Assembly: GCA_021904315.1 (NCBI GenBank)
Contig: CM038920.1
Coordinates: forward strand, 12,338,001 to 12,402,000
From: Sphagnum magellanicum
Taxonomy: Eukaryota > Streptophyta > Sphagnopsida > Sphagnales > Sphagnaceae
Reading direction: 5' to 3'
Length of the DNA stretch: 64,000 bases
Part shown: one piece after another, positions 1 to 64,000 of the stretch
Layout: every line of letters starts with the position of its first letter
Position numbering within the stretch: position 1 is the stretch's first letter
Position numbers and translations under genes: made by a program
The notes under the pieces: generated by a model
The model's database searches: none
What the model was told of the DNA's origin: nothing
Seen by the model: the letters and a program-made list of their open reading frames with translations, nothing else

Positions 1-78
1 ATTTTTTTTCTTCACACCTACACTACACTCAAGCCTATTCAACACCCTATGTATATGAGTAAACTAATAAAATAACCC

Positions 79-212
79 GAAGTTGTGACATAAAAGTCAA
101 AAGTATGTGAAGTTGTGACATAAAAATCACAAGATCTAGTATTAAAAAAAAAAGTGAAGTAGTGACATAAAAGTCACAAAGATGTGAAGTTGTGACATAA
201 AAGTCACAAGTT
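79..212. repeat. Short tandem array, four copies
   Basis: Four imperfect copies of a roughly 25-base core (gaagttgtgacataaaagtc with small changes) begin near 79, 110, 155 and 187, separated by short variable spacers. The spacing is about 31-45 bases. The reverse strand reads open across the array only because the unit lacks stops; no gene is supported here. Function unknown. Confidence 0.8.
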
Positions 213-1470
213 CTAGTGTACTTTTGGTTTGCATACTTTTTTTGAAGGTTATATGCATGCAAGTAGTTTATACCCTATGCAAAAAGTTGGGGACCATTTG
301 TGTGAACATCCATGCAAACAACCCAACAAAAAAAAAAATGCTCATGTATTGGGCTAAATTGTCTCTTTCCATTTGAAAGTTTGTGGGAGGGGGGGAACAC
401 TTCAACACTTTTCTTATGACTCTCGTACTACTAGAATCATAACAAAATTTGTTTTGTGCAAATGTGAGAATGCCATAAACACTAGCATGCGAATTATGTT
501 CTCTAATGAGTACATCTACTTAGGTAAATTTGCAAGGGACTTTTAACACATAATGAGTAGTATGCATAGGAACCCTTCCCCTCCTACGCCTTTCGATTTA
601 CTTATGTGTTAAGTTATCATTACCTTTGCCTTGTACTTTATAATAGATAAAACTGGGGACGTGGTCATTCTCAAAATGCCAAGTCAAATTTGGCTATCGC
701 CTCATCCTAGGCCTCGTATTCATTGACCATTCCCTGTTTCTGATTGGGTAGATAGTTTGATTGGTCCAAGTGGTTTGCTATTAGTAATCTGCCAACTTAC
801 ATGCGGTTCCAGTTTCAGTTTTATGGGCAGGGTTGAAAAATAGTTCAGTAACTAAAACTTGGATGTGAGAAATATCAAGGTCACATATACTAAGTGTTGT
901 TCAAGATTTCTCTAACTCCACCTTCTTTGAGTGAGGCCTCTCTAGTGGGCCGTATGTAACCCAAGGTAATGTTAAATTTTGAAGTTAGAGACATCGATTG
1001 GTTTAGCCTTAAGATGGTGTATTTGTAATGTATATATATATTTTTAAAAACTAAAAAACCTTTAGGGTTTTTACCAGTGTTGGGTAGTTCTTTATTTTTA
1101 TGAAGAACCTGGGGTTCCAGTTTAAAAAGATGAGTCCCAGTTTGGATCCCATTCTTACTAACTTGGGACTGGAACAAATAAGTGGCCAAATTGGTGATTA
1201 AATTTCAGTTAAACCCTTGTTTCTAGTCACTTATATTTTTCCAAAAAATTGTTTCCCATTTTCAGTTCCACATACACAAATAGAACCATGAATGTGATGA
1301 TTCTAGGTCTGATTTTTTTTTTTTTGGAAACCCTAAATTTTGGTTCCAGCTCCTCTGAAAATCAAACCTGATTATGATCTGAGGTTAATTAACTGAAACC
1401 AAAACCGACGGTTCTTTACCCTACACATTTAGACTTGTTCTCTAAATGAGGGCAGTTCAAGTTTTCTTAA
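213..1470. other. Intergenic, AT-rich, no gene seen
   Basis: Apart from one copy of a dispersed repeat (about 700-930) this stretch shows no coding signal on either strand: open frames are short, lack family resemblance and are interrupted by homopolymers. A telo-box-like aaccctaa motif lies near 1330. Confidence 0.6.
700..930 (+). repeat. Dispersed repeat family, copy 1
   Basis: The stretch with ttgattggtcca, a gcggttccagtttcagtttt block, then aactaaaacttggatgtgag matches 5,424-5,690 in the same order and orientation, and 30,890-31,095 in reverse complement. Shared blocks are separated by small indels, as expected of an old interspersed element. No open reading frame or clear terminal repeat is visible, so it could be a MITE, a SINE or an LTR fragment. 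Confidence 0.7.
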
Positions 1471-1893
1471 ATGCGCAAAATTAGCGCATATTGTCCCTTC
1501 AATGGATATCAATATTTCCAACCTACCCGTGTGTTACTTCCTTCAAGGTTTTTTTTTGCCTTTCTCTTTGGAAATGGGCAAAATTAGCGCATATTGTCTC
1601 TTCAATGGATATCAATATTTCCAACCTACCCATGTGCTACTTCCTCCAAGGTTTTTTTTTTTTTGGTCTTTCTCTTTGAAAATGGGCAAAATTAGAGCAT
1701 ATTGTCCCTTCAATGGATATCAATATTTCCAACCTACCCATGTGCTACTTCCTCCAAGGTTTTTTTTTTTTTGGTCTTTCTCTTTGAAAATGGGCAAAAT
1801 TAGAGCATATTGTCCCTTCAATGGATATCAATATTTCCAACCTACCCGTGTGTTACTTCCAAGGTTTTTTTTGTTTGTCTTTCTCTTTGGAAA
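1471..1893. repeat. Tandem array, four copies of a ~105-bp unit
   Basis: The core gcaaaattagcgcatattgt (third and fourth copies have gagc) starts at 1475, 1578, 1686 and 1794, giving periods of 103, 108 and 108 bases. Each unit ends with a poly-T tract and ctttctctttg. Copies 2-4 are almost identical. The long open frame across it (1,502-2,164) is a by-product of a stop-poor unit and not a gene. Confidence 0.9.
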
Positions 1894-2127
1894 GCACCTC
1901 TCTACATGGAACACCCCCCCGCCCCCGCCCCCCTTCCATCCATTCAAGGAACCATTCAACATTCACATGCAAACCTTTCCAACATTCAAACAAAAACCCT
2001 TTTGTAACTTAACAAGTTTGGGGGAAAGCATGATGATCCTGTGGGCCACCCACAACAACCCTCAAATTAGGATGGGAGGCCATTGGGAGCATGCCTTCCC
2101 CCAATACATACCGATGGACCTTTTGCT

Positions 2128-2537
2128 CCGTCTGGCACACATGGCCTGGGGCATGAAGGTGTAATGTGTAGTGTTCCCAACAACCTTGTAAGATGAAGGC
2201 ACATTCTGATTGAGGAGATACTAGTAGGGCGTCTGGCACACATGGCCTGGGGCATGAGGAGTGTAATGTGTAGTGCTCCCAACAACCTTGTAAGATGAAG
2301 GCACATCGCGAGTGAGGAGCTACTAGTAGGGCGCATCTGGCACACATGGCCTGGGGCCTCGGGGGTGTAATGTGTAGTGTTCCCAACAACCTTGTAAGAT
2401 GAAGGCACATTCTGAGTGAGGAGCTACTAGTAGGGCGTGTCTGGCACACATGGCCTGGGGCCTGGGGGGTGTAATGTGTAGTGTTCCCAACAACCTTGTA
2501 AAATGAAGGCACATTCTGAGTGAGGAGCTACTAGTAG
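2128..2537. repeat. Second tandem array, four copies of a ~103-bp unit
   Basis: The core ctggcacacatggcctgggg starts at 2132, 2233, 2337 and 2441, giving periods of 101, 104 and 104 bases. Each unit continues through gtgtaatgtgtagtg, caacaaccttgtaa and ctactagtaggg. The sequence is unrelated to the array 240 bases upstream although the period is nearly equal. Reverse-strand open frames here are repeat artefacts. Confidence 0.9.
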
Positions 2538-3784
2538 GGACCCTACAACATACTTTCTAATGCAAGATGACACTCCTTAGAACTTGATTTTACTTCATTG
2601 GGGGTTTTGGGGGGGGGGAGGGGTACGGGGGACATTTTGGATAGGTACTTTGGAATAAAGTTTAACATTCTTATGGTTGTAAAGAGAAAAGCAACTCTTC
2701 TTTTGCACTTGCGCTTGAGCGCGCGCACACACACACACAAAGTATTCCATGAGGGATGTCGGAATTGGCGCATGCACGGAGTCCCTACCACTATGGTGAG
2801 AAGAACCCGGAAATTATAAAGGACAAGAAGAATGAAGATCACACAACTTTACTAGTTCGGTTGCTTTCATTCAACACCACGCAAAAAACACAAAGAAACA
2901 ACAAAAGCCTTATTTATTGTCACTTGGAAGACCAAATCTCTTGAAGACCAAAAACCCCAAAAAACCCTAATTTAAGTAAACCCTAATATGTATCAAATTG
3001 ACCTTCAAATTGCTCTCCACCACAGGCTCAAGAAACAAAAAAGGATGCCCCTTTGCCTAAAGGGAGAAAATACCTTGGTCCCTCTTTTGGGTTTTTGTTG
3101 GCTCACCTCTTGAGGGAAGAAGAGACTTGGCATTGATGAATGACAATGAGTTTAGGGTTTTGAATTTTAGAAAATAGTGTCTTGAGCTTTTAAGCCAATG
3201 TGTGGGTGACGTCTCGAGACCTTGTTTTTGTTCGTGTCATCCATATTCGTTAGTTGGGATTTTATTTTTTTTGGGGTAATGAGCCTCTTTTGATTGGTCC
3301 ATCACAAAAAAGTTGTGAAACTTTGGAGATTTGGCCCCGCATTATAAAAATATTTATTCCAAACATAGAAACAAATTAGTCCCAATATTGGCCCACCTAT
3401 AGATAGAGGTTGTTGGAAGAGGACAATGTTGTGCAAAGCATATGGGACAAAGTGAGGTGCTATTTGGGAATATGTTGGGGAACACATTGGGAACTTGGGA
3501 ATTTTGTGGGAACACATCAAGAACGACAAAAAAAAAAAAAAAAACCAAAAAAATCTCTCCTACCCATCCCCTTAAAAGAAAAAACCAAACTTTTGAGTGC
3601 TTGCTCCAATCTTCATTAGTGGAGCATAATTTCCACTCCCAACTATATTCATCACCTATTTTGGCCTAGGCTAATGTTAAGGGCATAAATTGTGAGGACA
3701 TAATTTTTTTTTCTTGGGACAAATTTTAATAATGAAATTAATTCTTTTACCTAATCATTTTTCATGATTTTGTTCAAACTTGCC

Positions 3785-3838
<54 letters not shown>

Positions 3839-5423
3839 GTGAGACATTATACCCTAGCCTAGGGTTAGTTTCCACATCGACAAAAATGATTTTTTAATTA
3901 TAAAATTTTCCATCATCTATTATGATATTGTCATATGAGTAATGAAATTATTCAAAGTATAACCTATGTTAATTATGATGATTTTCAACATGTCAACATC
4001 ATAATTGCACAAATTTTCATGTTTTGCAAGAAAAAATTATTTAGTTAGTTTTGCATGTTTCATTGTATTAAGCCAAATTAAAACTTAACACCTCTCTCAC
4101 AAGAAAGAAAGTACCAACTAATAACACATCCAATTGAGCATTGAAAAATTATATTTTTAATTTAACAAATGTGCAAGGTCAAGAAAAACTAGCAAATGTA
4201 GCACATAAATTTGAACATTGAAAAATTATATTTATAATTTAACATATGTGCATGGTCAAACCAATCAAACCCTAAAATTGAATATTTTTGACCATTTTTT
4301 GCATTAGATAATGTTTGTTAAGAAGTGTTTATAGCTTCCATATGTATGACAAGTTAGCTACTTGTGCAAATTTATGATCATTTGTTATTTTAAAGGTCCG
4401 TTTCAATGTTGAGCATATATCACCTTTTTGGGATATCCATTGGATAAAGATATTTCTTTTTTTAATTTGTTGGATAAGGATATTAAAAATTTTAATTATT
4501 TTTTAAAATTTAGATATCCTAATCAGATATTAGATTTTCATTTTTAAAAGTTTGATCTAGATATCAATGTTTTTGAATATTCATCATTTATTTATTAGTC
4601 GAATGTTAGCTGATCTAGATATCAAAAGTTCACTTGTCAATTATACTAGGTGCTAAGCTTTTTTTAAGGCACAAAATCTCCAAAATGTAATGTCCTTTTA
4701 TTTTTAAAGGGATATTTTGTTTAAATTTAAAAAAAAAGTCATAAATTATTTTTTAAAGAAAATATAGCTACAATAATAGCTATTAATGATTAGAACTTTG
4801 AAAAGATCTCTTAAAATTGTGTCCCTAGAACAATCTAAAATTGTTTAGGGATTTTGGTCACCTTAATTGCATTAAGAATTTGAAAAAAAAGCATAGCTAA
4901 GTGTGAGCTTACAAACCTAACCCACTTACTAACTATTAACCTTGGTATCCGACCTTGACCCTAATATCTGGGTCGAATATCAACATCGACATAATTTTCG
5001 GGTATCATGATGGATGATATCCAACATCCTGGATATCATCTTGAGCTCCCAACGAGATCCATAAAAAAAACATCATTCTTAATATTCAAGCTGATGTGTG
5101 AGACAAATATCCAATTTTTTTTTGAATATTCACCCAACATTGGTCCATTCACAAGGGGTAAAATAATAATTATGTGTGTAAATGGAACCGAGATATATCA
5201 ATGTCATGTTATCAACAGGGCTGAGAAGCTTGCTTGCTTGGAAGTGAATCCACACTTATTGGACTCAAGTCTAAGAAGAGCATCTCCAATGGTGTTCAGT
5301 ATGTGACCCTAACTGCACTGGAAATCTTGCCTGAGGTTATAGCAGTCAAATCCAGTGGATTCGCCCCCAACAACTCTTGCAACCCTGAAAAATTGCAGAG
5401 CTTTCAGAGCCTGGAACACCAGT
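2538..5423. other. Intergenic, AT-rich, no gene seen
   Basis: Contains poly-A/poly-T tracts, a (CA)n run near 2723, two telo-box-like aaaccctaa motifs near 2960-2985 and a long TA microsatellite. No open frame shows recognisable protein features. Confidence 0.6.
3786..3836. repeat. (TA)n microsatellite
   Basis: About 25 uninterrupted TA dinucleotides. Likely highly polymorphic. Confidence 0.95.
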
Positions 5424-5690
5424 CAAATCATATTTATTCACTGTTCCTTGTTTCCTGATTGACTCGGTACATAGCTTGATTGATTGGTCCAGGTGGTTTG
5501 TTATTACTAGTCTCCCACCTATTTGCAATCCCAATTTTAGTTTTACAGGTGAAGTTGGGGAAAACATGAGTAACTAAAAAAAATTTGGATGTGAGAAATA
5601 ATTTTTTTTTCAAAGGGACATACACACACTGAGTGAGCACTATTGGAGATTCTCTAATGACTTACACGACACCTCCACATTAACTTATTG
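5424..5690 (+). repeat. Dispersed repeat family, copy 2
   Basis: Begins with gtcaaatcatatttattcac and runs through ttgattggtccaggtggttt, ccaattttagttttacaggt and tttggatgtgagaaat. It aligns by eye with 700-930 in the same orientation and with the reverse complement of 30,890-31,095. Similarity to the inverted copy may extend upstream to about 5,365 (shared gcccccaac). Confidence 0.7.
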
Positions 5691-7894
5691 ATGCAAGGTT
5701 TTGCAAAGTATTGACTTATATGGCACTCCAACATCACTAACCTAGAAGAGAATTGGACATGGAGAGTTACCCATCAAATTCTTGCTTACTGTAGTGTGTA
5801 TCGAGGATGATTACTATAATCTTGGGCCAACTTCAACACACCGTATGTCAAAAATTAATTAATTAATTAATTAAATTTGAAGATTCCATGCTAAAAAATA
5901 GATTATTTTTTAATATTCCAAAAAAATTTTAAAATTTTCTTCATACTTTCCTTTCTCTCGTACCTACCTACCTACCTATGGGTTCTCATCTTGTTTCCTT
6001 TTTGGGTGGGAATCCCCCAAGGAAAATGCCTTCCTCTATACAAAACATGCCACCAAACCAAAACCATTGACAAGGCATCGGAGAAACAATATATGAAGTA
6101 TATTATATACTACATATACAAACGTTGTTGTTGTTGTTATTGTTTGCTTTATTCTATGATAGTGTGATTTCAATTATATTAGTTGTTGTGGGTGCATCCA
6201 AAGTGGAAACGAAAAGGTGAAAAAAACTCACTTGGGTGTATGTTTTAGTCATCTCAATGGTTGCATGCAAAAAATTTAACCCTAACCCTAAAAAATGGTT
6301 GGCAACGTTTCTTTTGCCTCAACTAATACCTCACTCTTACATACAAAGCACACACACTCTTCTTACCCGGTGTATTCATTCATGCTTCTCTCTTCTAATA
6401 AGAACATCTCTCTTCTAAGAACACCGTGTTATTGGAATGAAGCCTTTTTGGATAGAAGCGGTGATGATGATGAATGAAAATAACAACGTGCCTAACTCTA
6501 ACCCTCTTACAAGCCGCCCACCACTTGGCATTGCGGATGAAACACACATATGCACACAAGGAAAAGAAAGAAAGCTCGATACCACCATAGTAGTAGTAGT
6601 ACCTTGGCAACTTCCACACTAATTAAATTATTTGTAGAAATGTTTAAATTTTTTTTAAAATATTTATTATTTATAGAAATGTTTAAGTTTTTTGAAAAAA
6701 TAGTTATTATTTATCGACATGTTTAATTTTTTTTGAATATATATATATATCCCAAAAGAACATACATTTTGTGAAGGAAAAATAAGGAATCTATAAGAAG
6801 AATCTATATTCAAGAATTATCCATTTTTGGACATGGAATATTCAGATTTTAATTAATTAATTATTCGATGGACATGTGTTGAAGCCGCCCTTGTACCACG
6901 GTAGCTGCTCGTATTCCTCGTTTCCAAGATATTCATTCTCGGAGTCCAAACTTATTATATTTGTAGTCAAATTGGTACCGCTTGTGTTTCTTGTACCCCA
7001 TTTTTTGTGCTTGATTCGAATAATTAAACTCAATCCCGATCTTCGAGAGTATTCCCCCCCCGCCCCAAAAGAATGTGTTTAAGCTACCCCACATCAAGCA
7101 AATGTTTTTGCCAAATTTTTGCCACTTGTCAAGAAAATAAATTAAAAAAAAATTATTATATATATATATGACTCATAAAAATGATTTTTGTTAAAAAACA
7201 AGTGGCAAAGTCACCAGATTTTGAGGGAAAAAATAAAATCCATATTTAGTCCATAGGTTTATTCAATTTTGGTTGACAAAAAAATAGCTAATAGCAAGGA
7301 TTTTTAAATAGCCAAATTTGGCTAATTCCTCGTATGGACAATTATCCATCCAACTAGATACATCACAAAATTAGAAATGAAAAAAAAAAAAAAAAAAAAA
7401 AGCCTGCCCACATCAGATTACTTGGGTTATTTGTACTCTAACCTTTTTTTTTTTTGGGTTTTTTTTTCTTTTGGGCAGGGGGCAGGTGGGTGGAATAGAT
7501 TTAGGGGCTTGGTGGTGAATTTCTTTTCGTATCAAGAGATTCAATGCTAAAAGTAAGCGTGTGAATATCCATCCCTAAATAAAGAAAAGAAAAGAAAAGA
7601 AAAGAAACAAAAGAAACAAAAGAAACAAAAGAAAAAGAAAAAGAAAAAAGGAAAGGAAAAAAAAAAGACGTCCTAATTCTGGAAGATGCGGTAGTAACTG
7701 GATACGGTACCCAAGTCCACCGGCAGCAACCGGTAGCTAGCTCGGGCCCCACCAGATCCTACCAACTACCGCCGCTAACCGGTCGTCAGGCCCAGCTGTA
7801 TCCTCCAGATCCCTATTTCCACCGGCAAACGCCGGTGTGTCAGGGCGTGACCGGGCCCTACCGCGTCTCCAACTGAGATCCAGATTCCAGCCAT
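5691..7894. other. Intergenic with simple repeats
   Basis: No gene seen. Contains (TTAA)n near 5858, a short (CTAC)n run near 5965, (TTG)n near 6122, a telomere-like taaccctaaccctaaa at about 6278-6293, and poly-A/poly-T runs near 7380 and 7445. Base composition becomes more GC-rich from about 7,690 towards the first gene. Confidence 0.6.
7580..7665. repeat. (AAAAG)n-type purine microsatellite
   Basis: An imperfect run of aaaag and aaacaaaag units, all purine on the plus strand except the interrupting c residues. It lies about 230 bases upstream of the three-copy array that precedes the giant gene. Confidence 0.85.
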
Positions 7895-8525
7895 ATTTGC
7901 GTTTTGTTGTGTATGTTCTTTACACGCCGGTCCGTTCTTCAACCCGCTGGGTAAATAGCTGCTGCAGCATCTGGATGTACATAGGCCATGGACAATCCTC
8001 TCCTGATCATATACACCATCCCATCATCATCTGTCGGACCTTTGGATAATCAAGTGTTTCTTTTGGCGGATTCTGGACGGTATGAACCGCTGGTACGACG
8101 AAACTTAGATTCCAGCCATTCCCATTTGCGTGTGTACGTCGGTTTATTCTTCGACCCAATGGGTAATAGCTGCATCATCTATACGCACCAATTGGAATGG
8201 ACACTTGTCTCCTCATCATACCATCCATCATCTGTCGGACCAGTGGGTAATAGAGCCTAAATTTTTTTTTGGGGGCAGATTTACGACAGAACCGCTGGTA
8301 TGTGAAAAAAACCGGAGGTGAATCAGATTTTCGTCTGTGTTATGTACGTCAGTTTATTCTTCGACCCGTTGGGTAAATAGCTGCTGCATCTGGGATGCGC
8401 ATAGGCATGGGGATACATGTCTCCTGCCAGTTCATGCCATTGCTTGTCGGACCTTTGGATAATAGAAGGCAACTCTTGGCGGATTCACGACGGAACCGCT
8501 GGTATGATGAAAAACCCGGAGGTTC
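7895..8525. repeat. Three tandem ~205-bp units upstream of the giant gene
   Basis: Three diverged copies share, in order: a tttgcg...gtacgtc(ag/gg)tttattcttcgacc block, gggtaa(a)tagctgc, a catc...cac block, gtcggacc(tttggataat), (tt)ggcggatt(c)...acg and gaaccgctggta. The gtcggacc anchor occurs at about 8033, 8234 and 8445, so the period is 201-212 bases. The array ends directly before the purine-rich leader of the large gene and so sits where its promoter should be; a regulatory role is inference. Confidence 0.8.
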
Positions 8526-8559
8526 TTGGACAGTGCCAGGGGGGTCCCGGGGGGGAAGA

Positions 8560-9372
8560 GAAGAGAAAGGGGAAAGAAGAGAGAAGAGGGAGAGAGGGAA
8601 GTCGAGAGAGGAGAGCGCGCGCGCGGGGGGCATTTTGCGGCGTCGAGAGGCGCAGAATCTGCTTCACGTTGCAACGAATTCTTGCTCCAATTTGTGAAAT
8701 TTTAAAAAATAATTTAAAAAAAATCTTGGTGTGGAGGAGGTGTAGAGAGGAAGGAATCGAATTGGGTGGGGGGGTTTTGGGAGGACTCGATGGGTTTGGG
8801 AAGCGAAGAAGTAGAAGAAGACGTGAGCGCCGCGTCGGGAGGTGGGAGGAAAAGAGGGAGTGCGGATTTCGAGCTTCTCTCATCGTCCTTGGAGGTTTTT
8901 TTGCAGAGTTTCCAAGTCTTGGGTTTGAAGGAAGAAAACGTTTTTTTTTTTGTTTTGGATTTTGGGTTGTAGTTAGTTAGTTTGTAGGAGCGGCAGGCGG
9001 AACAAGAAGCATCATCAGCAGTAGCAGCACCAGCACCAGCAGCAGAAGGAGAGAAAAGAAAAACCCAAGTGTAGTAGGAGGAGAGTTGGAGGTCGAGAAC
9101 GGACCTCCTTCTTCTTCTTCTTGTTTTGGAGGTGTGGAGAAAGCGTGTAGGAGGGCGGAGGAGAGGCAGAGTGGTGAGAAATCCATCCGGGGTTTGGTAA
9201 GGGAAGAAGAAGAAGAAGAAGAAGAAAAAGAGGAGAGTGGGTTAGCGCGAGAGAGAGAGAGAGAGACTACGACAACAAGATCTTTTCTGGATGGTGAGAC
9301 ACGCTGTGGATCATCTGTGCCACTTCAATGCAAGCTGTTGGGAGGCACGATTTGAGGAGGGAGAAGGGGGCC
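8560..9372 (+). promoter_or_regulatory. GC/purine-rich leader and probable 5' UTR of the giant ASH gene
   Basis: Strongly purine-biased: GA tracts at 8560-8615, a gcgcgcgcg run near 8615-8630, a cagcag/caccag cluster at 9013-9045, (GAA)n at 9205-9230 and (GA)n at 9248-9266. Such purine/pyrimidine microsatellites are typical of plant 5' leaders and core promoters. Open frames in it carry only low-complexity peptides. No certain TATA box or start site can be named. Confidence 0.5.
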
Positions 9373-12300
9373 ATGGCGCCCTACGAAGCCGTGGTGGGAG
9401 GCCACCAGCACACCACTACCACCACCACCACCACCACCAGCGGAGATGGCTTCTTGTTCTCCACAGACATTTCTAACAATGTGATCGAGCTCAAGAACGT
9501 GATCTTGAACGAATTCCACGTTCTCCGCAAGTTCTTCCTCATCAGGTCTTCACGTTTTTCCTGCTTTCTTTCTTGGGTAGTAGGAAATTTTTTCCCAGGG
9601 TTTCTTTCTTTGGGTGCCCACCCCCTGAATTCTTCTGTCTTTGATGGGTTTTCTTTTTTCATGCCATTCATTAGTATGTATATGGGTCTACTACCCACCC
9701 ACATGTTGTTGCTCTTGTGAGTAGTACTACTACTCTCTTGGTGATCACAATATGACAATTGACATGTTGCAATTTTCTGTGTGGACCCACGGATCGACTG
9801 ACCAATCGATTGACCGACCAATTGACCAAGAGCAGTTTGTGCAATGAAGCTCTTTCCATTCAGCTCAACAGCGACCTCGGTTTGCAGATTGGATTCCAGC
9901 TCAACAATGAGAACCTCGACAATGAAATCGAGAACAGTAACACTGAGCCAACAGTTGCCACTTTTCTTGCAGATGACTTCAATCAGGTTTGTGCTGCTAT
10001 GATGATGATCTGAAGGCTTATGTTGTCAATGCATGTGTGCAACCTCAACATTCTTTGTGTTTCTGGATTCATCAGAAATCAAAGGAATATTTCTTGCTGT
10101 TGTGCTTGCTCATGTGGTAAGATAGATGCATGGCAGATTTTTTTGGTTTTTTTCCATGAACCCCAAAGATGTGTTTGTGATGCTATTCTTCTTCTTCTTC
10201 TTTGAGACATTTGTGTAGACAGTGATATTTCTGTATTGCATTCAATATTGCATCTCTGAATTAGGGTTTTCTGACGAACTACAACTTTCCTCGACCCAAA
10301 TAAAGTTTTTGTTTTGGCATTTTGCACAACTACCCTGCAGTTATTCAATACAGTGAATCTAGTGAGTGAGGTGGTTCTCCAACCTCGGCAAGTGCAGCAA
10401 GTGATCATCAGCTTCCGACCCAATGAAGTCTCAAATGATATGCCAAAGCCCGCAAGAGACTACAAGGAAAAAGATGACAGGTCTCCTACTCAGGTGGGGT
10501 TTAAATTTCTCCTCCTCCCACCACCAGGTCGTGAAGCAATTGGATATTGCTCTCTTGAGAGAGAAGAAGCTTCTTGGCCTTTGTAATTTTACGTTTTGTG
10601 GTACAATCTCAGACTGTTCTTTTTTTCAAGTGAATGATTGTTCTATTATCTATGGTTTTTGCAGCAGAGGCTTTTACATAATGGACATGTGGAGCCTTCG
10701 AAACGGGTGTACTCAAGTGCAAATCAGACATTCCATGTTCATGGAAAGCTATTTCTATCTGCAACAGTGCTCAGTGAGAATCGGCATGGCAGGGACCAGA
10801 AAGACCTAGGCAGCCAGCAGCAGCAGCATCAGGTTATTACTGTGGATTTCAACTCCACAGTATGTCGCTCCACCTTAAAGACAGATGTCTCTGAAATAGT
10901 TTTTGAGGACTGTGTGCCGGGAGGAGTTTTTGTCAAAGACTTCAGCATATGGAATATCTCAGAAATCCCCTGCACATTTCAGCTTTGTGTAAAGAATGTT
11001 GCTATGGAGCATCCGGTGCGTTCTAATTTTTTTTTTAAATTCCCCCTCTGACTTGAGTAGCTATATGATATGTCATTTCAGTGATTCTTGCTAGGCATTT
11101 AGCCAGATAAAAATATCTCCTTGTGACATTAAAGCAAGGAAAAGATTGCTCTTGAGTTTGTGGTTACATTTTTTCTCATATGTTGTTCCATTCGTGTTGT
11201 TGCTGGCAGATTTTAGCCCTCACAGACTATGATACAGGGCTACCTGTCTCAGATGGAGAAATAAAGAGCTGCGCACATCGACGAATCCGTGTAACATATA
11301 AGCCTAGAGATGTTGGAGATTTTTCTTACTTTGTACAACTTGACAATATGTTTGACAGCAGGAATTCCAAATCCATACCCATTCAGTGTCTTGTGAGTTC
11401 TTTACACTCATACCATGATATATCCTTGTGACATGTTTTGAGAAGAGTCTGAGGGTAGTAGTCTATGTAGGATGTGCCAAGTCATTCCACAGTTGAAAAT
11501 GGTTGATGCGGAGGTTGAACAAAATTGATAGATCCTGATTGCAGAGAGGGAAAAAAAGTTGTGGGTGAAGCTCCAAATTTTCATCTGTTCTGTGGGAGTA
11601 TGTATTTTCTAATTGAAGCAGTGTTCTTTTGTACAGGTGAACCCGGAGCAGCAGCAAGAAGGACTTCTGGTAACAGGTGTTGGAGAGGACGGTGTGCTGG
11701 ACTTTGGTGCTTGCTATTCTGGAAATGGAACATGTCAAATGCTGACACTTAGAAACATTACTCCTGAGGTATTATTGTGGCTTCTCTATGTATTGTGGGT
11801 TCTCAAATGTTTTTGGGAACTACAAAAGTTCTCTGCAGTTTCCTTTGAATGGGTTATCATCATTTTTATGTTGGAATCTTTGCAGGCTTTGGTGGTCAAT
11901 TTGGGCTCAGATTATGCTCCCGGTGATCAACTTGCTTTCTATCGACAGACAGACTTGGACCTTCTATCACCTGATTCCAAAGCTCGGTTAAAGGATGTTG
12001 TGAGCTATGATGAGGATGGTGTTTTGGATACAGATGAAGCTCGTGCAGCAACTGTACTTTTAGATAAGCTTGTGAGTGCAAGGTGTTTTGAACACCGTTA
12101 AAAAAGCCTTAAAGCATTCATCATGTCACTCATGGTTTTGCTGCTGTCTTTCTTGCATTGTGAGAGAGAGAGAGAGCTGCCCTTTTTCAGTGAAATATGA
12201 AGATAACTTTGGGTTGTTGCAGCAGGGGGGATTTCTTGGCTTAAAGTGATTTGTGTGTATGCAGGGTAACTCCGTCAGTCCCAGCGTCAGGCTCAACAAG

Positions 12301-15300
12301 AAGAGTAGAGTGGAAGTGATTTCTCTTGGAAGGGGTGAGGAAAAAAACCTTCTAGTCTGGCTCTACCCTGCAGGTGCAAGTGACGAATTAAAAGCCGCAC
12401 GATTGCAAAGGCGGAGTTTCCGGATCTCTCTCAAATGTGCAGAAAAGAAGGGCTATACTAAACAACGCTTCTCAAAGATCATCCAGGTAGGTATCTTGCA
12501 CTCAGCATCTTGTGCATGCATGGTTTCAAAACCATCTGCCAGATTTACTCTGCCCTTGTCAGATAATGTGTGGCTCCTCTGTTGGTACCAAATCACACTG
12601 GGGCATGATCTCTCCTCTTTCTAGATGTTCTTTGATGCATTGATTGACCCTTGGTATTGTGTTGTCTTTGGGAGTTATGATGCTGTTTGGAGCTTCAGTC
12701 CTGGATTCTGTTTTGATGACCCAAAATGTGCATATTCTCCCAAATTGTGCAGTGCAAGGCGCAGGTGTGCACATCAATTGTCAAACTTTCCAGCTTGGAG
12801 TTGAACTTCGGTGATTGCAACATTGGATCGGCAAAGTCATCCAGCGTGCAGATCCTGAACCGCTCAGATCTCCCAGCTCTTGTCAGCTCATATGTGACAT
12901 CAACGATCATCAGTCTAAAGAGCAATGCGGAACGAGTCTCGATACCTCCAGGAGAGACACATAGCCTTGACATTGATTTAGTGCCCTTGAAAACCAATCT
13001 CAAGTACCGGAAGCAAATTAGAGTGGACAACTTGTTTAATAAGGATAATAACCAAGTCTTGGAGGTTCGAGCCAAAATCATGGACCATCATCATGTTCTC
13101 TTCCATTCTTTGTTTTACAAGCTGAAGACACCATCCTCAAATAACTTCCTTGATTTTGATGGGTGACTTTCTGAGCCTCTGTTATGTTTTTTTTGCACTT
13201 GTTTGTGTGGAGTAGTGACTGGCTTTGTCTGTGCATTTTATGTCTTTGATTTTGTGTGGGTACTAGGCTTTTGTGACAAATGCTCATCACCTCCATTGTC
13301 TGTTCTTGTGGGTCAAGCACAACAGTTTTGTTGTCATGGTGGTTGAGATGTGGGTGGGTTGCTTTGGCAGTGTTGTTGTAAACAACCCAAGTGTAAAGCT
13401 ACTGTCAGTTGAGAACATCACAGACAAGAAGCTTACACTGGGATTCAACACCTCAATGCCTGAAGAGCTTGGCATCTATCAATTGAAAGATGAGTCACTT
13501 GAGGAAGATGGGATCCTGGAGTTCGGAGACACATGCAGTCTTGTTAGTGAAGGAAGTGAGGAAGACTATTATGACTATCGGAAGAGGTATTTCATAACAC
13601 CCACCTCAGGATTTTAGAGATATTATTTCAATTTGGTCATAGATCGCTCAGTTTGTTTTATTTCCAGCAATTATATTCTGGGGGGGGGAGTTGTTTATGT
13701 GTCAGAAATGTTGTTTCATATGTGTAGTAGTAGAAGCTTTGCTGTTTTACTAAATGAAGTCGTAAGTGCTGAGAGTAGTAGAGGCATGCCAAAACAGAGA
13801 GTGAGAGGGTGCATTGTATGCCTTTTTTTTGTTGTGGTGTGTATCAAGAGCTTACGCAGCATCGGTGAACAAGGAGAAAATTCTCGAAACTCTTGAGGAA
13901 TCACAGCCTCGACTGAGTAAAGCAATCGTGGACTCAGCTCCATTTCCTGTGCAACAGGGTCATGCGAAGACCATGCCTCCAAGACATCCATTTCCTGTGC
14001 AACAGGGTCATGCGAAGACCATGCCTCCAAGACATCCATTTTCAACATCTGATAAAAGGACAAGGATTAGGTGGGTGGTTGTAAAACTCTTCTGGGTTGC
14101 ACAATTCATGGTTTACTCCTTTGTCTCCATTTGTTCTGGAACATGTGGGAGTGGGTCATTTGTGGGAAGGAATGAGAAGGTCAGATTGGCATGTCAATGC
14201 AAAAACTCCGTGTTTCTTGCAGGGGCTTTGACAGGATGTCCCTTGATCTGGGAACCAGCCGACTGTCAAGTAATATGGCCAACAACGCATTGGAGGCAGG
14301 AGCTCCTGTTCCAGTTGCAATTCCAGGGCAGGCCAAGTCACAGGATGATTCTGCTGCCAACGTAAAGCCTTTTTCAAGCTCAGCCCCAGACCATTCTGGT
14401 GTCCGTTCCTTGAAAAGAGCCCAAAGCCATTTGATGCTGGGTGGTAGTGGCACTGAGGATGCACGAAAAAATGTCCGTTCTCCTCTCCATGAGGACTCCA
14501 GCCCGGAGGAATGCATTGCAAATGTCTTGAATCGACTTGGAAGCACATCTTTATCAAGTGTATCCCTTACTGATGATGATGCAGTGAAGAAGGTTGGTGT
14601 CTGTTCTAACTCTAACTCAAAAGCTCAGAGTGTTTTCTATGTGAAGTGCAATACTAGAGGGTATTTCTTGTAAGACTGACTTGTTGGTATTTGTGGGTCT
14701 CTCTCTGCTCAGTACATAGATGATCACATAAGAGATCGGGAGCTTACAGTGCATGCGTTGGAAGATGGTCCTCGAATTCTGTCCACTCTTGGGAGACTTG
14801 AGCTCCTTCCGGGTGAATCAAAAAACTTGTTTGTTGTGCTGGTTGTGGACGGTCAGTCACACTCCTCATTACAAGGACGTCTCCAACAGCTTGAAGCAAA
14901 GGTCTGCAACATCTCTGTTCATCTATCGAGGGATCTAGTCCAGCTTCACTGCTTAATTTTGTAGAGTCTTCAAGATTGGTGTAAAGGGCTGATGGGAAGA
15001 TGGCTAGTGTTCATTGATAGCAAAGAGAGACCCAATAGAGAGGAGAGTACAGTGGCAGAGATCCTTACATGAAAATCAAGTCTTTAGATGGGAAGTAGCC
15101 AATTCCAGGACAATCACATATGGGTGTGTGAGATGCTTGTTTGACAAGTCCACCTTTTCCATCAGGTCAATAGATCTGTCATTTGTGACTGTGTTTTGCA
15201 GGTGACTATTGAGTTGCTGGATTATGACACAGAGCGTCAAGAACATATGGAACCTGGATTCCTAGAGCATGCCATGGATGAGGACCTACTGACACGAGAG

Positions 15301-18300
15301 CTTCCTGTGCAAATCAAGGTAAGGGATCCCTTCTCCTAAACAATCATCCCCAGAGAAGTAAAGTATTGGAACTGACTACTGCAGTTTTTAGCGACAGTTT
15401 CTTTCTTATGTGTTCACTGAAGTGTACCTGATCGAAAAGTTCTTTGCCGATCTAAATTGGGTTTGGGATTGTGTTATCCAGGTTTGTCGGGCATTGTTAT
15501 CTCTAGCACAGAAGAATATCAGTTTTGGGAAGATGCTCACAAATGAGCACCGTGCAAAAACTCTGGTGTTGAATAACATTGCAGATGTCCCTCTGCTCTA
15601 CAAGATCAAGAAGACAGGTAAGAATGGCTAGCAATTACAGATGGGTTTTGAGTTCATTCTGGTTGTCAGGGTAGGATCTCTTGGTCATGTTGGAGAATAA
15701 CTGACATAGTGAGAAACTGCTGTGTCTTGAAGGGACCCTTTCCAGAATTAGAAAAGTGTAACAGAAGCGTGTGGGAAATTATTTCTGTTTGCATAAGAAA
15801 AAGTATGTGGATTTTTTTGCAGGGTCTATTGCGTCGGGTGATCTTCACATCATTGATGGGCGTACAGGTGTTCTCAAAGCTCACAGTAGCCAGGAGGTCA
15901 ATTTTGTGTTTCAGCCTTCGCTGAGTGGCACTTTTCAGGAAACTCTAACAGTGAGCAACGTATATGATCCGAGCAATGACCAGGTGGTCACCTTGAAAGC
16001 AACCATTAGCCGGGCAGAAACATTCTTGCTGAACACCTCAGACATCGACTTTGGGGCAATGATCTCAGGTCAATGGTCAACTCCACAAAGCGTCTTGATG
16101 TTAAACACAAGCAAGCAAACCCGAACATTCATGTTGAAGGAGTTGGATTTGGCTAGTGCTAAACAACAGTCACTGTTTGGAGAAGATTTTGTAGCCACAG
16201 AACTGCCTGCTCCAAAGCTGAGGTTTCTAGTGGAACCCAAGAAACTTCCATCGTTGGACCAGATCCCTCCTGAGCAAGAAGCTATTGAGGCATTGGAGAG
16301 GAAACTCTTGGCGTACAAGAGAAAGGGAAAGAAAGACAAGGTAGCAAAAGTGCAGAGGGAGATAGATGAATTAAGGAGTGCTAAGGAAAGTGCATCTGGA
16401 GTACCTGAGAAGGACGAGGAAAGACGATTGGGTGAGGTACAGGCACTAGATAATGGTGCCATGACTGCTAGTGACATTGAGCTGGATCATGTTGGTCCAT
16501 GGGGGAGCGGTGATCCAGTGCTTGGCAACGACAATAGCTTGTGCTCAAACTTGAAAGAATCAGAGGGTTTTACGAGTTTCATTTTGAAGGCTGGTGATTC
16601 CCAGGTATGGGGGTTTTGGGTCACTGTCAGTTCTATTTTCTGGAATTGTAGTTCACTGTGAACATGTGAGGGAATGTGTCACATGAGTGCAGAGTATATG
16701 TGAATGTCAGGACCCTCAACAGTGAATACCTGAAGCCATAAGATCCTTTGTTATGAAGACTGGATTTAGGGTTTAGAAGCTAGGAGCCATTTCTTCAGCT
16801 CCAGTTTGCTAGGTTATATATGCTAGTTCAGTTGATTGGTATCTTGTTATCTGACAATTGTTGTCATACCTGTTTTGTAACCAGGTTGTGCTTGTAAGTT
16901 GCTTTGCATCCCTTTCAGAAGCCACATCTCTCAGCAAGAATGTCCATGGGGCCTTTGTTGCATATGAGAGCAAAAATCAGGTACACATGTCTGCATAACC
17001 CTGTTTGTTGTTCTTAGAGTTCTGGAATCCCAAAAAAAGATGAGCCCAGTTTTCCATGCGTCTTTAAATATTGTTCATTTGTTGCTGTTCCAAAATGACT
17101 TAGCCTGAATCATTCTTGCTTTACTGTGACTTAAAACAGGATGTGGTGAAACAAATTGATTTCAAGGCTACAATCTGTTCTGCTTCTCCTGATGATGAAG
17201 GAAGTGTTTCAAGGTCACTAAAGCCGGTAAGGGGAGCATAGGAAAATTGTTCATGGGTTGGTGTGTTCTTGAACCATATTGTGTCTTCTTTTGCTGACTA
17301 GGATCTGAGACACTTTGTCACATTAGTCTATGTCCAAATGATCAGTTTTGTCTGCATCCGGTTTTTGTCCAATTGGGTTTTTCTTGCTTGAAAAAAGGGA
17401 TTTTCCTTGGTTGGTTCCAGTACAGGATAACAAATGTGACAAACTTGTACTAATGTCCTGCAGGTTCAAGTGGCCAGCTCTCCATACTCTTTGTCTGCTC
17501 CAACTCCTAGTCTGTCTCCAGACAGTTCTGCCCCAAACTCACCTTCAGGTGGCCAGACTCCTAAGTCTGGTGCTGGAGGACATCCATTACAGAAGACATC
17601 TTCATCAAATCTGTCGTCCTCTAATGATGGGTACGTGGTGGTTCTGAATGAGAACCTTGACACTCCACCTGGGCCTTCTCATACTCTGTCAACTGACTTG
17701 GGGCAGGCATTGGAAACTACAAGCACATGGGACTCTGGGCACCATGTCATGCATTGGCAGGATGATCTTCTTGGGCCTCTTGATGGGTGCTTTGATCCCT
17801 CAAGCATGGATGACAGTAGCAATGGTGCCAGCCAAGCTGAGAGTTTAGGCAGCCTTTCCACCCTGGAACCCCTTTTTGCCATTGAGTTGCTGCAACCTGC
17901 AACAGATAACATCCTGGACCCAGTGCTGACAGTGGCAGATGATGATATGGACTTGTCATCAGCAGCAGCATTGGCAAGGAGTTTATCACTACTACATCGC
18001 CTCGGAGGGCGACAGGATATCTGCATGCTGGACAAGGAAAAGTTTGCTGGAGAGGTGGTTCTTGAAGACTATCCAGATGGTGAAAAAATGGAGGCGTCCT
18101 TTCTGTTAAGGTCATTGTGTGCACATGACATATGGATACAATTTCAACTTCTGTGGGATAGGCAATTGCATGAACCTGAATTATGGGTTGGTGATTTTGA
18201 CTTCAAGGTGGTTGGCAATGGAAATGTCGGGTGGAGCTCCATGTTTGCCGAAGGGCTTTCTCGTTCAGGAGCTTTGATGGACACTGCTTCTTCTTCATTC

Positions 18301-21300
18301 CAACCAACAAAGCTTCTCTGGCAAAGGGTTGAGAGCAGGCATTTAGAAGCATCCGGAAGTATTCCCATGCTCGTGACATCAGCCTTCCTAAAAGGGACAA
18401 TGGCTAAGTGGGTGACATTACGTGTTGCAGACAATCCTCCTCCCATGGAGTCTTGGGATACATCTCAAATTGCATCAGCAGAAAATGGTGGCACTTGGGG
18501 GTGGGGGGAAGAAGCTGGTCACCTGTGTGGTGGGGTTGCTGGCAGCTGGCGTTCAGGAGTCCTGACATTGCAGTCACAGCCTGATGAGAGGACACAACGT
18601 CAGTTGCTTGTGTGCATGAAGCAACCAGAAAGAGTTCTAAAAGTTTCACCTTCAGAAGTTATCTTTCCTGAGTCTGAGCTTTCTTCTGTGTTGACTAGAG
18701 ACTTCTCAATCAAGAACCGAACTGGGCATGCAGTAGACTATTCGATCAAGGTATCTGGACCCACATTGCCAACTCAATCATCTTGTCGACCAAACAACAA
18801 ACTGCAGGAGGGCTCAACTTTAGTAGCGAATACTAGTGTTGTTACTTGGTCAGCTTTCACAAGAACCACACAAGCAAATTCACCCTTGGAATCCGTTGTA
18901 TCTGTAAGCCCCATGTCAGGGCTGCTCAAGCCTCATGAGTCTGCAATTGTGAGAATTCTTTGCAAACCAGTGAGACCCGGTAAGCAGGTGTACACCCTTC
19001 ATATAAAAAGTTCTCTGTGCCTCAGTGACAGTGAGATAAATATCACACTAGAGCCTTGCAGAGTTCATTTCCTGCAGCTACCAGATCTACAAGATGGCAA
19101 CTTGGATATGGGATTCTGCTTCATCAATGCTCCTGGCAACGAGAAGATAGTTCCCATTAAGCTGTATAACAACTCTACTGGGACCTTGTCCTTGTCATTC
19201 CGCTCTAACTTGACAAAACAGGTCCATATGTCATTGGATCCCAATGGATGGACTCGCACAGATGAAATGGAGTTGGCTCCCAGAGCATCCAGGACTGTCT
19301 TCCTGTGCTTGAGACCCAGTGGTGACAGTGCAGCTTACAGAAACGGACAATGCAGAGAAATAGTTGGTGGGATGAGAGTCACTGCCCTCTCTTCTGAACA
19401 TGCCAGAGCCATAATGGGAGGAAGCAAAGAGGGAATGACCGATCAGATCATGTTGAAGTTCAGAGCAATGGTTGGCCAGAGCTTGATGAAGGTATCAACC
19501 TCACAAATCAACCTTGGGCGTCTGAAAGAGATCGGTGGGTGCCTATCCGGGCATTTTGTTGTCTCTAACCCAAGTGCCCAAATGCCCCTAAGCTTTTCCT
19601 TGTCTTCTAGGCACGCCATGTTATCCTGCACAGAAGGCTATCTGGTCGGGAAAGAGGTTGCCAGGACATCAAATGACACTGCAACAGTATCAGAGATAGT
19701 GGTTGAGTTTCATTTACCAGTGAGAGACTATGGTCTTATTGAAGACACTGTGATAGTTAAGAACATGTCTTGCCCTGGACAGAATGCAGCAGTCATCATT
19801 CAAGTTTATGTAGATGGTGGCTTGGTTGAAGCGCAGGTTGAACCCGCACTTTCCCACTTTGAGTCGGCAGGGATGGAATTCTCAATGGGAGACATGGGTC
19901 ACAAAATTAGGAGAACACAAGGATGCATTCCAGGAATGCCTCCATCACTCTCAGGAGACTCTTCCAGGGATTCCACCCAAGTCCAAGAAAAGGAGACAGC
20001 CCAGTCCATGCAAGGGGCAGCTGCAATGGGTGCAAAGCAACACAATGAAGGTATCACCAATATGAGCTGGAACAGTTGCAGGCTTCTTGAGGACAATCCT
20101 TGTCTTGATCTCGGCACTGTGTTCACTATTCTGGGTACTGCTGACAGGAGTACTGCTAAGAAGGATTCCTCTCCAGACAAGGAATTGAAGGAATTTCCTG
20201 ATCTCATCATCTCTGATTTACGACCATACCATGCTTCCTTGTTGATCACAAACCACTCTGCTGAAGCAGTTACCTTGCAGCCTGTTAGTTCTCTGCCAGT
20301 GGTTGTAAATGTTGATGTGAAGTATGCCACAGAAGTTTCTCATGGAATTTCAGCTCACGTTCAGACTGGTGGACAATGTGGGAGATCCCTTATGACTAAT
20401 GGTTCTCGAGCATCTCAGTCAGATTGTGTGGACCTCTGCTGTACAATACTATCACAGGAGCACACTTGTGGATTGGAGGAGGCTGCACATGATCGAGTCC
20501 ATAATATGTGGGTTGCATGTGGGCATGCATTCACTCTTGCAAAAGGGGGCACAGCTCGTCTATTTGTTGCTTGTCGAGGACTGAACCCACTGTCTGCATC
20601 GGACTCTGATCAATTGCAAAAGGGGAGGCTTTGTGCATTTGAGGGATTACTGGCATTTTGTAAAACCACTGTAAGGACATATGAATTGGGAGGTTTGGAT
20701 GACAGTCCAAATTCTGGATGGCTTCATGCAAATGAGGATTGGCAAGGTTCACAAGTGGTGGAGATTGTGTCTGTAAGAGGTTCCATATGTTTGTCTTTCG
20801 GGGAGGTTGTCACGAAATTCATAAATCTTGGAAAAGTGGGAGATGCGAATGGGTGGGACGATGTCACTTTTGAATTTACCATAAAGAACCTTAGTGATGC
20901 AGTCTTGTTGTACAATTTTGTTGATGTTCCGGGAGTTTTCACTTTTGCATCAGAGAGGCTGCACGGAGCTTCTACTTCCCAAAAGCTATCAAACATTGTG
21001 GCACCCAGAAGTATGGTGACAATTCAGGCCCTCTTTCATGCATCAAAGCTTGAGCAGATGAAAGTGGCAAGAACCTGGTCATGGAAGGTTCAGTTGGTGA
21101 ACTGTAATAATCCGCTCAATTTAATGGAGCTGGCATTGGAAGCAGATATGACTGTTCGTAATCTTTGCTTTGGAGCTTTGACAGGATCTGTCTTGCTCTT
21201 GCCACCCATCACTGTCCCAGCACCATTGTTACCAGCACCTTGCACCAAGAACTTCATTGTAAGCTGGGGATTTTCCTTGTGCAACTAAATCAATGTTTGC

Positions 21301-24300
21301 TTATGTGGGTGGCAGTATTGTTTTCAATTCAGATATCTAGTCATGCTTGCTCTTGGTTCTCGATGTAGCCATCCTAATCTAGTAGTGCACTATTTTTTGT
21401 CGTCCAAAACAGGTTCAAAACTTGTCCCTGGAATCCCTCGGTGTGGCATTGGAGCTCCATCAAGTAGAGGATTCCGAGGCTCTGGTATGTGGGTTTTGTC
21501 TCTGGATCATAACTAGGAAATGGGTGAATATAATTTGTGCTGATTGTGAAATCTAGATTGCACAAATGAAGTTTCTTTCAACGATGCAGATGAGCTTTCG
21601 AGATGTATTGTTTCCTGTTGCTGCACTCAAGCATGGACTGCAGTTGATGGATGGTGTTGTTTTGTAAGAACTTCTGCTAAGGGTGTTCATAAACAGGTGG
21701 TTCTTGAGGTCACAACTCAAAAGCACGGGTCAGTACGTGAGCTAACTTTACAGCCAGGAGAGAAGGCAGAGTTGTGTGTGGGTGCACGCCTAATCTCTGA
21801 TTCCATTCCTCATGCTTTGAAGGGGAATGAGACTGAGAGGCCAAATGGCCACCTTACCAGTTTCTCGAGTGGCTCATTTCCAGAGACTGTTTTCAGACCC
21901 CTTCTAGGAACCCTGGAGGATGTAGCCAGTATGAAACAGCCATTGCATCATGAGAATCAACATGGTACCATTGCCACCAGCAGCTCAACACTGAGCACCA
22001 CATTGACCCCTTTGAGCAGTTTCCCCGATTCAGAACATCACTTGGAGATTGCAGGAACTGTGTGCTTAGGCCACCTATATTTGTACTCCTCTCCCCAGCC
22101 AGACTGTATCTCCATTCATGGAACACTGCTGGCAGGGCCAGTGTTTGATGTATCACCCCATACACTTCAACTGCAGGTGTGTGTCACAACATGAGATTTT
22201 GTCAAAGGTGTAGTAAAATGGCAGGGTTTTATGTTCTTAAGTCCCACCTTGAATGCCTACTTCTCTCAGGACAGATTGTGCTTTGAGGACTATGTATTGA
22301 GGAATATCATATAAATTCATTCATAGACATGCTGCTTTGCTTGACTGCTTGGTTTTCTTGGGCTGACATTCTCTGGCTCTTTATCAATGATTTCAGGCAA
22401 AGTTCATGGACACGGGAGCACCATCCATTAGTCTGAATTGGCCAGAAGCTGGGGTGGATTTTGTGTCTACCGATCCTTTTCCAAGAGTGGAAAAAGATTT
22501 CAAGGGCGGTCGCCTAGGAGCCTGGGAAAGCTGGCATGATAAGTCTGGAACTGTGCAGAAAATAGTGGTTCAAAACTTGTTGGCTTTTGATTCGCTTCAA
22601 TTCAAAGTGCAGGTAGAGGATGTGTTAACTGACGAGGTTGGAACTGTGTTCCATTCTCTTGAGGTCCAACCACAGGAAGCCAATGTGGCCCCAACAGAGA
22701 GTGTGGAGGTCGTAGTTAAACCACTACCATGGTCCACTGCAATGCATGATGCATTTCTCAAGCTATGTTCAGAGGGTTTGATGAACATTGAGTACCTATC
22801 AATTTTTGTCACACTCCGAGATATTGAGAAGCGTGATAGTGGTAAGAGGATCGAGATTCTTATCAAGCCACCCACTTTTCCTCAAAGGACTACCCAAAAA
22901 GAATTGAACTTGGAGACTCAAAAGCAAGTAGTTCTGGAGGAGAGTGCCAACAAGACCAACAATGGGGAGCATGTCAAAGGCCCACCTGTTCTTGGTCTTC
23001 GGGGCTGTACACCTGTGGGGGGGAGCACTTTAAGCTACAAGTTCGACTTGGGACAGCAGAATATTTCAGCAGGTGGCCATCTGCACTGGGATCTCACACT
23101 TGTTGGAGACAAGGAGTGGCCGATTTCTTATCGTTTGTGTACAATTAGTAGCAGCGATGCAAGCTGGCTAAGTATTAGCAGTTGTTTTGGGGTTGTGGAA
23201 GCTTTGCAGCTCAAGACTGTTAAGCTTTCATTCTCAACCAAAGCATTGGGTGAGCAGGTCTTCTCTTTGAAATCCCCTCTGCTTATTTGCATTGTGGCTC
23301 ATCTTCACTTTTTTTTACTTTTACTGTCAAGGCTGCACCTTGACCACCTTTGTGTGTTTTCTTCCTGAAAGTGTGAAGATCTTCCAACTGGCAGGTGTGT
23401 ACTCCACATACCTCATGGTTGAGAATCTTGAAAATCCAGGAGATTTGAAGACAGTGCATCTTAGTATGGAGGTTGTGGCTTCAAGGAACATCCGGCCAGA
23501 AGCTCCATCTCTCTCCCTCTTTCATGTGCTGGTGCAAGGAGACAAGTAAGGGTTTGAGCACTGAAGAAGTAATTTTACTGTTTTAGGAAGCTATCAAAAA
23601 TGCTACTTTTGGGATAGCCTTTTTCATAATTGCATGTGGTTTCACCTACGATTGAATGTTGCTCAAGTCCTCCAGCACCCCATTCTGTGTTGTCTGAATC
23701 TCTGGTTGTACAAGAATCATCTGGGTATAGTGCAGGTCTTTTTTAATTTAACACAGATCAGGATTTTGTCAGACCTTGGGCTCTTTCTAAGCACAAGTCA
23801 TTCTTCATGATCTTGAACTTTGCCACAGGAAAGCTCATCATATCTTCCATATGTTCTTCACTTGCCACTTCTTGGTTATGGTGTGCAGGACTGAGGAGGA
23901 AGTCATAGACATGGGTGAAGTCTACTACAATTTTTGGTATCGGAACCGTTCATTTGTAGTGGTGAATGAGGCTGCTGTAGCAATGGAGTTTCTTTTATCC
24001 TCGAGCTTGGACCACAATGACTCGACCGAGCTCAATTTCTCCTTAGCAAATTCATCTCTGAAGCGCTTCAGTTCAGTGACAGTAGATGCAAAGAGCAGGT
24101 TAGTTTGTTGGTTATTACTCACTGCTTCATGGGAGGCCATTTTTTTTCCCTATTTGACATAGGAGAAATGAGAGCATCTGAGGAGCTCATTGAACCCTTA
24201 AACTTAGTGAAGACAATGCATTCTTAGTTCTGGTGTCCAATTTCAGGTAACTAGATTGTTTGTTGCCTGCTTTGTGCCCCAGGCAAGCCTTGGATAGAGT

Positions 24301-26875
24301 AGAAGTTATTACTGCTTTTGGCTGCCAACTTACTTCTTGATCTGGAGTCTGTCTTTTGCTCAATGCAGTATACGGCTTTGGATCCACTTCTGCCCAGGTC
24401 GAGCAATGGAGAAGCATATCTCAGAAGACACGTGTGACGAGATTTCAGCCACCATTTTTGTGAATTGCCGACTTGTGAAGGTGTGGTTCTTGCAAACTCA
24501 TTTTAGGTTCAGTGGGTTGCCAATCCTTCTCAGTATGTAGTCAGCATCCTTCTTGGTTGCTTGTTCCAACAAACAAAAGGAATGAAGGTGAAAGAAACAT
24601 GTATGTTGCATTGCAACACCTCAAAGGGTTATAAAATGGTTTGTGCAGGACTATCAGAGATGTATACCTTTTCGAGCTAAGTGTCGGTATCCGCAGATTG
24701 GAATCTCTTCAACAGATCTAGTATTTTCTACACGACGGCAAGGAGTATTGCAAGGTCTTATGTCCATAGTTGAGGATGGGGACATTGGCTTAAGTGCAGG
24801 ACCTGTTAATGCTCCTTTCATCGAGAATGTCTTAGTACAGGAGTTGCTGCAAGTTCCTCACAACTTGGGCTTGGACATTCAGTCTGGAAAAATGGAAAGT
24901 AGTACAGGAGGGGTCGAGCTGGATATGATGCCATTGCAATCTAAAGCGGCAACAAAAGTTGTCAAAGATGAGGAGCTGGAACTGGTACCTCCCTTGCAGG
25001 CTCTTATTATAAAGAACTTGTACATACATCAGAAGCTGGAGTACATAGTGAAGAACGATTCCCTTTTTTTCCAAACCGATTGTCCTGAGCCACAAGTGAT
25101 CCCTGCAAGAAGTGCTGGTGAAGGAGGTGCAATAGACCTGGACAAGAATTTGACTCAATTAACTTCAGTGACCAGTCAAGCATTCCATTCCATTGTGGTG
25201 AGGCCTAACCCTGAGTCTTTACATCTCCATCGAAAAATGATACTGAAGCAGAAATACGTGGAAGAACACATGACTGTCTACAACCGCTTCAATCCACGTG
25301 AGAAATACACAGTCAGCTTACGCATAACAGCTGGTCATCTTCGCAACTTTTTTGCTGCACCAGGGTATGTCAGAGTACTGTCCCTACTATACGTCTTCAA
25401 CCAATGGGTTGGTGCAAAGACAGGTGTGGTGATGATAATATTGCACTGTGGCATAATTTAGGATATTGAGTGTTTTTTTGTTCCTATGCCTGTAGTGGGT
25501 GAGATGCAATGTTGTCTTAGATAACCAGAGGAAGCTTCTGACAATCTCAAATGCCAAGGTGCTGCATACAAGTGGATTTCTCTCTGAGATTCCACAAGTG
25601 GGATTCTTGATTTGAAAGTCAAACTGCTGCTTGCTCTGGCCTTTGAACCCTAAAGGGTACACCTTGGAGCAATGAACTGATACAGAAGTCTGTGTGTGGG
25701 TGTGGCTGTGTGACAGGCCCAAAAACTCATATCCCTTTGGGCGCCTTGAACTTGCCATCACATGGTTCATCAGCAGGTTTAACTCGCTTATGAGTGGGTT
25801 ACTAGAGGGGCTTCAACACAAATCATTGTCAAGACAGAGATCTGCCGCCCAGATGACAAACATTACAGGGGAGCTCAAAAGCAGCAACAATGGATTTAAT
25901 AAGATGGAATCACAGCCCTTACTGGGCCAGTCACTGAAGAAACAGCAGGAGTATTTGAACCAACACACTCAGGAAGCATTTGAGGAGCTTGAGGAGTGCC
26001 TGGGAGCTCTCTGTGCTGTGGAAGACCACTCACAGCGCTATGGCTCCCTCTTTTTCGACTTCCAGTATCTGACAGGTTCCAGTTACTCTGTGGTTTGCAT
26101 TGTCCAAGTGATGGGTCCACATCTAGAGCTGTTCAGCACAGACTAGTGAAGTTTGTGCACATACCCAACATCTGGCTACTTCAGATCTTGAAAACTGGTT
26201 TGTGGATCTGCAGATGAGCTTGTGTTCTACAGCTTGAAAGAGCGATGGAGCCGAGGTGGTGCCACGCTAGAGCTTGGCACAGTGCAACTTGCAAAGCTTC
26301 TTTACTGTGCTCTTTTTCGATGCCAGGTTCTTTTCTCAATATCTTTTGCATATCTTTCAGGTTATGGGACATCATCTAGTGTCAGAGGTTCATTCACTAG
26401 CTGTTGCTCACCAACATTTTGATATTGTATTAACATTGTAGAGTAAGGTCAACAGGTTTCTCCAATTGAAAACAACTAAGTAGGGATCTCACCGATTCTG
26501 GTTCGTTTTATGACACAGATCTTCCACCTTTGCTTGGATGGGTGCTCTTCATTCACCAAGCTGAAAGCATGCCAGTTTTTTAAGCCAGAAGATCTGGGGT
26601 TACAGTCTAGGCTCCACTTGAATACAGCAGATGGATTGAAAATCAGTGAAACAAAGGTTGACAAGCCGAGTGAGGGAAGACCAAAAGAGCTGGACTATAT
26701 TCCAAAACCTCCAAAATTTTGTTTGAAGTTTGTCGAAGATTGGACAGGCCAACTCCGACATTTTCTTTCATTTTTTCCCGATAGTCGCGATGATCTCCTG
26801 CCCCTTCGAGATTTGAACCAGAATCTTCAAGAAGTTATCATTTCTTGTAGAGCCACCTTAGAGAAGATACCATGA
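9373..26875 (+). CDS. Giant multi-ASH/PapD-like-domain protein, 29 exons, ~3,797 aa
   Basis: Exons placed by splice signals and frame: 9373-9545, 9836-9986, 10341-10493, 10665-11015, 11210-11392, 11637-11768, 11886-12071, 12265-12486, 12753-13162, 13371-13586, 13849-14070, 14223-14592, 14713-14901, 15202-15318, 15482-15617, 15823-16604, 16885-16980, 17140-17226, 17464-21258, 21413-21484, 21697-22176, 22397-23249, 23395-23545, 23889-24098, 24369-24480, 24649-25364, 25717-26075, 26214-26326, 26519-26875. They sum to 11,394 nt with all phases matching and one terminal TGA. The ATG has a good context (gccATGG); an in-frame ATG at 9328 is an alternative. No signal peptide or membrane helix is obvious. 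Repeated beta-sandwich signatures of the ASH/MSP/PapD type (an I/L-x-F/L-G start, then a strand ending in N-x-S/T) appear near residues 225-335 (EIVFEDCVPGGVF), 350-440 (VLDFGACYSGN), 525-640 (LELNFGDCNIG), 1037-1125 (NISFGKMLTNEHRAKTLVL), 1138 (DIDFGAMISG), 1784 (EVIFPESEL), 1910, 2068 (QINLGRLKEIG), 2184, 2501 and 3050. A charged helical segment sits near 1220-1260. ASH proteins (HYDIN, CFAP47, CFAP65, DLEC1, TMEM131) act mostly in cilia, centrosomes or secretion; I cannot place this one. The exon 1/2 junction is the weakest. Confidence 0.8.
9406..9440 (+). repeat. (ACC)n/(CAC)n microsatellite in the first coding exon
   Basis: A run of acc codons gives nine consecutive threonines at about residues 14-22 of the giant protein, preceded by HQH. 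Its length is probably variable between individuals and it leaves the frame intact in multiples of three. Confidence 0.85.
13940..14035 (+). repeat. Exact in-frame 48-bp tandem duplication in exon 11
   Basis: Two consecutive 48-base units (13940-13987 and 13988-14035) are identical by eye and encode the 16-residue segment PFPVQQGHAKTMPPRH twice, followed by a partial third start (ccatttt). It lies in a low-complexity linker between ASH-like segments of the giant protein, near residues 757-788. The identity means the duplication is recent. Confidence 0.9.
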
Positions 26876-29800
26876 GCTTTTGGAAAAAAAAAAAAATTTA
26901 AATAGGCAACAAAGTGTACACTAAAAACTGTAAAAGTAGCAGATTCTAAACCCTGCAAAAAAGAAAGGGGTTTCTTTACAGCTCAGTTCTCATGTATCTG
27001 CCCCCAAGGGGGGGGCTTCCATTCAATGGTTTGAGGAGCCAAGAGCTTAAAGATCAGCATCAAGGTTGCTGATGCAGGCATTGGCTACCCTGACATCTCA
27101 AAACGACACTGGCATTCAAAATCTTCCAATTTGCTGTTGTAATCTGCTTGAATTTAGTTTCAAGTAGAATCTGCAAATGGGTTTTATGCTCCATATCAGA
27201 TCAAGGTATTCACCAAACCCAATGTCCATTTGCAGTTTACAGTTGATTGCAATTTGTCCAAACTCAGTTTCATGCTATTGAAGGTTATACTTCATCTAAA
27301 GTATCGTGTACATGCCATTTTACTGCCGCCCGTGCAGGTGGACCTGCTCTAAAAGGCAGAAGTAAAGAGCAGTAAAATGGCCTGTATCTGTACATTCGAT
27401 GAAAAGTATGGTCAGAAAATACTCTGGAAATGGGTTTGGACTTTGGACCTTTAAATTTGTACATGATAAGAGTGCTCTACACAAGGCCTAGTAAATATAG
27501 TGGCCCATTTTTCATGTTTATGGGTAGGGCTAGGAATGCAATTCACACTCTTATGTTGAATGTGATAAATACTTGTAGAGGTCCCAATAGGCGGGTATGG
27601 GTGGAACGACTACTCTTAGGGTCTCCTTTGATTAGGTTGCTCTGGTCACAATTAAACAGGGGTGATCAGAGCTTAATGTTGGAAAGTTGCTAAAATGGAG
27701 CCACCTTCATTTTCTTGCAATGAAGCCACCTTCCTTTTCTTGCTGCATGGACAAAGTACTTTTCATTGGAGAGCTACAATTGGGCTGGTAAACATAACAT
27801 ATCTGCAAGTGTTTATTTAATTCACGTTACGAAAATTGGGAACATTTCATATGTAAGAAACTTTGTAAAGAATTTGGCAAAAAACATAAGATCTCGTAAA
27901 AGAAGTTGCCATGTGTCATCCTTTGATGATTCGAATTTTGTCTAACAAATCACACAGCTCTCTCTCTCTCCATTTGATCAATGCCTGGCCTTAACTACAG
28001 AGACTGTGAGGTGATTGTGAGTATAGCTAGATGAAACAAATGTAATGAAAAGTTGTTGTTTGGACGAAATACGAAGGTGACTGCAAGGACAACCAAAATG
28101 AAATAAATGTGACCGAAAGGTGCTATTTGGGCAGAGAATTTGTGATCAGAGTGGCCATATGGAATGAGATTCTTGATATGAAACCGTTTTCAGATTTAGT
28201 AGCTTGGTAATTGTCCTTACTATTCGTTTAGTGGTGTTTGGTGTTACCCCTCAAGATGAGTAATAAGGCATTGGGACAAGGTAAGCTACACTTAATTTCT
28301 AGTAGTTTATTTGGGTCAACTTGTAACATGGGTGTTTACTTCAAGCACAACTTTTGGCAACAAGATCTTTTTGATATTCTTTCTAGCACGACCCTTTAGC
28401 TTACTTAATATCAGTGTTTTTTTTTTTTTGGGCGAATTTTCGCAACCTGGTGACCAAGAAAAAAAAAAGGTCTGGCAAATCCAACAAAGGGATTTTTGAC
28501 TTTTATTTTATGCTTTCAAGTTGGTTTTCAACCCACATGGCCCATGTTTCAATTAGACATTTGTTTGCATTATTTTATATGGGAAGAACTTATAGGAAAT
28601 TTAATTCCAAACTAGTGTAATATTTTTACTCTATAGTTTTTTGTATGCAATTTTGAATATCAGCTAGGTGGTGATCTCCTCAAGATCACGTAAGCAAGAA
28701 GTATGGAATTATAGCCCATAATGGGACACCATATATACATATTGCAAAAGTCATGTGACTTCGAAATAGATAGCATATGTAAAACACGGAATCCTTGTGG
28801 GGAATTAGAGATTATGCATTTTAATCATGTGTGACGCAACTATCAACCCAAATCGTTGTTATTCAAGTTTTGGGCAAGGTCAACAAGGAAACTTACATGT
28901 ATAGTATGCACTTTTTAAAAATTGAAAACTCCGGTGACACCCTCAACCCTAATCCACCAGGGTATAGCTTACTCTCCTCACAAAGCATGAGGTGAAAGGG
29001 TCCAATTGGGATTTTAACTCTCAACCACCTAGCCTTACCCTTAGCCACTAGAGTAGTGGAATGTCCTCATGGTATGCATTTTGAACAATAAACAAACATA
29101 TGAGTTTTATCATATGGCATTATAGTGTTCTCCTCCATGCTTTGTGCAAACTACAACATTTTAACCTAGGTCATTTCTTCATTATAATTGTTTCATAAAT
29201 TATAACACATTTCACATCCATCCAACATTCATTCCTCATCAATTTCAACCATGGATATGTGAATGTGATTGTTCAATTTACTCATGACTTTAAAACTTAA
29301 ATGGGTGCAATGATTCATTGTGACTTTGTTTAATTATTGGTCACCATTCACGGAATACATTTTTTTCTCTTTCATGAAAAATTTATTTGAGATATTAAAT
29401 GAATTTAATAACATTGACTTTCAATTGGCATTGGCAAAAACATTTGATATTTTGTTTGGCAAGGGATGGTCATGGTGAGGGGTTTGTTCATCCTCCATCT
29501 TTGTGCCATACGTGCAAGTTGTTCACCATTCAACATGCGTTGACGAATTACAAAAAAAAACATAATGCATTACATGATCTCTCATAGGAAAAGGTGAACA
29601 ATTTTATTATTCTTTGTGGGATTGTTGCATGTTCATGTGATTTGGAAAGTGTTTCTTGTGTGTTGCCATTGCTTATCATATATAACCCTTTCTATAAATC
29701 TTTCTTTGTTTTGTGATGACATTTAACAATGTGAATTCCACTATTAGGCTACGTGTTTAGAGAGGCATTAGATTTGTGATCCTTGCATGATAGGGTGGTG

Positions 29801-30082
29801 TGGTTTTTTTTTGCCTCATTCCTATCCTAAATAAGGCACCCTAGTGCAACGCTTCATAGGTTTTTGCCTCAAGGAATTGGTGTGGGTCTTCGTCCCCTTA
29901 CGAACTCATGCTACTTGTTTGAAACTTAGGGTGAAGGACTTGTGAAGCATTGTGCTAGGCAACCTTATCCGACATTTAAAATTAAATGTCGATTGTCAAT
30001 TACCATACAACACGTGAGGTGATTATAAACAAATATTTTATTCAATTGTGGAATGAATAGCATAGTACTTCCATGGCTTCCA

Positions 30083-30112
30083 AACACACACACACACACA
30101 CACATATATATG
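30083..30112. repeat. (CA)n(TA)n compound microsatellite
   Basis: About ten CA dinucleotides followed by four TA dinucleotides in an intergenic spacer. Confidence 0.9.
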
Positions 30113-30889
30113 TATAAATAATGATGTTTTTTTTTAACTCCTTTTCTCAAAGGACAATTTTTTGTGAAGGAAAATGAATTTTTTTTTTGAAATATGAGTT
30201 CATTTCCAAGTCCAAAAAAAAGTGTTATTGATGTTAGAAAACATTATTTTGGTCACTAATTTGGAATTTAAAACTCGAGTATTAGATATATCTACTATCA
30301 TGCATTTTCAATGATTTTCAAAGGAGCTGAACTCTATAATTTCAAAAGCCCTATACAGAGGCCGCCTATTCAGGCGTCCCTATGGGGGGATTTGGAGGCA
30401 GAATGGCTCCTCCTCCCCCAAAACCTTGCAGGGGGGTGGATTCTGTAGCATTCCCATGAGTTATCCGAGCAATGCCCCCTTAACTTTAACCTTAGATAAG
30501 GGGTGAGTTAGTGCCAATTCTGGCACCCATCTCACCAAAAGGGCTTGTGGGGAGCCAGAATCAATAGTATCTTAAGGCAAAAGATGAATTATGGAAACTC
30601 AAATATTTCACCATGCAAAAATATAATCTTCAAATCAATCCTCTAAAAGAAACCAAAAAAAATCCTTCAAGATATTATAACTCTATAATAATTAATCCCC
30701 AAGTTTCAACACAAGCCAAAATATCATCTTTCAAAAATCCTCATATAAAAATAAATAAACCTATTATTTATTACCGAGGGGCCAAAATCCCTTAAGCTAC
30801 TAAAATATATAATGAATCTAAACACAATATCCTTGCCTTGGTAGGCAAAGCCAACAAAAATTGTACGGTTTTTTTATATAGCTTTTGTG

Positions 30890-31095
30890 ATTTGCCAAAA
30901 TAGATGTCACCCTGCCAAAACATTTCTCACATCTAAGTTTTAGTTATTTACTTCTTTTTTTCCAACCCCACTCATAAAACTAAAACTGGGACTGCAAATA
31001 GGTAGGAGACTAGAAATAGCAGATCACCTGAACCAATCATTTTGATTAACCAATCAGAAACATGGGGCATCAGTCAAATCATATTTGTTACACTC
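30890..31095 (-). repeat. Dispersed repeat family, copy 3 (inverted)
   Basis: The reverse complement reads caaatatgatttgac, tttctgattgg, gattggttcaggtgatctgc, gtcccagttttagttttatg and aaaacttagatgtgag, the same block order as 700-930 and 5,424-5,690. It is closer to copy 2 than to copy 1 by eye. Boundaries are approximate. Confidence 0.7.
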
Positions 31096-31807
31096 TTCTC
31101 TTGCAGCAGACGTTAGGTTTTTGCTGCTGCGCCTTTTACCAGCCTCTGCAAAGTACTGTGACAAAATGTTGGGGGCAAGCCATTCAGCTCGGCCAAACCA
31201 GCATGTTTTGACTTTTCTTCATCCAATTTTAATTTGCAGGGTCACGTACTAACTAATCACTGGAGGAGTTGCTCTTTAGGTTGTTAATTTACAAATTCAC
31301 CTCCATAAACTCTGACTTGTGAAGGGCTTTCCAACAATATCAAGTGCATGCCCCAATTTGCCTTAAATTTATGGTTTTTATTTTTATTTTTTTTCAATGA
31401 AAAAGTATTCAATATTTAATAACTCTTGCACAGTACATTGTCTAAACATTAGAAAACCACATTGATGAACCCTTGCTAGTGGTTTCGGTAAGGACTTTGC
31501 CTATGAGAAGCTAATCTTGAGTTACACATATCAACAATTCGTTTATTTTGCTCATAAGAGCATTTCCACCAAGACCCCTTGTGTTTGCCTCCACCAATAT
31601 TTTTCACATCCATCCAACATAAAGTGTAATTATTTTCCCATTCCCAGCCATAAACATGAGAAATTGGACAATACAAATGAGAGTCACCCAAATCACTAGT
31701 GCAATCCAATCAAGGTTCTACATTAATGTTGGTCTAACATATAGTCTTGCACCTGGTATCGACCAATGTTGTATTGGTATGTTGTTTTTCACATATGAGA
31801 TTGGTAT

Positions 31808-31829
31808 ATATGTGTGTGTGTGTGTGTGC
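31808..31829. repeat. (TG)n microsatellite
   Basis: About ten TG dinucleotides in intergenic DNA. Confidence 0.9.
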
Positions 31830-32374
31830 CTATATAGGGCAACATGTAGGAAAATGGGTAAGGTCCTAGGTAAGAAATGTTTTTCCAAGGTAGGGTATTT
31901 TCATGGTATAAATATTTTTAGATTTTAAATACCATGATCCTAAGCATGAGTATATCAAAAAATAACTTGACATATCAAGGGTGTATATAGAAAGGTAGGA
32001 TATTAAAATGTTGAGATTTCAAATAATTTCAAATAACACATTTGCATAATTTTCAATGAATCAAAATTGGAATCTTGAATTAAGCAAAGAGGAGATGCCA
32101 AGTCTCAAAATTGCATCACCTAGGGCTGAAATGTGTACATAAAATCCACAAACTACTCTTCTTCAAACATTCTAGCCTCACTCAATTCTATTTCAAGAGA
32201 TTTTAGCATATTTGCTTTAGCTACAAAAAAAAATAGTGACATCTTCATTTGCAAAACTACACCCCACCTTAGCATCATCTAGCCAATTCTTGTAAATCAT
32301 GACCAATGAATCTAAGTTCCCCCTCCAAGTTAACATCTTTGCAAACTTGTGAAAACGTTAGCAACACTAAAAAT

Positions 32375-34724
32375 TCATTTGATTTCAATTTGGCTCCCAG
32401 GAATTGCTAGGATCTGCCTTGCCAACCATGCCACATTATGCCATGTGTGACAACGTTTTGTCCTCCCTAACAAAGGATATGCACATTCTTCAAAAGTAAC
32501 AGAATGTTGAAGAAACATTAAATGTTCAGCAACTAAAAACTTTTCTAAAAACTTATTAGGGGATGATGGGCCATCAAACAAATAATCACCAAAATCTTCT
32601 ATAGGTGTTTCAATAGATGGAGAACTTGTAGTAGCAACAAGATTTTTTTAATTATTCATTTTCACAAACATAGGCAACAAACATTGTTGGTCATATTTGT
32701 GTATAATCTCCATGGCTTTTTCTCGACCAACAAATTCACAAACACAAGTGAGGCTTTTAAACATTGGGTCAAACATGAAGGTCATCATGTTATGTGTCTT
32801 ATCACATTGACAAATTTGAGCAAAAAATATAAATGTGGCTAGAACTTTCACCGCTTCAGTAGCCATGCGAGTATATAGAATCTTCAATTTTGAACGACAA
32901 TTTCCACATTGCAATAGGGGTTCAACTGTTACTCTACAATCAACATTAGTTTGCAATTTCACATTAATGATCAAAGTAGCTTGCGAAAAATTTGATAAAA
33001 GCCAAAACTTTCGAGTTTGGTTAAGGACACATTGTTTCATCGTTGGATTAAATGTTTTAGTCACATCTCTTGCCACAACCCATGTTTTCCCACATGGTAC
33101 CCTAGATTGTAATTGAAGGTTTTGCCTTTGATAAAAAAATGTTAATGGCATTTGCAAACTCTAGGAAAAGCATGAATTTACTAGCAAATCTTATTTTCAC
33201 AAATGTTTTCAGCTTGTGAAAAGTTAGGCCAGTAGTTCTACAAGCCTTGTCCCACTCTTAGTGGCCTTTACCCCTCTTCTTCACCCAAGTTAATTGTTTT
33301 TTGCAAAGTTAATTGGGCAATCTTCAATCACATTTGTGTCATTCCCACACATATTTTATCATTTGAAATAACATATTGACATGTTTTGCTCATGGCATGC
33401 CCGAAGCATGCACGTGCACATGGGGATGTTAGTTACAATAGTTCATAATTAACCACTTACCAAAAGATTGATGCCAAAGTATTCAAGTTACTTCCTTCAT
33501 CTTTCACATATGCTATTTTTTTCTTTATGAATTGATATTGTGCTAACAAAGGTTTCATTATCTCAGCCAATGTTGACCCTATAGTGTTAAGTGCCTCAAA
33601 TAACCCTATAATGACATGATGAAACTACCGAGTATCATCAATGAAGTTCATTATTAAGCAAAATGTATCATACCCAATTCTAGACATCCAAAGATTGAAA
33701 ATGATACTTGCAATTTCACATTTGGTTAGCAAAGGTTGCACATACTTATCCATTATTTTTGCTACCATGTCAAGAAGGTGTTTTAAAACAAATTGGCTAT
33801 GAGTAAGGAATTTAACCTTTAAAACTCTTTTCATTACCAACCTCATCAGCTAAGAAGATTCAACAACTAAGATGTTTTGATACCTTTGACAAACATGGAA
33901 CACCAAATCCTCAATGAATCTTAATTATGTAAGATCTTTCTTGGAGTAACTTGTGCCACCACCAATAAAATTGATGATTGATGAAAGTGGTACGCCTTTC
34001 TATTTTTTGGATTTTTTATGTTTTGCAACCCTTCCATCCTTGGCCTTCACCTATGCCTTGTATTTGTTGAATTCTTTGATGTGGCCATTTTCATAAATGT
34101 GCTACCATGGATAGGGTTATAATATAATAACCTTTTGCACTTGCAAGTGTTACTACTAGAACATGACAATGATACATTATAAATAAGGGTAGGGTGACGT
34201 GGAATGCACTTCATCATTTGTATCACTTGTACATCAACAACCTCATCAACATGAGCTAAATGGAAAATGCCCAAAGGTAATTGCTCTTGTGATATTCCAC
34301 CCAATACTTTGCATTGTTTGCAAGTGATTGGCATAACACTTTCCACATTGCCTACTTTTCTGTAATTTGCACATTTTCATAAAATTCCATTGGTCCTTGT
34401 TCTTGGGATGTGTGAATGTGGTTGTATGTGTTACTCTATTGTGTGGGATGCAATGATTTTAGAAGATTTTAGCATGGTGGCACCTACATCCCTCTTTTCT
34501 TCATAAACATTTGTCTCATAGTCAAAGAATGTGATGTTTTCCATGATAGATTGGTAAGTAAGCACCTTTGCAACAAAAGGGAAAAAGCTCAAGTCAAACC
34601 ACCTTAAGGCTAAAATGGTCATAAAAACATAAATGGCAGCATTTTTCTCATCAAGAGTAATACAAAAATAGATGATAACATCTTGCACCTCGAGAGTTTT
34701 AAAGGATGAAGAAAGAAATGGCAA
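32375..34724 (-). mobile_element. Decayed hAT-type transposase, copy A
   Basis: Five reverse-strand fragments in three different frames (34724-34431, 34346-34047, 33846-33625, 33157-32648, 32581-32375) line up in the order expected for a plant hAT transposase. A BED-like zinc finger remnant (CKQC, then GGIS and H residues) lies near 34,320-34,230. The core motif KCEIASIIFNLWMSR, resembling the DUF659/hAT catalytic-core segment with D changed to N before LWMSR, is near 33,680-33,720. The C-terminal dimerisation-like motif LARQILAIPGSQIEIK lies at about 32,375-32,430. Stops and frameshifts make it non-functional. Terminal inverted repeats and target duplications could not be identified. The family call is from motif memory. 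Confidence 0.6.
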
Positions 34725-36779
34725 ATAACTTTATAGAGGAGAAAAGACAAAAAAATACCAAGTGGGGCCACCTAGTAACTTGTCCATGATTTTAAGAAGA
34801 TTTACAATATATGACCTAAGTTACAATTCAAGAACAAAAAAGAAACAATGAAAAAACAATTCCAAGTGGGGCCACTCTAAAGAATTTTCCATTATTCGAA
34901 AAAAGATTTGCAACATGTTTCAAGAGGAGAAAAAAGAAAGTGGGCTCACAATGACCATGCACAACTTTCATTCTTCAAGAGAAAAAAAGACAAAATGGAC
35001 CCACATGGAGCCCATCCATTCTTACCTTAACATCTATAGACATATCTTGAGATCATTTTTACATAAAAACGAAAACAAACAAATGGTGCTACAAACTTAC
35101 AATTGCCTTACAATCAGCCACAAAAAATTGAAGCTTACCCTAAAGGAGTCTATTGCATAAATTGATGTTGAGTTTGCAATTTTGTTTTACCTCCATTAGC
35201 TATTGTCCTAGCCACTTTTTTCCAAGATTTCTTTAAGCTTAAAAAAAAATGCCCTAATTGCCATTACACCTACCCTTCCCAACCTCAATTTTTCACCCCG
35301 AGTATTGGTCTCAACACAATATGAAACTAGGTCTTGGTATTAAAGACCTTTTTTTTTTCCATACCAAACTAGTATAAGTATGTGCATAAAGACTCATTGG
35401 TAAGGTATAAATTTGGTATGTGTAGTTGAATTTTAAGGTTAAATATAAATATGGTATGAGATTTTTTTTATAAAATAAAGGTATATGAGTGCTAGTATGA
35501 ATATTGAATGTGCCCTCAATTTATTAACTACATTTAGCTGCTGCAATATCCAAATTCATAACATTTATGCCAAACATTCACAATGTGAAATAAAAGTTAA
35601 CAATGGCAAAAAATATATATCTTGAAATAAACTTCAAGTGCTTAAAATTCTCAAATTGAACAAAAAACCATCCAATTTATGTTTTGTCCAAATGCAATTA
35701 CAATTATGTTGTAATTCCAATCTATGATACAAAATATCACAAACTGAAATCTAAAAACCAACCTACAAAAAGTTTTTATAATCTAAATGAAAAAATATTA
35801 TTCAAGGTTCGTTGGCTAACAACAAACATCCATTAAAACATGGTAGCCCAAGTCAATGTATTGAGTCCAAAATCAATTGCTACAAATTGATTCACAACTT
35901 TGATGTTGAGCATCCCCAAATTAAAAAAATGGTAGCTTAAAAAACATGTATGAAATATGAAGTCCAAAGGTAGCTACTATAAACTACAACCTCCATTCCA
36001 CAACAATTAAAAACTAAAACTCCCAATTGATATTTGATTGTTTGCAAAAAGAACATCAACTTTAAATGCACAATTATTATCACAACCCTAAGTTGAACAT
36101 AATGATGGAACATGAAAGATTAGGGAACTTGCAAGATTAGAATAATCAAAACTTGAACATGTAAATTTTTTATTTTTCCAATTCACAAACCCCAAACTCA
36201 ACAATACCAAAACTGAAAGATGGCAAGCTTTTGAAAACTCTTCAAAATTTTATCAACAATTGTAAACAAAAAATGTACAATTTTTTTTGTTGAACTTATT
36301 TAAGTAGACCCATGTAATGATTCTTACTTGTTGAATTTCACAAAAGAACTGAATATAAACTTCAAAATTAATTTATTTGCAAAAGATTAGTAGGTCCCTT
36401 AATTCATCTTATGTTCCTTCAAGAATTCAACTTTTGCAAAAAATAAATTGCAACAATATTTTATGCAAAGGAATCACAAGTTTATAAACAATTTTCTCAA
36501 GCATCATTTGGTCAATTCAAATCAAAACCGATGCATCTAGGTTGGCGATTCTTAGATGACAATGCCACAAGCTTGTTAACAATCTTGCGATTGAAAAAAT
36601 CCTCCTAATTTTTATCTAGGATCCAAGTATGCTAAAAATCTATCAGCCTGAAAAGAAAAAAAATTGGGAACCTCAATGCATTTTCCTTTCACCAAGTCAA
36701 CAATTTGGTACTCTCTTCATCCACCATGACAACATAACAAAACACTAATAACTCAAAAATAATCAAATTCTCAATATAT
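34725..36779. other. AT-rich spacer between transposon copies
   Basis: Very AT-rich, with no coding signal. It contains two nearly identical lines, ccaagtggggccac, at about 34,760 and 34,862, suggesting a short local duplication. It may be flanking or internal non-coding transposon sequence. Confidence 0.5.
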
Positions 36780-38670
36780 TCTTCAATCAACATATGGGCA
36801 TCAAAATATAATCTACAAAAAAATCTACAACTTGTGAATTATTGTTGCTACTAGTAGGGTTCAAGAATTGATTAGCCTTCATGAGCAAAGAAATCATGAT
36901 ATTTTAATCATATTTAACAACAACAACCTTGGCTAAGTCCCTACCCATAAGTTCCTTAATGTAATCCAAATTATTGTATCAAGGTTTAAACTTCAATGTC
37001 AGCATGTTATGGGTTCCGTCCATTTGAAATTCAACAAAAAATGATTGGTTTATTGTTTATTGATTGTGTTTTTTTCATAGTTAGATGCTAATCACAATGG
37101 CAACATGCAATGGATCAAATATGAGCCATAAGCGTTTATATTGGTTTTCTACACATTGCTTGAGAATGGGAGTGAAAGTTTATGGGAATGAAAGTTTATG
37201 TGACAACATGGGTAATTGCCCAACTTATCCAAATGGCATTTCAGATTGCATGTGGAAAGATTGATAGTAGTAAAAAAATGTTGATGGCGTTGGCATATGC
37301 AAGGGTTTCCTAAAAAAGGATAATCATGTTGACGAATCAAATCTTCATGAAAGTTTTCAATTGTCAAGATGTAAACTCAACTTCAATGTAAATTTTATCC
37401 CAATATTTTTTACCATTATTGCACTTGTTAATCCAAGTAAAGGTTTTTTGTAAGGTAGCTTGTGCATCCTTCAAAAACATTTCTTTCATGCCAACACACA
37501 AGTTAGTGTCATTGATTGGATATTGGCAAACCTTTGACATCATGTGACCAGAACACCATCCTACAAAAGGTTTCACAAGTTGCAAGGACAAGTAACCATG
37601 GAAACTAATGTTGCAACAAGTTTGTTAGAAATTTGAACCCTTGTCCTTTACATATGTTATAACTTTATCTATTAATTAGAATTCTACAAGGAGGATCTTG
37701 AATTTTTTTTGCTATGGTTCTTCCAATTGTGTTGAATGTTTTAAACAAAACCTATAATCACATGTTTTGACACCCGCCCTTCATCCAAAAAATAAACATC
37801 CAAGGCAAAGGTGTCAAACCTTAACTTAAACATTCACAAATTAAAGGTAATTGTTGAATGACATAATCACCTAAAGTAAGCAACACATGCATCTTTATGG
37901 TTTTTGAAAGCAAACATAGGATGTGTTCTTTCATCAATTGTTTATGTGTGGAAAAACATATATTTAAATCCCTTTGCATCACAAGTTTATACAACTATGG
38001 AGACTTAACAATAGAAAAAACTTCATACCCTTTTCAAACGAAGAGAACCAAATATTTGACAAATTGAAACTATGATGGCTTTAGGCCCCCTTGCTACCAA
38101 AACATTCTATAATCATTGATCTTGCAATGTGTTTGTTTCTTCTTACATTTTTTCTTATTTCCTTCCACCCCATCCTCAATAGATTATGCCTTATTTCTCA
38201 CAAAATCTTTGACATGTTCATTCAATATTTGCATTTTCATCAACATGTTGCTTTCTCTAGCATTATATTACACCAACCCTTTCTAGGATCAAATAAGGAT
38301 ATTGAAGCTCTATAAAGGTTTGACTTGGGGAACAAAGGTGTTATGGTAATAATGCATTTCAACATTTATACAACTTGAACATCAACTATATCGTTTTGGT
38401 CAAAAAATGCTCAAATAACATTAAAACAATCTTGGGGCACCCAAGATTTTTGGTTTTCCACAAGGGACACACATCAAACCTTGCAAGCGGTTAAGTCCTT
38501 TGTTGCTTAAACCTCCTTAGGGCTTTGAACAAGTTGTCACACCTTCAATGTTGAATAGTCAATTTCTTATGGTTTGATAATAATCCTTGTATCATTTATT
38601 TCAACAAACTTCATATGACCCTCAAACTCAAAGAAAGAGATTCCAACTCCAAAGTCTAGCAAACTCTTGC
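36780..38670 (-). mobile_element. Decayed hAT-type element, copy B
   Basis: Colinear with copy A on the same strand. Paired landmarks include cagcatgttatgggttcc (about 37,000) with catcatgttatgtgtctt (about 32,785), a ttgatggcgttggcatatgc block (37,280) with ttaatggcatttgcaaactc (33,140), and acttgaacatcaactatatc (38,370) with acttgtacatcaacaacctc (34,224). Reverse-strand peptides include a segment with ATLQKTFTWINKCNN (37,591-37,364) typical of the middle of hAT/DUF659 proteins. It is more degraded than copy A, with no long frame. Ends are approximate. Confidence 0.5.
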
Positions 38671-39904
38671 AAACCTAAACACAAATGAACTCTTGTCATC
38701 TAACATAACACTACAATCAAACATTTAGTAGTTTAATTGTACCCTTTATAAATCATAATATGTACAAATGAGAGTTGTGAGGACAAACCATAGTCATGAC
38801 ACCATTAACTAGACTAGGAGAATAAGCATGAAACAATGCATATTGGCTTTCTCATGGTTTTCAAAACAACAATAAACTTGTCTTATTTTCTATAGACACA
38901 ATGTACATTAAAAAAATCACCCAATATAGAAGAGAAACAACAAAATGAAGAAGTAATAAGTAAATGAAATGATGTACATATCGCATTCAAAAACAATAAA
39001 TATTTGCAACCCAAAGGAGATCATTGCAATTGCATGCAATTCAAAAAAAAAATCTCATTGAAGGAAACATACATTTTTTCATGTGTCATTGTGAAGCATG
39101 GGAAACCCAAATGTGGGCATTGCTTAATGTGAACATCAACTCTTTGCAAGCTTGGTTACTAGTCTTGTTCACAATATCATAAAACATGATACTCAAACTA
39201 ATTTAACATGAGAATTTCAAACTTTAAACACGTACCTAACGTAAAACGAGTATGACCTAGGTACAAAGGAAAGTTATATCTAACTAATATGTTCTTTGAT
39301 ACCAATATCATATCATTATTACATACTTCGCTTAAAACCTATATATTGACCCAACACTAATTCTAACCTAAATTTTGTCATAGTTTAATATTAGGTGTAA
39401 ACACATTATGCTTTTTTTTGCATTGTTAAATAAACACTTATTGAGCTTGTTAGATGTAAATTTTAAAAAAATGCTAAAATAACATAATGTTAAAGTTTTA
39501 TCAACTAACACTAAATAGAAGAAGAAAAAAAGATGAAAAAAAAAGCTCAAGAGAACAAGAGGATGGAAAAAAATTCATGGATTGGAGTCAAGAATAAAAG
39601 AAGAGGACATGTGCAAATCAAACAAAGTCATTAGCCTCATTTGTGAGTGAAGGCATATGAATGAGGTTGTTAGCCTTAGTTTCTTAGCTCAAAAATATAG
39701 TGAGGACCTCGAGAACATGCCTTCCTTTACATGCAAAGCATTCTAAGGTTTTGTGCTATGTATTTGAACACATCTCCCCCACGAGAAAGATTTGTTCATT
39801 AACTAAAGGAGCCTTTTGTCGATCACACCTTCCACCATTTCAATTGTTTTCCGTTGGGTTTGAGTTCCCTAGCTAACCATGGTGGTTAAGCTCAATTGCT
39901 TTTT

Positions 39905-40064
39905 TTTTGTATTATCTACCTACAAATCAACTCAAAAGTAGGTTGTGAGTAGGTAAGTAGGTAGAAAAAACACAACCCTTTACCTATGTATAAACCATCT
40001 ACTTACTTAGTATGTACCTATTTTCCTACCTATCTACCTATATATCTATATATATATATATATG
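39905..40064. repeat. Degenerate ACCT/AGGT repeat with a (TA)n tail
   Basis: Short tetranucleotide units of both orientations (ctacctac, gtaggtaagtaggtag, ctacttacttag, cctacctatctacc) run into a TA microsatellite at 40,043-40,063. The same motif family fills 62,820-63,520 and occurs briefly near 5,965. Confidence 0.7.
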
Positions 40065-40711
40065 AGACCTATTTATTACATAATTGGTTACCAAGGTGAA
40101 AACCAAATATTAACTCCGTTAGTTAAGGCGAGGTTCATCCACAACTGAGTAATAATGGGCATCCAGTGGATGGATGGTGTGCTGGTCCGTGCGGGTTCAA
40201 TTTTCTGATAACCATGGTTATGCATCAGAATTGGGTATTTGATTGTTTTGAGAGCTGCAGTCAGCCAAAACAGGATACCCGGAGTTATACCCGGATGGGT
40301 TTGGTGCACGTTCTAATACCCGCCCCCAATCTGTACTGTGCACAACCTAAAACTAGGTCACCTACAGGCTTCCTGACGAACTGCAGTTGTTAGTGGACAG
40401 AATATGGATGGACAGAGTTGTGGATGGAGAGCTTCACTTCCATCCTCCTAGTTCTTCTTACGCTCCGCTCTGCTTCCCGCACGCTTTGCTTCTTCACTTG
40501 CAAGGAGTTTGTACGCTTTTGGTCGCACGCCGATTTCACGTTGCTAAGCGCTGCTTGCGTCTTGCAATAACCACTTCTTGTTGATGGCATTTTTGTCCAC
40601 GGGTGTCATTGGGTGTTGTTCAGTTTTGAGGCTCGAGACCACCAGTGCTTGATGCCCATTTGTGTATCAGAAGTATCCCAATGACTAGGAAGCAATAAGA
40701 AGAAGGAAGAA

Positions 40712-40770
40712 AGCAAGCAAGCAAGCAAGAGAGAAACAGACAAGAAGCACGCAAGCAAGCAAGCAAGCAA
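40712..40770 (+). repeat. (CAAG)n microsatellite in the probable TM9 5' UTR
   Basis: Two runs of four to five caag units at 40712-40730 and 40750-40770, about 100 bases before the start codon of the nonaspanin gene. Purine-rich leader repeats like this are common in plant 5' UTRs. Confidence 0.8.
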
Positions 40771-40865
40771 AAAAGAGAACAAGAAAAAGGATTTTATATT
40801 TTTTAAAAGTTGGGTTTGTCAAGAACCTGTGTGAGGGATTCAGCTCCGAAGACGGATCTTGAAAG

Positions 40866-43800
40866 ATGGAAGAACGGAGTAGGTCCTTCTCCTTCTCCTT
40901 GTTCTTGGTGCCAACTTTATTGGTGTTCTTCCTCCCTCTCTCTACTGCTACCGAGTATGATCACAAGGTAAACCATCTCTCCACTCTCGTCATCTTGATC
41001 ACATCTTGATCACGAAACCCTACGATATGTTGTCACTTGTTGTAAGGCCAACCGGCAGCATTTCCAGATCTAATAGCAGATCTTTGTCTTCAGGATTTCC
41101 CTGTGGAGTATTAGATGAGTTGGGTGTTGAATGCTCTTCTATTTAAGAGTTTGGATCTTCCTTGGCGTCCAGAATAGGTAGGCACTCTGCTTATTAGGGT
41201 TCTTGGTAATCTGACTGACTTTGGGTGGGGGAATTTTCTTCTCCTGAGAGCAGTATTCAGTGGGGGATACGGTAATGCTATGGGTAAATAAAGTTGGACC
41301 ATACAACAACCCTCAAGAAACATACAACTACTACAGCTTGCCATTTTGCAAACCTGGAAAAGGTGCAGCGGCAACTCATAAATGGGGAGGACTTGGTGAA
41401 GTTTTGGAAGGGAATGAGCTCATTGATAGTGAGATTGAAATTCAGTTCAAAGGTAAGATTTTACTCTCGTTCAACTCATGTTCATACTCCTATTCAACTC
41501 ACGAAACTGGTGAAACGAAGAAGAAAGTTCAGGCGTCCATTTTGATCCACACTTGTTGCTATGGCCAACTTCACACAGAATATTACTTTGCTTCGGACGA
41601 TTGAAAAAAAGCAGTTGGGTTATCAGTCCTGAAGATAGGCTCTTCTGCTTCAGCTTAGATTGTCCGATTTCAGTGGTGAAATGAAAACAGTTTTGTAGAC
41701 AGCCATTTGGTTATTGCTGTGCAATGGGCTCTCACATTTGATTTTTCTGCCCTCTGTTATTTTCTTGGCTTTCTGCAGTTCCAATGGAGAAGAAGACAAT
41801 CTGCAATCTTGAGCTCAATCATGAAACGGCAGATGCTTTTAAGGACGCTGTTGCAAATAGCTACTGGTTTGAATTCTTTGTAGGTAATGGCTCTGCAATC
41901 TGAGACAGATTGAAACACCATATTGCTTTTTGTTAGCCATGGGTAACACCTGGACTTCCAGTCCATAGTGCTTCTCTTCAAAAGTTTCTGATCTATACAT
42001 CTTAAGGAGTTCATGGTAAGAGAGATTGCATTGATCCAAGTGATCTGTTCATAGAGCGCAGTTGTGCAGTAGTAGAAAGGGACATCTGGTTGCTCTTCCT
42101 TGTATTCAGAATTTCCCTTTTGAAACAGTTGTGATCTGTAACCGCTTCCTGGATCTCCTATTATAGAAGCCTGTTTATAAGCCTATAGAAGTAGATTTTG
42201 ATTTCCACTTCCTCATGTGCAATTGTCTGATTATAGCTGGTTTGGTTTTCTCTGTGGGGACATATTGAATACTTGGCATGGAGTTTCAGATGATCTGCCA
42301 CTGTGGGGTATGTGTATCTTCAACAAAGACCCTAGACTGAATTTTAGAGTTTGTCTTTGATCTGAATTTTTATTTTTTTCCCATGCTTGAATTTTGTATG
42401 CATCTTTGTAAACATGTATGTTGTTTCTCACCTTGTGCATTTCCCCCAGCATGATTGTTGACAACAGGTTTGGTAAATGAGCTAGAATATTAGACTGGAC
42501 TAATACTTTATGAAAATGTGTATGATTCCAGGGTTTGTGGGAGAGTATCATCCAGAGAAGAATGACGAGGACTCAAAGTATGTAATGAGCACACACAAGC
42601 AATTTGTGATCAAGTACAACAGTGACCAGGTAATTTACACCTCTGTTTGCAAGCACAACAAGCGCCTGAGTAGCTTGTGTTTGTTCTCCTGTTTTTACCT
42701 TATGGAAAAATGCTATCTGGTGCATCAATTTGATTGGTTGTGGGTGCACAACTTACCATCTGATCAGGATTTTGGAATTGATTAATTGTAGGTCATTGAC
42801 CATCAAGGCCAAGTACTCAAGGAATTAGTGAAGTGTTACATTTACTGTGTTCTTTTTCACTTCAGATTATTCAAGTCAACTTGACACAAGAAAATCTTCA
42901 GCCCATCAAAGTGGGGAAATCTTTGGAGCTTACATATGCTGTTGAGTGGGTTGAGACCAATATCACTTTTGCCAGGCGCTTTGATGCCTACTTGGACTAT
43001 CCATTCTTTGAGCATCAGGTCAACCCATCTGTCTCATGCCTTAATCCAGAAACCCTAAAAGATGGACCCTTAATCCGAAGCCTGACATATGCATATCAGG
43101 TCACACATATGTTTGTTTGTTTTCATGAATTAGTTCATGGCTGCAAATGAGGATTTGTTTGTTGCACTCAGAGGTTTGTGCAAAGATCCATGTCTTCTGA
43201 TGTTGATCCACATGCTGGCTACGCAGATCCACTGGTTCTCAATATTCAACTCATTTATGATGGTCATATTCCTCACTGGGCTTGTATCAATGATTCTCAT
43301 GCGGACTCTTCGCAATGACTATGCCAAGTATGCTCGTGAGGAAGATGACTTGGAAACTTTGGTAAGCAAAACTATTCTCAATCACGATCTCTGAGGTTTA
43401 GAGTTTAGGGTTCAGGTCATGATCTGCTATATCTTATGCATACAGTCTTATGAAATGTGATCTTGCTGTTTGTTGCATTCTCTATATACCTATCCATGTG
43501 AAAAGAACTGAAGGAATGAAATCCATTTGCCATTCCTGGGATTCCTACAAGCCTTTTTTGCTGGGAAGCTTTTTGGTTAGGGTTAGGGTGGATGTATATT
43601 TGTCAAAGTTTTTAAGGTCGATAGCTGCATGTTAATGGAGGGAGTTGAGAGTTCAAGGTCTACAAGCAATAGCAGTGAATCAAATTAAGACACAGAGTCA
43701 TGGTTCAACAAACTGACAAGCATTGGTGTTGCTGTAACATCTGCAGGAGAGGGATGTAAGTGAAGAGTCAGGATGGAAGCTGGTTCATGGAGATGTGTTC

Positions 43801-45866
43801 AGAGTGCCCAATAACTTGGTGCTCCTTTCAGCCTTGGTGGGAACAGGAGCCCAGCTTGCAATGCTTGTTCTACTTGTTATCCTCTTCGCTATTATTGGGA
43901 TGCTTTATGTTGGGTATGTTAATTCCCTGTCCACTTAAAACTTACCCTTCATCACATTGGGGTCCTCATACTCTGGAGTAGGTGCAAGCAGAACTGATTC
44001 TTTTACTATTGAGTTGCAGTCAATCAGGCAAATGAGTTATTGGTCTATGGCACTGTACCATATGACAGGCTCAAGAGACATTGTTTGCTTGGAATATGTG
44101 GTCACAGACGTGGAGCTATCGTCACAACTTTTATTGTGTGTTATGCCCTCACATCATTTATATCTGGATATGTTGGGGGAGGATTTTATTCCCGCAATGA
44201 TGGTAAACCATGTCCTCTTTTGACATCAGCATTTAATCCTTAATCAAGTAATGGTGTTATAACCATTTATATAATGCTGCAGGATCTTTTATCACCTTTC
44301 CAAAATGGGATGTTTTAGTTCTAAAACAACATTTTCTGTTTCAACTTGAACAGCTAAAATTAATGTTATAAATTGTAAGAGCTATGGAAGAATGCTGTTC
44401 ATGGTCTGACTGTGCATTGTGTGTGCAGGAAAGCATTGGATAAAGTCGATGCTTCTAACTGCTTCTCTGTTTCCATTTACTTGCTTTGGAATTGGGTTCG
44501 CTTTAAATACAGTGGCCATCTTTTACCATTCTTTGGCAGCCATTCCATTCGGCACCATGGTTAGTCTTGTTTCTCTTGCCAGTTTTATTGAAGACTATTT
44601 CTATCTATGGTATAGAGTGTCCTAGCTGTACCTCACAATTTCAGACAGTCAGACTGCAAACAGTTTAAGTTGACCATCATGAAACTTCATATTGTTCTAT
44701 ATTGACACAGTCATTTGGAATTCTTGGGATGGTGTCAGGTGGTGGTATTGGTGATTTGGGCATTCATTTCCTTCCCATTAGTGCTGCTAGGAACAGTTTT
44801 GGGCAGGAATTGGAGTGGAGTTCCAGACAACCCATGTCGTGTGAAAACCATTCCCCGTCCCATTCCTGAAAAAAAGTGGTATCTGAGACCTTGGGCTGTG
44901 GCACTCTTGGGTGGGCTTCTTCCCTTTGGCAGTATTTTCATCGAGATGTACTTTGTCTTCACCTCCTTCTGGAACTACAAGGTACTTCAATCCTTCACCT
45001 GTTAATGCCCATTCAGATGGTTACTTAGCTAGTCCTTAGGTCACAAAGAGGCTCAAACTGGTTTGATTATCCAAAAATGATGTAATCTTCTTTTTGAACT
45101 GCAAGTCATTTCTCTCTCTAAGGTCATTTGCAGTGTTATGTTGGGTTGTTGACCAAAATAATTTCTGATGGAGAAAACTTTGAAATAAAAGATGGCAGTC
45201 AGACTGTCACATAATTGGAGCAAAAGGTGTGACATTGTGGAAAGAAATTGCACAGGCTGTCTTTTGGTGTCTTTGGTATTATTGAAGACCTGCTGGAGAG
45301 CATTTAATCCAACTGCTTTTTTGTTGCAGGTGTATTATGTGTATGGGTTCATGCTCCTTGTGTTCCTGATACTTGCAATAGTAACAGTGTGTGTGACTAT
45401 TGTGGGGACCTACTTTTTGTTGAATGCTGAGAACTACCACTGGCAATGGACATCATTCATTTCGGCAGCATCAACAGCTGGTTATGTGTTACTCTATTCA
45501 ATCTACTACTATTTCATGAAGACAAAGATGACTGGCTTCTTCCAAACCTGTTTCTACTTTGGCTACACTCTTATGTTCTGTCTCGGTCTTGGAATTCTTT
45601 GTGGTAAGTCACCAATACCTTCAACCCAAGAAAATGGCTTGAATGTGAATCAATTTCTTTTGGTATTCCATACAAGTGCTTTTTTGCCATCACTTTTTGT
45701 GTTGCTGAGATATGTCATTCCACAACATGGACAGCAACTTGTTTAATGAATGACTTGATTTTGGAAGTTGACTTGGTTATTTTTGGTTGTATATACAGGA
45801 GCACTAGGGTATCTAGGGTCATCTGTTTTTGTACGAAGGATTTACAGAAACATCAAGTGTGATTAA
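40866..45866 (+). CDS. TM9SF3: Transmembrane 9 superfamily protein (nonaspanin/EMP), TM9SF3-type, 595 aa
   Basis: Thirteen exons give an uninterrupted 1,788-nt frame: 40866-40967, 41254-41452, 41779-41883, 42290-42307, 42532-42629, 42866-43018, 43227-43361, 43747-43913, 44108-44202, 44429-44559, 44739-44981, 45330-45603, 45799-45866. A hydrophobic signal peptide covers about residues 7-28, then a lumenal domain with [14 protein letters not shown] and DDLPLWGFVGE. Nine hydrophobic helices lie near 226-250, 295-325, 329-350, 361-390, 402-424, 455-480, 483-511, 523-545 and 553-585. Hallmarks are [26 protein letters not shown] and [16 protein letters not shown]. The C-terminus is IKCD, a KXD signal of the kind reported to bind COPI and retain plant EMPs in the Golgi. 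The length matches the human TM9SF3 class (about 590 aa). TM9SF proteins act in Golgi/endosome membrane sorting and cargo export. All family hallmarks are intact, so it is probably functional. The 18-nt fourth exon is unusual. Confidence 0.95.
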
Positions 45867-47108
45867 GGTTTCCAAAACGCGGCTTCTGTGAACAATACTC
45901 GGTGTACTTCATTTTGTCAAAGCTGCTATTGACTTTTTATAAGGAGCTACAAAAATCAGTAGTCATAGATGCACATTCTTCCTGGCACCAGTTTGCTTAG
46001 ATTGAAACTAGCATTAGGGTTGATTCACTTTAAATAGGACAAGGGAGCCCGTAAACGAGCATGAATTCTGTCATGTGTTTATGCATATAAAACTTCCAGA
46101 GGAGTCTCTTCACAATTGGTGAAGGCATGAATGCAGGAGATGTGCCATAAATGTGATGGCAATTCTTTGTTATCTAGTGATAGAATTCCCGGGCTCTTTC
46201 TTCTGCACATACCCAAGACTGCTTTTTTGACGATTCTGGTGTTGTTGCCATCATGGTGCGGGCTTGCTTTTCTTTGACAAACAGCCTGGTGAGATCTGAG
46301 ATCAATCAAAGCATATAAATCGAATGGCACCGATGGTAGAAAATCACACACTAACAGTAAAGAACATACAGGGTGATTAGATATGGGGATCATACATGTC
46401 TTAGAAAGCATTTTAGTTGAAAAGAATCGCAGTTTTTCTTGGATTTAAAAAATAAAATAAATTCAAGGTTAATGTCCCATTGCAAAGGTTGATTTTCTTC
46501 ATAGGCTACTCCTTATTTAACTATTTTATATTTTGGCTTCTTGGAAAAAAGGATTCTTAATTTCTACTTTCATATCTGTTCTATAGCCAAATTTGGCTAA
46601 ATCTTCTTGTTGATAATCATTAGTTTGGCTGTATCACAAAACTGGAATTTTTAAAATAAAAAATGCATAAATAGTGTGTAAGAACCTTGTGTCTTATTAG
46701 CATCTGTGATTTGAAGGCCGAGGCTCAGAAATAATTTGATTTTAGCGCTTTTAATTTTTTAATATATATTTCTGGCTATTATATGTAGCGAGCCCCAAAA
46801 AAGGCTGCCAAATTGGGTAGTAGGTACCTGCTTAACTGGGACCTGAGGAACTTCCCAAGGGACCTTCTTTCTCACGGCCCTTAGGAAGGTGCGAAGCTCC
46901 CATTGCAGGCCGAAGCTCTTCCTTTCTCGCAGTGAGAAGCCTGGCCGCGATGGCGGAAACAATTCGCATGCCTGCACTGATCTAAGGACGCGACGGATCG
47001 CGCACACAAGGGCTCCCCCCCTGCACACAAGTCACAAGGAATTTGAAGAGGTTCTCGGAGACCCAAGAGGCATTGTTGTTGTTGCAAGAGAGATCGGTAA
47101 AAGAAGCG
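45867..47108. other. Spacer between the TM9 and coiled-coil genes
   Basis: The first part is probably the TM9 3' UTR. From about 46,790 the sequence is more GC-rich and should include the promoter and 5' UTR of the next gene. No additional gene is seen; reverse-strand frames at 46,760-47,270 are compositional shadows. Confidence 0.5.
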
Positions 47109-50100
47109 ATGTCGTGGCTCAAGTCCGCCATCAGCAGGGCAGCCGAGGTCGGGGCTAAGACGAATAATCTCACTCGCACGGCAAGAACTTTTGCAGATGC
47201 TGTGATTCAGCAAGCTGCTGGTGGTGCCAAAATTGTACAGGATCGCCTGGTTCGTCCCCACATACAATCCCCGATCCCTTTGTCCTTTTTTCTCTCTTGT
47301 GTTGCTCTTCTCTGGAAGCGTCCCTCTCCTTCCAATTCTCTGCTATATCGCCATCTCTGCATGTTGCTCGCCAAGCGTACCAAATGCGCATTTGGCACAT
47401 TCAGAAAGGATCAGAGTAGGATCGCTCAATTGAGGCAACCAGATGGATCTGATTGTGCACCTCTAGATAATTAGAGTTTTCTCTTTCATGGTCCAGTGGG
47501 CATACATACTTACAAGGAAGATTTTCGTTTCTGGATGGAGTGAGAATTGTAAAAGGATTAATTAGGGTATTGCACTGTATGCATCCTTTAAGAGTTGGAA
47601 ATCCTTCACATTCTTTTGATCTGCCTTTGGTCGGTGCTATGGGAACTGTAAGGATGATTCTGTTCCTTGTTTCTGTGAGACGCTAGTTTTTGACTGAATA
47701 ATGAGATCCAAATGTGCCATGCCATGCGTATAGCCTTCAAGAGCCAATGCCGCCTCATGAGTCTTAAGTTTGGCCATGATTTTTTAGGGTTTTGGTAACT
47801 CCCTTCCTTTATTCTGTTAGGGTGATCAACTCTTTTACCTGTCAAATACCAAAGCCCAATCAAGATTCTTCTTCCTATTTTTCTTTTCAATTACGTTTTT
47901 GTCTCTGATCAGAAATTCAATTAGGCTTTTTCTGTTGGACCCTTACTTTGCATAATTAGAAAATGTTTGAAATATGTTTTGATCTTTTATGAAGTCTACT
48001 CTCAGTTTCTGATGATGGAATACTCAATCTATATTCTTTGAGCTACTGGTGTTTTATGTTGTTGTGGGTACCCAAGAGAATGATGTCCGAGTTGCTGATC
48101 AGCATTGTGGATTGTCTTTTCGCTCAAGGAGTCACGACCACATTGTCATACTTGGAACATTTTCTGATGGCCTTGACCAGAGCTATGGGCTGACTTAAAC
48201 CTTTCCTCAAGGACTCAGGAGCCACTGGGTTCCAACATGTTAGATTGTGGGTTGATTCAATGGTCACCATTACAGCTGGGTTGACTATTTTGGTTATATT
48301 TAGCATCACACTTCAAATATGTAAACCCCTAAACCACTTGCAAGGTGGCCATCAGCCATCACACGAAGTGACTTGCTCATCAGTGCCCTTTTTTGTGAAT
48401 TCCTGACACTTAAAAAAACAAGACTGACAGAAATTTGCATGCAACGCAACATGAGTTAAGATAGAGAGGGATTTCATTTGACCCTTTGACAACTTGGCAG
48501 GATAGTGGTTTTGTGAACTGCAATGTTGTTAACAGGTCTAAATTTTGTGGATGTTCTGCAGTCAGGACGAAATCTCAACAGCTTTAGGAATGCAGTGAGA
48601 CGGCTAGATGAGGTGGCATTAAATTCCCGGAAGCTTGAACGAGTTCAGGCTCTGGCATGTTGGCTGGCAAACCTCCAGGATATCCAACACAACCTGAATG
48701 GTGAGAAATCTACTGGTGGGACCGAATCTCCAAGATCATCACATGATGAAGATAGTGCATCTTCAAGGAGGGCCTCCTCTGTAAGAATCTTTTTGTTTGC
48801 TGGCAGTGTACAATGATCTCTTTGCTTAATGTGTTTATCATTTGGTATGCTAAGGACTATCATCCTTATACTACAAGGTGTAAAACTGGATAGTTTTCCT
48901 GTGGTTGGTGTTTGGTATTGACCAATGTGGAATGATCTTATTTGAGGCAGGTCTATTTTTTGGATCCAGATATAGGATCAGGGGAGCCCTTAAACTTCCG
49001 AGATGCTTTTCTTCACAGCCAAGCTCTTGAGAATATTGTTACCTCAATGGTGTGCAGATCTCTATCCTAGCAGTGAAGTCCTCTTTAGGATTATTAATGC
49101 TGGAAACAACCTGTACATCTTGTTGACTAGCATTAAGAGGAGATGTTTGAACCATCTGAAAGGCTCATGCAAGTTATGAAAAAACCCTAAATTTACATGG
49201 TACCCATCAAGTTGCCCAGGATGTGTGCTAGAGTAAGCTATTGACTGTGGAATGGTATTTAGGTTGGATTGTATATATGTGGTGAGGACCAATTACAACT
49301 TCTTTGCAGTTGACAATCCATAAGAACTAGGTATGCAAATCTTCTTGAAAGGAGGTCGCTGTAAATGGAAGTCATATAGAACAGAGGGGCAGTCAAAGGT
49401 GGTTGACACACCCCTGGCATGGTACTTGCTATTTTTGTCAGATCCTTGAAGCACCAGTGGAGGAGGAGGTGTCTATGTTGCTGGATATTTTTGGGTGAGG
49501 AGTGGCTTCTTTGTGCTGGTCTGACCATGTCTGGCTTGGTAGCAGAGTTGTACTTGTCACATACAACATGAATCATATGCTGCACTCATCAATCTTAATG
49601 TCCACCATTTCCTTGAAGTTTTTCTTTGCACTTACGCTGCATTTGCCCCTAAAAGTTAGCATGTATTGATAATTAGGTTAAATTTCTTACTGAGAAGATT
49701 GATTGTGATGCAGGTTGTGTCTGGCAGGAGGACAAGAGCTTCACAATGCCATAATCAGTAGTATTCAAGACCTCTCTAAATCGTACTCAACTTATGTGGA
49801 GGAAGTAATGGTGTGCTTGTCACCACTTGCCTTCTTACGTAGTATGTGTATTGTTGTCTAATAGTGCAGTAGTGTATCTTCATTTTGTGTTGCTTCTGTT
49901 CCAGAATGGTGCTTGCTTATTTTGATGGGTTTTGTGAAACCACCAGTCATATTTCATCTAAAGTGAAAGGCATTGATATGTGTTGGACAGATTAAGAAGG
50001 AGGACCTGTTGCAATTGGCTCGTGATGCTACTACTGGGTTGAAGCTAAGTTTGGAGGTTGAAAGGTATAGCCACTCATGACTAGTCATCATGTGCCTCTT

Positions 50101-53100
50101 CTGTCCCATTTGGAAAGGGAGGAAACTGGCCACTACACCTGGCTATGGACAGGCTGGCACAGGGTGTTTTTCTCTAAACATGGTTTGAGTGTCTTTAGGG
50201 TTTTCCTTGGCTAGTGGAGGCTTCCCTTCAGTTATTAGTGCAGATCTGAGTTCTTGGCCTCCATACAACACCTTGGAGACTCTCACTTATCCCTCCTGAA
50301 AGAAGAGAGAGGATGAGGAAGGACTGGCATGGTAAGCCTTCCATGTTCGTGGAGGATATGCGATCAGTTCAGCATCTCTTGGTCATGTTACAGTTCAGGG
50401 AGTTATCCATGCTGGGTGTGGGGCAATGAGGTGTTAGGACTACTTGTGCAACTGACAAGACTTTCCATTGGTAGAGACAACTGACAATCAACTGTGCTAG
50501 TCACTGCAGGTTAGATTTTGAGATTGTCAACCTGCAACAGCAGATAGCTGAAAAGCAGGGCTTGCTTGAGGCCTTAAACGATGGTGCATCAGGAGACACC
50601 ACATCAAACATGATTCAGGCATGGCACATCTACCTTATCTGAGTTGGTGCTTTTGATAACCTAATGTAGGGTTCCGTTTAAAGGCTATGCTTGTTTGCAT
50701 TTTATATATTTGGTGCGTACATGCAGCAATTTGGTTTGGAGGTGATCAATACTGTGGAAAGGACCAAGTTTAGAGTCAGGAAGAGACTAACTCTCTGCAA
50801 GAGTTAGAGACCTTATTATACCTTGTAACTAGCCCTCGCATGTTCAAGAAACCATGGAAGGGGCTGTTCAGAAATACATTGCCATGGACCTTAAAGACCT
50901 AAAAGAGTTGCAGCAATGTGAATGTTGATTAGGTGTCATTCACATGTCTTTTTATCATTTGCATGCTGATGTTCAATTTGTTTAGATTGTGTGGATGGTT
51001 GTTGAACATTTTTATATCCCCTTTTGAGCTTTGAAGAATTTTGTGATACAGCTAGAAGAAATACTGCAGCTAGGTGCACGGCTACGCAGCTGTTTACAAA
51101 AGAAAATGCATTTGATACATTTGGGCGATACAAGAGAGGGCAGGGCTCTGAAGGTGATTCTTAATGCATTCAGCCCTTTTTTTTTCTGTTGATCTGCTCA
51201 CTCCCACCACCTGGTTTCTGTTCCAATTTAGCTCTCTCTTGAGATCTCCTACTTTGCTCATGCAGGTGGAGATGTTGAAGGGACTGACAACCACGTTGAA
51301 ATCAGTGGCTGCAGATATGGAAAAAGAGATTGTTGAGAACAGGTGTTGTTCTTTGGATGAAATTTTTTACCCTATTCAATGGGCTTGAACTATACTCTTG
51401 CCCCCTCCTGGTCCATAATATGGAACTTTCCACATAGGTTTTTTGCTGCTCACAAGGTTTCATGTGCACAGAAGAGTTGGTTAAGATTGGGAGCTGGTGT
51501 GTTGGCAGGCAGCAAAAGCAGGAGGCTCTGGATTATCGTGTCACGAAGGCCCAGGAAGTTACAGAAATCGAAAAGGTACACCTATAAGTGCTGTGTTTTC
51601 ATTTAAACATGAACATTTTTGACAAGCATTCCCAACCAGAATATGTAGGTATCAACATCCATATGCCTCTGTTGAGTCAAGTCTTTGGAAGACAGCTAAA
51701 TTGGAGTCTCATGTTTCAGTTGTTGAAATCTACAGAATGGTTCTTTCAGCTGTTTCTTGATTTTGAGTTGGGAGTGTTAAAAGTGCACTTTGCCTTCATT
51801 GTTACAGTCTAGTCAATCTCAGACTGGTTTAGGGCTTACTTTCTGGTTGCCTCTATATGTTGAGCAAGCTAGCATCATGGCTGAACCTTGATGTTACCTC
51901 TGGATGTTTGAAGAGATGCAGTATTTTTGTTTTGGTATAACATTGACCTATGTTGATGAAATCTGTCAGAATGTTGTGTAACAAGTCACTTACCAAACAT
52001 GTTGCCTTTGAGGGTCACTGAACCTGCAAGAGACTGTTGCTATGGTTCATACCTAATTACATGGTCATCTCAAAATTTATATTCAGGTTGACTTTAATTG
52101 AATATGCTGAGAAATTCTCTATTGTTATGAAGATATTGCAGTTCTTACCTGCAGACTCAATCTTTTCTTCCCCTTTTTTTGATATTCTGCATGGATGTTT
52201 TTGGTTGCTTTTCCCATGATCTCCCTTACTTCAGCACTTTCTACTGATGTGACTGACTATGAAGCTGTACCTCTCTTAGACAACTTGTGCTAACATTGTG
52301 AGTTGGTGAACACTGGCAGGCACTTGCCACTGACATTCGTGATTTGACAAAGAGAAGAGATGAGCTTGAAGCTGAGCTGAATGAAGTAAGAGTCATGAGC
52401 CTTACAGGAAATCCTGTACCAATTCACACTTTCTTGAATTTGTAGGTCCTTCCCACATATACAAGGTTTTTCTTCTGTTCATGTGTCCTTCTGATGGCTT
52501 CCCATTTCCTTGGAACATTAAAACCAAGATTATGCATCAGTGGAACAAGGTTTGATGAATGTGGGTGGGTTGCAATTACCACATCATTGCAAGTTTCAGG
52601 ATGTTGTTATAGACTGGCACACAAGCCCAGGTTTTACATCAGACTAGAATCTTGCTCATCAAGCCTATGGCAAAGTGCATTTGTCCCAGCTGCTATTGCA
52701 ATTACCACCATCATTGTGAGAGCACTCTGTAATAACATCATGAAACTTTTGATGTAACTGTGGCCTAGAGCACATATAGCAGCCAGTGTCCTGGATTTTT
52801 ACCTTGGTAGGGTTTGAACCCCTGAAAAGAGTCTTGGAGGTTTGTATCTAACAGGGAAAGAGGTCAATAATACAGGAGAAACTGAACCACATTATTTGAC
52901 CTTGATTTATTGATGATGCTAAGTGATGCTGGGTTGCTTCCTCAAAGGTCAAGGGGTCATTGGCAGCAGCAACATCACGACATATCAACATACAGGAGGA
53001 GAAAGAGCAATTTGATGAAGCCAGCGGTCATATTGTGGCACAGCTCTCGATAAGGGTTTGTCCCTGCAACCCACTGTACCTTGCTCATGGTTATTGGATG

Positions 53101-55228
53101 CTGTTATTCTAGAAGGTAGGCAGGAAAAGGTGATTGCAAGAAGATAATCAATTGTGGTAGGTTCCACAACCATGTCCAGTAGTGTTTGGCTGATATTCAA
53201 TCCTGCAAACATTTGATACTCCTCCCCTCATGAATTCTGTTTGTTGCATGGCACAGGAGGATGAGCTTACACATTCCATAGCAGCTCAGAAGGTGGAAGC
53301 AAATGCAGTAGACACTTGGTTAAGCTTTCTGGAAGACACTTGGCTTTTGCAAACCAGTTGTGGTCAAGAAAAGGAGATGCAAACCCAGTAAGTTCTTTGA
53401 AAACTGTATTGAGTGAGTATGGAAGTGTTTCATGAGTAAACAGGAAGCCATGATATGTAAATAATTAATATTGTGGATTTCTGTCTAAAATCTACGGCTT
53501 GATGCTCATAATCTGATAGCTGCTGCCTCTTATGTTCCTAATTAATAAAGCTGAATGTGTGTGCATATGGGCTGATTTATTATGTGCTCTTGAGGACTTT
53601 AATGATCAGATATGATATTTACTGTATGTATGCTTGGTAGGGTGGCATATGAGGATTCAAAGAAGCAGTATCTGCAGTTGGCTGCAGCTAGCCTATTGTG
53701 TCAGGAGGTATGTCTTATTGTTGACAGAGGTGCATTGCTAAACATCATCAGTTGATATTTTGAGGATACCTAAGTGTTTCTTTTTCAGCGGTCTTGCTTT
53801 GTATGGTTGCATGTGTAATCAGTTCCATTGACAAAAGTCAATAGGCCCTGGAGTCCACTTGACTTACGAGAAAGAGAACTATGCACAAATGATGGACTGG
53901 CAGGTTGAGCTCAACAATTCGTTAAAACATTTGAAATTCTGTGCGGATGAATTAGAGGCTCTGCAGCACAAGCAGTAAGTTGATCTTCCAGCCTTCACCT
54001 GCTTTTTAATGCAGCATCTTCAACTCTGGAGGATGGGGTCTCATGCATGGGTGGATTTGCACCATGAACAGAAGATATTTCCACCTCTTAATGTTTACTT
54101 GCTCCCCAACTGACCTTCAGCCTTCCTATTGACTTTTTGTAATCCTGCTCAAAAGTGTAGAAACAGAACTGCTACCTGGTCATTCTTAGATCCTGGCCAT
54201 CCAATGTCTTCTTCATCAGTCATAGAATTGCAGCTTGTGTGTTGACGGATTTTTCCCATCCTCCAGTCCACATCAAAAAAACTTGAGCAAAATAGGAGAT
54301 GGTCAAAATGGTCCTCTCCAGGTCACACATTTAAATTGATCTTTGAGGACTCACCTGGCTTGCTACTGCAATCTGAATATGAGTTAGCAAGAGTTCTGGT
54401 GCAGGCATGTCAATCAAGTAAATTTTTGCTTGATCTCTGCAGAGAAAACATGCAGGAACTAGGGATGGAAGGTGTGTCTGGTGACATCATAACTGCCAAA
54501 CACAAGATTCAGGACAAGTACCTGGAGACTGAATCCCAAGTAGGCTACCCTTATGTCTGCCATATGCTCTTCCAGGGCTCATTTGCAGTCTTTCTTTTGA
54601 GGTTCTAAAACATGCTCTGCTGCTAATATCACCTGTTCACTGGATGGTCAGGGTCAATGTGTTGAGATTTTTTCCTGCTCTTTTTTGCAGGTGGTTTCAG
54701 CTCTGAAGTCAATCAGCAAGCTGAAAACTGATGTACAAGCATATCATCAACTGGGCAAAGATGGGTATGCCATTTCATTGTGTTCACTATTGATTTCATA
54801 GTGACTGGTGATTGATTTACAGCTGTATATTGAGCAGTGATTTGTGCTGCAGGGAGGCAGATGAAACAATCATCAAGCTTACTGGCATATTTGAAATGGT
54901 TGACAAGTTGAGGGCTGAATTTGAAGGCAGACAACGGCCTTTGTGGGACACTGAGGATCATGGTCCAAAGATTGTTGAGAGAAGTCTGTCATTTGTCCAG
55001 GATACACTGGTCCACTCATCAACTGCATCAAGTCAACAATTGCAAGAATCTGAACTTCCAATGGTCAGTAGAGATACAAACGCTTCAGCAGAGCATGGAG
55101 AAGATGGTGGTGCAGTTCTTACAGCAAGAGAAGTGATAACTACCAGCCCTTCAGAAGAGCAAGAAGGCTGGGAATTAGATGAGCTTGATGAAGAGCTTTC
55201 AAGAGAAGACACAGCAAGAGTATCATAG
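47109..55228 (+). CDS. Conserved plant coiled-coil protein, 18 exons, 697 aa
   Basis: Exons: 47109-47249, 48562-48780, 48951-49049, 49442-49494, 49714-49810, 49991-50064, 50510-50618, 51052-51153, 51266-51342, 51509-51575, 52320-52385, 52948-53055, 53257-53387, 53641-53707, 53838-53974, 54443-54539, 54691-54764, 54853-55228. They total 2,094 nt with matched phases. It starts [15 protein letters not shown] and continues [16 protein letters not shown], then [20 protein letters not shown] and [20 protein letters not shown]. This layout resembles a conserved plant family, often labelled only myosin-heavy-chain-like, with proteins starting MSWLRSA; the match is from memory. Residues about 210-620 are mostly charged heptad-like helix (coiled coil). 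The tail is acidic and ends [16 protein letters not shown], a motif I believe conserved. No membrane segment is seen. An in-frame ATG at 47043 would add 22 residues; 47109 fits the family start. Function unknown, perhaps vesicle or cytoskeletal tethering (inference). The intron after 50618 starts with GC, and the acceptors before 52948 and 53838 are aag. Confidence 0.85.
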
Positions 55229-58200
55229 TAGAAGGATGGTAGGAGTGTGCAAGGTGGATGAAGGATCACATCAAAACATGAAAAGCTCTGATCAGAGCTA
55301 GCTTAAATTCATGGGCATTCAGCCATTGCTGTGTGAGAGGGATTTGAAGTTAGCATCATTTCTCAATGTGCTTGTATAGGATGTGGTTTTAGCAGGTCTG
55401 GCAATGCAACATCAGACTTCAGGATTGGTAAACCATGTGGTGACCTCACTAGACAGGTCTGAAGAGGGCAGTGGCCAATTCACTCTTCACCACCCCTCTG
55501 CCAGCAAGGTTCTGTACTCTTTTCTAAGTTGCTTTTGTGCATATGTAGATAGGCTTATTGATCTGGTATGCGAAGAGGTCGCATAGCATGGATTTCTTGG
55601 CAAGACTATTCAATTAATGACTTCCTGTTGATCAATTTGGAAAACCCAGTGGCATTTTCTTGTTATGCCTGGTCTCGAGTGCTGGTAGTTAATCTTTAAT
55701 AGGCATCAGTAAATACAAAATGGTGAAGTGGGATTGGCATATGAAGAACAAAAAGGTTTGGGTTAAATGAATGTGCTAGGGAATGGGCCCTTGGTAGCTG
55801 ATTCTGTCAGGCAGCTGGTCACTGGGCCAGCCTTGTGGCCACAAACCTGGCAGAATCTGCCACCAAGGGCTCACTCCCTGGTGTAGATAGCAGGCGACCT
55901 TCATCCAAATTCAGGGACACTGCCTGAACAGCAAGGTTCCCTCTGTTCAATTTGAACTGGAGAGTCATTCCTCAGGGATGGCCAAATTGCCCCCACTTGC
56001 TATCTACATCATGTGTAGTGATGTGGACAGTGTTGTTGTGTCTTCAATCTAGAGAGCATCAAATGTTTTCAATCCAGGATCTGAATGGTTGACCTAGAAA
56101 AGTATGAATCAAACAGCTTGTTTGCATGCCTCTGTTCTATGTGGTCTCATGCGTTTTATTCCAGTGATGAGTTAAGCTCGGAGCTGGTATCGGTAAGATG
56201 GGCTTTGGGTGCAGAACTTGTCTTGTCCTACCAAAATCAATTCCAGCTCAGAATTGGCTGAAAGCGCCTATAACAGAACGACAAACTTCTTCAAGCGTTT
56301 TCTTGAAGCTTTGCAACTTCTTGCAGCAACTTCATGAAGCTGGTGGTCTCAAATCTTGACACCAGTGGGTCACTCTTGTGCACACTCTTTTCTCTCTGGT
56401 TGCATATCTCAGATGTAAGCTGCTAGTAATCCACTGGATATCTTTGGCAGAGGAAACCAATCACTGCAGGGGAGAAGAAGAGGTCCATGTCCTAGGTATT
56501 GGCCAGATTTTTTTGCTGGAAGTGTGCCCTTTTACGAGTATTGTGAGGAGTTTGCCAATTTTCTACTGAAAGGATTGAAGGCAACAATAGCTGGGTTCCT
56601 AAAGTGGGGGCAGATGAAGCTTCCTGCAGGGTGACAGACATACATGTGAGTTACAGGAGATATCAAGACTGAAATGTTTTTTCCTTTCATCAAAAGATGT
56701 TCCTTGCAGAGAGGTGCATCATTGGAAGCCAAAGTCTAAGGCTTTTTTGATGTTCAGTTGGTAATGTACGACTACCTCCAGTCCAGCTACCCTTGGGAGT
56801 TCTTTCATTTCTTGAACTGTTTATTCCACAAAGAGTCACCCTGCGTACCGTTGAATTTTTGGCTTCTGAGAGATGTCTCTTAAGGCTATACAGTGTGTGG
56901 AAGCATGCGGTGGTAGGCACATGGTGGTTTAGGGTTGTGGTGATATTACAATATGGAAACTTGAAATCAGGGGAAACAAATTGAGTTTATCTGACTGTGA
57001 TTACTTAGGATTGATCTGCCACATGGACAATGCTCAAGTTGTAAATGCATGCTGTTGAAATTTGGTTTTGCATGTCATGAGTAGGATTATAGTCATGTGT
57101 GTAACCCGCAGGAATTTCGAGGTCTATGCTCCTTCAATCATGTCTTGGGGATCAGATGTACTACATCATATGTGAGGTTGATGTGCAGTTCCTCTATGGT
57201 GCTGCACCAACATGAAAACTGAAGGTGCCTGATGCTTGTTGATGTTTCTGATTTAGTCATTATTTGTGCAAATTGGTGCCTTCTAAGGAAGAAGAAAAAG
57301 GTGTGTATGCGAGAGTATGACGACATGGAACCAAGCCAATTGAGAAAGTGGCTGAGAAGGTGGAGATATTGACAGGATGGGCTCCTCTAAGCTTGCAGAA
57401 GTGGCTTGTTAACACTCCTTCAGCAGATTTTCACTTTTGACATGTTTTTTCCTTGTTGGTGATGGTGCAGATTCAACCTTTGCTGGGTTGAAGAGGAATA
57501 AGAAGCCAGTAAGCAGTTTTTGTTTCTTCCTTTATGTGATAACCAAGAATGCAAATATATGTGTTTGCTGCTGCATAAACAGAATTACTGGCTGTCTGTA
57601 GGGTGAAGGTGAGATTGCAGAAGAAGAAGCCAATGGTAGTGTTGGTGAAGAATCAAATGGTAGAACAATGTGGTGTTGACAGAGGGCAACCATAGTTGTG
57701 AGTGGAAGGTGTGGTCTCTTGAAGCTTTCTTTTTGCGTCTTGAATGAGGGTGCTGTTGACTACCCAACATCATGGCCTTTTCAGTCATCCCCTTGATTCC
57801 AGAATTTCAATAGGAAGCTCAGGATGCAGATGTTTGTAGAAAGGTTTGCCCCAACTTTTATGGACAGATTATAAATTCTTGTCTACATATGCCACAGTTG
57901 ATGAAAGGTAACACAGTGTAGGTGTAATCTAGAAACTGTAGCATATTTTGGCACATGCAATGGCATGTGTAAAGAGTCAGAAAATTGCAGTACAGCCATG
58001 GCTAATAATGTGCTTGGTTTGTGCATGTTACAGTTTCCAAGGCTGTTGTAAATCCAACAAAGAAAAACCTTGTATTGAACATGTGGACAGTAAAATGTTC
58101 CCAAGAGTTAGGAAAGCATTAAGAGATCCATGTCTAAAAATGTGAGTTTTAGGAGTCTGGTGGATAGGCCGTGTGTCTTAGTTCTCTTATTGTTGGCACA

Positions 58201-59605
58201 GGAAATGTTCTCATGACTTTCATCTATTCAGAGCCTCTGGATGGTATAGCAAATTGAGCTAAGATCAGATGACATAGCTTCTATCTTGTTTGCAGGAACA
58301 GTGCTTAACATGTTCTGATTAACTGGAATATGTGCATTTTGACAGGTTTTAGGTTGAGTTTAAGGATTTCTTCTTGTTAGCTCGTTTTGAATGTGTTAGC
58401 ACAGACTGTCCAGCTTTGCTTCAGGTTGCTTGCCTTCTGAGCCCTTTCCAGGATCAGTTTCTACAAGTTGACAACAAACACTAATTATGCAACTAACATG
58501 GTTTCTGTAGCACTGACATTTGAATCCCATGGGACTTGCAAGAGTGTAGAATGGGCTAGATTGCTCTTTACTGCCCATTGTGTGACAAGGCAATCTTAAG
58601 CAGCACTATGGGTACATCTGAAATGGGACAAGCTTATGAGCAGTGATACCATATGTCAATTCATGATCCATCAGCCCTCTTGCATCCTACCTAAGGGCAG
58701 AGCATGTAAGACTGCACCATGTTTAGTATAAGCACCGGCATGTGTTTTGATTTGTTGGGAATAGACATATTGAGCTCTGTACACAGCAGTGGAAGCATCA
58801 CTAGACAAGGCTCCTGGTTGAGGTACTGGCATAAGTGGTATATGCAGCAATTATCTCTCCCTCTATAGTCTCCAGGTTGGTCAATACTACACCCATTATT
58901 CATCTTGGATTTTCACGTTCCTACTGGTACCCAATTTGATGATCTTGAGTGAGTGGTGACAAGGGCAGGGCCATGGGAGAAGATTTGATTACACATGTAA
59001 CACAACTGGACATTACGCAGTGTTGGGTAGTTAAAGATGGCCTGCCAGCTTTGAGATGGTGCTTCAAGTCTGACAGTGGGGTTTTTGGTTAATATATGTA
59101 TTTTTATGGTATCTGAGTTGCTCAAGTTTCTTCTGAGATGCTTGTATCCCATCTCCAAGGTCCTCTCCGAGCTTGGTCAGCTCAATAGGACACATCATCA
59201 GAAACTATCAATGATACAAGTCATGCTCATTTTGTGTAGTACTTGGTTCAAATTTCATTGAAGTGTTTCAACACAAAATGTGCCTATTAAAATGTTGCAG
59301 GCACAGGTAAGCTGTGTGACTGTCGGGTTCATCACCAAAACCATGCAACTCCATCATCATTTAGTAGCAATCCTATCAGAAGTAGATCCTTTAGTTGCAT
59401 GTTTTTGGTCTGATAAGTTTGGTGGTTCAGTTTGAGTATATGCCACTATCACTATCACAGAGCACACTGCAGTTCCCTGCCAGTGCTATCATCACTAACA
59501 CAAATGTGCAACAACTGTGCAGGTTTTACTGCAAGCAGACACGATTAGGAAGCTGCCTGTGACATCTGATAAGCTTTCAAAACTGGAGAATCTGGAAAAG
59601 GCATT
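55229..59605. other. Intergenic spacer, possible orphan exons
   Basis: The proximal part is likely 3' UTR of the coiled-coil gene. No complete gene is recognisable. Around 57,440-57,680 two short exon-like segments flanked by splice-like signals encode acidic/lysine-rich peptide (for example GEGEIAEEEANGSVGEESNG ending in a stop near 57,680); they could be an alternative 3' end of the coiled-coil gene or chance. Confidence 0.45.
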
Positions 59606-61196
59606 GCATGGATGTGCAGAAGAACTGTGGGAGCATCGAGGATGCTTGGAGAGTGTTCAACAAGATGCCATCTCGAAATGTGGTCACTTGGATTGCCCTG
59701 ATATTGGGACATGTGAAATGTGGCCAAGGGCAGAGGGCACTGGAACTATTTCATCAAATGCAACAGGAAGGTGTGCGGCCAGACTCTGTTATTTTGGTGG
59801 GGGTGCTGAATGCATGTGCTAGCATGGTTGCCCTTGAAGAGGGCAGGTGTGTTCATCAGCAGATCATTGAATGTGGATGCGAAGTCTTTGTGGCAAATAG
59901 CTTGGTTGACATGTATACAAAGTGTGGGAGTATTGAGGATGCTTGCAGAGTGTTCAACAAGATGCTATCTTGAGATGCAGTCACTTGGAATGCCATCATA
60001 TTGGGACATGTGAAATGTGGCCAAGGCCAGAAGGCACTGGAACTCTTTCAAGAAATGCAACAGGAGGGTGTGCAACCAAACTCTGTTACTTTTGTGGGGG
60101 TGTTGAATGCATGTGCCAGTGTAGTTGCCCATGAGGAGGGCAGGTGTGTTCATCAGCAAATCATTCAAAGTGGTTTGGAGCTAGATGTCTTTGTGGGGAG
60201 CAGTTTGGTGGACATGTATGCAAAGTGTGGGGAGCATGAAGGATGCTTGGAGTGCGTTCAACAAGATGCCATCTCAAGATGTGGTAACTTGGACTGCCAT
60301 ACTTGGAGGATGTGCAATGCATGGGCATGGTAAGGATGCTCTTAAGCATTTTGAACAGATGTGTGACAAAGGTCTACAGCCAGATGATATCACTTTTGTT
60401 TGTCTTCTGTCAGCTTGTAGCCATGCAGGTCTGATGGATGAAGGCATGCACTGTTATGCTTCAAATGGTCACAGACTACATGATTTCTGCAAAATTGGAA
60501 CATTACACCTGTATGGTGGACCTTAGCCATGCTGGTCGTCTACAAGAGCCAGAGAATATGGTCATGGCAATGCCCTGTAAACCACAGGTGGCTGCATGGA
60601 TGGCTTTGCTCGGTGCTTGCAGAATTCATGGTAACGTGGAGATGGCAGAACGTGTCACCAAACGAATTCTTGAAATGGAGCCTGACAATGCTGCTAGTTA
60701 TGTACTGCTGTCAAACATCTATGCTGCTGCTGGCAACAGGCATCTTTGTGAGAATGTTGAACGTCAAAGAAAAGAAAAAGGTGTGAAGAAACAGCTGGGT
60801 TGCACCTGGATTGAAGTAAATAACAAGGTGCATACATTTGTAGTAGAGGATCAAGACCACCCCCAGATAACTGAAATTCATGCTGAACTGGAGAGATTGT
60901 CAGGGCTCGTGCATGATGCAGGGTATTTGCCTTGTATGAAATTCGTTCTGCATGATGTGGAAGAACAGGTATTTTATTTGTGTCACCATAGCGAGAACCT
61001 GGCTATTGCATTTGGGCTCATCAACACAGCTCCTGGTACTCCTCTCCGAATAAGAAAAAATCTGCAGGTTTCTGAAGATTGCCATACTTCCACAAAGTTC
61101 ATCTCAAAAATAGTTGGGAGAGCAATCATGGTGAGGGATACCAATTGCTTTCATTACTTTGGAGATGGTGTTTGTTCTTGCATGGACTACTGGTGA
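59606..61196 (+). pseudogene. PPR-DYW RNA-editing factor, 5'-truncated pseudogene
   Basis: Intact members bind organelle RNA through PLS-type PPR repeats and the DYW domain deaminates C to U. Here PPR coding begins abruptly at about 59,606 inside a repeat (NCGSIEDAWRVFNKMPS) with no start or targeting peptide. The order is two to three P/L/S repeats, E1/E2 (HYTCMVDL to NHYTC-like and LLSNIYAAAGN), then DYW ending CSCMDYW and TGA. Lesions: TGA at 59971-59973 where an Arg/Gln codon is expected (MLS then DAVTW); an extra G near 60,228 (KCG then SMKDAW in a new frame); an extra A near 60,465 (CYAS then MVTDYM in a third frame); one codon lost in MVDLSHAGRLQ; about 6 bases lost near 59,880. The PG box is LG instead of PG. 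In the DYW zinc site the first Cys of the expected CxxC is Ser (VSEDCHTSTKF), while HSE is kept. It is not functional as read, though the E-DYW half (60,438-61,196) is still open. Confidence 0.85.
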
Positions 61197-62154
61197 TGCC
61201 AGTAATCTGTCTTGTCAATCATCGTATCAAGTTCAATTTTTTTATAGTAGCGTGTCTAGTGGTATTGTAACACAGTCAAAGTTAAACAGTGTTATTAGAT
61301 GTTGTGTCACTGAAAAGGTGGCCATGGAGCAGCCTCTCTGGAGTTTTTGGTTTCATGCTTCTGCCATTTGTAGCACTTAGTTCTGGTGCCTCTTTCATCT
61401 TATGTATGTATGGAGTTATTTTGGAAACCGAGTGGATGTTGAGACTATTAAAACTGATGATGAGTTTTAAGTGTGGACCGACAGAAAGGTTGCAGGTATT
61501 AGTCTTGGCAATTTCAGACACAGACACCAAGACTAATATCAGAAGCTGCCAATACATCATACAGAAGACACTTTCATCTGCTTCTGTTAATTGCTGTAAA
61601 GAGGCAATAGTTAAACAGTGTTTGAACTCAAGTTTTCAAATGTAGAGTGCAACATCTGAGTGAAAAATTGCTCCATACCCTACATTGCTATGTAGCTTCT
61701 TCATCACTACATTGTTCTTCAACTTGCCATGGTCTGTGAGGGATAGATCAAAGTGAAATGATATGTCATGATTCGTAGTTATAATTCTTGTAGAATCATG
61801 ATGGAAGACAAAAGTAAGAGTAGATGTTTGATCAAAGAGCTACAAATACAGAAGAACATGAGCAGAAAGCTGAACAAAACGTATGTCCAGAGAGTTGAGA
61901 ATGTCAGTAATGCTGAGGATACCCCACACACAATGTGCTCCTCTGCATAGTCCACATAGAGATCAGACGAGATCAAGTGCAGAGATCAAGCCCAAGCGCC
62001 TTCAAGTGCAAAGAACAAGGAAGTGACAAAACAAAGAGCTTAGGCTTACACATTCTTCAAGTGCATTCTTCAAGACCCACAACCATGGATTCTTCTTTCC
62101 ATGGTGTTGTTGTGCTCATATGGATGTTCAAGTCCATATGTAATCAAGTCCCAA
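61197..62154. other. 3' flank of the PPR pseudogene, no gene seen
   Basis: No open frame with recognisable features; short frames near 61,290 and 61,770 look random. Confidence 0.5.
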
Positions 62155-62345
62155 CTCCGAACCAATTCCAATCCAATTTCAAATCCAATTCCAATCCCAA
62201 TCCCAATCAAATATCAAATCCATTATCTAATTGCAATCCAATTCCAATCCAAACCAATTATCTAATTCCAATCCAAATTAAAATTTCCATATCCAAACCA
62301 ATTGAAATTGATTATGAAATTCAATCCAATTCAAATGTAATCTAA
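62155..62345. repeat. Degenerate (AATCC/AATTCC)n repeat
   Basis: About 190 bases of loosely repeated caatcc, caattcc and caaatcc units. It reads open in one frame as an N/P/I/S-rich peptide, which is a repeat artefact. It resembles decaying pentanucleotide satellite DNA. Confidence 0.75.
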
Positions 62346-62819
62346 ACCCAAATTCATATCCAATGCAACTAATTGGAGCAAACAAGGTAAAACGTCAAGA
62401 AAGCCTTTTGGCCTTGAGTACCTTTGTAAACAATTTAGCCATTTGTAGTTGACCTCACAAAACTATCTCCTTGCTTTGCTTTCTAGAATCTATTATGTGA
62501 TCCTTTTCGTCATTCACCATTTCGCTTTATAATTTCTTTAATGCCATCAGAGAATTTAGTGATGGCATTTGCAATCACATGGTCACCTATAGTCAATTTC
62601 CTCTTCCTTTTCTTCATGTTTTTTTTCACATGTTTAGAACAATGGGGTTGTTTTGCCACTTTGGTTTGTGGTGTGTCCAATCTAATTGAGGGGGCTTTGC
62701 TAAGAGGAGTGTTAAGGACAATACTTTCATGATTGTTCAACACATTCACCTCCTAATGCTACAACTGCACCCCTTAATCTACACCATTTGGCATACCGCT
62801 AATCCTAGTAATACCACCA
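62346..62819. other. Spacer with a short lysine-rich reverse frame
   Basis: A reverse-strand frame (62,749-62,510) encodes a basic segment (KHVKKNMKKRKRKLTIGD) followed by VIANAITKFSDGIKEI. This recalls the tail of transposon-associated Myb/SANT-like proteins, but no more of such a gene is visible, so it is at most a fragment. Confidence 0.3.
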
Positions 62820-63520
62820 AAAATGTTGTAAGTAGGTATATAGGTAGGTAAACCTAACTTAAACCAAGCACCTAAGCTAGGAACCTAGTTAAAATATTTT
62901 AACTTAGAAGCTAAGAATTTAGCTAAGCTAGATAGCCACCTTAATTAAATAGCTTCGTTAAATACAATGCAAGTGTGAAAACTTGAACCTGTCACTTCCA
63001 CATTGAAAGACCAAATCCTCAACCATTGCACAATATCTTCAACAAACAATAAATTTTGTCATTCTATTATTATGAACTTTTTTTTATAACCTACCTTGAA
63101 AACATAGCTTAACTGCTGTAGGCTAACTCACCTACTTTATTTACTTAGCCTACCTATTTACTTAATTACCTAACCTACCTACTTAGTCTAAATACCTCAC
63201 CTTGGATGCACACCTATCTAAACTAGAGACCTTGCCTAACTTGCACATCTACTATCATATTACCCTAAACTAATCACCTAGGCTAAATATGCTAGGTAAT
63301 TAGACTACCTACCCATCTAAGTCAAGTAGGTAAATATTTAGGCTAAGTAATTTATCTACTTAGCCTATCTAAATATCTTCTTAACCTAATGACCTAGGTA
63401 TTTAGGTATTTAGGTAGGTAAGGTATGTAGGCTAGTTAGGCTAGGTAGGTAGATTAAGTAAGTACTAACTTACATGTATTTACTTACCTACCTACTCACC
63501 TACCTACCAATCGAATTAAT
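62820..63520. repeat. Long degenerate AGGT/ACCT tetranucleotide tract
   Basis: About 700 bases dominated by taggta, cctacc, ctaggt and acctaa units that switch orientation several times. At 63,400-63,515 an aggtaggt-rich half is followed by an acctacct-rich half, giving a possible long imperfect hairpin. No coding potential. Confidence 0.75.
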
Positions 63521-64000
63521 TTACTATTCATTTTTATTACCATTTTGACTAATAGTCAAATTATTGTTGGTTAGATTGGCAAGTCAACATAACAATAAAT
63601 AGTTAAAATCTATATTGATTTAATTTCAAATATGGTTTAAACAAAATTGATTGTTCCATTTGATTAAACCCTTTTTTTTTTCATTGGAGTTTTTTTTTTG
63701 GGTCATATTTGATTCAATGTCACATTTGACAAAGTAGTAAAAAAAGTTAGTTTATTCAATTGAATTAATGAAAAGTCACATGTCATTTTAGGAACTAGGG
63801 CCTTTGGTAAAGTTGATCATTTTTTGGGTCAAAATGGAATGACTAATTAAGTTGGATGGTTTGAAAAGTTGTCATTTGTAATAATGGTGTAACCATTGTT
63901 CAAGTTTTTCACATTTTAAAGTCGTAAATCAAGTCAATGTTGAAAATGTGTGGTGTACTTATACAAAAATGTTTCTAATGACAAAATTGTTGTTGGGCTA
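63521..64000. other. AT-rich end of window, nothing seen
   Basis: No gene, RNA or mobile element recognised; contains poly-T runs near 63,670. Confidence 0.5.

Follow-up and report, generated by a model that had tools for sequence, protein, structure and literature searches.

We have reconstructed here a gene of 29 exons that occupies 9373-26875 on the forward strand of the window, i.e. the whole 64-kb stretch of DNA that was analyzed. The exons join into a frame of 11,394 nt with 3,797 codons plus a stop and no internal stops, and the introns are GT-AG in all 28 cases and 117-354 nt in length. The locus is most likely one intact gene with a product of about 3,800 residues, and its exons and other features in the rebuilt model are as follows.

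9373..9545 (+), exon 1, aa 1-57; alternative in-frame start at 9328
9402-9439, CCA repeat in exon 1, encoding poly-Thr near the N-terminus
9836..9986 (+), exon 2, refined model
10341..10493 (+), exon 3, refined model
10665..11015 (+), exon 4, refined model
11210..11392 (+), exon 5, donor shifted relative to the Viterbi run
11637..11768 (+), exon 6, refined model
11886..12071 (+), exon 7, refined model
12265..12486 (+), exon 8, refined model
12753..13162 (+), exon 9, entire ASH domain D04 (aa 527-630), from Pfam; predicted all-beta
13371..13586 (+), exon 10, refined model
13849..14070 (+), exon 11, contains a perfect 48-bp tandem duplication
14223..14592 (+), exon 12, insert of low hydrophobicity, probably disordered
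14713..14901 (+), exon 13, refined model
15202..15318 (+), exon 14, refined model
15482..15617 (+), exon 15, beginning of ASH domain D06; acceptor shifted relative to the Viterbi run
15823..16604 (+), exon 16, remainder of D06 (aa 1028-1131 overall) and start of D07
16284..16397 (+), D07 insert, Lys/Glu-rich and probably helical, about aa 1225-1262, by eye and composition
16885..16980 (+), exon 17, added by hand, missing from the Viterbi run; coding score above zero
17140..17226 (+), exon 18, refined model
17464..21258 (+), exon 19, 3,795 nt, aa 1393-2657, S/P-rich linker followed by several ASH/MSP-like segments
18631..19062 (+), D09, MSP-like domain, aa 1782-1925; Motile_Sperm 1.1e-7 (18598-19068); 1/200 shuffles
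19477..19827 (+), D11, ASH-like segment, aa 2064-2180; own-profile score 17.2, 0/200 shuffles
21413..21484 (+), exon 20, refined model
21697..22176 (+), exon 21, acceptor uncertain; 21557 also open
22397..23249 (+), exon 22, refined model
23395..23545 (+), exon 23, refined model
23889..24098 (+), exon 24, refined model
24369..24480 (+), exon 25, donor shifted relative to the Viterbi run
24649..25364 (+), exon 26, split and extended differently by the Viterbi run
25717..26075 (+), exon 27, both ends shifted relative to the Viterbi run; the C-terminal region (aa 3523-3797) begins here
26214..26326 (+), exon 28, acceptor shifted relative to the Viterbi run
26519..26875 (+), exon 29, acceptor shifted relative to the Viterbi run; stop codon included

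The duplication in exon 11 (13939-14041) is in frame, repeats 16 residues, and is likely recent. Elsewhere in the window, a PPR-DYW gene at 59563-61196 (+; PPR_2 3.8e-21, DYW 2.3e-33) carries an in-frame stop inside the PPR array (59971-59973) and changes frame ahead of the E/DYW part, and because of these features is probably either a pseudogene or a copy that was mis-assembled. Its presence points to a land plant as the source, and its repeats bear some resemblance to fern PPR families. A TM9/EMP70 (nonaspanin) gene of several exons lies at about 42800-45750 (+), with EMP70 matches of 1.5e-29, 5e-27, and 5.8e-16 on three pieces. Several open frames at 46986-55228 (+) resemble the exons of another gene, and the five pieces of these that were scanned matched no Pfam family at cut-off (lowest E 0.015). 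There are also two adjoining tandem arrays, at 1469-1893 and 2129-2539, with units of about 108 and 104 bp in four copies each and 91-92% matches; an Rfam search of the whole 64-kb window gave no match.

The gene was rebuilt from the sequence with a small Viterbi gene finder, whose training set was the longest open frame and whose splice-site weights came from general background knowledge, and was then refined by hand. The raw output had 30 exons, including one of zero length, and encoded 3,710 aa. The criteria for the changes made by hand were splice sites, frame continuity, and the beta-strand pattern, and the junctions of exons 5, 15, 17, 20/21, and 25-29, having been altered by eye from the Viterbi run, are the least certain. 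The join between exons 20 and 21 (21484/21697) is the weakest, and an alternative (21488/21557) also keeps the frame open. The rebuilt gene agrees with the preliminary description, which had 29 exons in one 11,394-nt frame without a phase error, and because those totals were known during refinement and the strand pattern was used in it, the agreement is partly non-independent; at the junctions altered by eye it also depends on the idea of ASH domains. The start is uncertain, in that a second in-frame ATG at 9328, 3’ of an in-frame stop at 9295, lies upstream of 9373, and the protein may consequently be 15 aa longer.

Support for the coding nature of the exons comes from leave-one-exon-out scoring, in which each exon is judged by a 3-periodic model derived from the remaining 28. 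The frame of the gene model outscores the five alternatives in 27 of the 29 exons, and a reverse frame wins in exons 1 and 18. The score is above zero in every exon and below zero in 27 of the 28 introns, the introns themselves being in the non-coding training set. In 500 base-shuffled copies of the coding sequence, the longest open run is 233 codons, as compared to 3,797 in the gene, and these shuffles together with the coding scores reject chance open reading frames as its source. A single gene is likelier than several, since introns of at most 354 nt leave little space for a gene end and a new promoter, and a fusion of two genes is disfavored both because the introns are short and because several lie within one domain. 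That two or more neighboring genes were merged by the model, or exons wrongly joined, is highly improbable, for although some junctions were chosen manually in departure from the Viterbi output, the exon 20/21 alternative exists, and some splice sites score weakly, the frame is unbroken across all exons and every intron is a short GT-AG intron.

A Pfam scan of the full-length protein returned 16 families at E<=1, seven of which exceed their curated cut-off, and all seven are of the ASH/MSP type, a small beta-sandwich module encountered chiefly in ciliary and centrosomal proteins; a comparison of the model with the ASH, MSP, and HYDIN families of Pfam had been recommended. The positions reported are the best stretch for each family, and the stretches above cut-off fall at four places. 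At D06 (aa 1030-1130) there are matches to Ig_CFAP65_4th (5e-17), HYDIN_VesB_CFA65-like_Ig (6.2e-17), and Cep192_D4 (5.9e-16; 59.1 bits against a cut-off of 35.5), and at D04 (aa 530-616) to ASH (2.4e-11) and Ig-CFAP74_4th (3.5e-10), which are also seen when exon 9 is scanned alone (CFAP74_4th 6.6e-8, ASH 3.6e-6). Motile_Sperm matches aa 1784-1826 (8.7e-7), and does so above cut-off in a piece of exon 19 (1.1e-7), and Cep192_D7 is just above cut-off at aa 268-324 (3.5e-6). We also note a match of 2e-15 to the NCBIfam model choice_anch_D, which we take to be a related bacterial form, a weak appearance of OCRL-like_ASH in the full-length scan, and TMEM131_like_N below its cut-off of 28.8 bits, at 15.5 bits with the full length and 27.4 bits with exon 9 alone. 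Families outside the ASH/MSP type stayed below their curated cut-offs both with the full-length protein and in the piece scans, which covered part of the residues. The C-terminal region (aa 3523-3797), D14, D16, D17, and the D05 insert matched no Pfam family at cut-off, and the D11 stretch 19501-19863 had no Pfam match in a piece scan. Assignment to the ASH/MSP (PapD-like) superfamily requires one or more modules to exceed the curated cut-off of a family, which is what is found, and several of the modules are of the ASH type.

The number of modules was addressed with 18 candidate segments drawn by eye, each of which was scored against a profile built from eight self-chosen core segments, leaving out the segment under test. 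Eleven of the 18 are supported at no more than one in 200 shuffles, with none of the shuffles reaching the score of D02, D04, D06, D11, D16, or D17, and one reaching that of D01, D03, D05a (the first half of D05), D09, or D14. D18 (3/200) and D13 (4/200) are weakly distinguished from shuffles, and D10 (11/200), D12 (12/200), D15 (12/200), D07 (38/200), and D08 (50/200) are indistinct from them. A strict B-strand pattern, devised after viewing the sequence, occurs 19 times, as compared to 2.2 on average and 8 at most in 2,000 shuffles, and a loose version 34 times (shuffle mean 15.5, maximum 28); the F-strand pattern is weak, with seven occurrences against a shuffle mean of 2.3, and is equaled in 11 of 2,000 shuffles. 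Alignment of five modules shows 16-21% identity to the first, and a single invariant column, the B-strand Asn. The earlier count of at least ten ASH segments is supported by the four Pfam places, the 11 profile-supported segments, and the B-strand pattern, such that ‘at least ten’ is a fair statement, whereas ‘eighteen’ is a guess. We propose that the protein would be a string of some 11-18 beta-sandwich modules of the ASH/MSP type, interrupted in places by S/P-rich stretches that are probably disordered and by a single charged, probably helical insert, with the C-terminal region last.

Structure prediction in pieces, which had also been recommended, was informative in part: D04 is predicted to be all-beta, and no decisive structural neighbor emerged. 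No ASH chain is among the 50 VIA-align matches listed for the predicted D04 fold, an absence that is uninformative, and a single-sequence AlphaFold prediction of aa 1771-2192 in exon 19 is unusable (pLDDT 31). In searches of PDB sequences with pieces of the model and with the whole, E values below 0.01 were obtained only for HYDIN chains, and these with D06 (1.7e-4 for 7sqc, presumably the Chlamydomonas HYDIN structure, and 8.4e-4 for 9ijj). These scores are sums of weak stretches, 11 in 7sqc and seven in 9ijj, with none strong in 7sqc. D04 matches CFAP74 (0.057) and HYDIN (0.069), followed by epimerase and complement C3 chains at 1.2-1.6, and D02 matches HYDIN (0.044) but is beaten by a GAPDH chain at 0.032, and E values near 0.05 are therefore within the noise. 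On 7sqc, D02 aligns to 558-610 (E 0.066), D04 to 1744-1788 (E 0.069), and D06 to 1752-1828 (E 1.7e-4), and on 9ijj D06 aligns to 2974-3049. Because the stretches of HYDIN hit by D04 and D06 overlap, these matches do not show a collinear series, although the order is not reversed, and with the D06 similarity also spread over 11 weak stretches we regard the resemblance to HYDIN as generic. Part of exon 19 gave one weak match to DLEC1/FAP81 (E 0.29). The whole-model profile found a chance GAPDH match alone (E 0.55), D06 and D07 jointly found ribosomal proteins and one other chain by chance (E at least 1.5), and D16 a single meaningless match (E 0.22). In viral and prokaryote collections, D06 with the start of D07 had 9 and 99 pattern matches respectively, with none confirmed as relatives.

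There are several plausible roles to consider. A structural scaffold is the most likely, because of the tandem docking modules, the long and probably disordered stretches, the lack of a recognized enzyme domain, and the lack of a clear membrane anchor, and we suggest that the gene product is a non-enzymatic and probably soluble one. The modules may provide tandem docking surfaces along an elongated rod, holding microtubule-associated partners at fixed spacing, an arrangement that would be analogous to the roles HYDIN, CFAP74, and CFAP65 are thought to play in the central apparatus. In a seed-free plant the likely site would be the sperm locomotory apparatus (the axoneme central apparatus, basal bodies, or blepharoplast), this being the only ciliated structure there. 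The leading role is therefore that of a scaffold in the flagellated-sperm apparatus, although it reaches past the domain assignment and we give it about an even chance of being correct. It leads because the central-apparatus ASH proteins named in PMC7999657 include HYDIN, CFAP47, and CFAP74, the same source reports interaction of an ASH domain of mouse hydin with the kinesin KIF9, kinesin-9A of the fern Marsilea is described as necessary for organizing and placing basal bodies in spermatids (PMC4947347), and cilia are reported for sperm in all non-seed land plants while being absent in angiosperms and some gymnosperms (PMC3268115).

A second model proposes a general cytoskeletal or membrane-trafficking scaffold that is kept also in plants without cilia, with the modules acting as FFAT-type or Rab/microtubule docking sites, and we consider this possible, if somewhat unlikely. 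ASH and MSP modules are also found in non-ciliary proteins (TMEM131, OCRL, and SCS2/VAP) and function there, and both the MSP-type module above cut-off and the near-threshold TMEM131_like_N match to exon 9 are consistent with such a role. However, the top-scoring domain models come from ciliary and centrosomal families, and a transmembrane helix is unlikely: of the 3,779 19-residue windows, a single one attains the usual Kyte-Doolittle threshold of 1.6 (1.64, at aa 2626), and it lies in a stretch with two prolines. To our knowledge there is no such giant protein in Arabidopsis.

The value of the gene hinges on its distribution across plants. If its presence proves tied to swimming sperm, the sperm-apparatus scaffold that we favor would be among the largest structural proteins in the flagellar or blepharoplast apparatus of plants, and would offer a direct gene handle on the de novo building of many centrioles and axonemes in seed-free plants and on the losses that went with the disappearance of swimming sperm. 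Were it instead retained in every plant, it would represent a giant cytoskeletal scaffold that had gone unrecognized. Among the matches listed in the open-licence literature we found no paper on such a plant protein, with subscription papers falling mostly outside that scope.

The preliminary description had set the protein apart from HYDIN, CFAP47, CFAP65, DLEC1, SPD-2/CEP192, ASPM, and TMEM131, and this holds for HYDIN, CFAP47, SPD-2/CEP192, and ASPM, which fail on the features tested, but is weak for DLEC1 and TMEM131. Like HYDIN, the protein is very large with many ASH modules, and HYDIN chains are the sole PDB chains with E<0.01 to its best module, D06. Its 3,797 aa do rival HYDIN in size, as had been claimed, with HYDIN PDB chains at 4,929 and 5,154 residues, although it is more than 1,000 aa shorter and the matches are weak and dispersed. 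The Hydin adenylate-kinase-like domain is diagnostic for HYDIN, and membership is rejected in that Hydin-ADK, a model presumably present in the Pfam library scanned, is not among the 16 families at E<=1 with the full-length protein. The likeness to CFAP65 and CFAP74 lies in models above cut-off at D06 (CFAP65, 5e-17) and D04 (CFAP74, 3.5e-10), but both proteins are about half as long (FAP74 chain 1,940 aa, CFAP74 chain 1,578 aa, and CFAP65, we presume, similarly about half), and membership is not supported, in that an ordered set of family-specific Ig domains does not appear at E<=1: CFAP65_4th and a sub-threshold CFAP65_7th share one module, and CFAP74_4th is alone. ASPM carries IQ repeats and a CH domain, and membership is rejected, as two IQ patterns had no match and the Pfam families at E<=1 include neither CH nor IQ. 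CFAP47 membership is likewise rejected, since the calponin-homology domain that PMC7999657 gives for it has no counterpart among the families at E<=1 with the full-length protein.

These comparisons also bear on whether the gene, instead of forming a separate family, is an orthologue of one of the named ciliary proteins (HYDIN, CFAP65, CFAP74, CFAP47, or DLEC1) that has diverged strongly, which we consider distinctly unlikely. CFAP65_4th, HYDIN/VesB-like, and CFAP74_4th are among the top family matches, the size is of the order of HYDIN, and the HYDIN matches of D02, D04, and D06 are not reversed; set against this are the want of any ordered series among the two CFAP65 models and one CFAP74 model, the failure of CH and Hydin-ADK to appear at E<=1, and the weakness of the HYDIN matches, two of which share the same part. 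TMEM131 membership is also unlikely, in that the MSP-like D09 and the match of TMEM131_like_N just under cut-off on exon 9 recall TMEM131 and VAP-type MSP proteins, but the protein has no clear membrane anchor.

The comparison with SPD-2/CEP192 is more intricate. In PMC11922060 that family is defined by SP2D motifs 1 (PLXGYGG) and 2 (GDEXXR), and is described as having a closely spaced pair of ASH domains, the second of which carries a bridge insert between strands f and g. Cep192_D4 matches D06, the ASH-like D07 with its large insert follows closely, and Cep192_D7 just passes its cut-off at aa 268-324. The succession of a CEP192-D4-like module and D07 with its charged insert, which spans 15488-16604 (from aa 1028 to about aa 1332), is superficially SP2D-like without the SP2D motifs. 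D06 and D07 are adjacent and D07 carries a large insert, but D07 is indistinct from shuffles (38/200) and the position of the insert, before the last strands and not between f and g, is judged by eye. Moreover, the D7-like module precedes the D4-like one in the Sphagnum protein, and membership is rejected as PLXGYGG, GDEXXR, and even GYGG or GDE alone are absent from the 3,797 aa. We consider it very unlikely that the protein serves as a streptophyte scaffold in the blepharoplast or the de novo centriole, as a plant counterpart of animal SPD-2/CEP192 with D06-D07 as a convergent or far-diverged SP2D-like pair; Table 1 of a 2017 survey marks Spd2/CEP192 for human and fly and not for moss or Arabidopsis (PMC5371999). 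Judged from its domains, the honest label for the product would be a multi-ASH/MSP protein without an assigned family. Large multi-ASH proteins are a known type, to which the Sphagnum protein is a new or unplaced addition.

Follow-up and report, generated by a model that had tools for sequence, protein, structure and literature searches.

Positions 9373-26875 (+) of the window, the 64-kb stretch of Sphagnum magellanicum DNA analysed here, raise the question of whether a long series of exons codes for a single giant protein and, if so, to which proteins that product is related and where in the cell it might act. The preliminary description had read the region as one gene for a protein rich in ASH/MSP-type segments. 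It had offered two roles, one in sperm locomotion and one as a general scaffold.

Gene model

The gene was rebuilt by a splice-aware dynamic program whose 30 rows include one zero-length artefact, leaving 29 exons at 9373-26875 (+). They join into 11,394 nt of coding sequence (3,797 aa plus TGA), and the giant 29-exon gene with an 11,394-nt frame and no phase error, as first described, was thereby reproduced to the base. All 28 introns are GT-AG and the sole in-frame stop of the spliced model lies at the end of the tandem-ASH reading frame. The program placed the exon 2 acceptor further on, at 9872; acceptor 9836 yields exactly 11,394 nt and an ungapped exon 2 junction with 15/21 residues identical to each of three bryophyte relatives. 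Exon 19 by itself is a 3,795-nt open frame. The coding region and its exons in the splice model are:

9373..26875 (+) whole coding region, ATG at 9373 and TGA ending at 26875 (splice model and relatives)
9373..9545 (+) exon 1 (aa 1-58)
9836..9986 (+) exon 2 (aa 58-108), with acceptor 9836
10341..10493 (+) exon 3
10665..11015 (+) exon 4
11210..11392 (+) exon 5
11637..11768 (+) exon 6
11886..12071 (+) exon 7
12265..12486 (+) exon 8
12753..13162 (+) exon 9
13371..13586 (+) exon 10
13849..14070 (+) exon 11, holding a perfect 48-bp in-frame tandem duplication (also repeat scan)
14223..14592 (+) exon 12
14713..14901 (+) exon 13
15202..15318 (+) exon 14
15482..15617 (+) exon 15
15823..16604 (+) exon 16
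16885..16980 (+) exon 17
17140..17226 (+) exon 18
17464..21258 (+) exon 19 (3,795 nt, aa 1393-2657; also ORF list)
21413..21484 (+) exon 20
21697..22176 (+) exon 21
22397..23249 (+) exon 22
23395..23545 (+) exon 23
23889..24098 (+) exon 24
24369..24480 (+) exon 25
24649..25364 (+) exon 26
25717..26075 (+) exon 27
26214..26326 (+) exon 28
26519..26875 (+) exon 29

Single annotated proteins like the window protein in length and order are found in Physcomitrium (P0001, 3,681 aa), Ceratodon (KC19_4G178800, 3,707 aa) and Marchantia (MPTK1_1g02700, 3,727 aa). Each aligns in one piece with 99-100% of the window protein at 50-51% identity, and per-exon identity to the three ranges from 31 to 91% over all 29 exons. 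The alignment is ungapped within 10 residues on either side of 26/28 junctions for Physcomitrium, 27/28 for Ceratodon and 25/28 for Marchantia; a few junctions fall where conservation is poor, such as the third, where 2-6/21 residues are identical to those of the three proteins. Because single bryophyte proteins span all 29 exons, two separate genes are very unlikely, and a two-gene model was rejected on the exon-by-exon alignment. That the model fuses two or more genes is barely conceivable: the exons are known here from genomic sequence alone, which leaves room for this reading, but the unbroken relatives of 3,681-3,727 aa speak against it. The stretch thus almost certainly encodes one gene with one predicted protein.

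The duplication in exon 11 (13939-14041) is a perfect in-frame repeat of 48 bp that gives 16 residues twice, PFPVQQGHAKTMPPRH. The motif is single-copy in the Physcomitrium, Ceratodon and Marchantia proteins versus two copies in the window protein, and the duplication is either recent or an assembly artefact.

ASH segments and relation to known proteins

Profile-profile comparison supports ten ASH/PapD-like segments at 80% or above, with controls at 0-2%, which bears out the earlier count of at least ten ASH/MSP-type segments. Window protein scores above the Pfam cut-offs (given in brackets) are 44.1 bits for ASH (27), 62.1 for HYDIN/VesB/CFA65 (25.5), 62.5 for CFAP65_4th (27) and 29.2 for MSP (25.9). 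Among seven scanned members the ASH profile is found in 7/7 at E <= 0.01 and MSP in 2/7. Structure prediction, which the preliminary description had named as a check, yielded Ig-like sandwiches: two predictions support the ASH fold, add a C-terminal helical domain and suggest up to three further sandwiches beyond the ten profile-supported segments. By its profile matches and its predicted Ig-like beta-sandwiches the window protein is a member of the ASH/MSP/PapD-like superfamily, with the ASH fold predicted over much of its length and followed by the helical domain. Its features are:

10851..11648 (+) ASH segment aa 222-341, spliced; profile 99%, Pfam Cep192_D7 at 268-324
11640..12405 (+) ASH segment aa 339-490, spliced; profile 85%
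12765..13109 (+) ASH segment aa 522-636; profile 98%, Pfam ASH and CFAP74_4th
15289..16016 (+) ASH segment aa 1016-1135, spliced; profile 98%, strongest Pfam match (CFAP65_4th, HYDIN/VesB/CFA65, Cep192_D4)
16269..16391 (+) conserved charged stretch aa 1220-1260 (EQEAIEALERK...DKVAKV), after the 1016-1135 segment; conservation, consensus
17605..18597 (+) aa 1440-1770, no ASH signal and no conservation among the 16 non-plant members used for comparison; conservation, profiles
18610..19077 (+) ASH/MSP segment aa 1775-1930; profile 97%, Pfam, predicted structure
19099..19407 (+) predicted beta-sandwich aa 1938-2040; structure prediction, profile weak (<=37%)
19450..19839 (+) ASH segment aa 2055-2184; profile 98%, predicted structure
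20101..20664 (+) tentative interrupted beta-sandwich aa 2272-2459; predicted strands, parts at low confidence, profile 0-3%
20755..21189 (+) ASH segment aa 2490-2634; profile 98%, predicted structure
22472..22903 (+) ASH segment aa 2867-3010; profile 80%
22985..23540 (+) ASH segment aa 3038-3174, spliced; profile 96%, predicted structure
23499..24711 (+) ASH segment aa 3161-3304, spliced; profile 87%, predicted structure
24895..25362 (+) predicted beta-sandwich aa 3366-3521
25363..26872 (+) C-terminal helical domain aa 3522-3797, spliced; predicted structure of homologue P0058 (helices 468-630)

The charged stretch aa 1220-1260 is probably helical. Compared with 16 non-plant members, the best-conserved stretches lie around aa 221-320, 1061-1120 and 3121-3290, and the C-terminal helical end is conserved in patches only. 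The region aa 1440-1770, inside the largest exon, is not conserved outside bryophytes. A PDB phmmer search with exon 19 alone gave one chance match.

The closest PDB matches by sequence are HYDIN, FAP74, CFAP65 and FAP81, none of them full-length. HYDIN is a giant ASH array as is the window protein (PDB profile match E 2.4e-19), but the match breaks down into 12 weak domain matches, scattered in 7n6g_1J and not colinear, of which the best reaches 16.3 bits. The tandem-ASH family differs from HYDIN further in its predicted C-terminal helical domain and in being found also in aflagellate organisms. In CFAP65, CFAP74 and CFAP81 (FAP81), whose solved chains have 1,847-2,257 residues, only isolated Ig-like domains match (CFAP65_4th, CFAP74_4th). 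The ordered Ig-like set of CFAP65 was not recovered: its 4th domain is found in 7/7 members, its 7th and 8th each in 3/7, and the 7th-domain match overlaps the place of the 4th in P0001 and in the window protein. With the predicted structures, the best Foldseek matches are the central-apparatus chains 9ijj, 7sqc and 7som. Identity with HYDIN, CFAP65, FAP74, FAP81 or TMEM131 was rejected on the grounds of no full-length match, isolated domains and no clear membrane span. The earlier remark that the protein is not recognisable as HYDIN, CFAP65, CEP192 or TMEM131 is borne out, no match along the full length being found in Pfam or PDB, and the same goes for FAP74/81.

With CEP192/SPD-2 the window protein has in common a segment resembling ASH4 and the fold of two paired ASH domains, and action as a scaffold is a possible further likeness. 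The Cep192 domain models are distributed over the seven scanned members as D4 7/7, D6 6/7, D2 5/7 and D3 3/7. It is nevertheless improbable that plants, fungi and amoebae have in this family their so far unrecognised CEP192/SPD-2. The D5 model is not listed for the seven members at E <= 0.01, and no CEP192 chain is among the PDB sequence matches up to E = 1. The SPD-2 domain consists of ASH4 plus ASH5 (PMC11922060); in the window protein, the pair that superposes on the CEP192 two-ASH fold differs from the ASH4-like segment aa 1016-1135, which also counts against this identity. The N-terminal half of CEP192 is largely unstructured (PMC11922060), whereas ASH modules occur along the whole window protein. 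A land-plant survey table in PMC5371999 marks Spd2/CEP192 in its first two columns only, which presumably stand for human and fly. A Cep192 has been studied in Dictyostelium (PMC8467581, PMC8534566 and PMC5946109), and the last of these sources names it cepH and gives antigen residues 1262-1601; the family member of Dictyostelium purpureum, P0051, has 3,370 aa. Capsaspora, reported without SPD-2/CEP192 in a passage of PMC7098662, holds a tandem-ASH family protein according to the protein searches.

The ASH/MSP fold of the window protein is likewise that of the Rab8a-bound OCRL ASH domain and of VAP MSP domains, as judged from predicted structures, and a TRAPPII chain was also matched. The product could then be a membrane-traffic tether like the TRAPP ASH subunits, OCRL and TMEM131, its ASH array binding Rab proteins or coat factors on Golgi/endosomes independently of any flagellum, a reading that is rather unlikely. 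It agrees with the occurrence in aflagellate organisms and with Pfam matches to the TMEM131L fourth domain (5/7 members), the TMEM131 N-terminal domain (4/7) and the OCRL-like ASH (2/7), but TMEM131-type matches fall under the cut-off in the window protein and P0001, and no TRAPP, RhoGAP or phosphatase domain is listed for the window protein. The latter differs from TRAPPC8/9/10, OCRL, TMEM131 and VAP in having no catalytic or clear membrane part: the hydropathy scan detected no clear membrane span, and hence not the transmembrane helix of TMEM131 (19-residue maximum 1.64). Note that TRAPPII/III subunits, in the passages of PMC4094338 on their layout, combine an N-terminal alpha-solenoid with a C-terminal ASH, unlike the window protein, which has ASH from aa 222 onward and a predicted helical C-terminal end (the structure models cover parts beyond residue 220).

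Distribution and evolution of the family

Protein searches returned 56 family rows after removal of three generic ASH proteins. These were the weak matches P0033, P0034 and P0056 (E 3e-7, 4e-5 and 8e-13, respectively); P0033 and P0056 have HYDIN-like long domain lists and P0034 is a bacterial-looking repeat protein. An organism name is carried by 47/56 rows, covering 44 species, and one further row is labelled Opistho-2. The named rows come from bryophytes (7), zoosporic fungi (15, in chytrids, Blastocladiomycota and Neocallimastix), non-zoosporic fungi (17, in Mucor, Phycomyces, Phascolomyces, Umbelopsis, Jimgerdemannia, Mortierellaceae, Glomeromycotina, Calcarisporiella and Basidiobolus), oomycetes (4), the haptophyte Prymnesium (1) and aflagellate protists (3, Dictyostelium purpureum, Balamuthia and Capsaspora). 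Mortierellomycota, Calcarisporiella and Basidiobolus are presumed to have a non-zoosporic lifestyle, and Dictyostelium, Balamuthia and Capsaspora are taken to be without flagella. Organisms without flagella make up 20/47 named rows (18 species), fungal lifestyles (zoosporic versus non-zoosporic) being assigned after part of PMC8371127.

Members mostly have 3,000-3,800 residues; several rows of about 2,500-2,700 aa break off before the end and are perhaps incomplete gene models. The 49 non-bryophyte rows show 26-33% identity, and their HSPs, mostly spread end to end, take up 17-65% of the window protein. HSP order is that of the window protein in 42/56 rows and differs in 14/56, as can happen with repeats. 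On this sequence evidence the window protein very probably belongs to one ancient family, apparently a new, uncharacterised one inside the known ASH superfamily. The earlier label of an unassigned family holds for function; as for novelty, databases already hold the family as uncharacterised proteins, for example the Physcomitrium "MSP domain-containing protein" (P0001). Five locus tags of four members gave no hit among open-access PMC papers. One member, P0049 (Synchytrium microbalum), bears in its annotation nucleoside-diphosphate-kinase and PF05186 domains, which we take to be an NME5/RSP23-like pair; these extra domains come from a merged (flagellar) neighbour or form a real fusion or link.

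A comparison across land plants had been proposed in the preliminary description: mosses and liverworts do hold the family, and the protein searches gave no vascular plant row. Animals, green algae and Dikarya, and more particularly ferns, lycophytes and Chlamydomonas, are also missing among the rows found. These searches covered sizes of 647-2,058 aa and of about 2,025 aa upward, two of them scoring the best 2,144 and 2,147 candidates by shared words, and the absences in vascular plants, animals, green algae and Dikarya are leads, not facts.

A first tree, built from the window protein and 28 of the 56 rows (quick IQ-TREE with SH-aLRT as the only support; long branches were flagged for Prymnesium, Capsaspora and the amoebae), broadly follows the species: bryophytes, oomycetes, Amoebozoa, and Capsaspora with fungi each group. 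The window protein branches as deep sister to the copies of Physcomitrium and Ceratodon (support 100), from which its exon 11 duplication also sets it apart, with liverworts outside, as foreseen for a seed-free plant; this branching points to a moss, probably one of a deep lineage. Physcomitrium has two copies, P0001 and P0003, paired after the split from Ceratodon (support 96). Non-zoosporic fungi form a single clade, with 14/14 rows in a second tree (support 100) and 17/17 when every row is used, which matches the single flagellum loss proposed for these groups in a passage of PMC8371127. An axoneme-only protein should be lost or evolve faster after such a loss. The path length from the fungal ancestor is 1.356 for zoosporic (sd 0.214, n=15) and 1.402 for non-zoosporic rows (sd 0.189, n=17; Mann-Whitney p = 0.52, rows not being independent), and 1.336 versus 1.332, respectively, in a subset of 14 vs 14 rows. 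These similar lengths therefore give no clear relaxation after flagellum loss.

To our knowledge, HYDIN and other axonemal ASH proteins are present only where a motile flagellum exists, a distribution from which the tandem-ASH family departs with its 20/47 aflagellate named rows. Restriction to flagellates was rejected on these members and on fungal rates that do not clearly differ, and the role is very probably not axoneme-only, as far as sequences tell. A flagellar part, for example one that sits with HYDIN or CFAP65 in the central apparatus of sperm, is very improbable, even though the highest PDB sequence matches and the structure matches are of that kind and many holders (bryophytes, zoosporic fungi, oomycetes, Prymnesium) possess flagella; it has against it the aflagellate rows, the steady fungal rate, the lack of a HYDIN-colinear match and, in protein searches of limited reach, the lack of rows from ferns, lycophytes and Chlamydomonas, though these swim. 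The proposed sperm-locomotory role is thus not supported, and the general scaffold is the better of the two readings first offered, in view of the aflagellate members.

A basal-body or centriole component of flagellates, taken over for other use at each flagellum loss, would account for possession by zoosporic taxa and by Basidiobolus, which keeps a centriole-like nucleus-associated organelle. It is quite doubtful: separate takeovers would be required in fungi, Amoebozoa and Filasterea, fungal rates show no clear change, and Balamuthia and Capsaspora have no centrioles. In favour of such a component, PMC4094338 places ASH proteins at centrosomes and at cilia; against it, Dictyostelium is without centrioles (PMC8467581).

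Proposed function and neighbouring features

In non-ciliated cells, ASH proteins are found at centrosomes or spindle poles (CEP192, ASPM) or in Golgi/endosome traffic complexes (TRAPP, OCRL). Members in aflagellate lineages make a general cell scaffold likelier than a sperm-tail part, and the hydropathy values of at most 1.64 argue for a cytosolic protein. We tentatively propose a giant cytosolic tandem-ASH docking scaffold that acts outside the flagellar axoneme, at a microtubule-organising centre. A binding surface would be available on each ASH sandwich, and the protein would string together many partners, its likeliest contact sites being the three best-conserved stretches named above; a multi-partner scaffold is probable. 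The place, for which the ASH domains of CEP192/SPD-2, ASPM and TRAPP serve as guide, would be a nucleus-associated or spindle-pole microtubule-organising centre; this is the least certain step, and by such analogy the location is possible at best. TRAPP ASH domains are described as centrosome-targeting in a passage of PMC4094338, and parts of PMC5371999 describe centrosome-like or nuclear-surface microtubule arrays in bryophytes. The known ASH sites together with these arrays lead to a preference for the microtubule-organising centre over the membrane tether.

Several observations count against the proposed scaffold. The top PDB sequence matches are axonemal (HYDIN, FAP74, CFAP65) and the best Foldseek matches are of the central apparatus, matches of structure that any ASH array would give anyway. 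The protein searches gave no family row for animals or Dikarya, though both have microtubule-organising centres, and P0049 carries its nucleoside-diphosphate-kinase and PF05186 annotation. CDK5RAP2, Plk1 and pericentrin are largely unidentified in plants according to part of PMC5371999, so that a classical centrosome scaffold would lack partners there.

A bolder version of the proposal is unlikely: that a single giant ASH protein, inherited from an early eukaryote, was the founding scaffold of the eukaryotic microtubule-organising centre and has since been lost from view. It would still organise centres that have no centrioles (liverwort polar organisers, the moss nuclear-surface array, zygomycete spindle poles, the Dictyostelium nucleus-associated body), while vascular plants, animals and Dikarya would have discarded it. 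In any case, mosses, liverworts, early-branching fungi, oomycetes and amoebae have retained a protein of about 3,500 residues for which the literature and database searches made gave no job and no row among the common model plants, animals and yeasts, and this marks a gap in the inventory of ancient cell components. It indicates that a giant ASH array need not imply a cilium. If it were truly a microtubule-centre scaffold, it would give a handle on liverwort polar organisers, the genes required for which are termed unknown in the relevant part of PMC5371999. The family is open to direct test in Marchantia, Physcomitrium and Dictyostelium.

Other features were noted in the window. An imperfect hairpin at 27281-27410, about 400 nt after the stop codon, has 18-nt arms that are 94% complementary and a folding z-score of -6.2, and resembles either a microRNA precursor or a small foldback element. 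No matches came from the Rfam and tRNA scans of the 64-kb window, the hairpin being included for Rfam. Pieces of a TM9SF/EMP70 gene lie at 42800-45750 (+), with an EMP70 Pfam match (E 5e-27) at 45189-45743 and the upstream extent set by eye from ORFs. At 59563-61196 (+), a PPR protein with E, E+ and DYW domains is split over several reading frames, and its gene is possibly decayed. Two tandem arrays of four copies each are found at 1469-1893 and 2129-2539, with units of about 108 and 104 bp and 92% and 91% matches, respectively.
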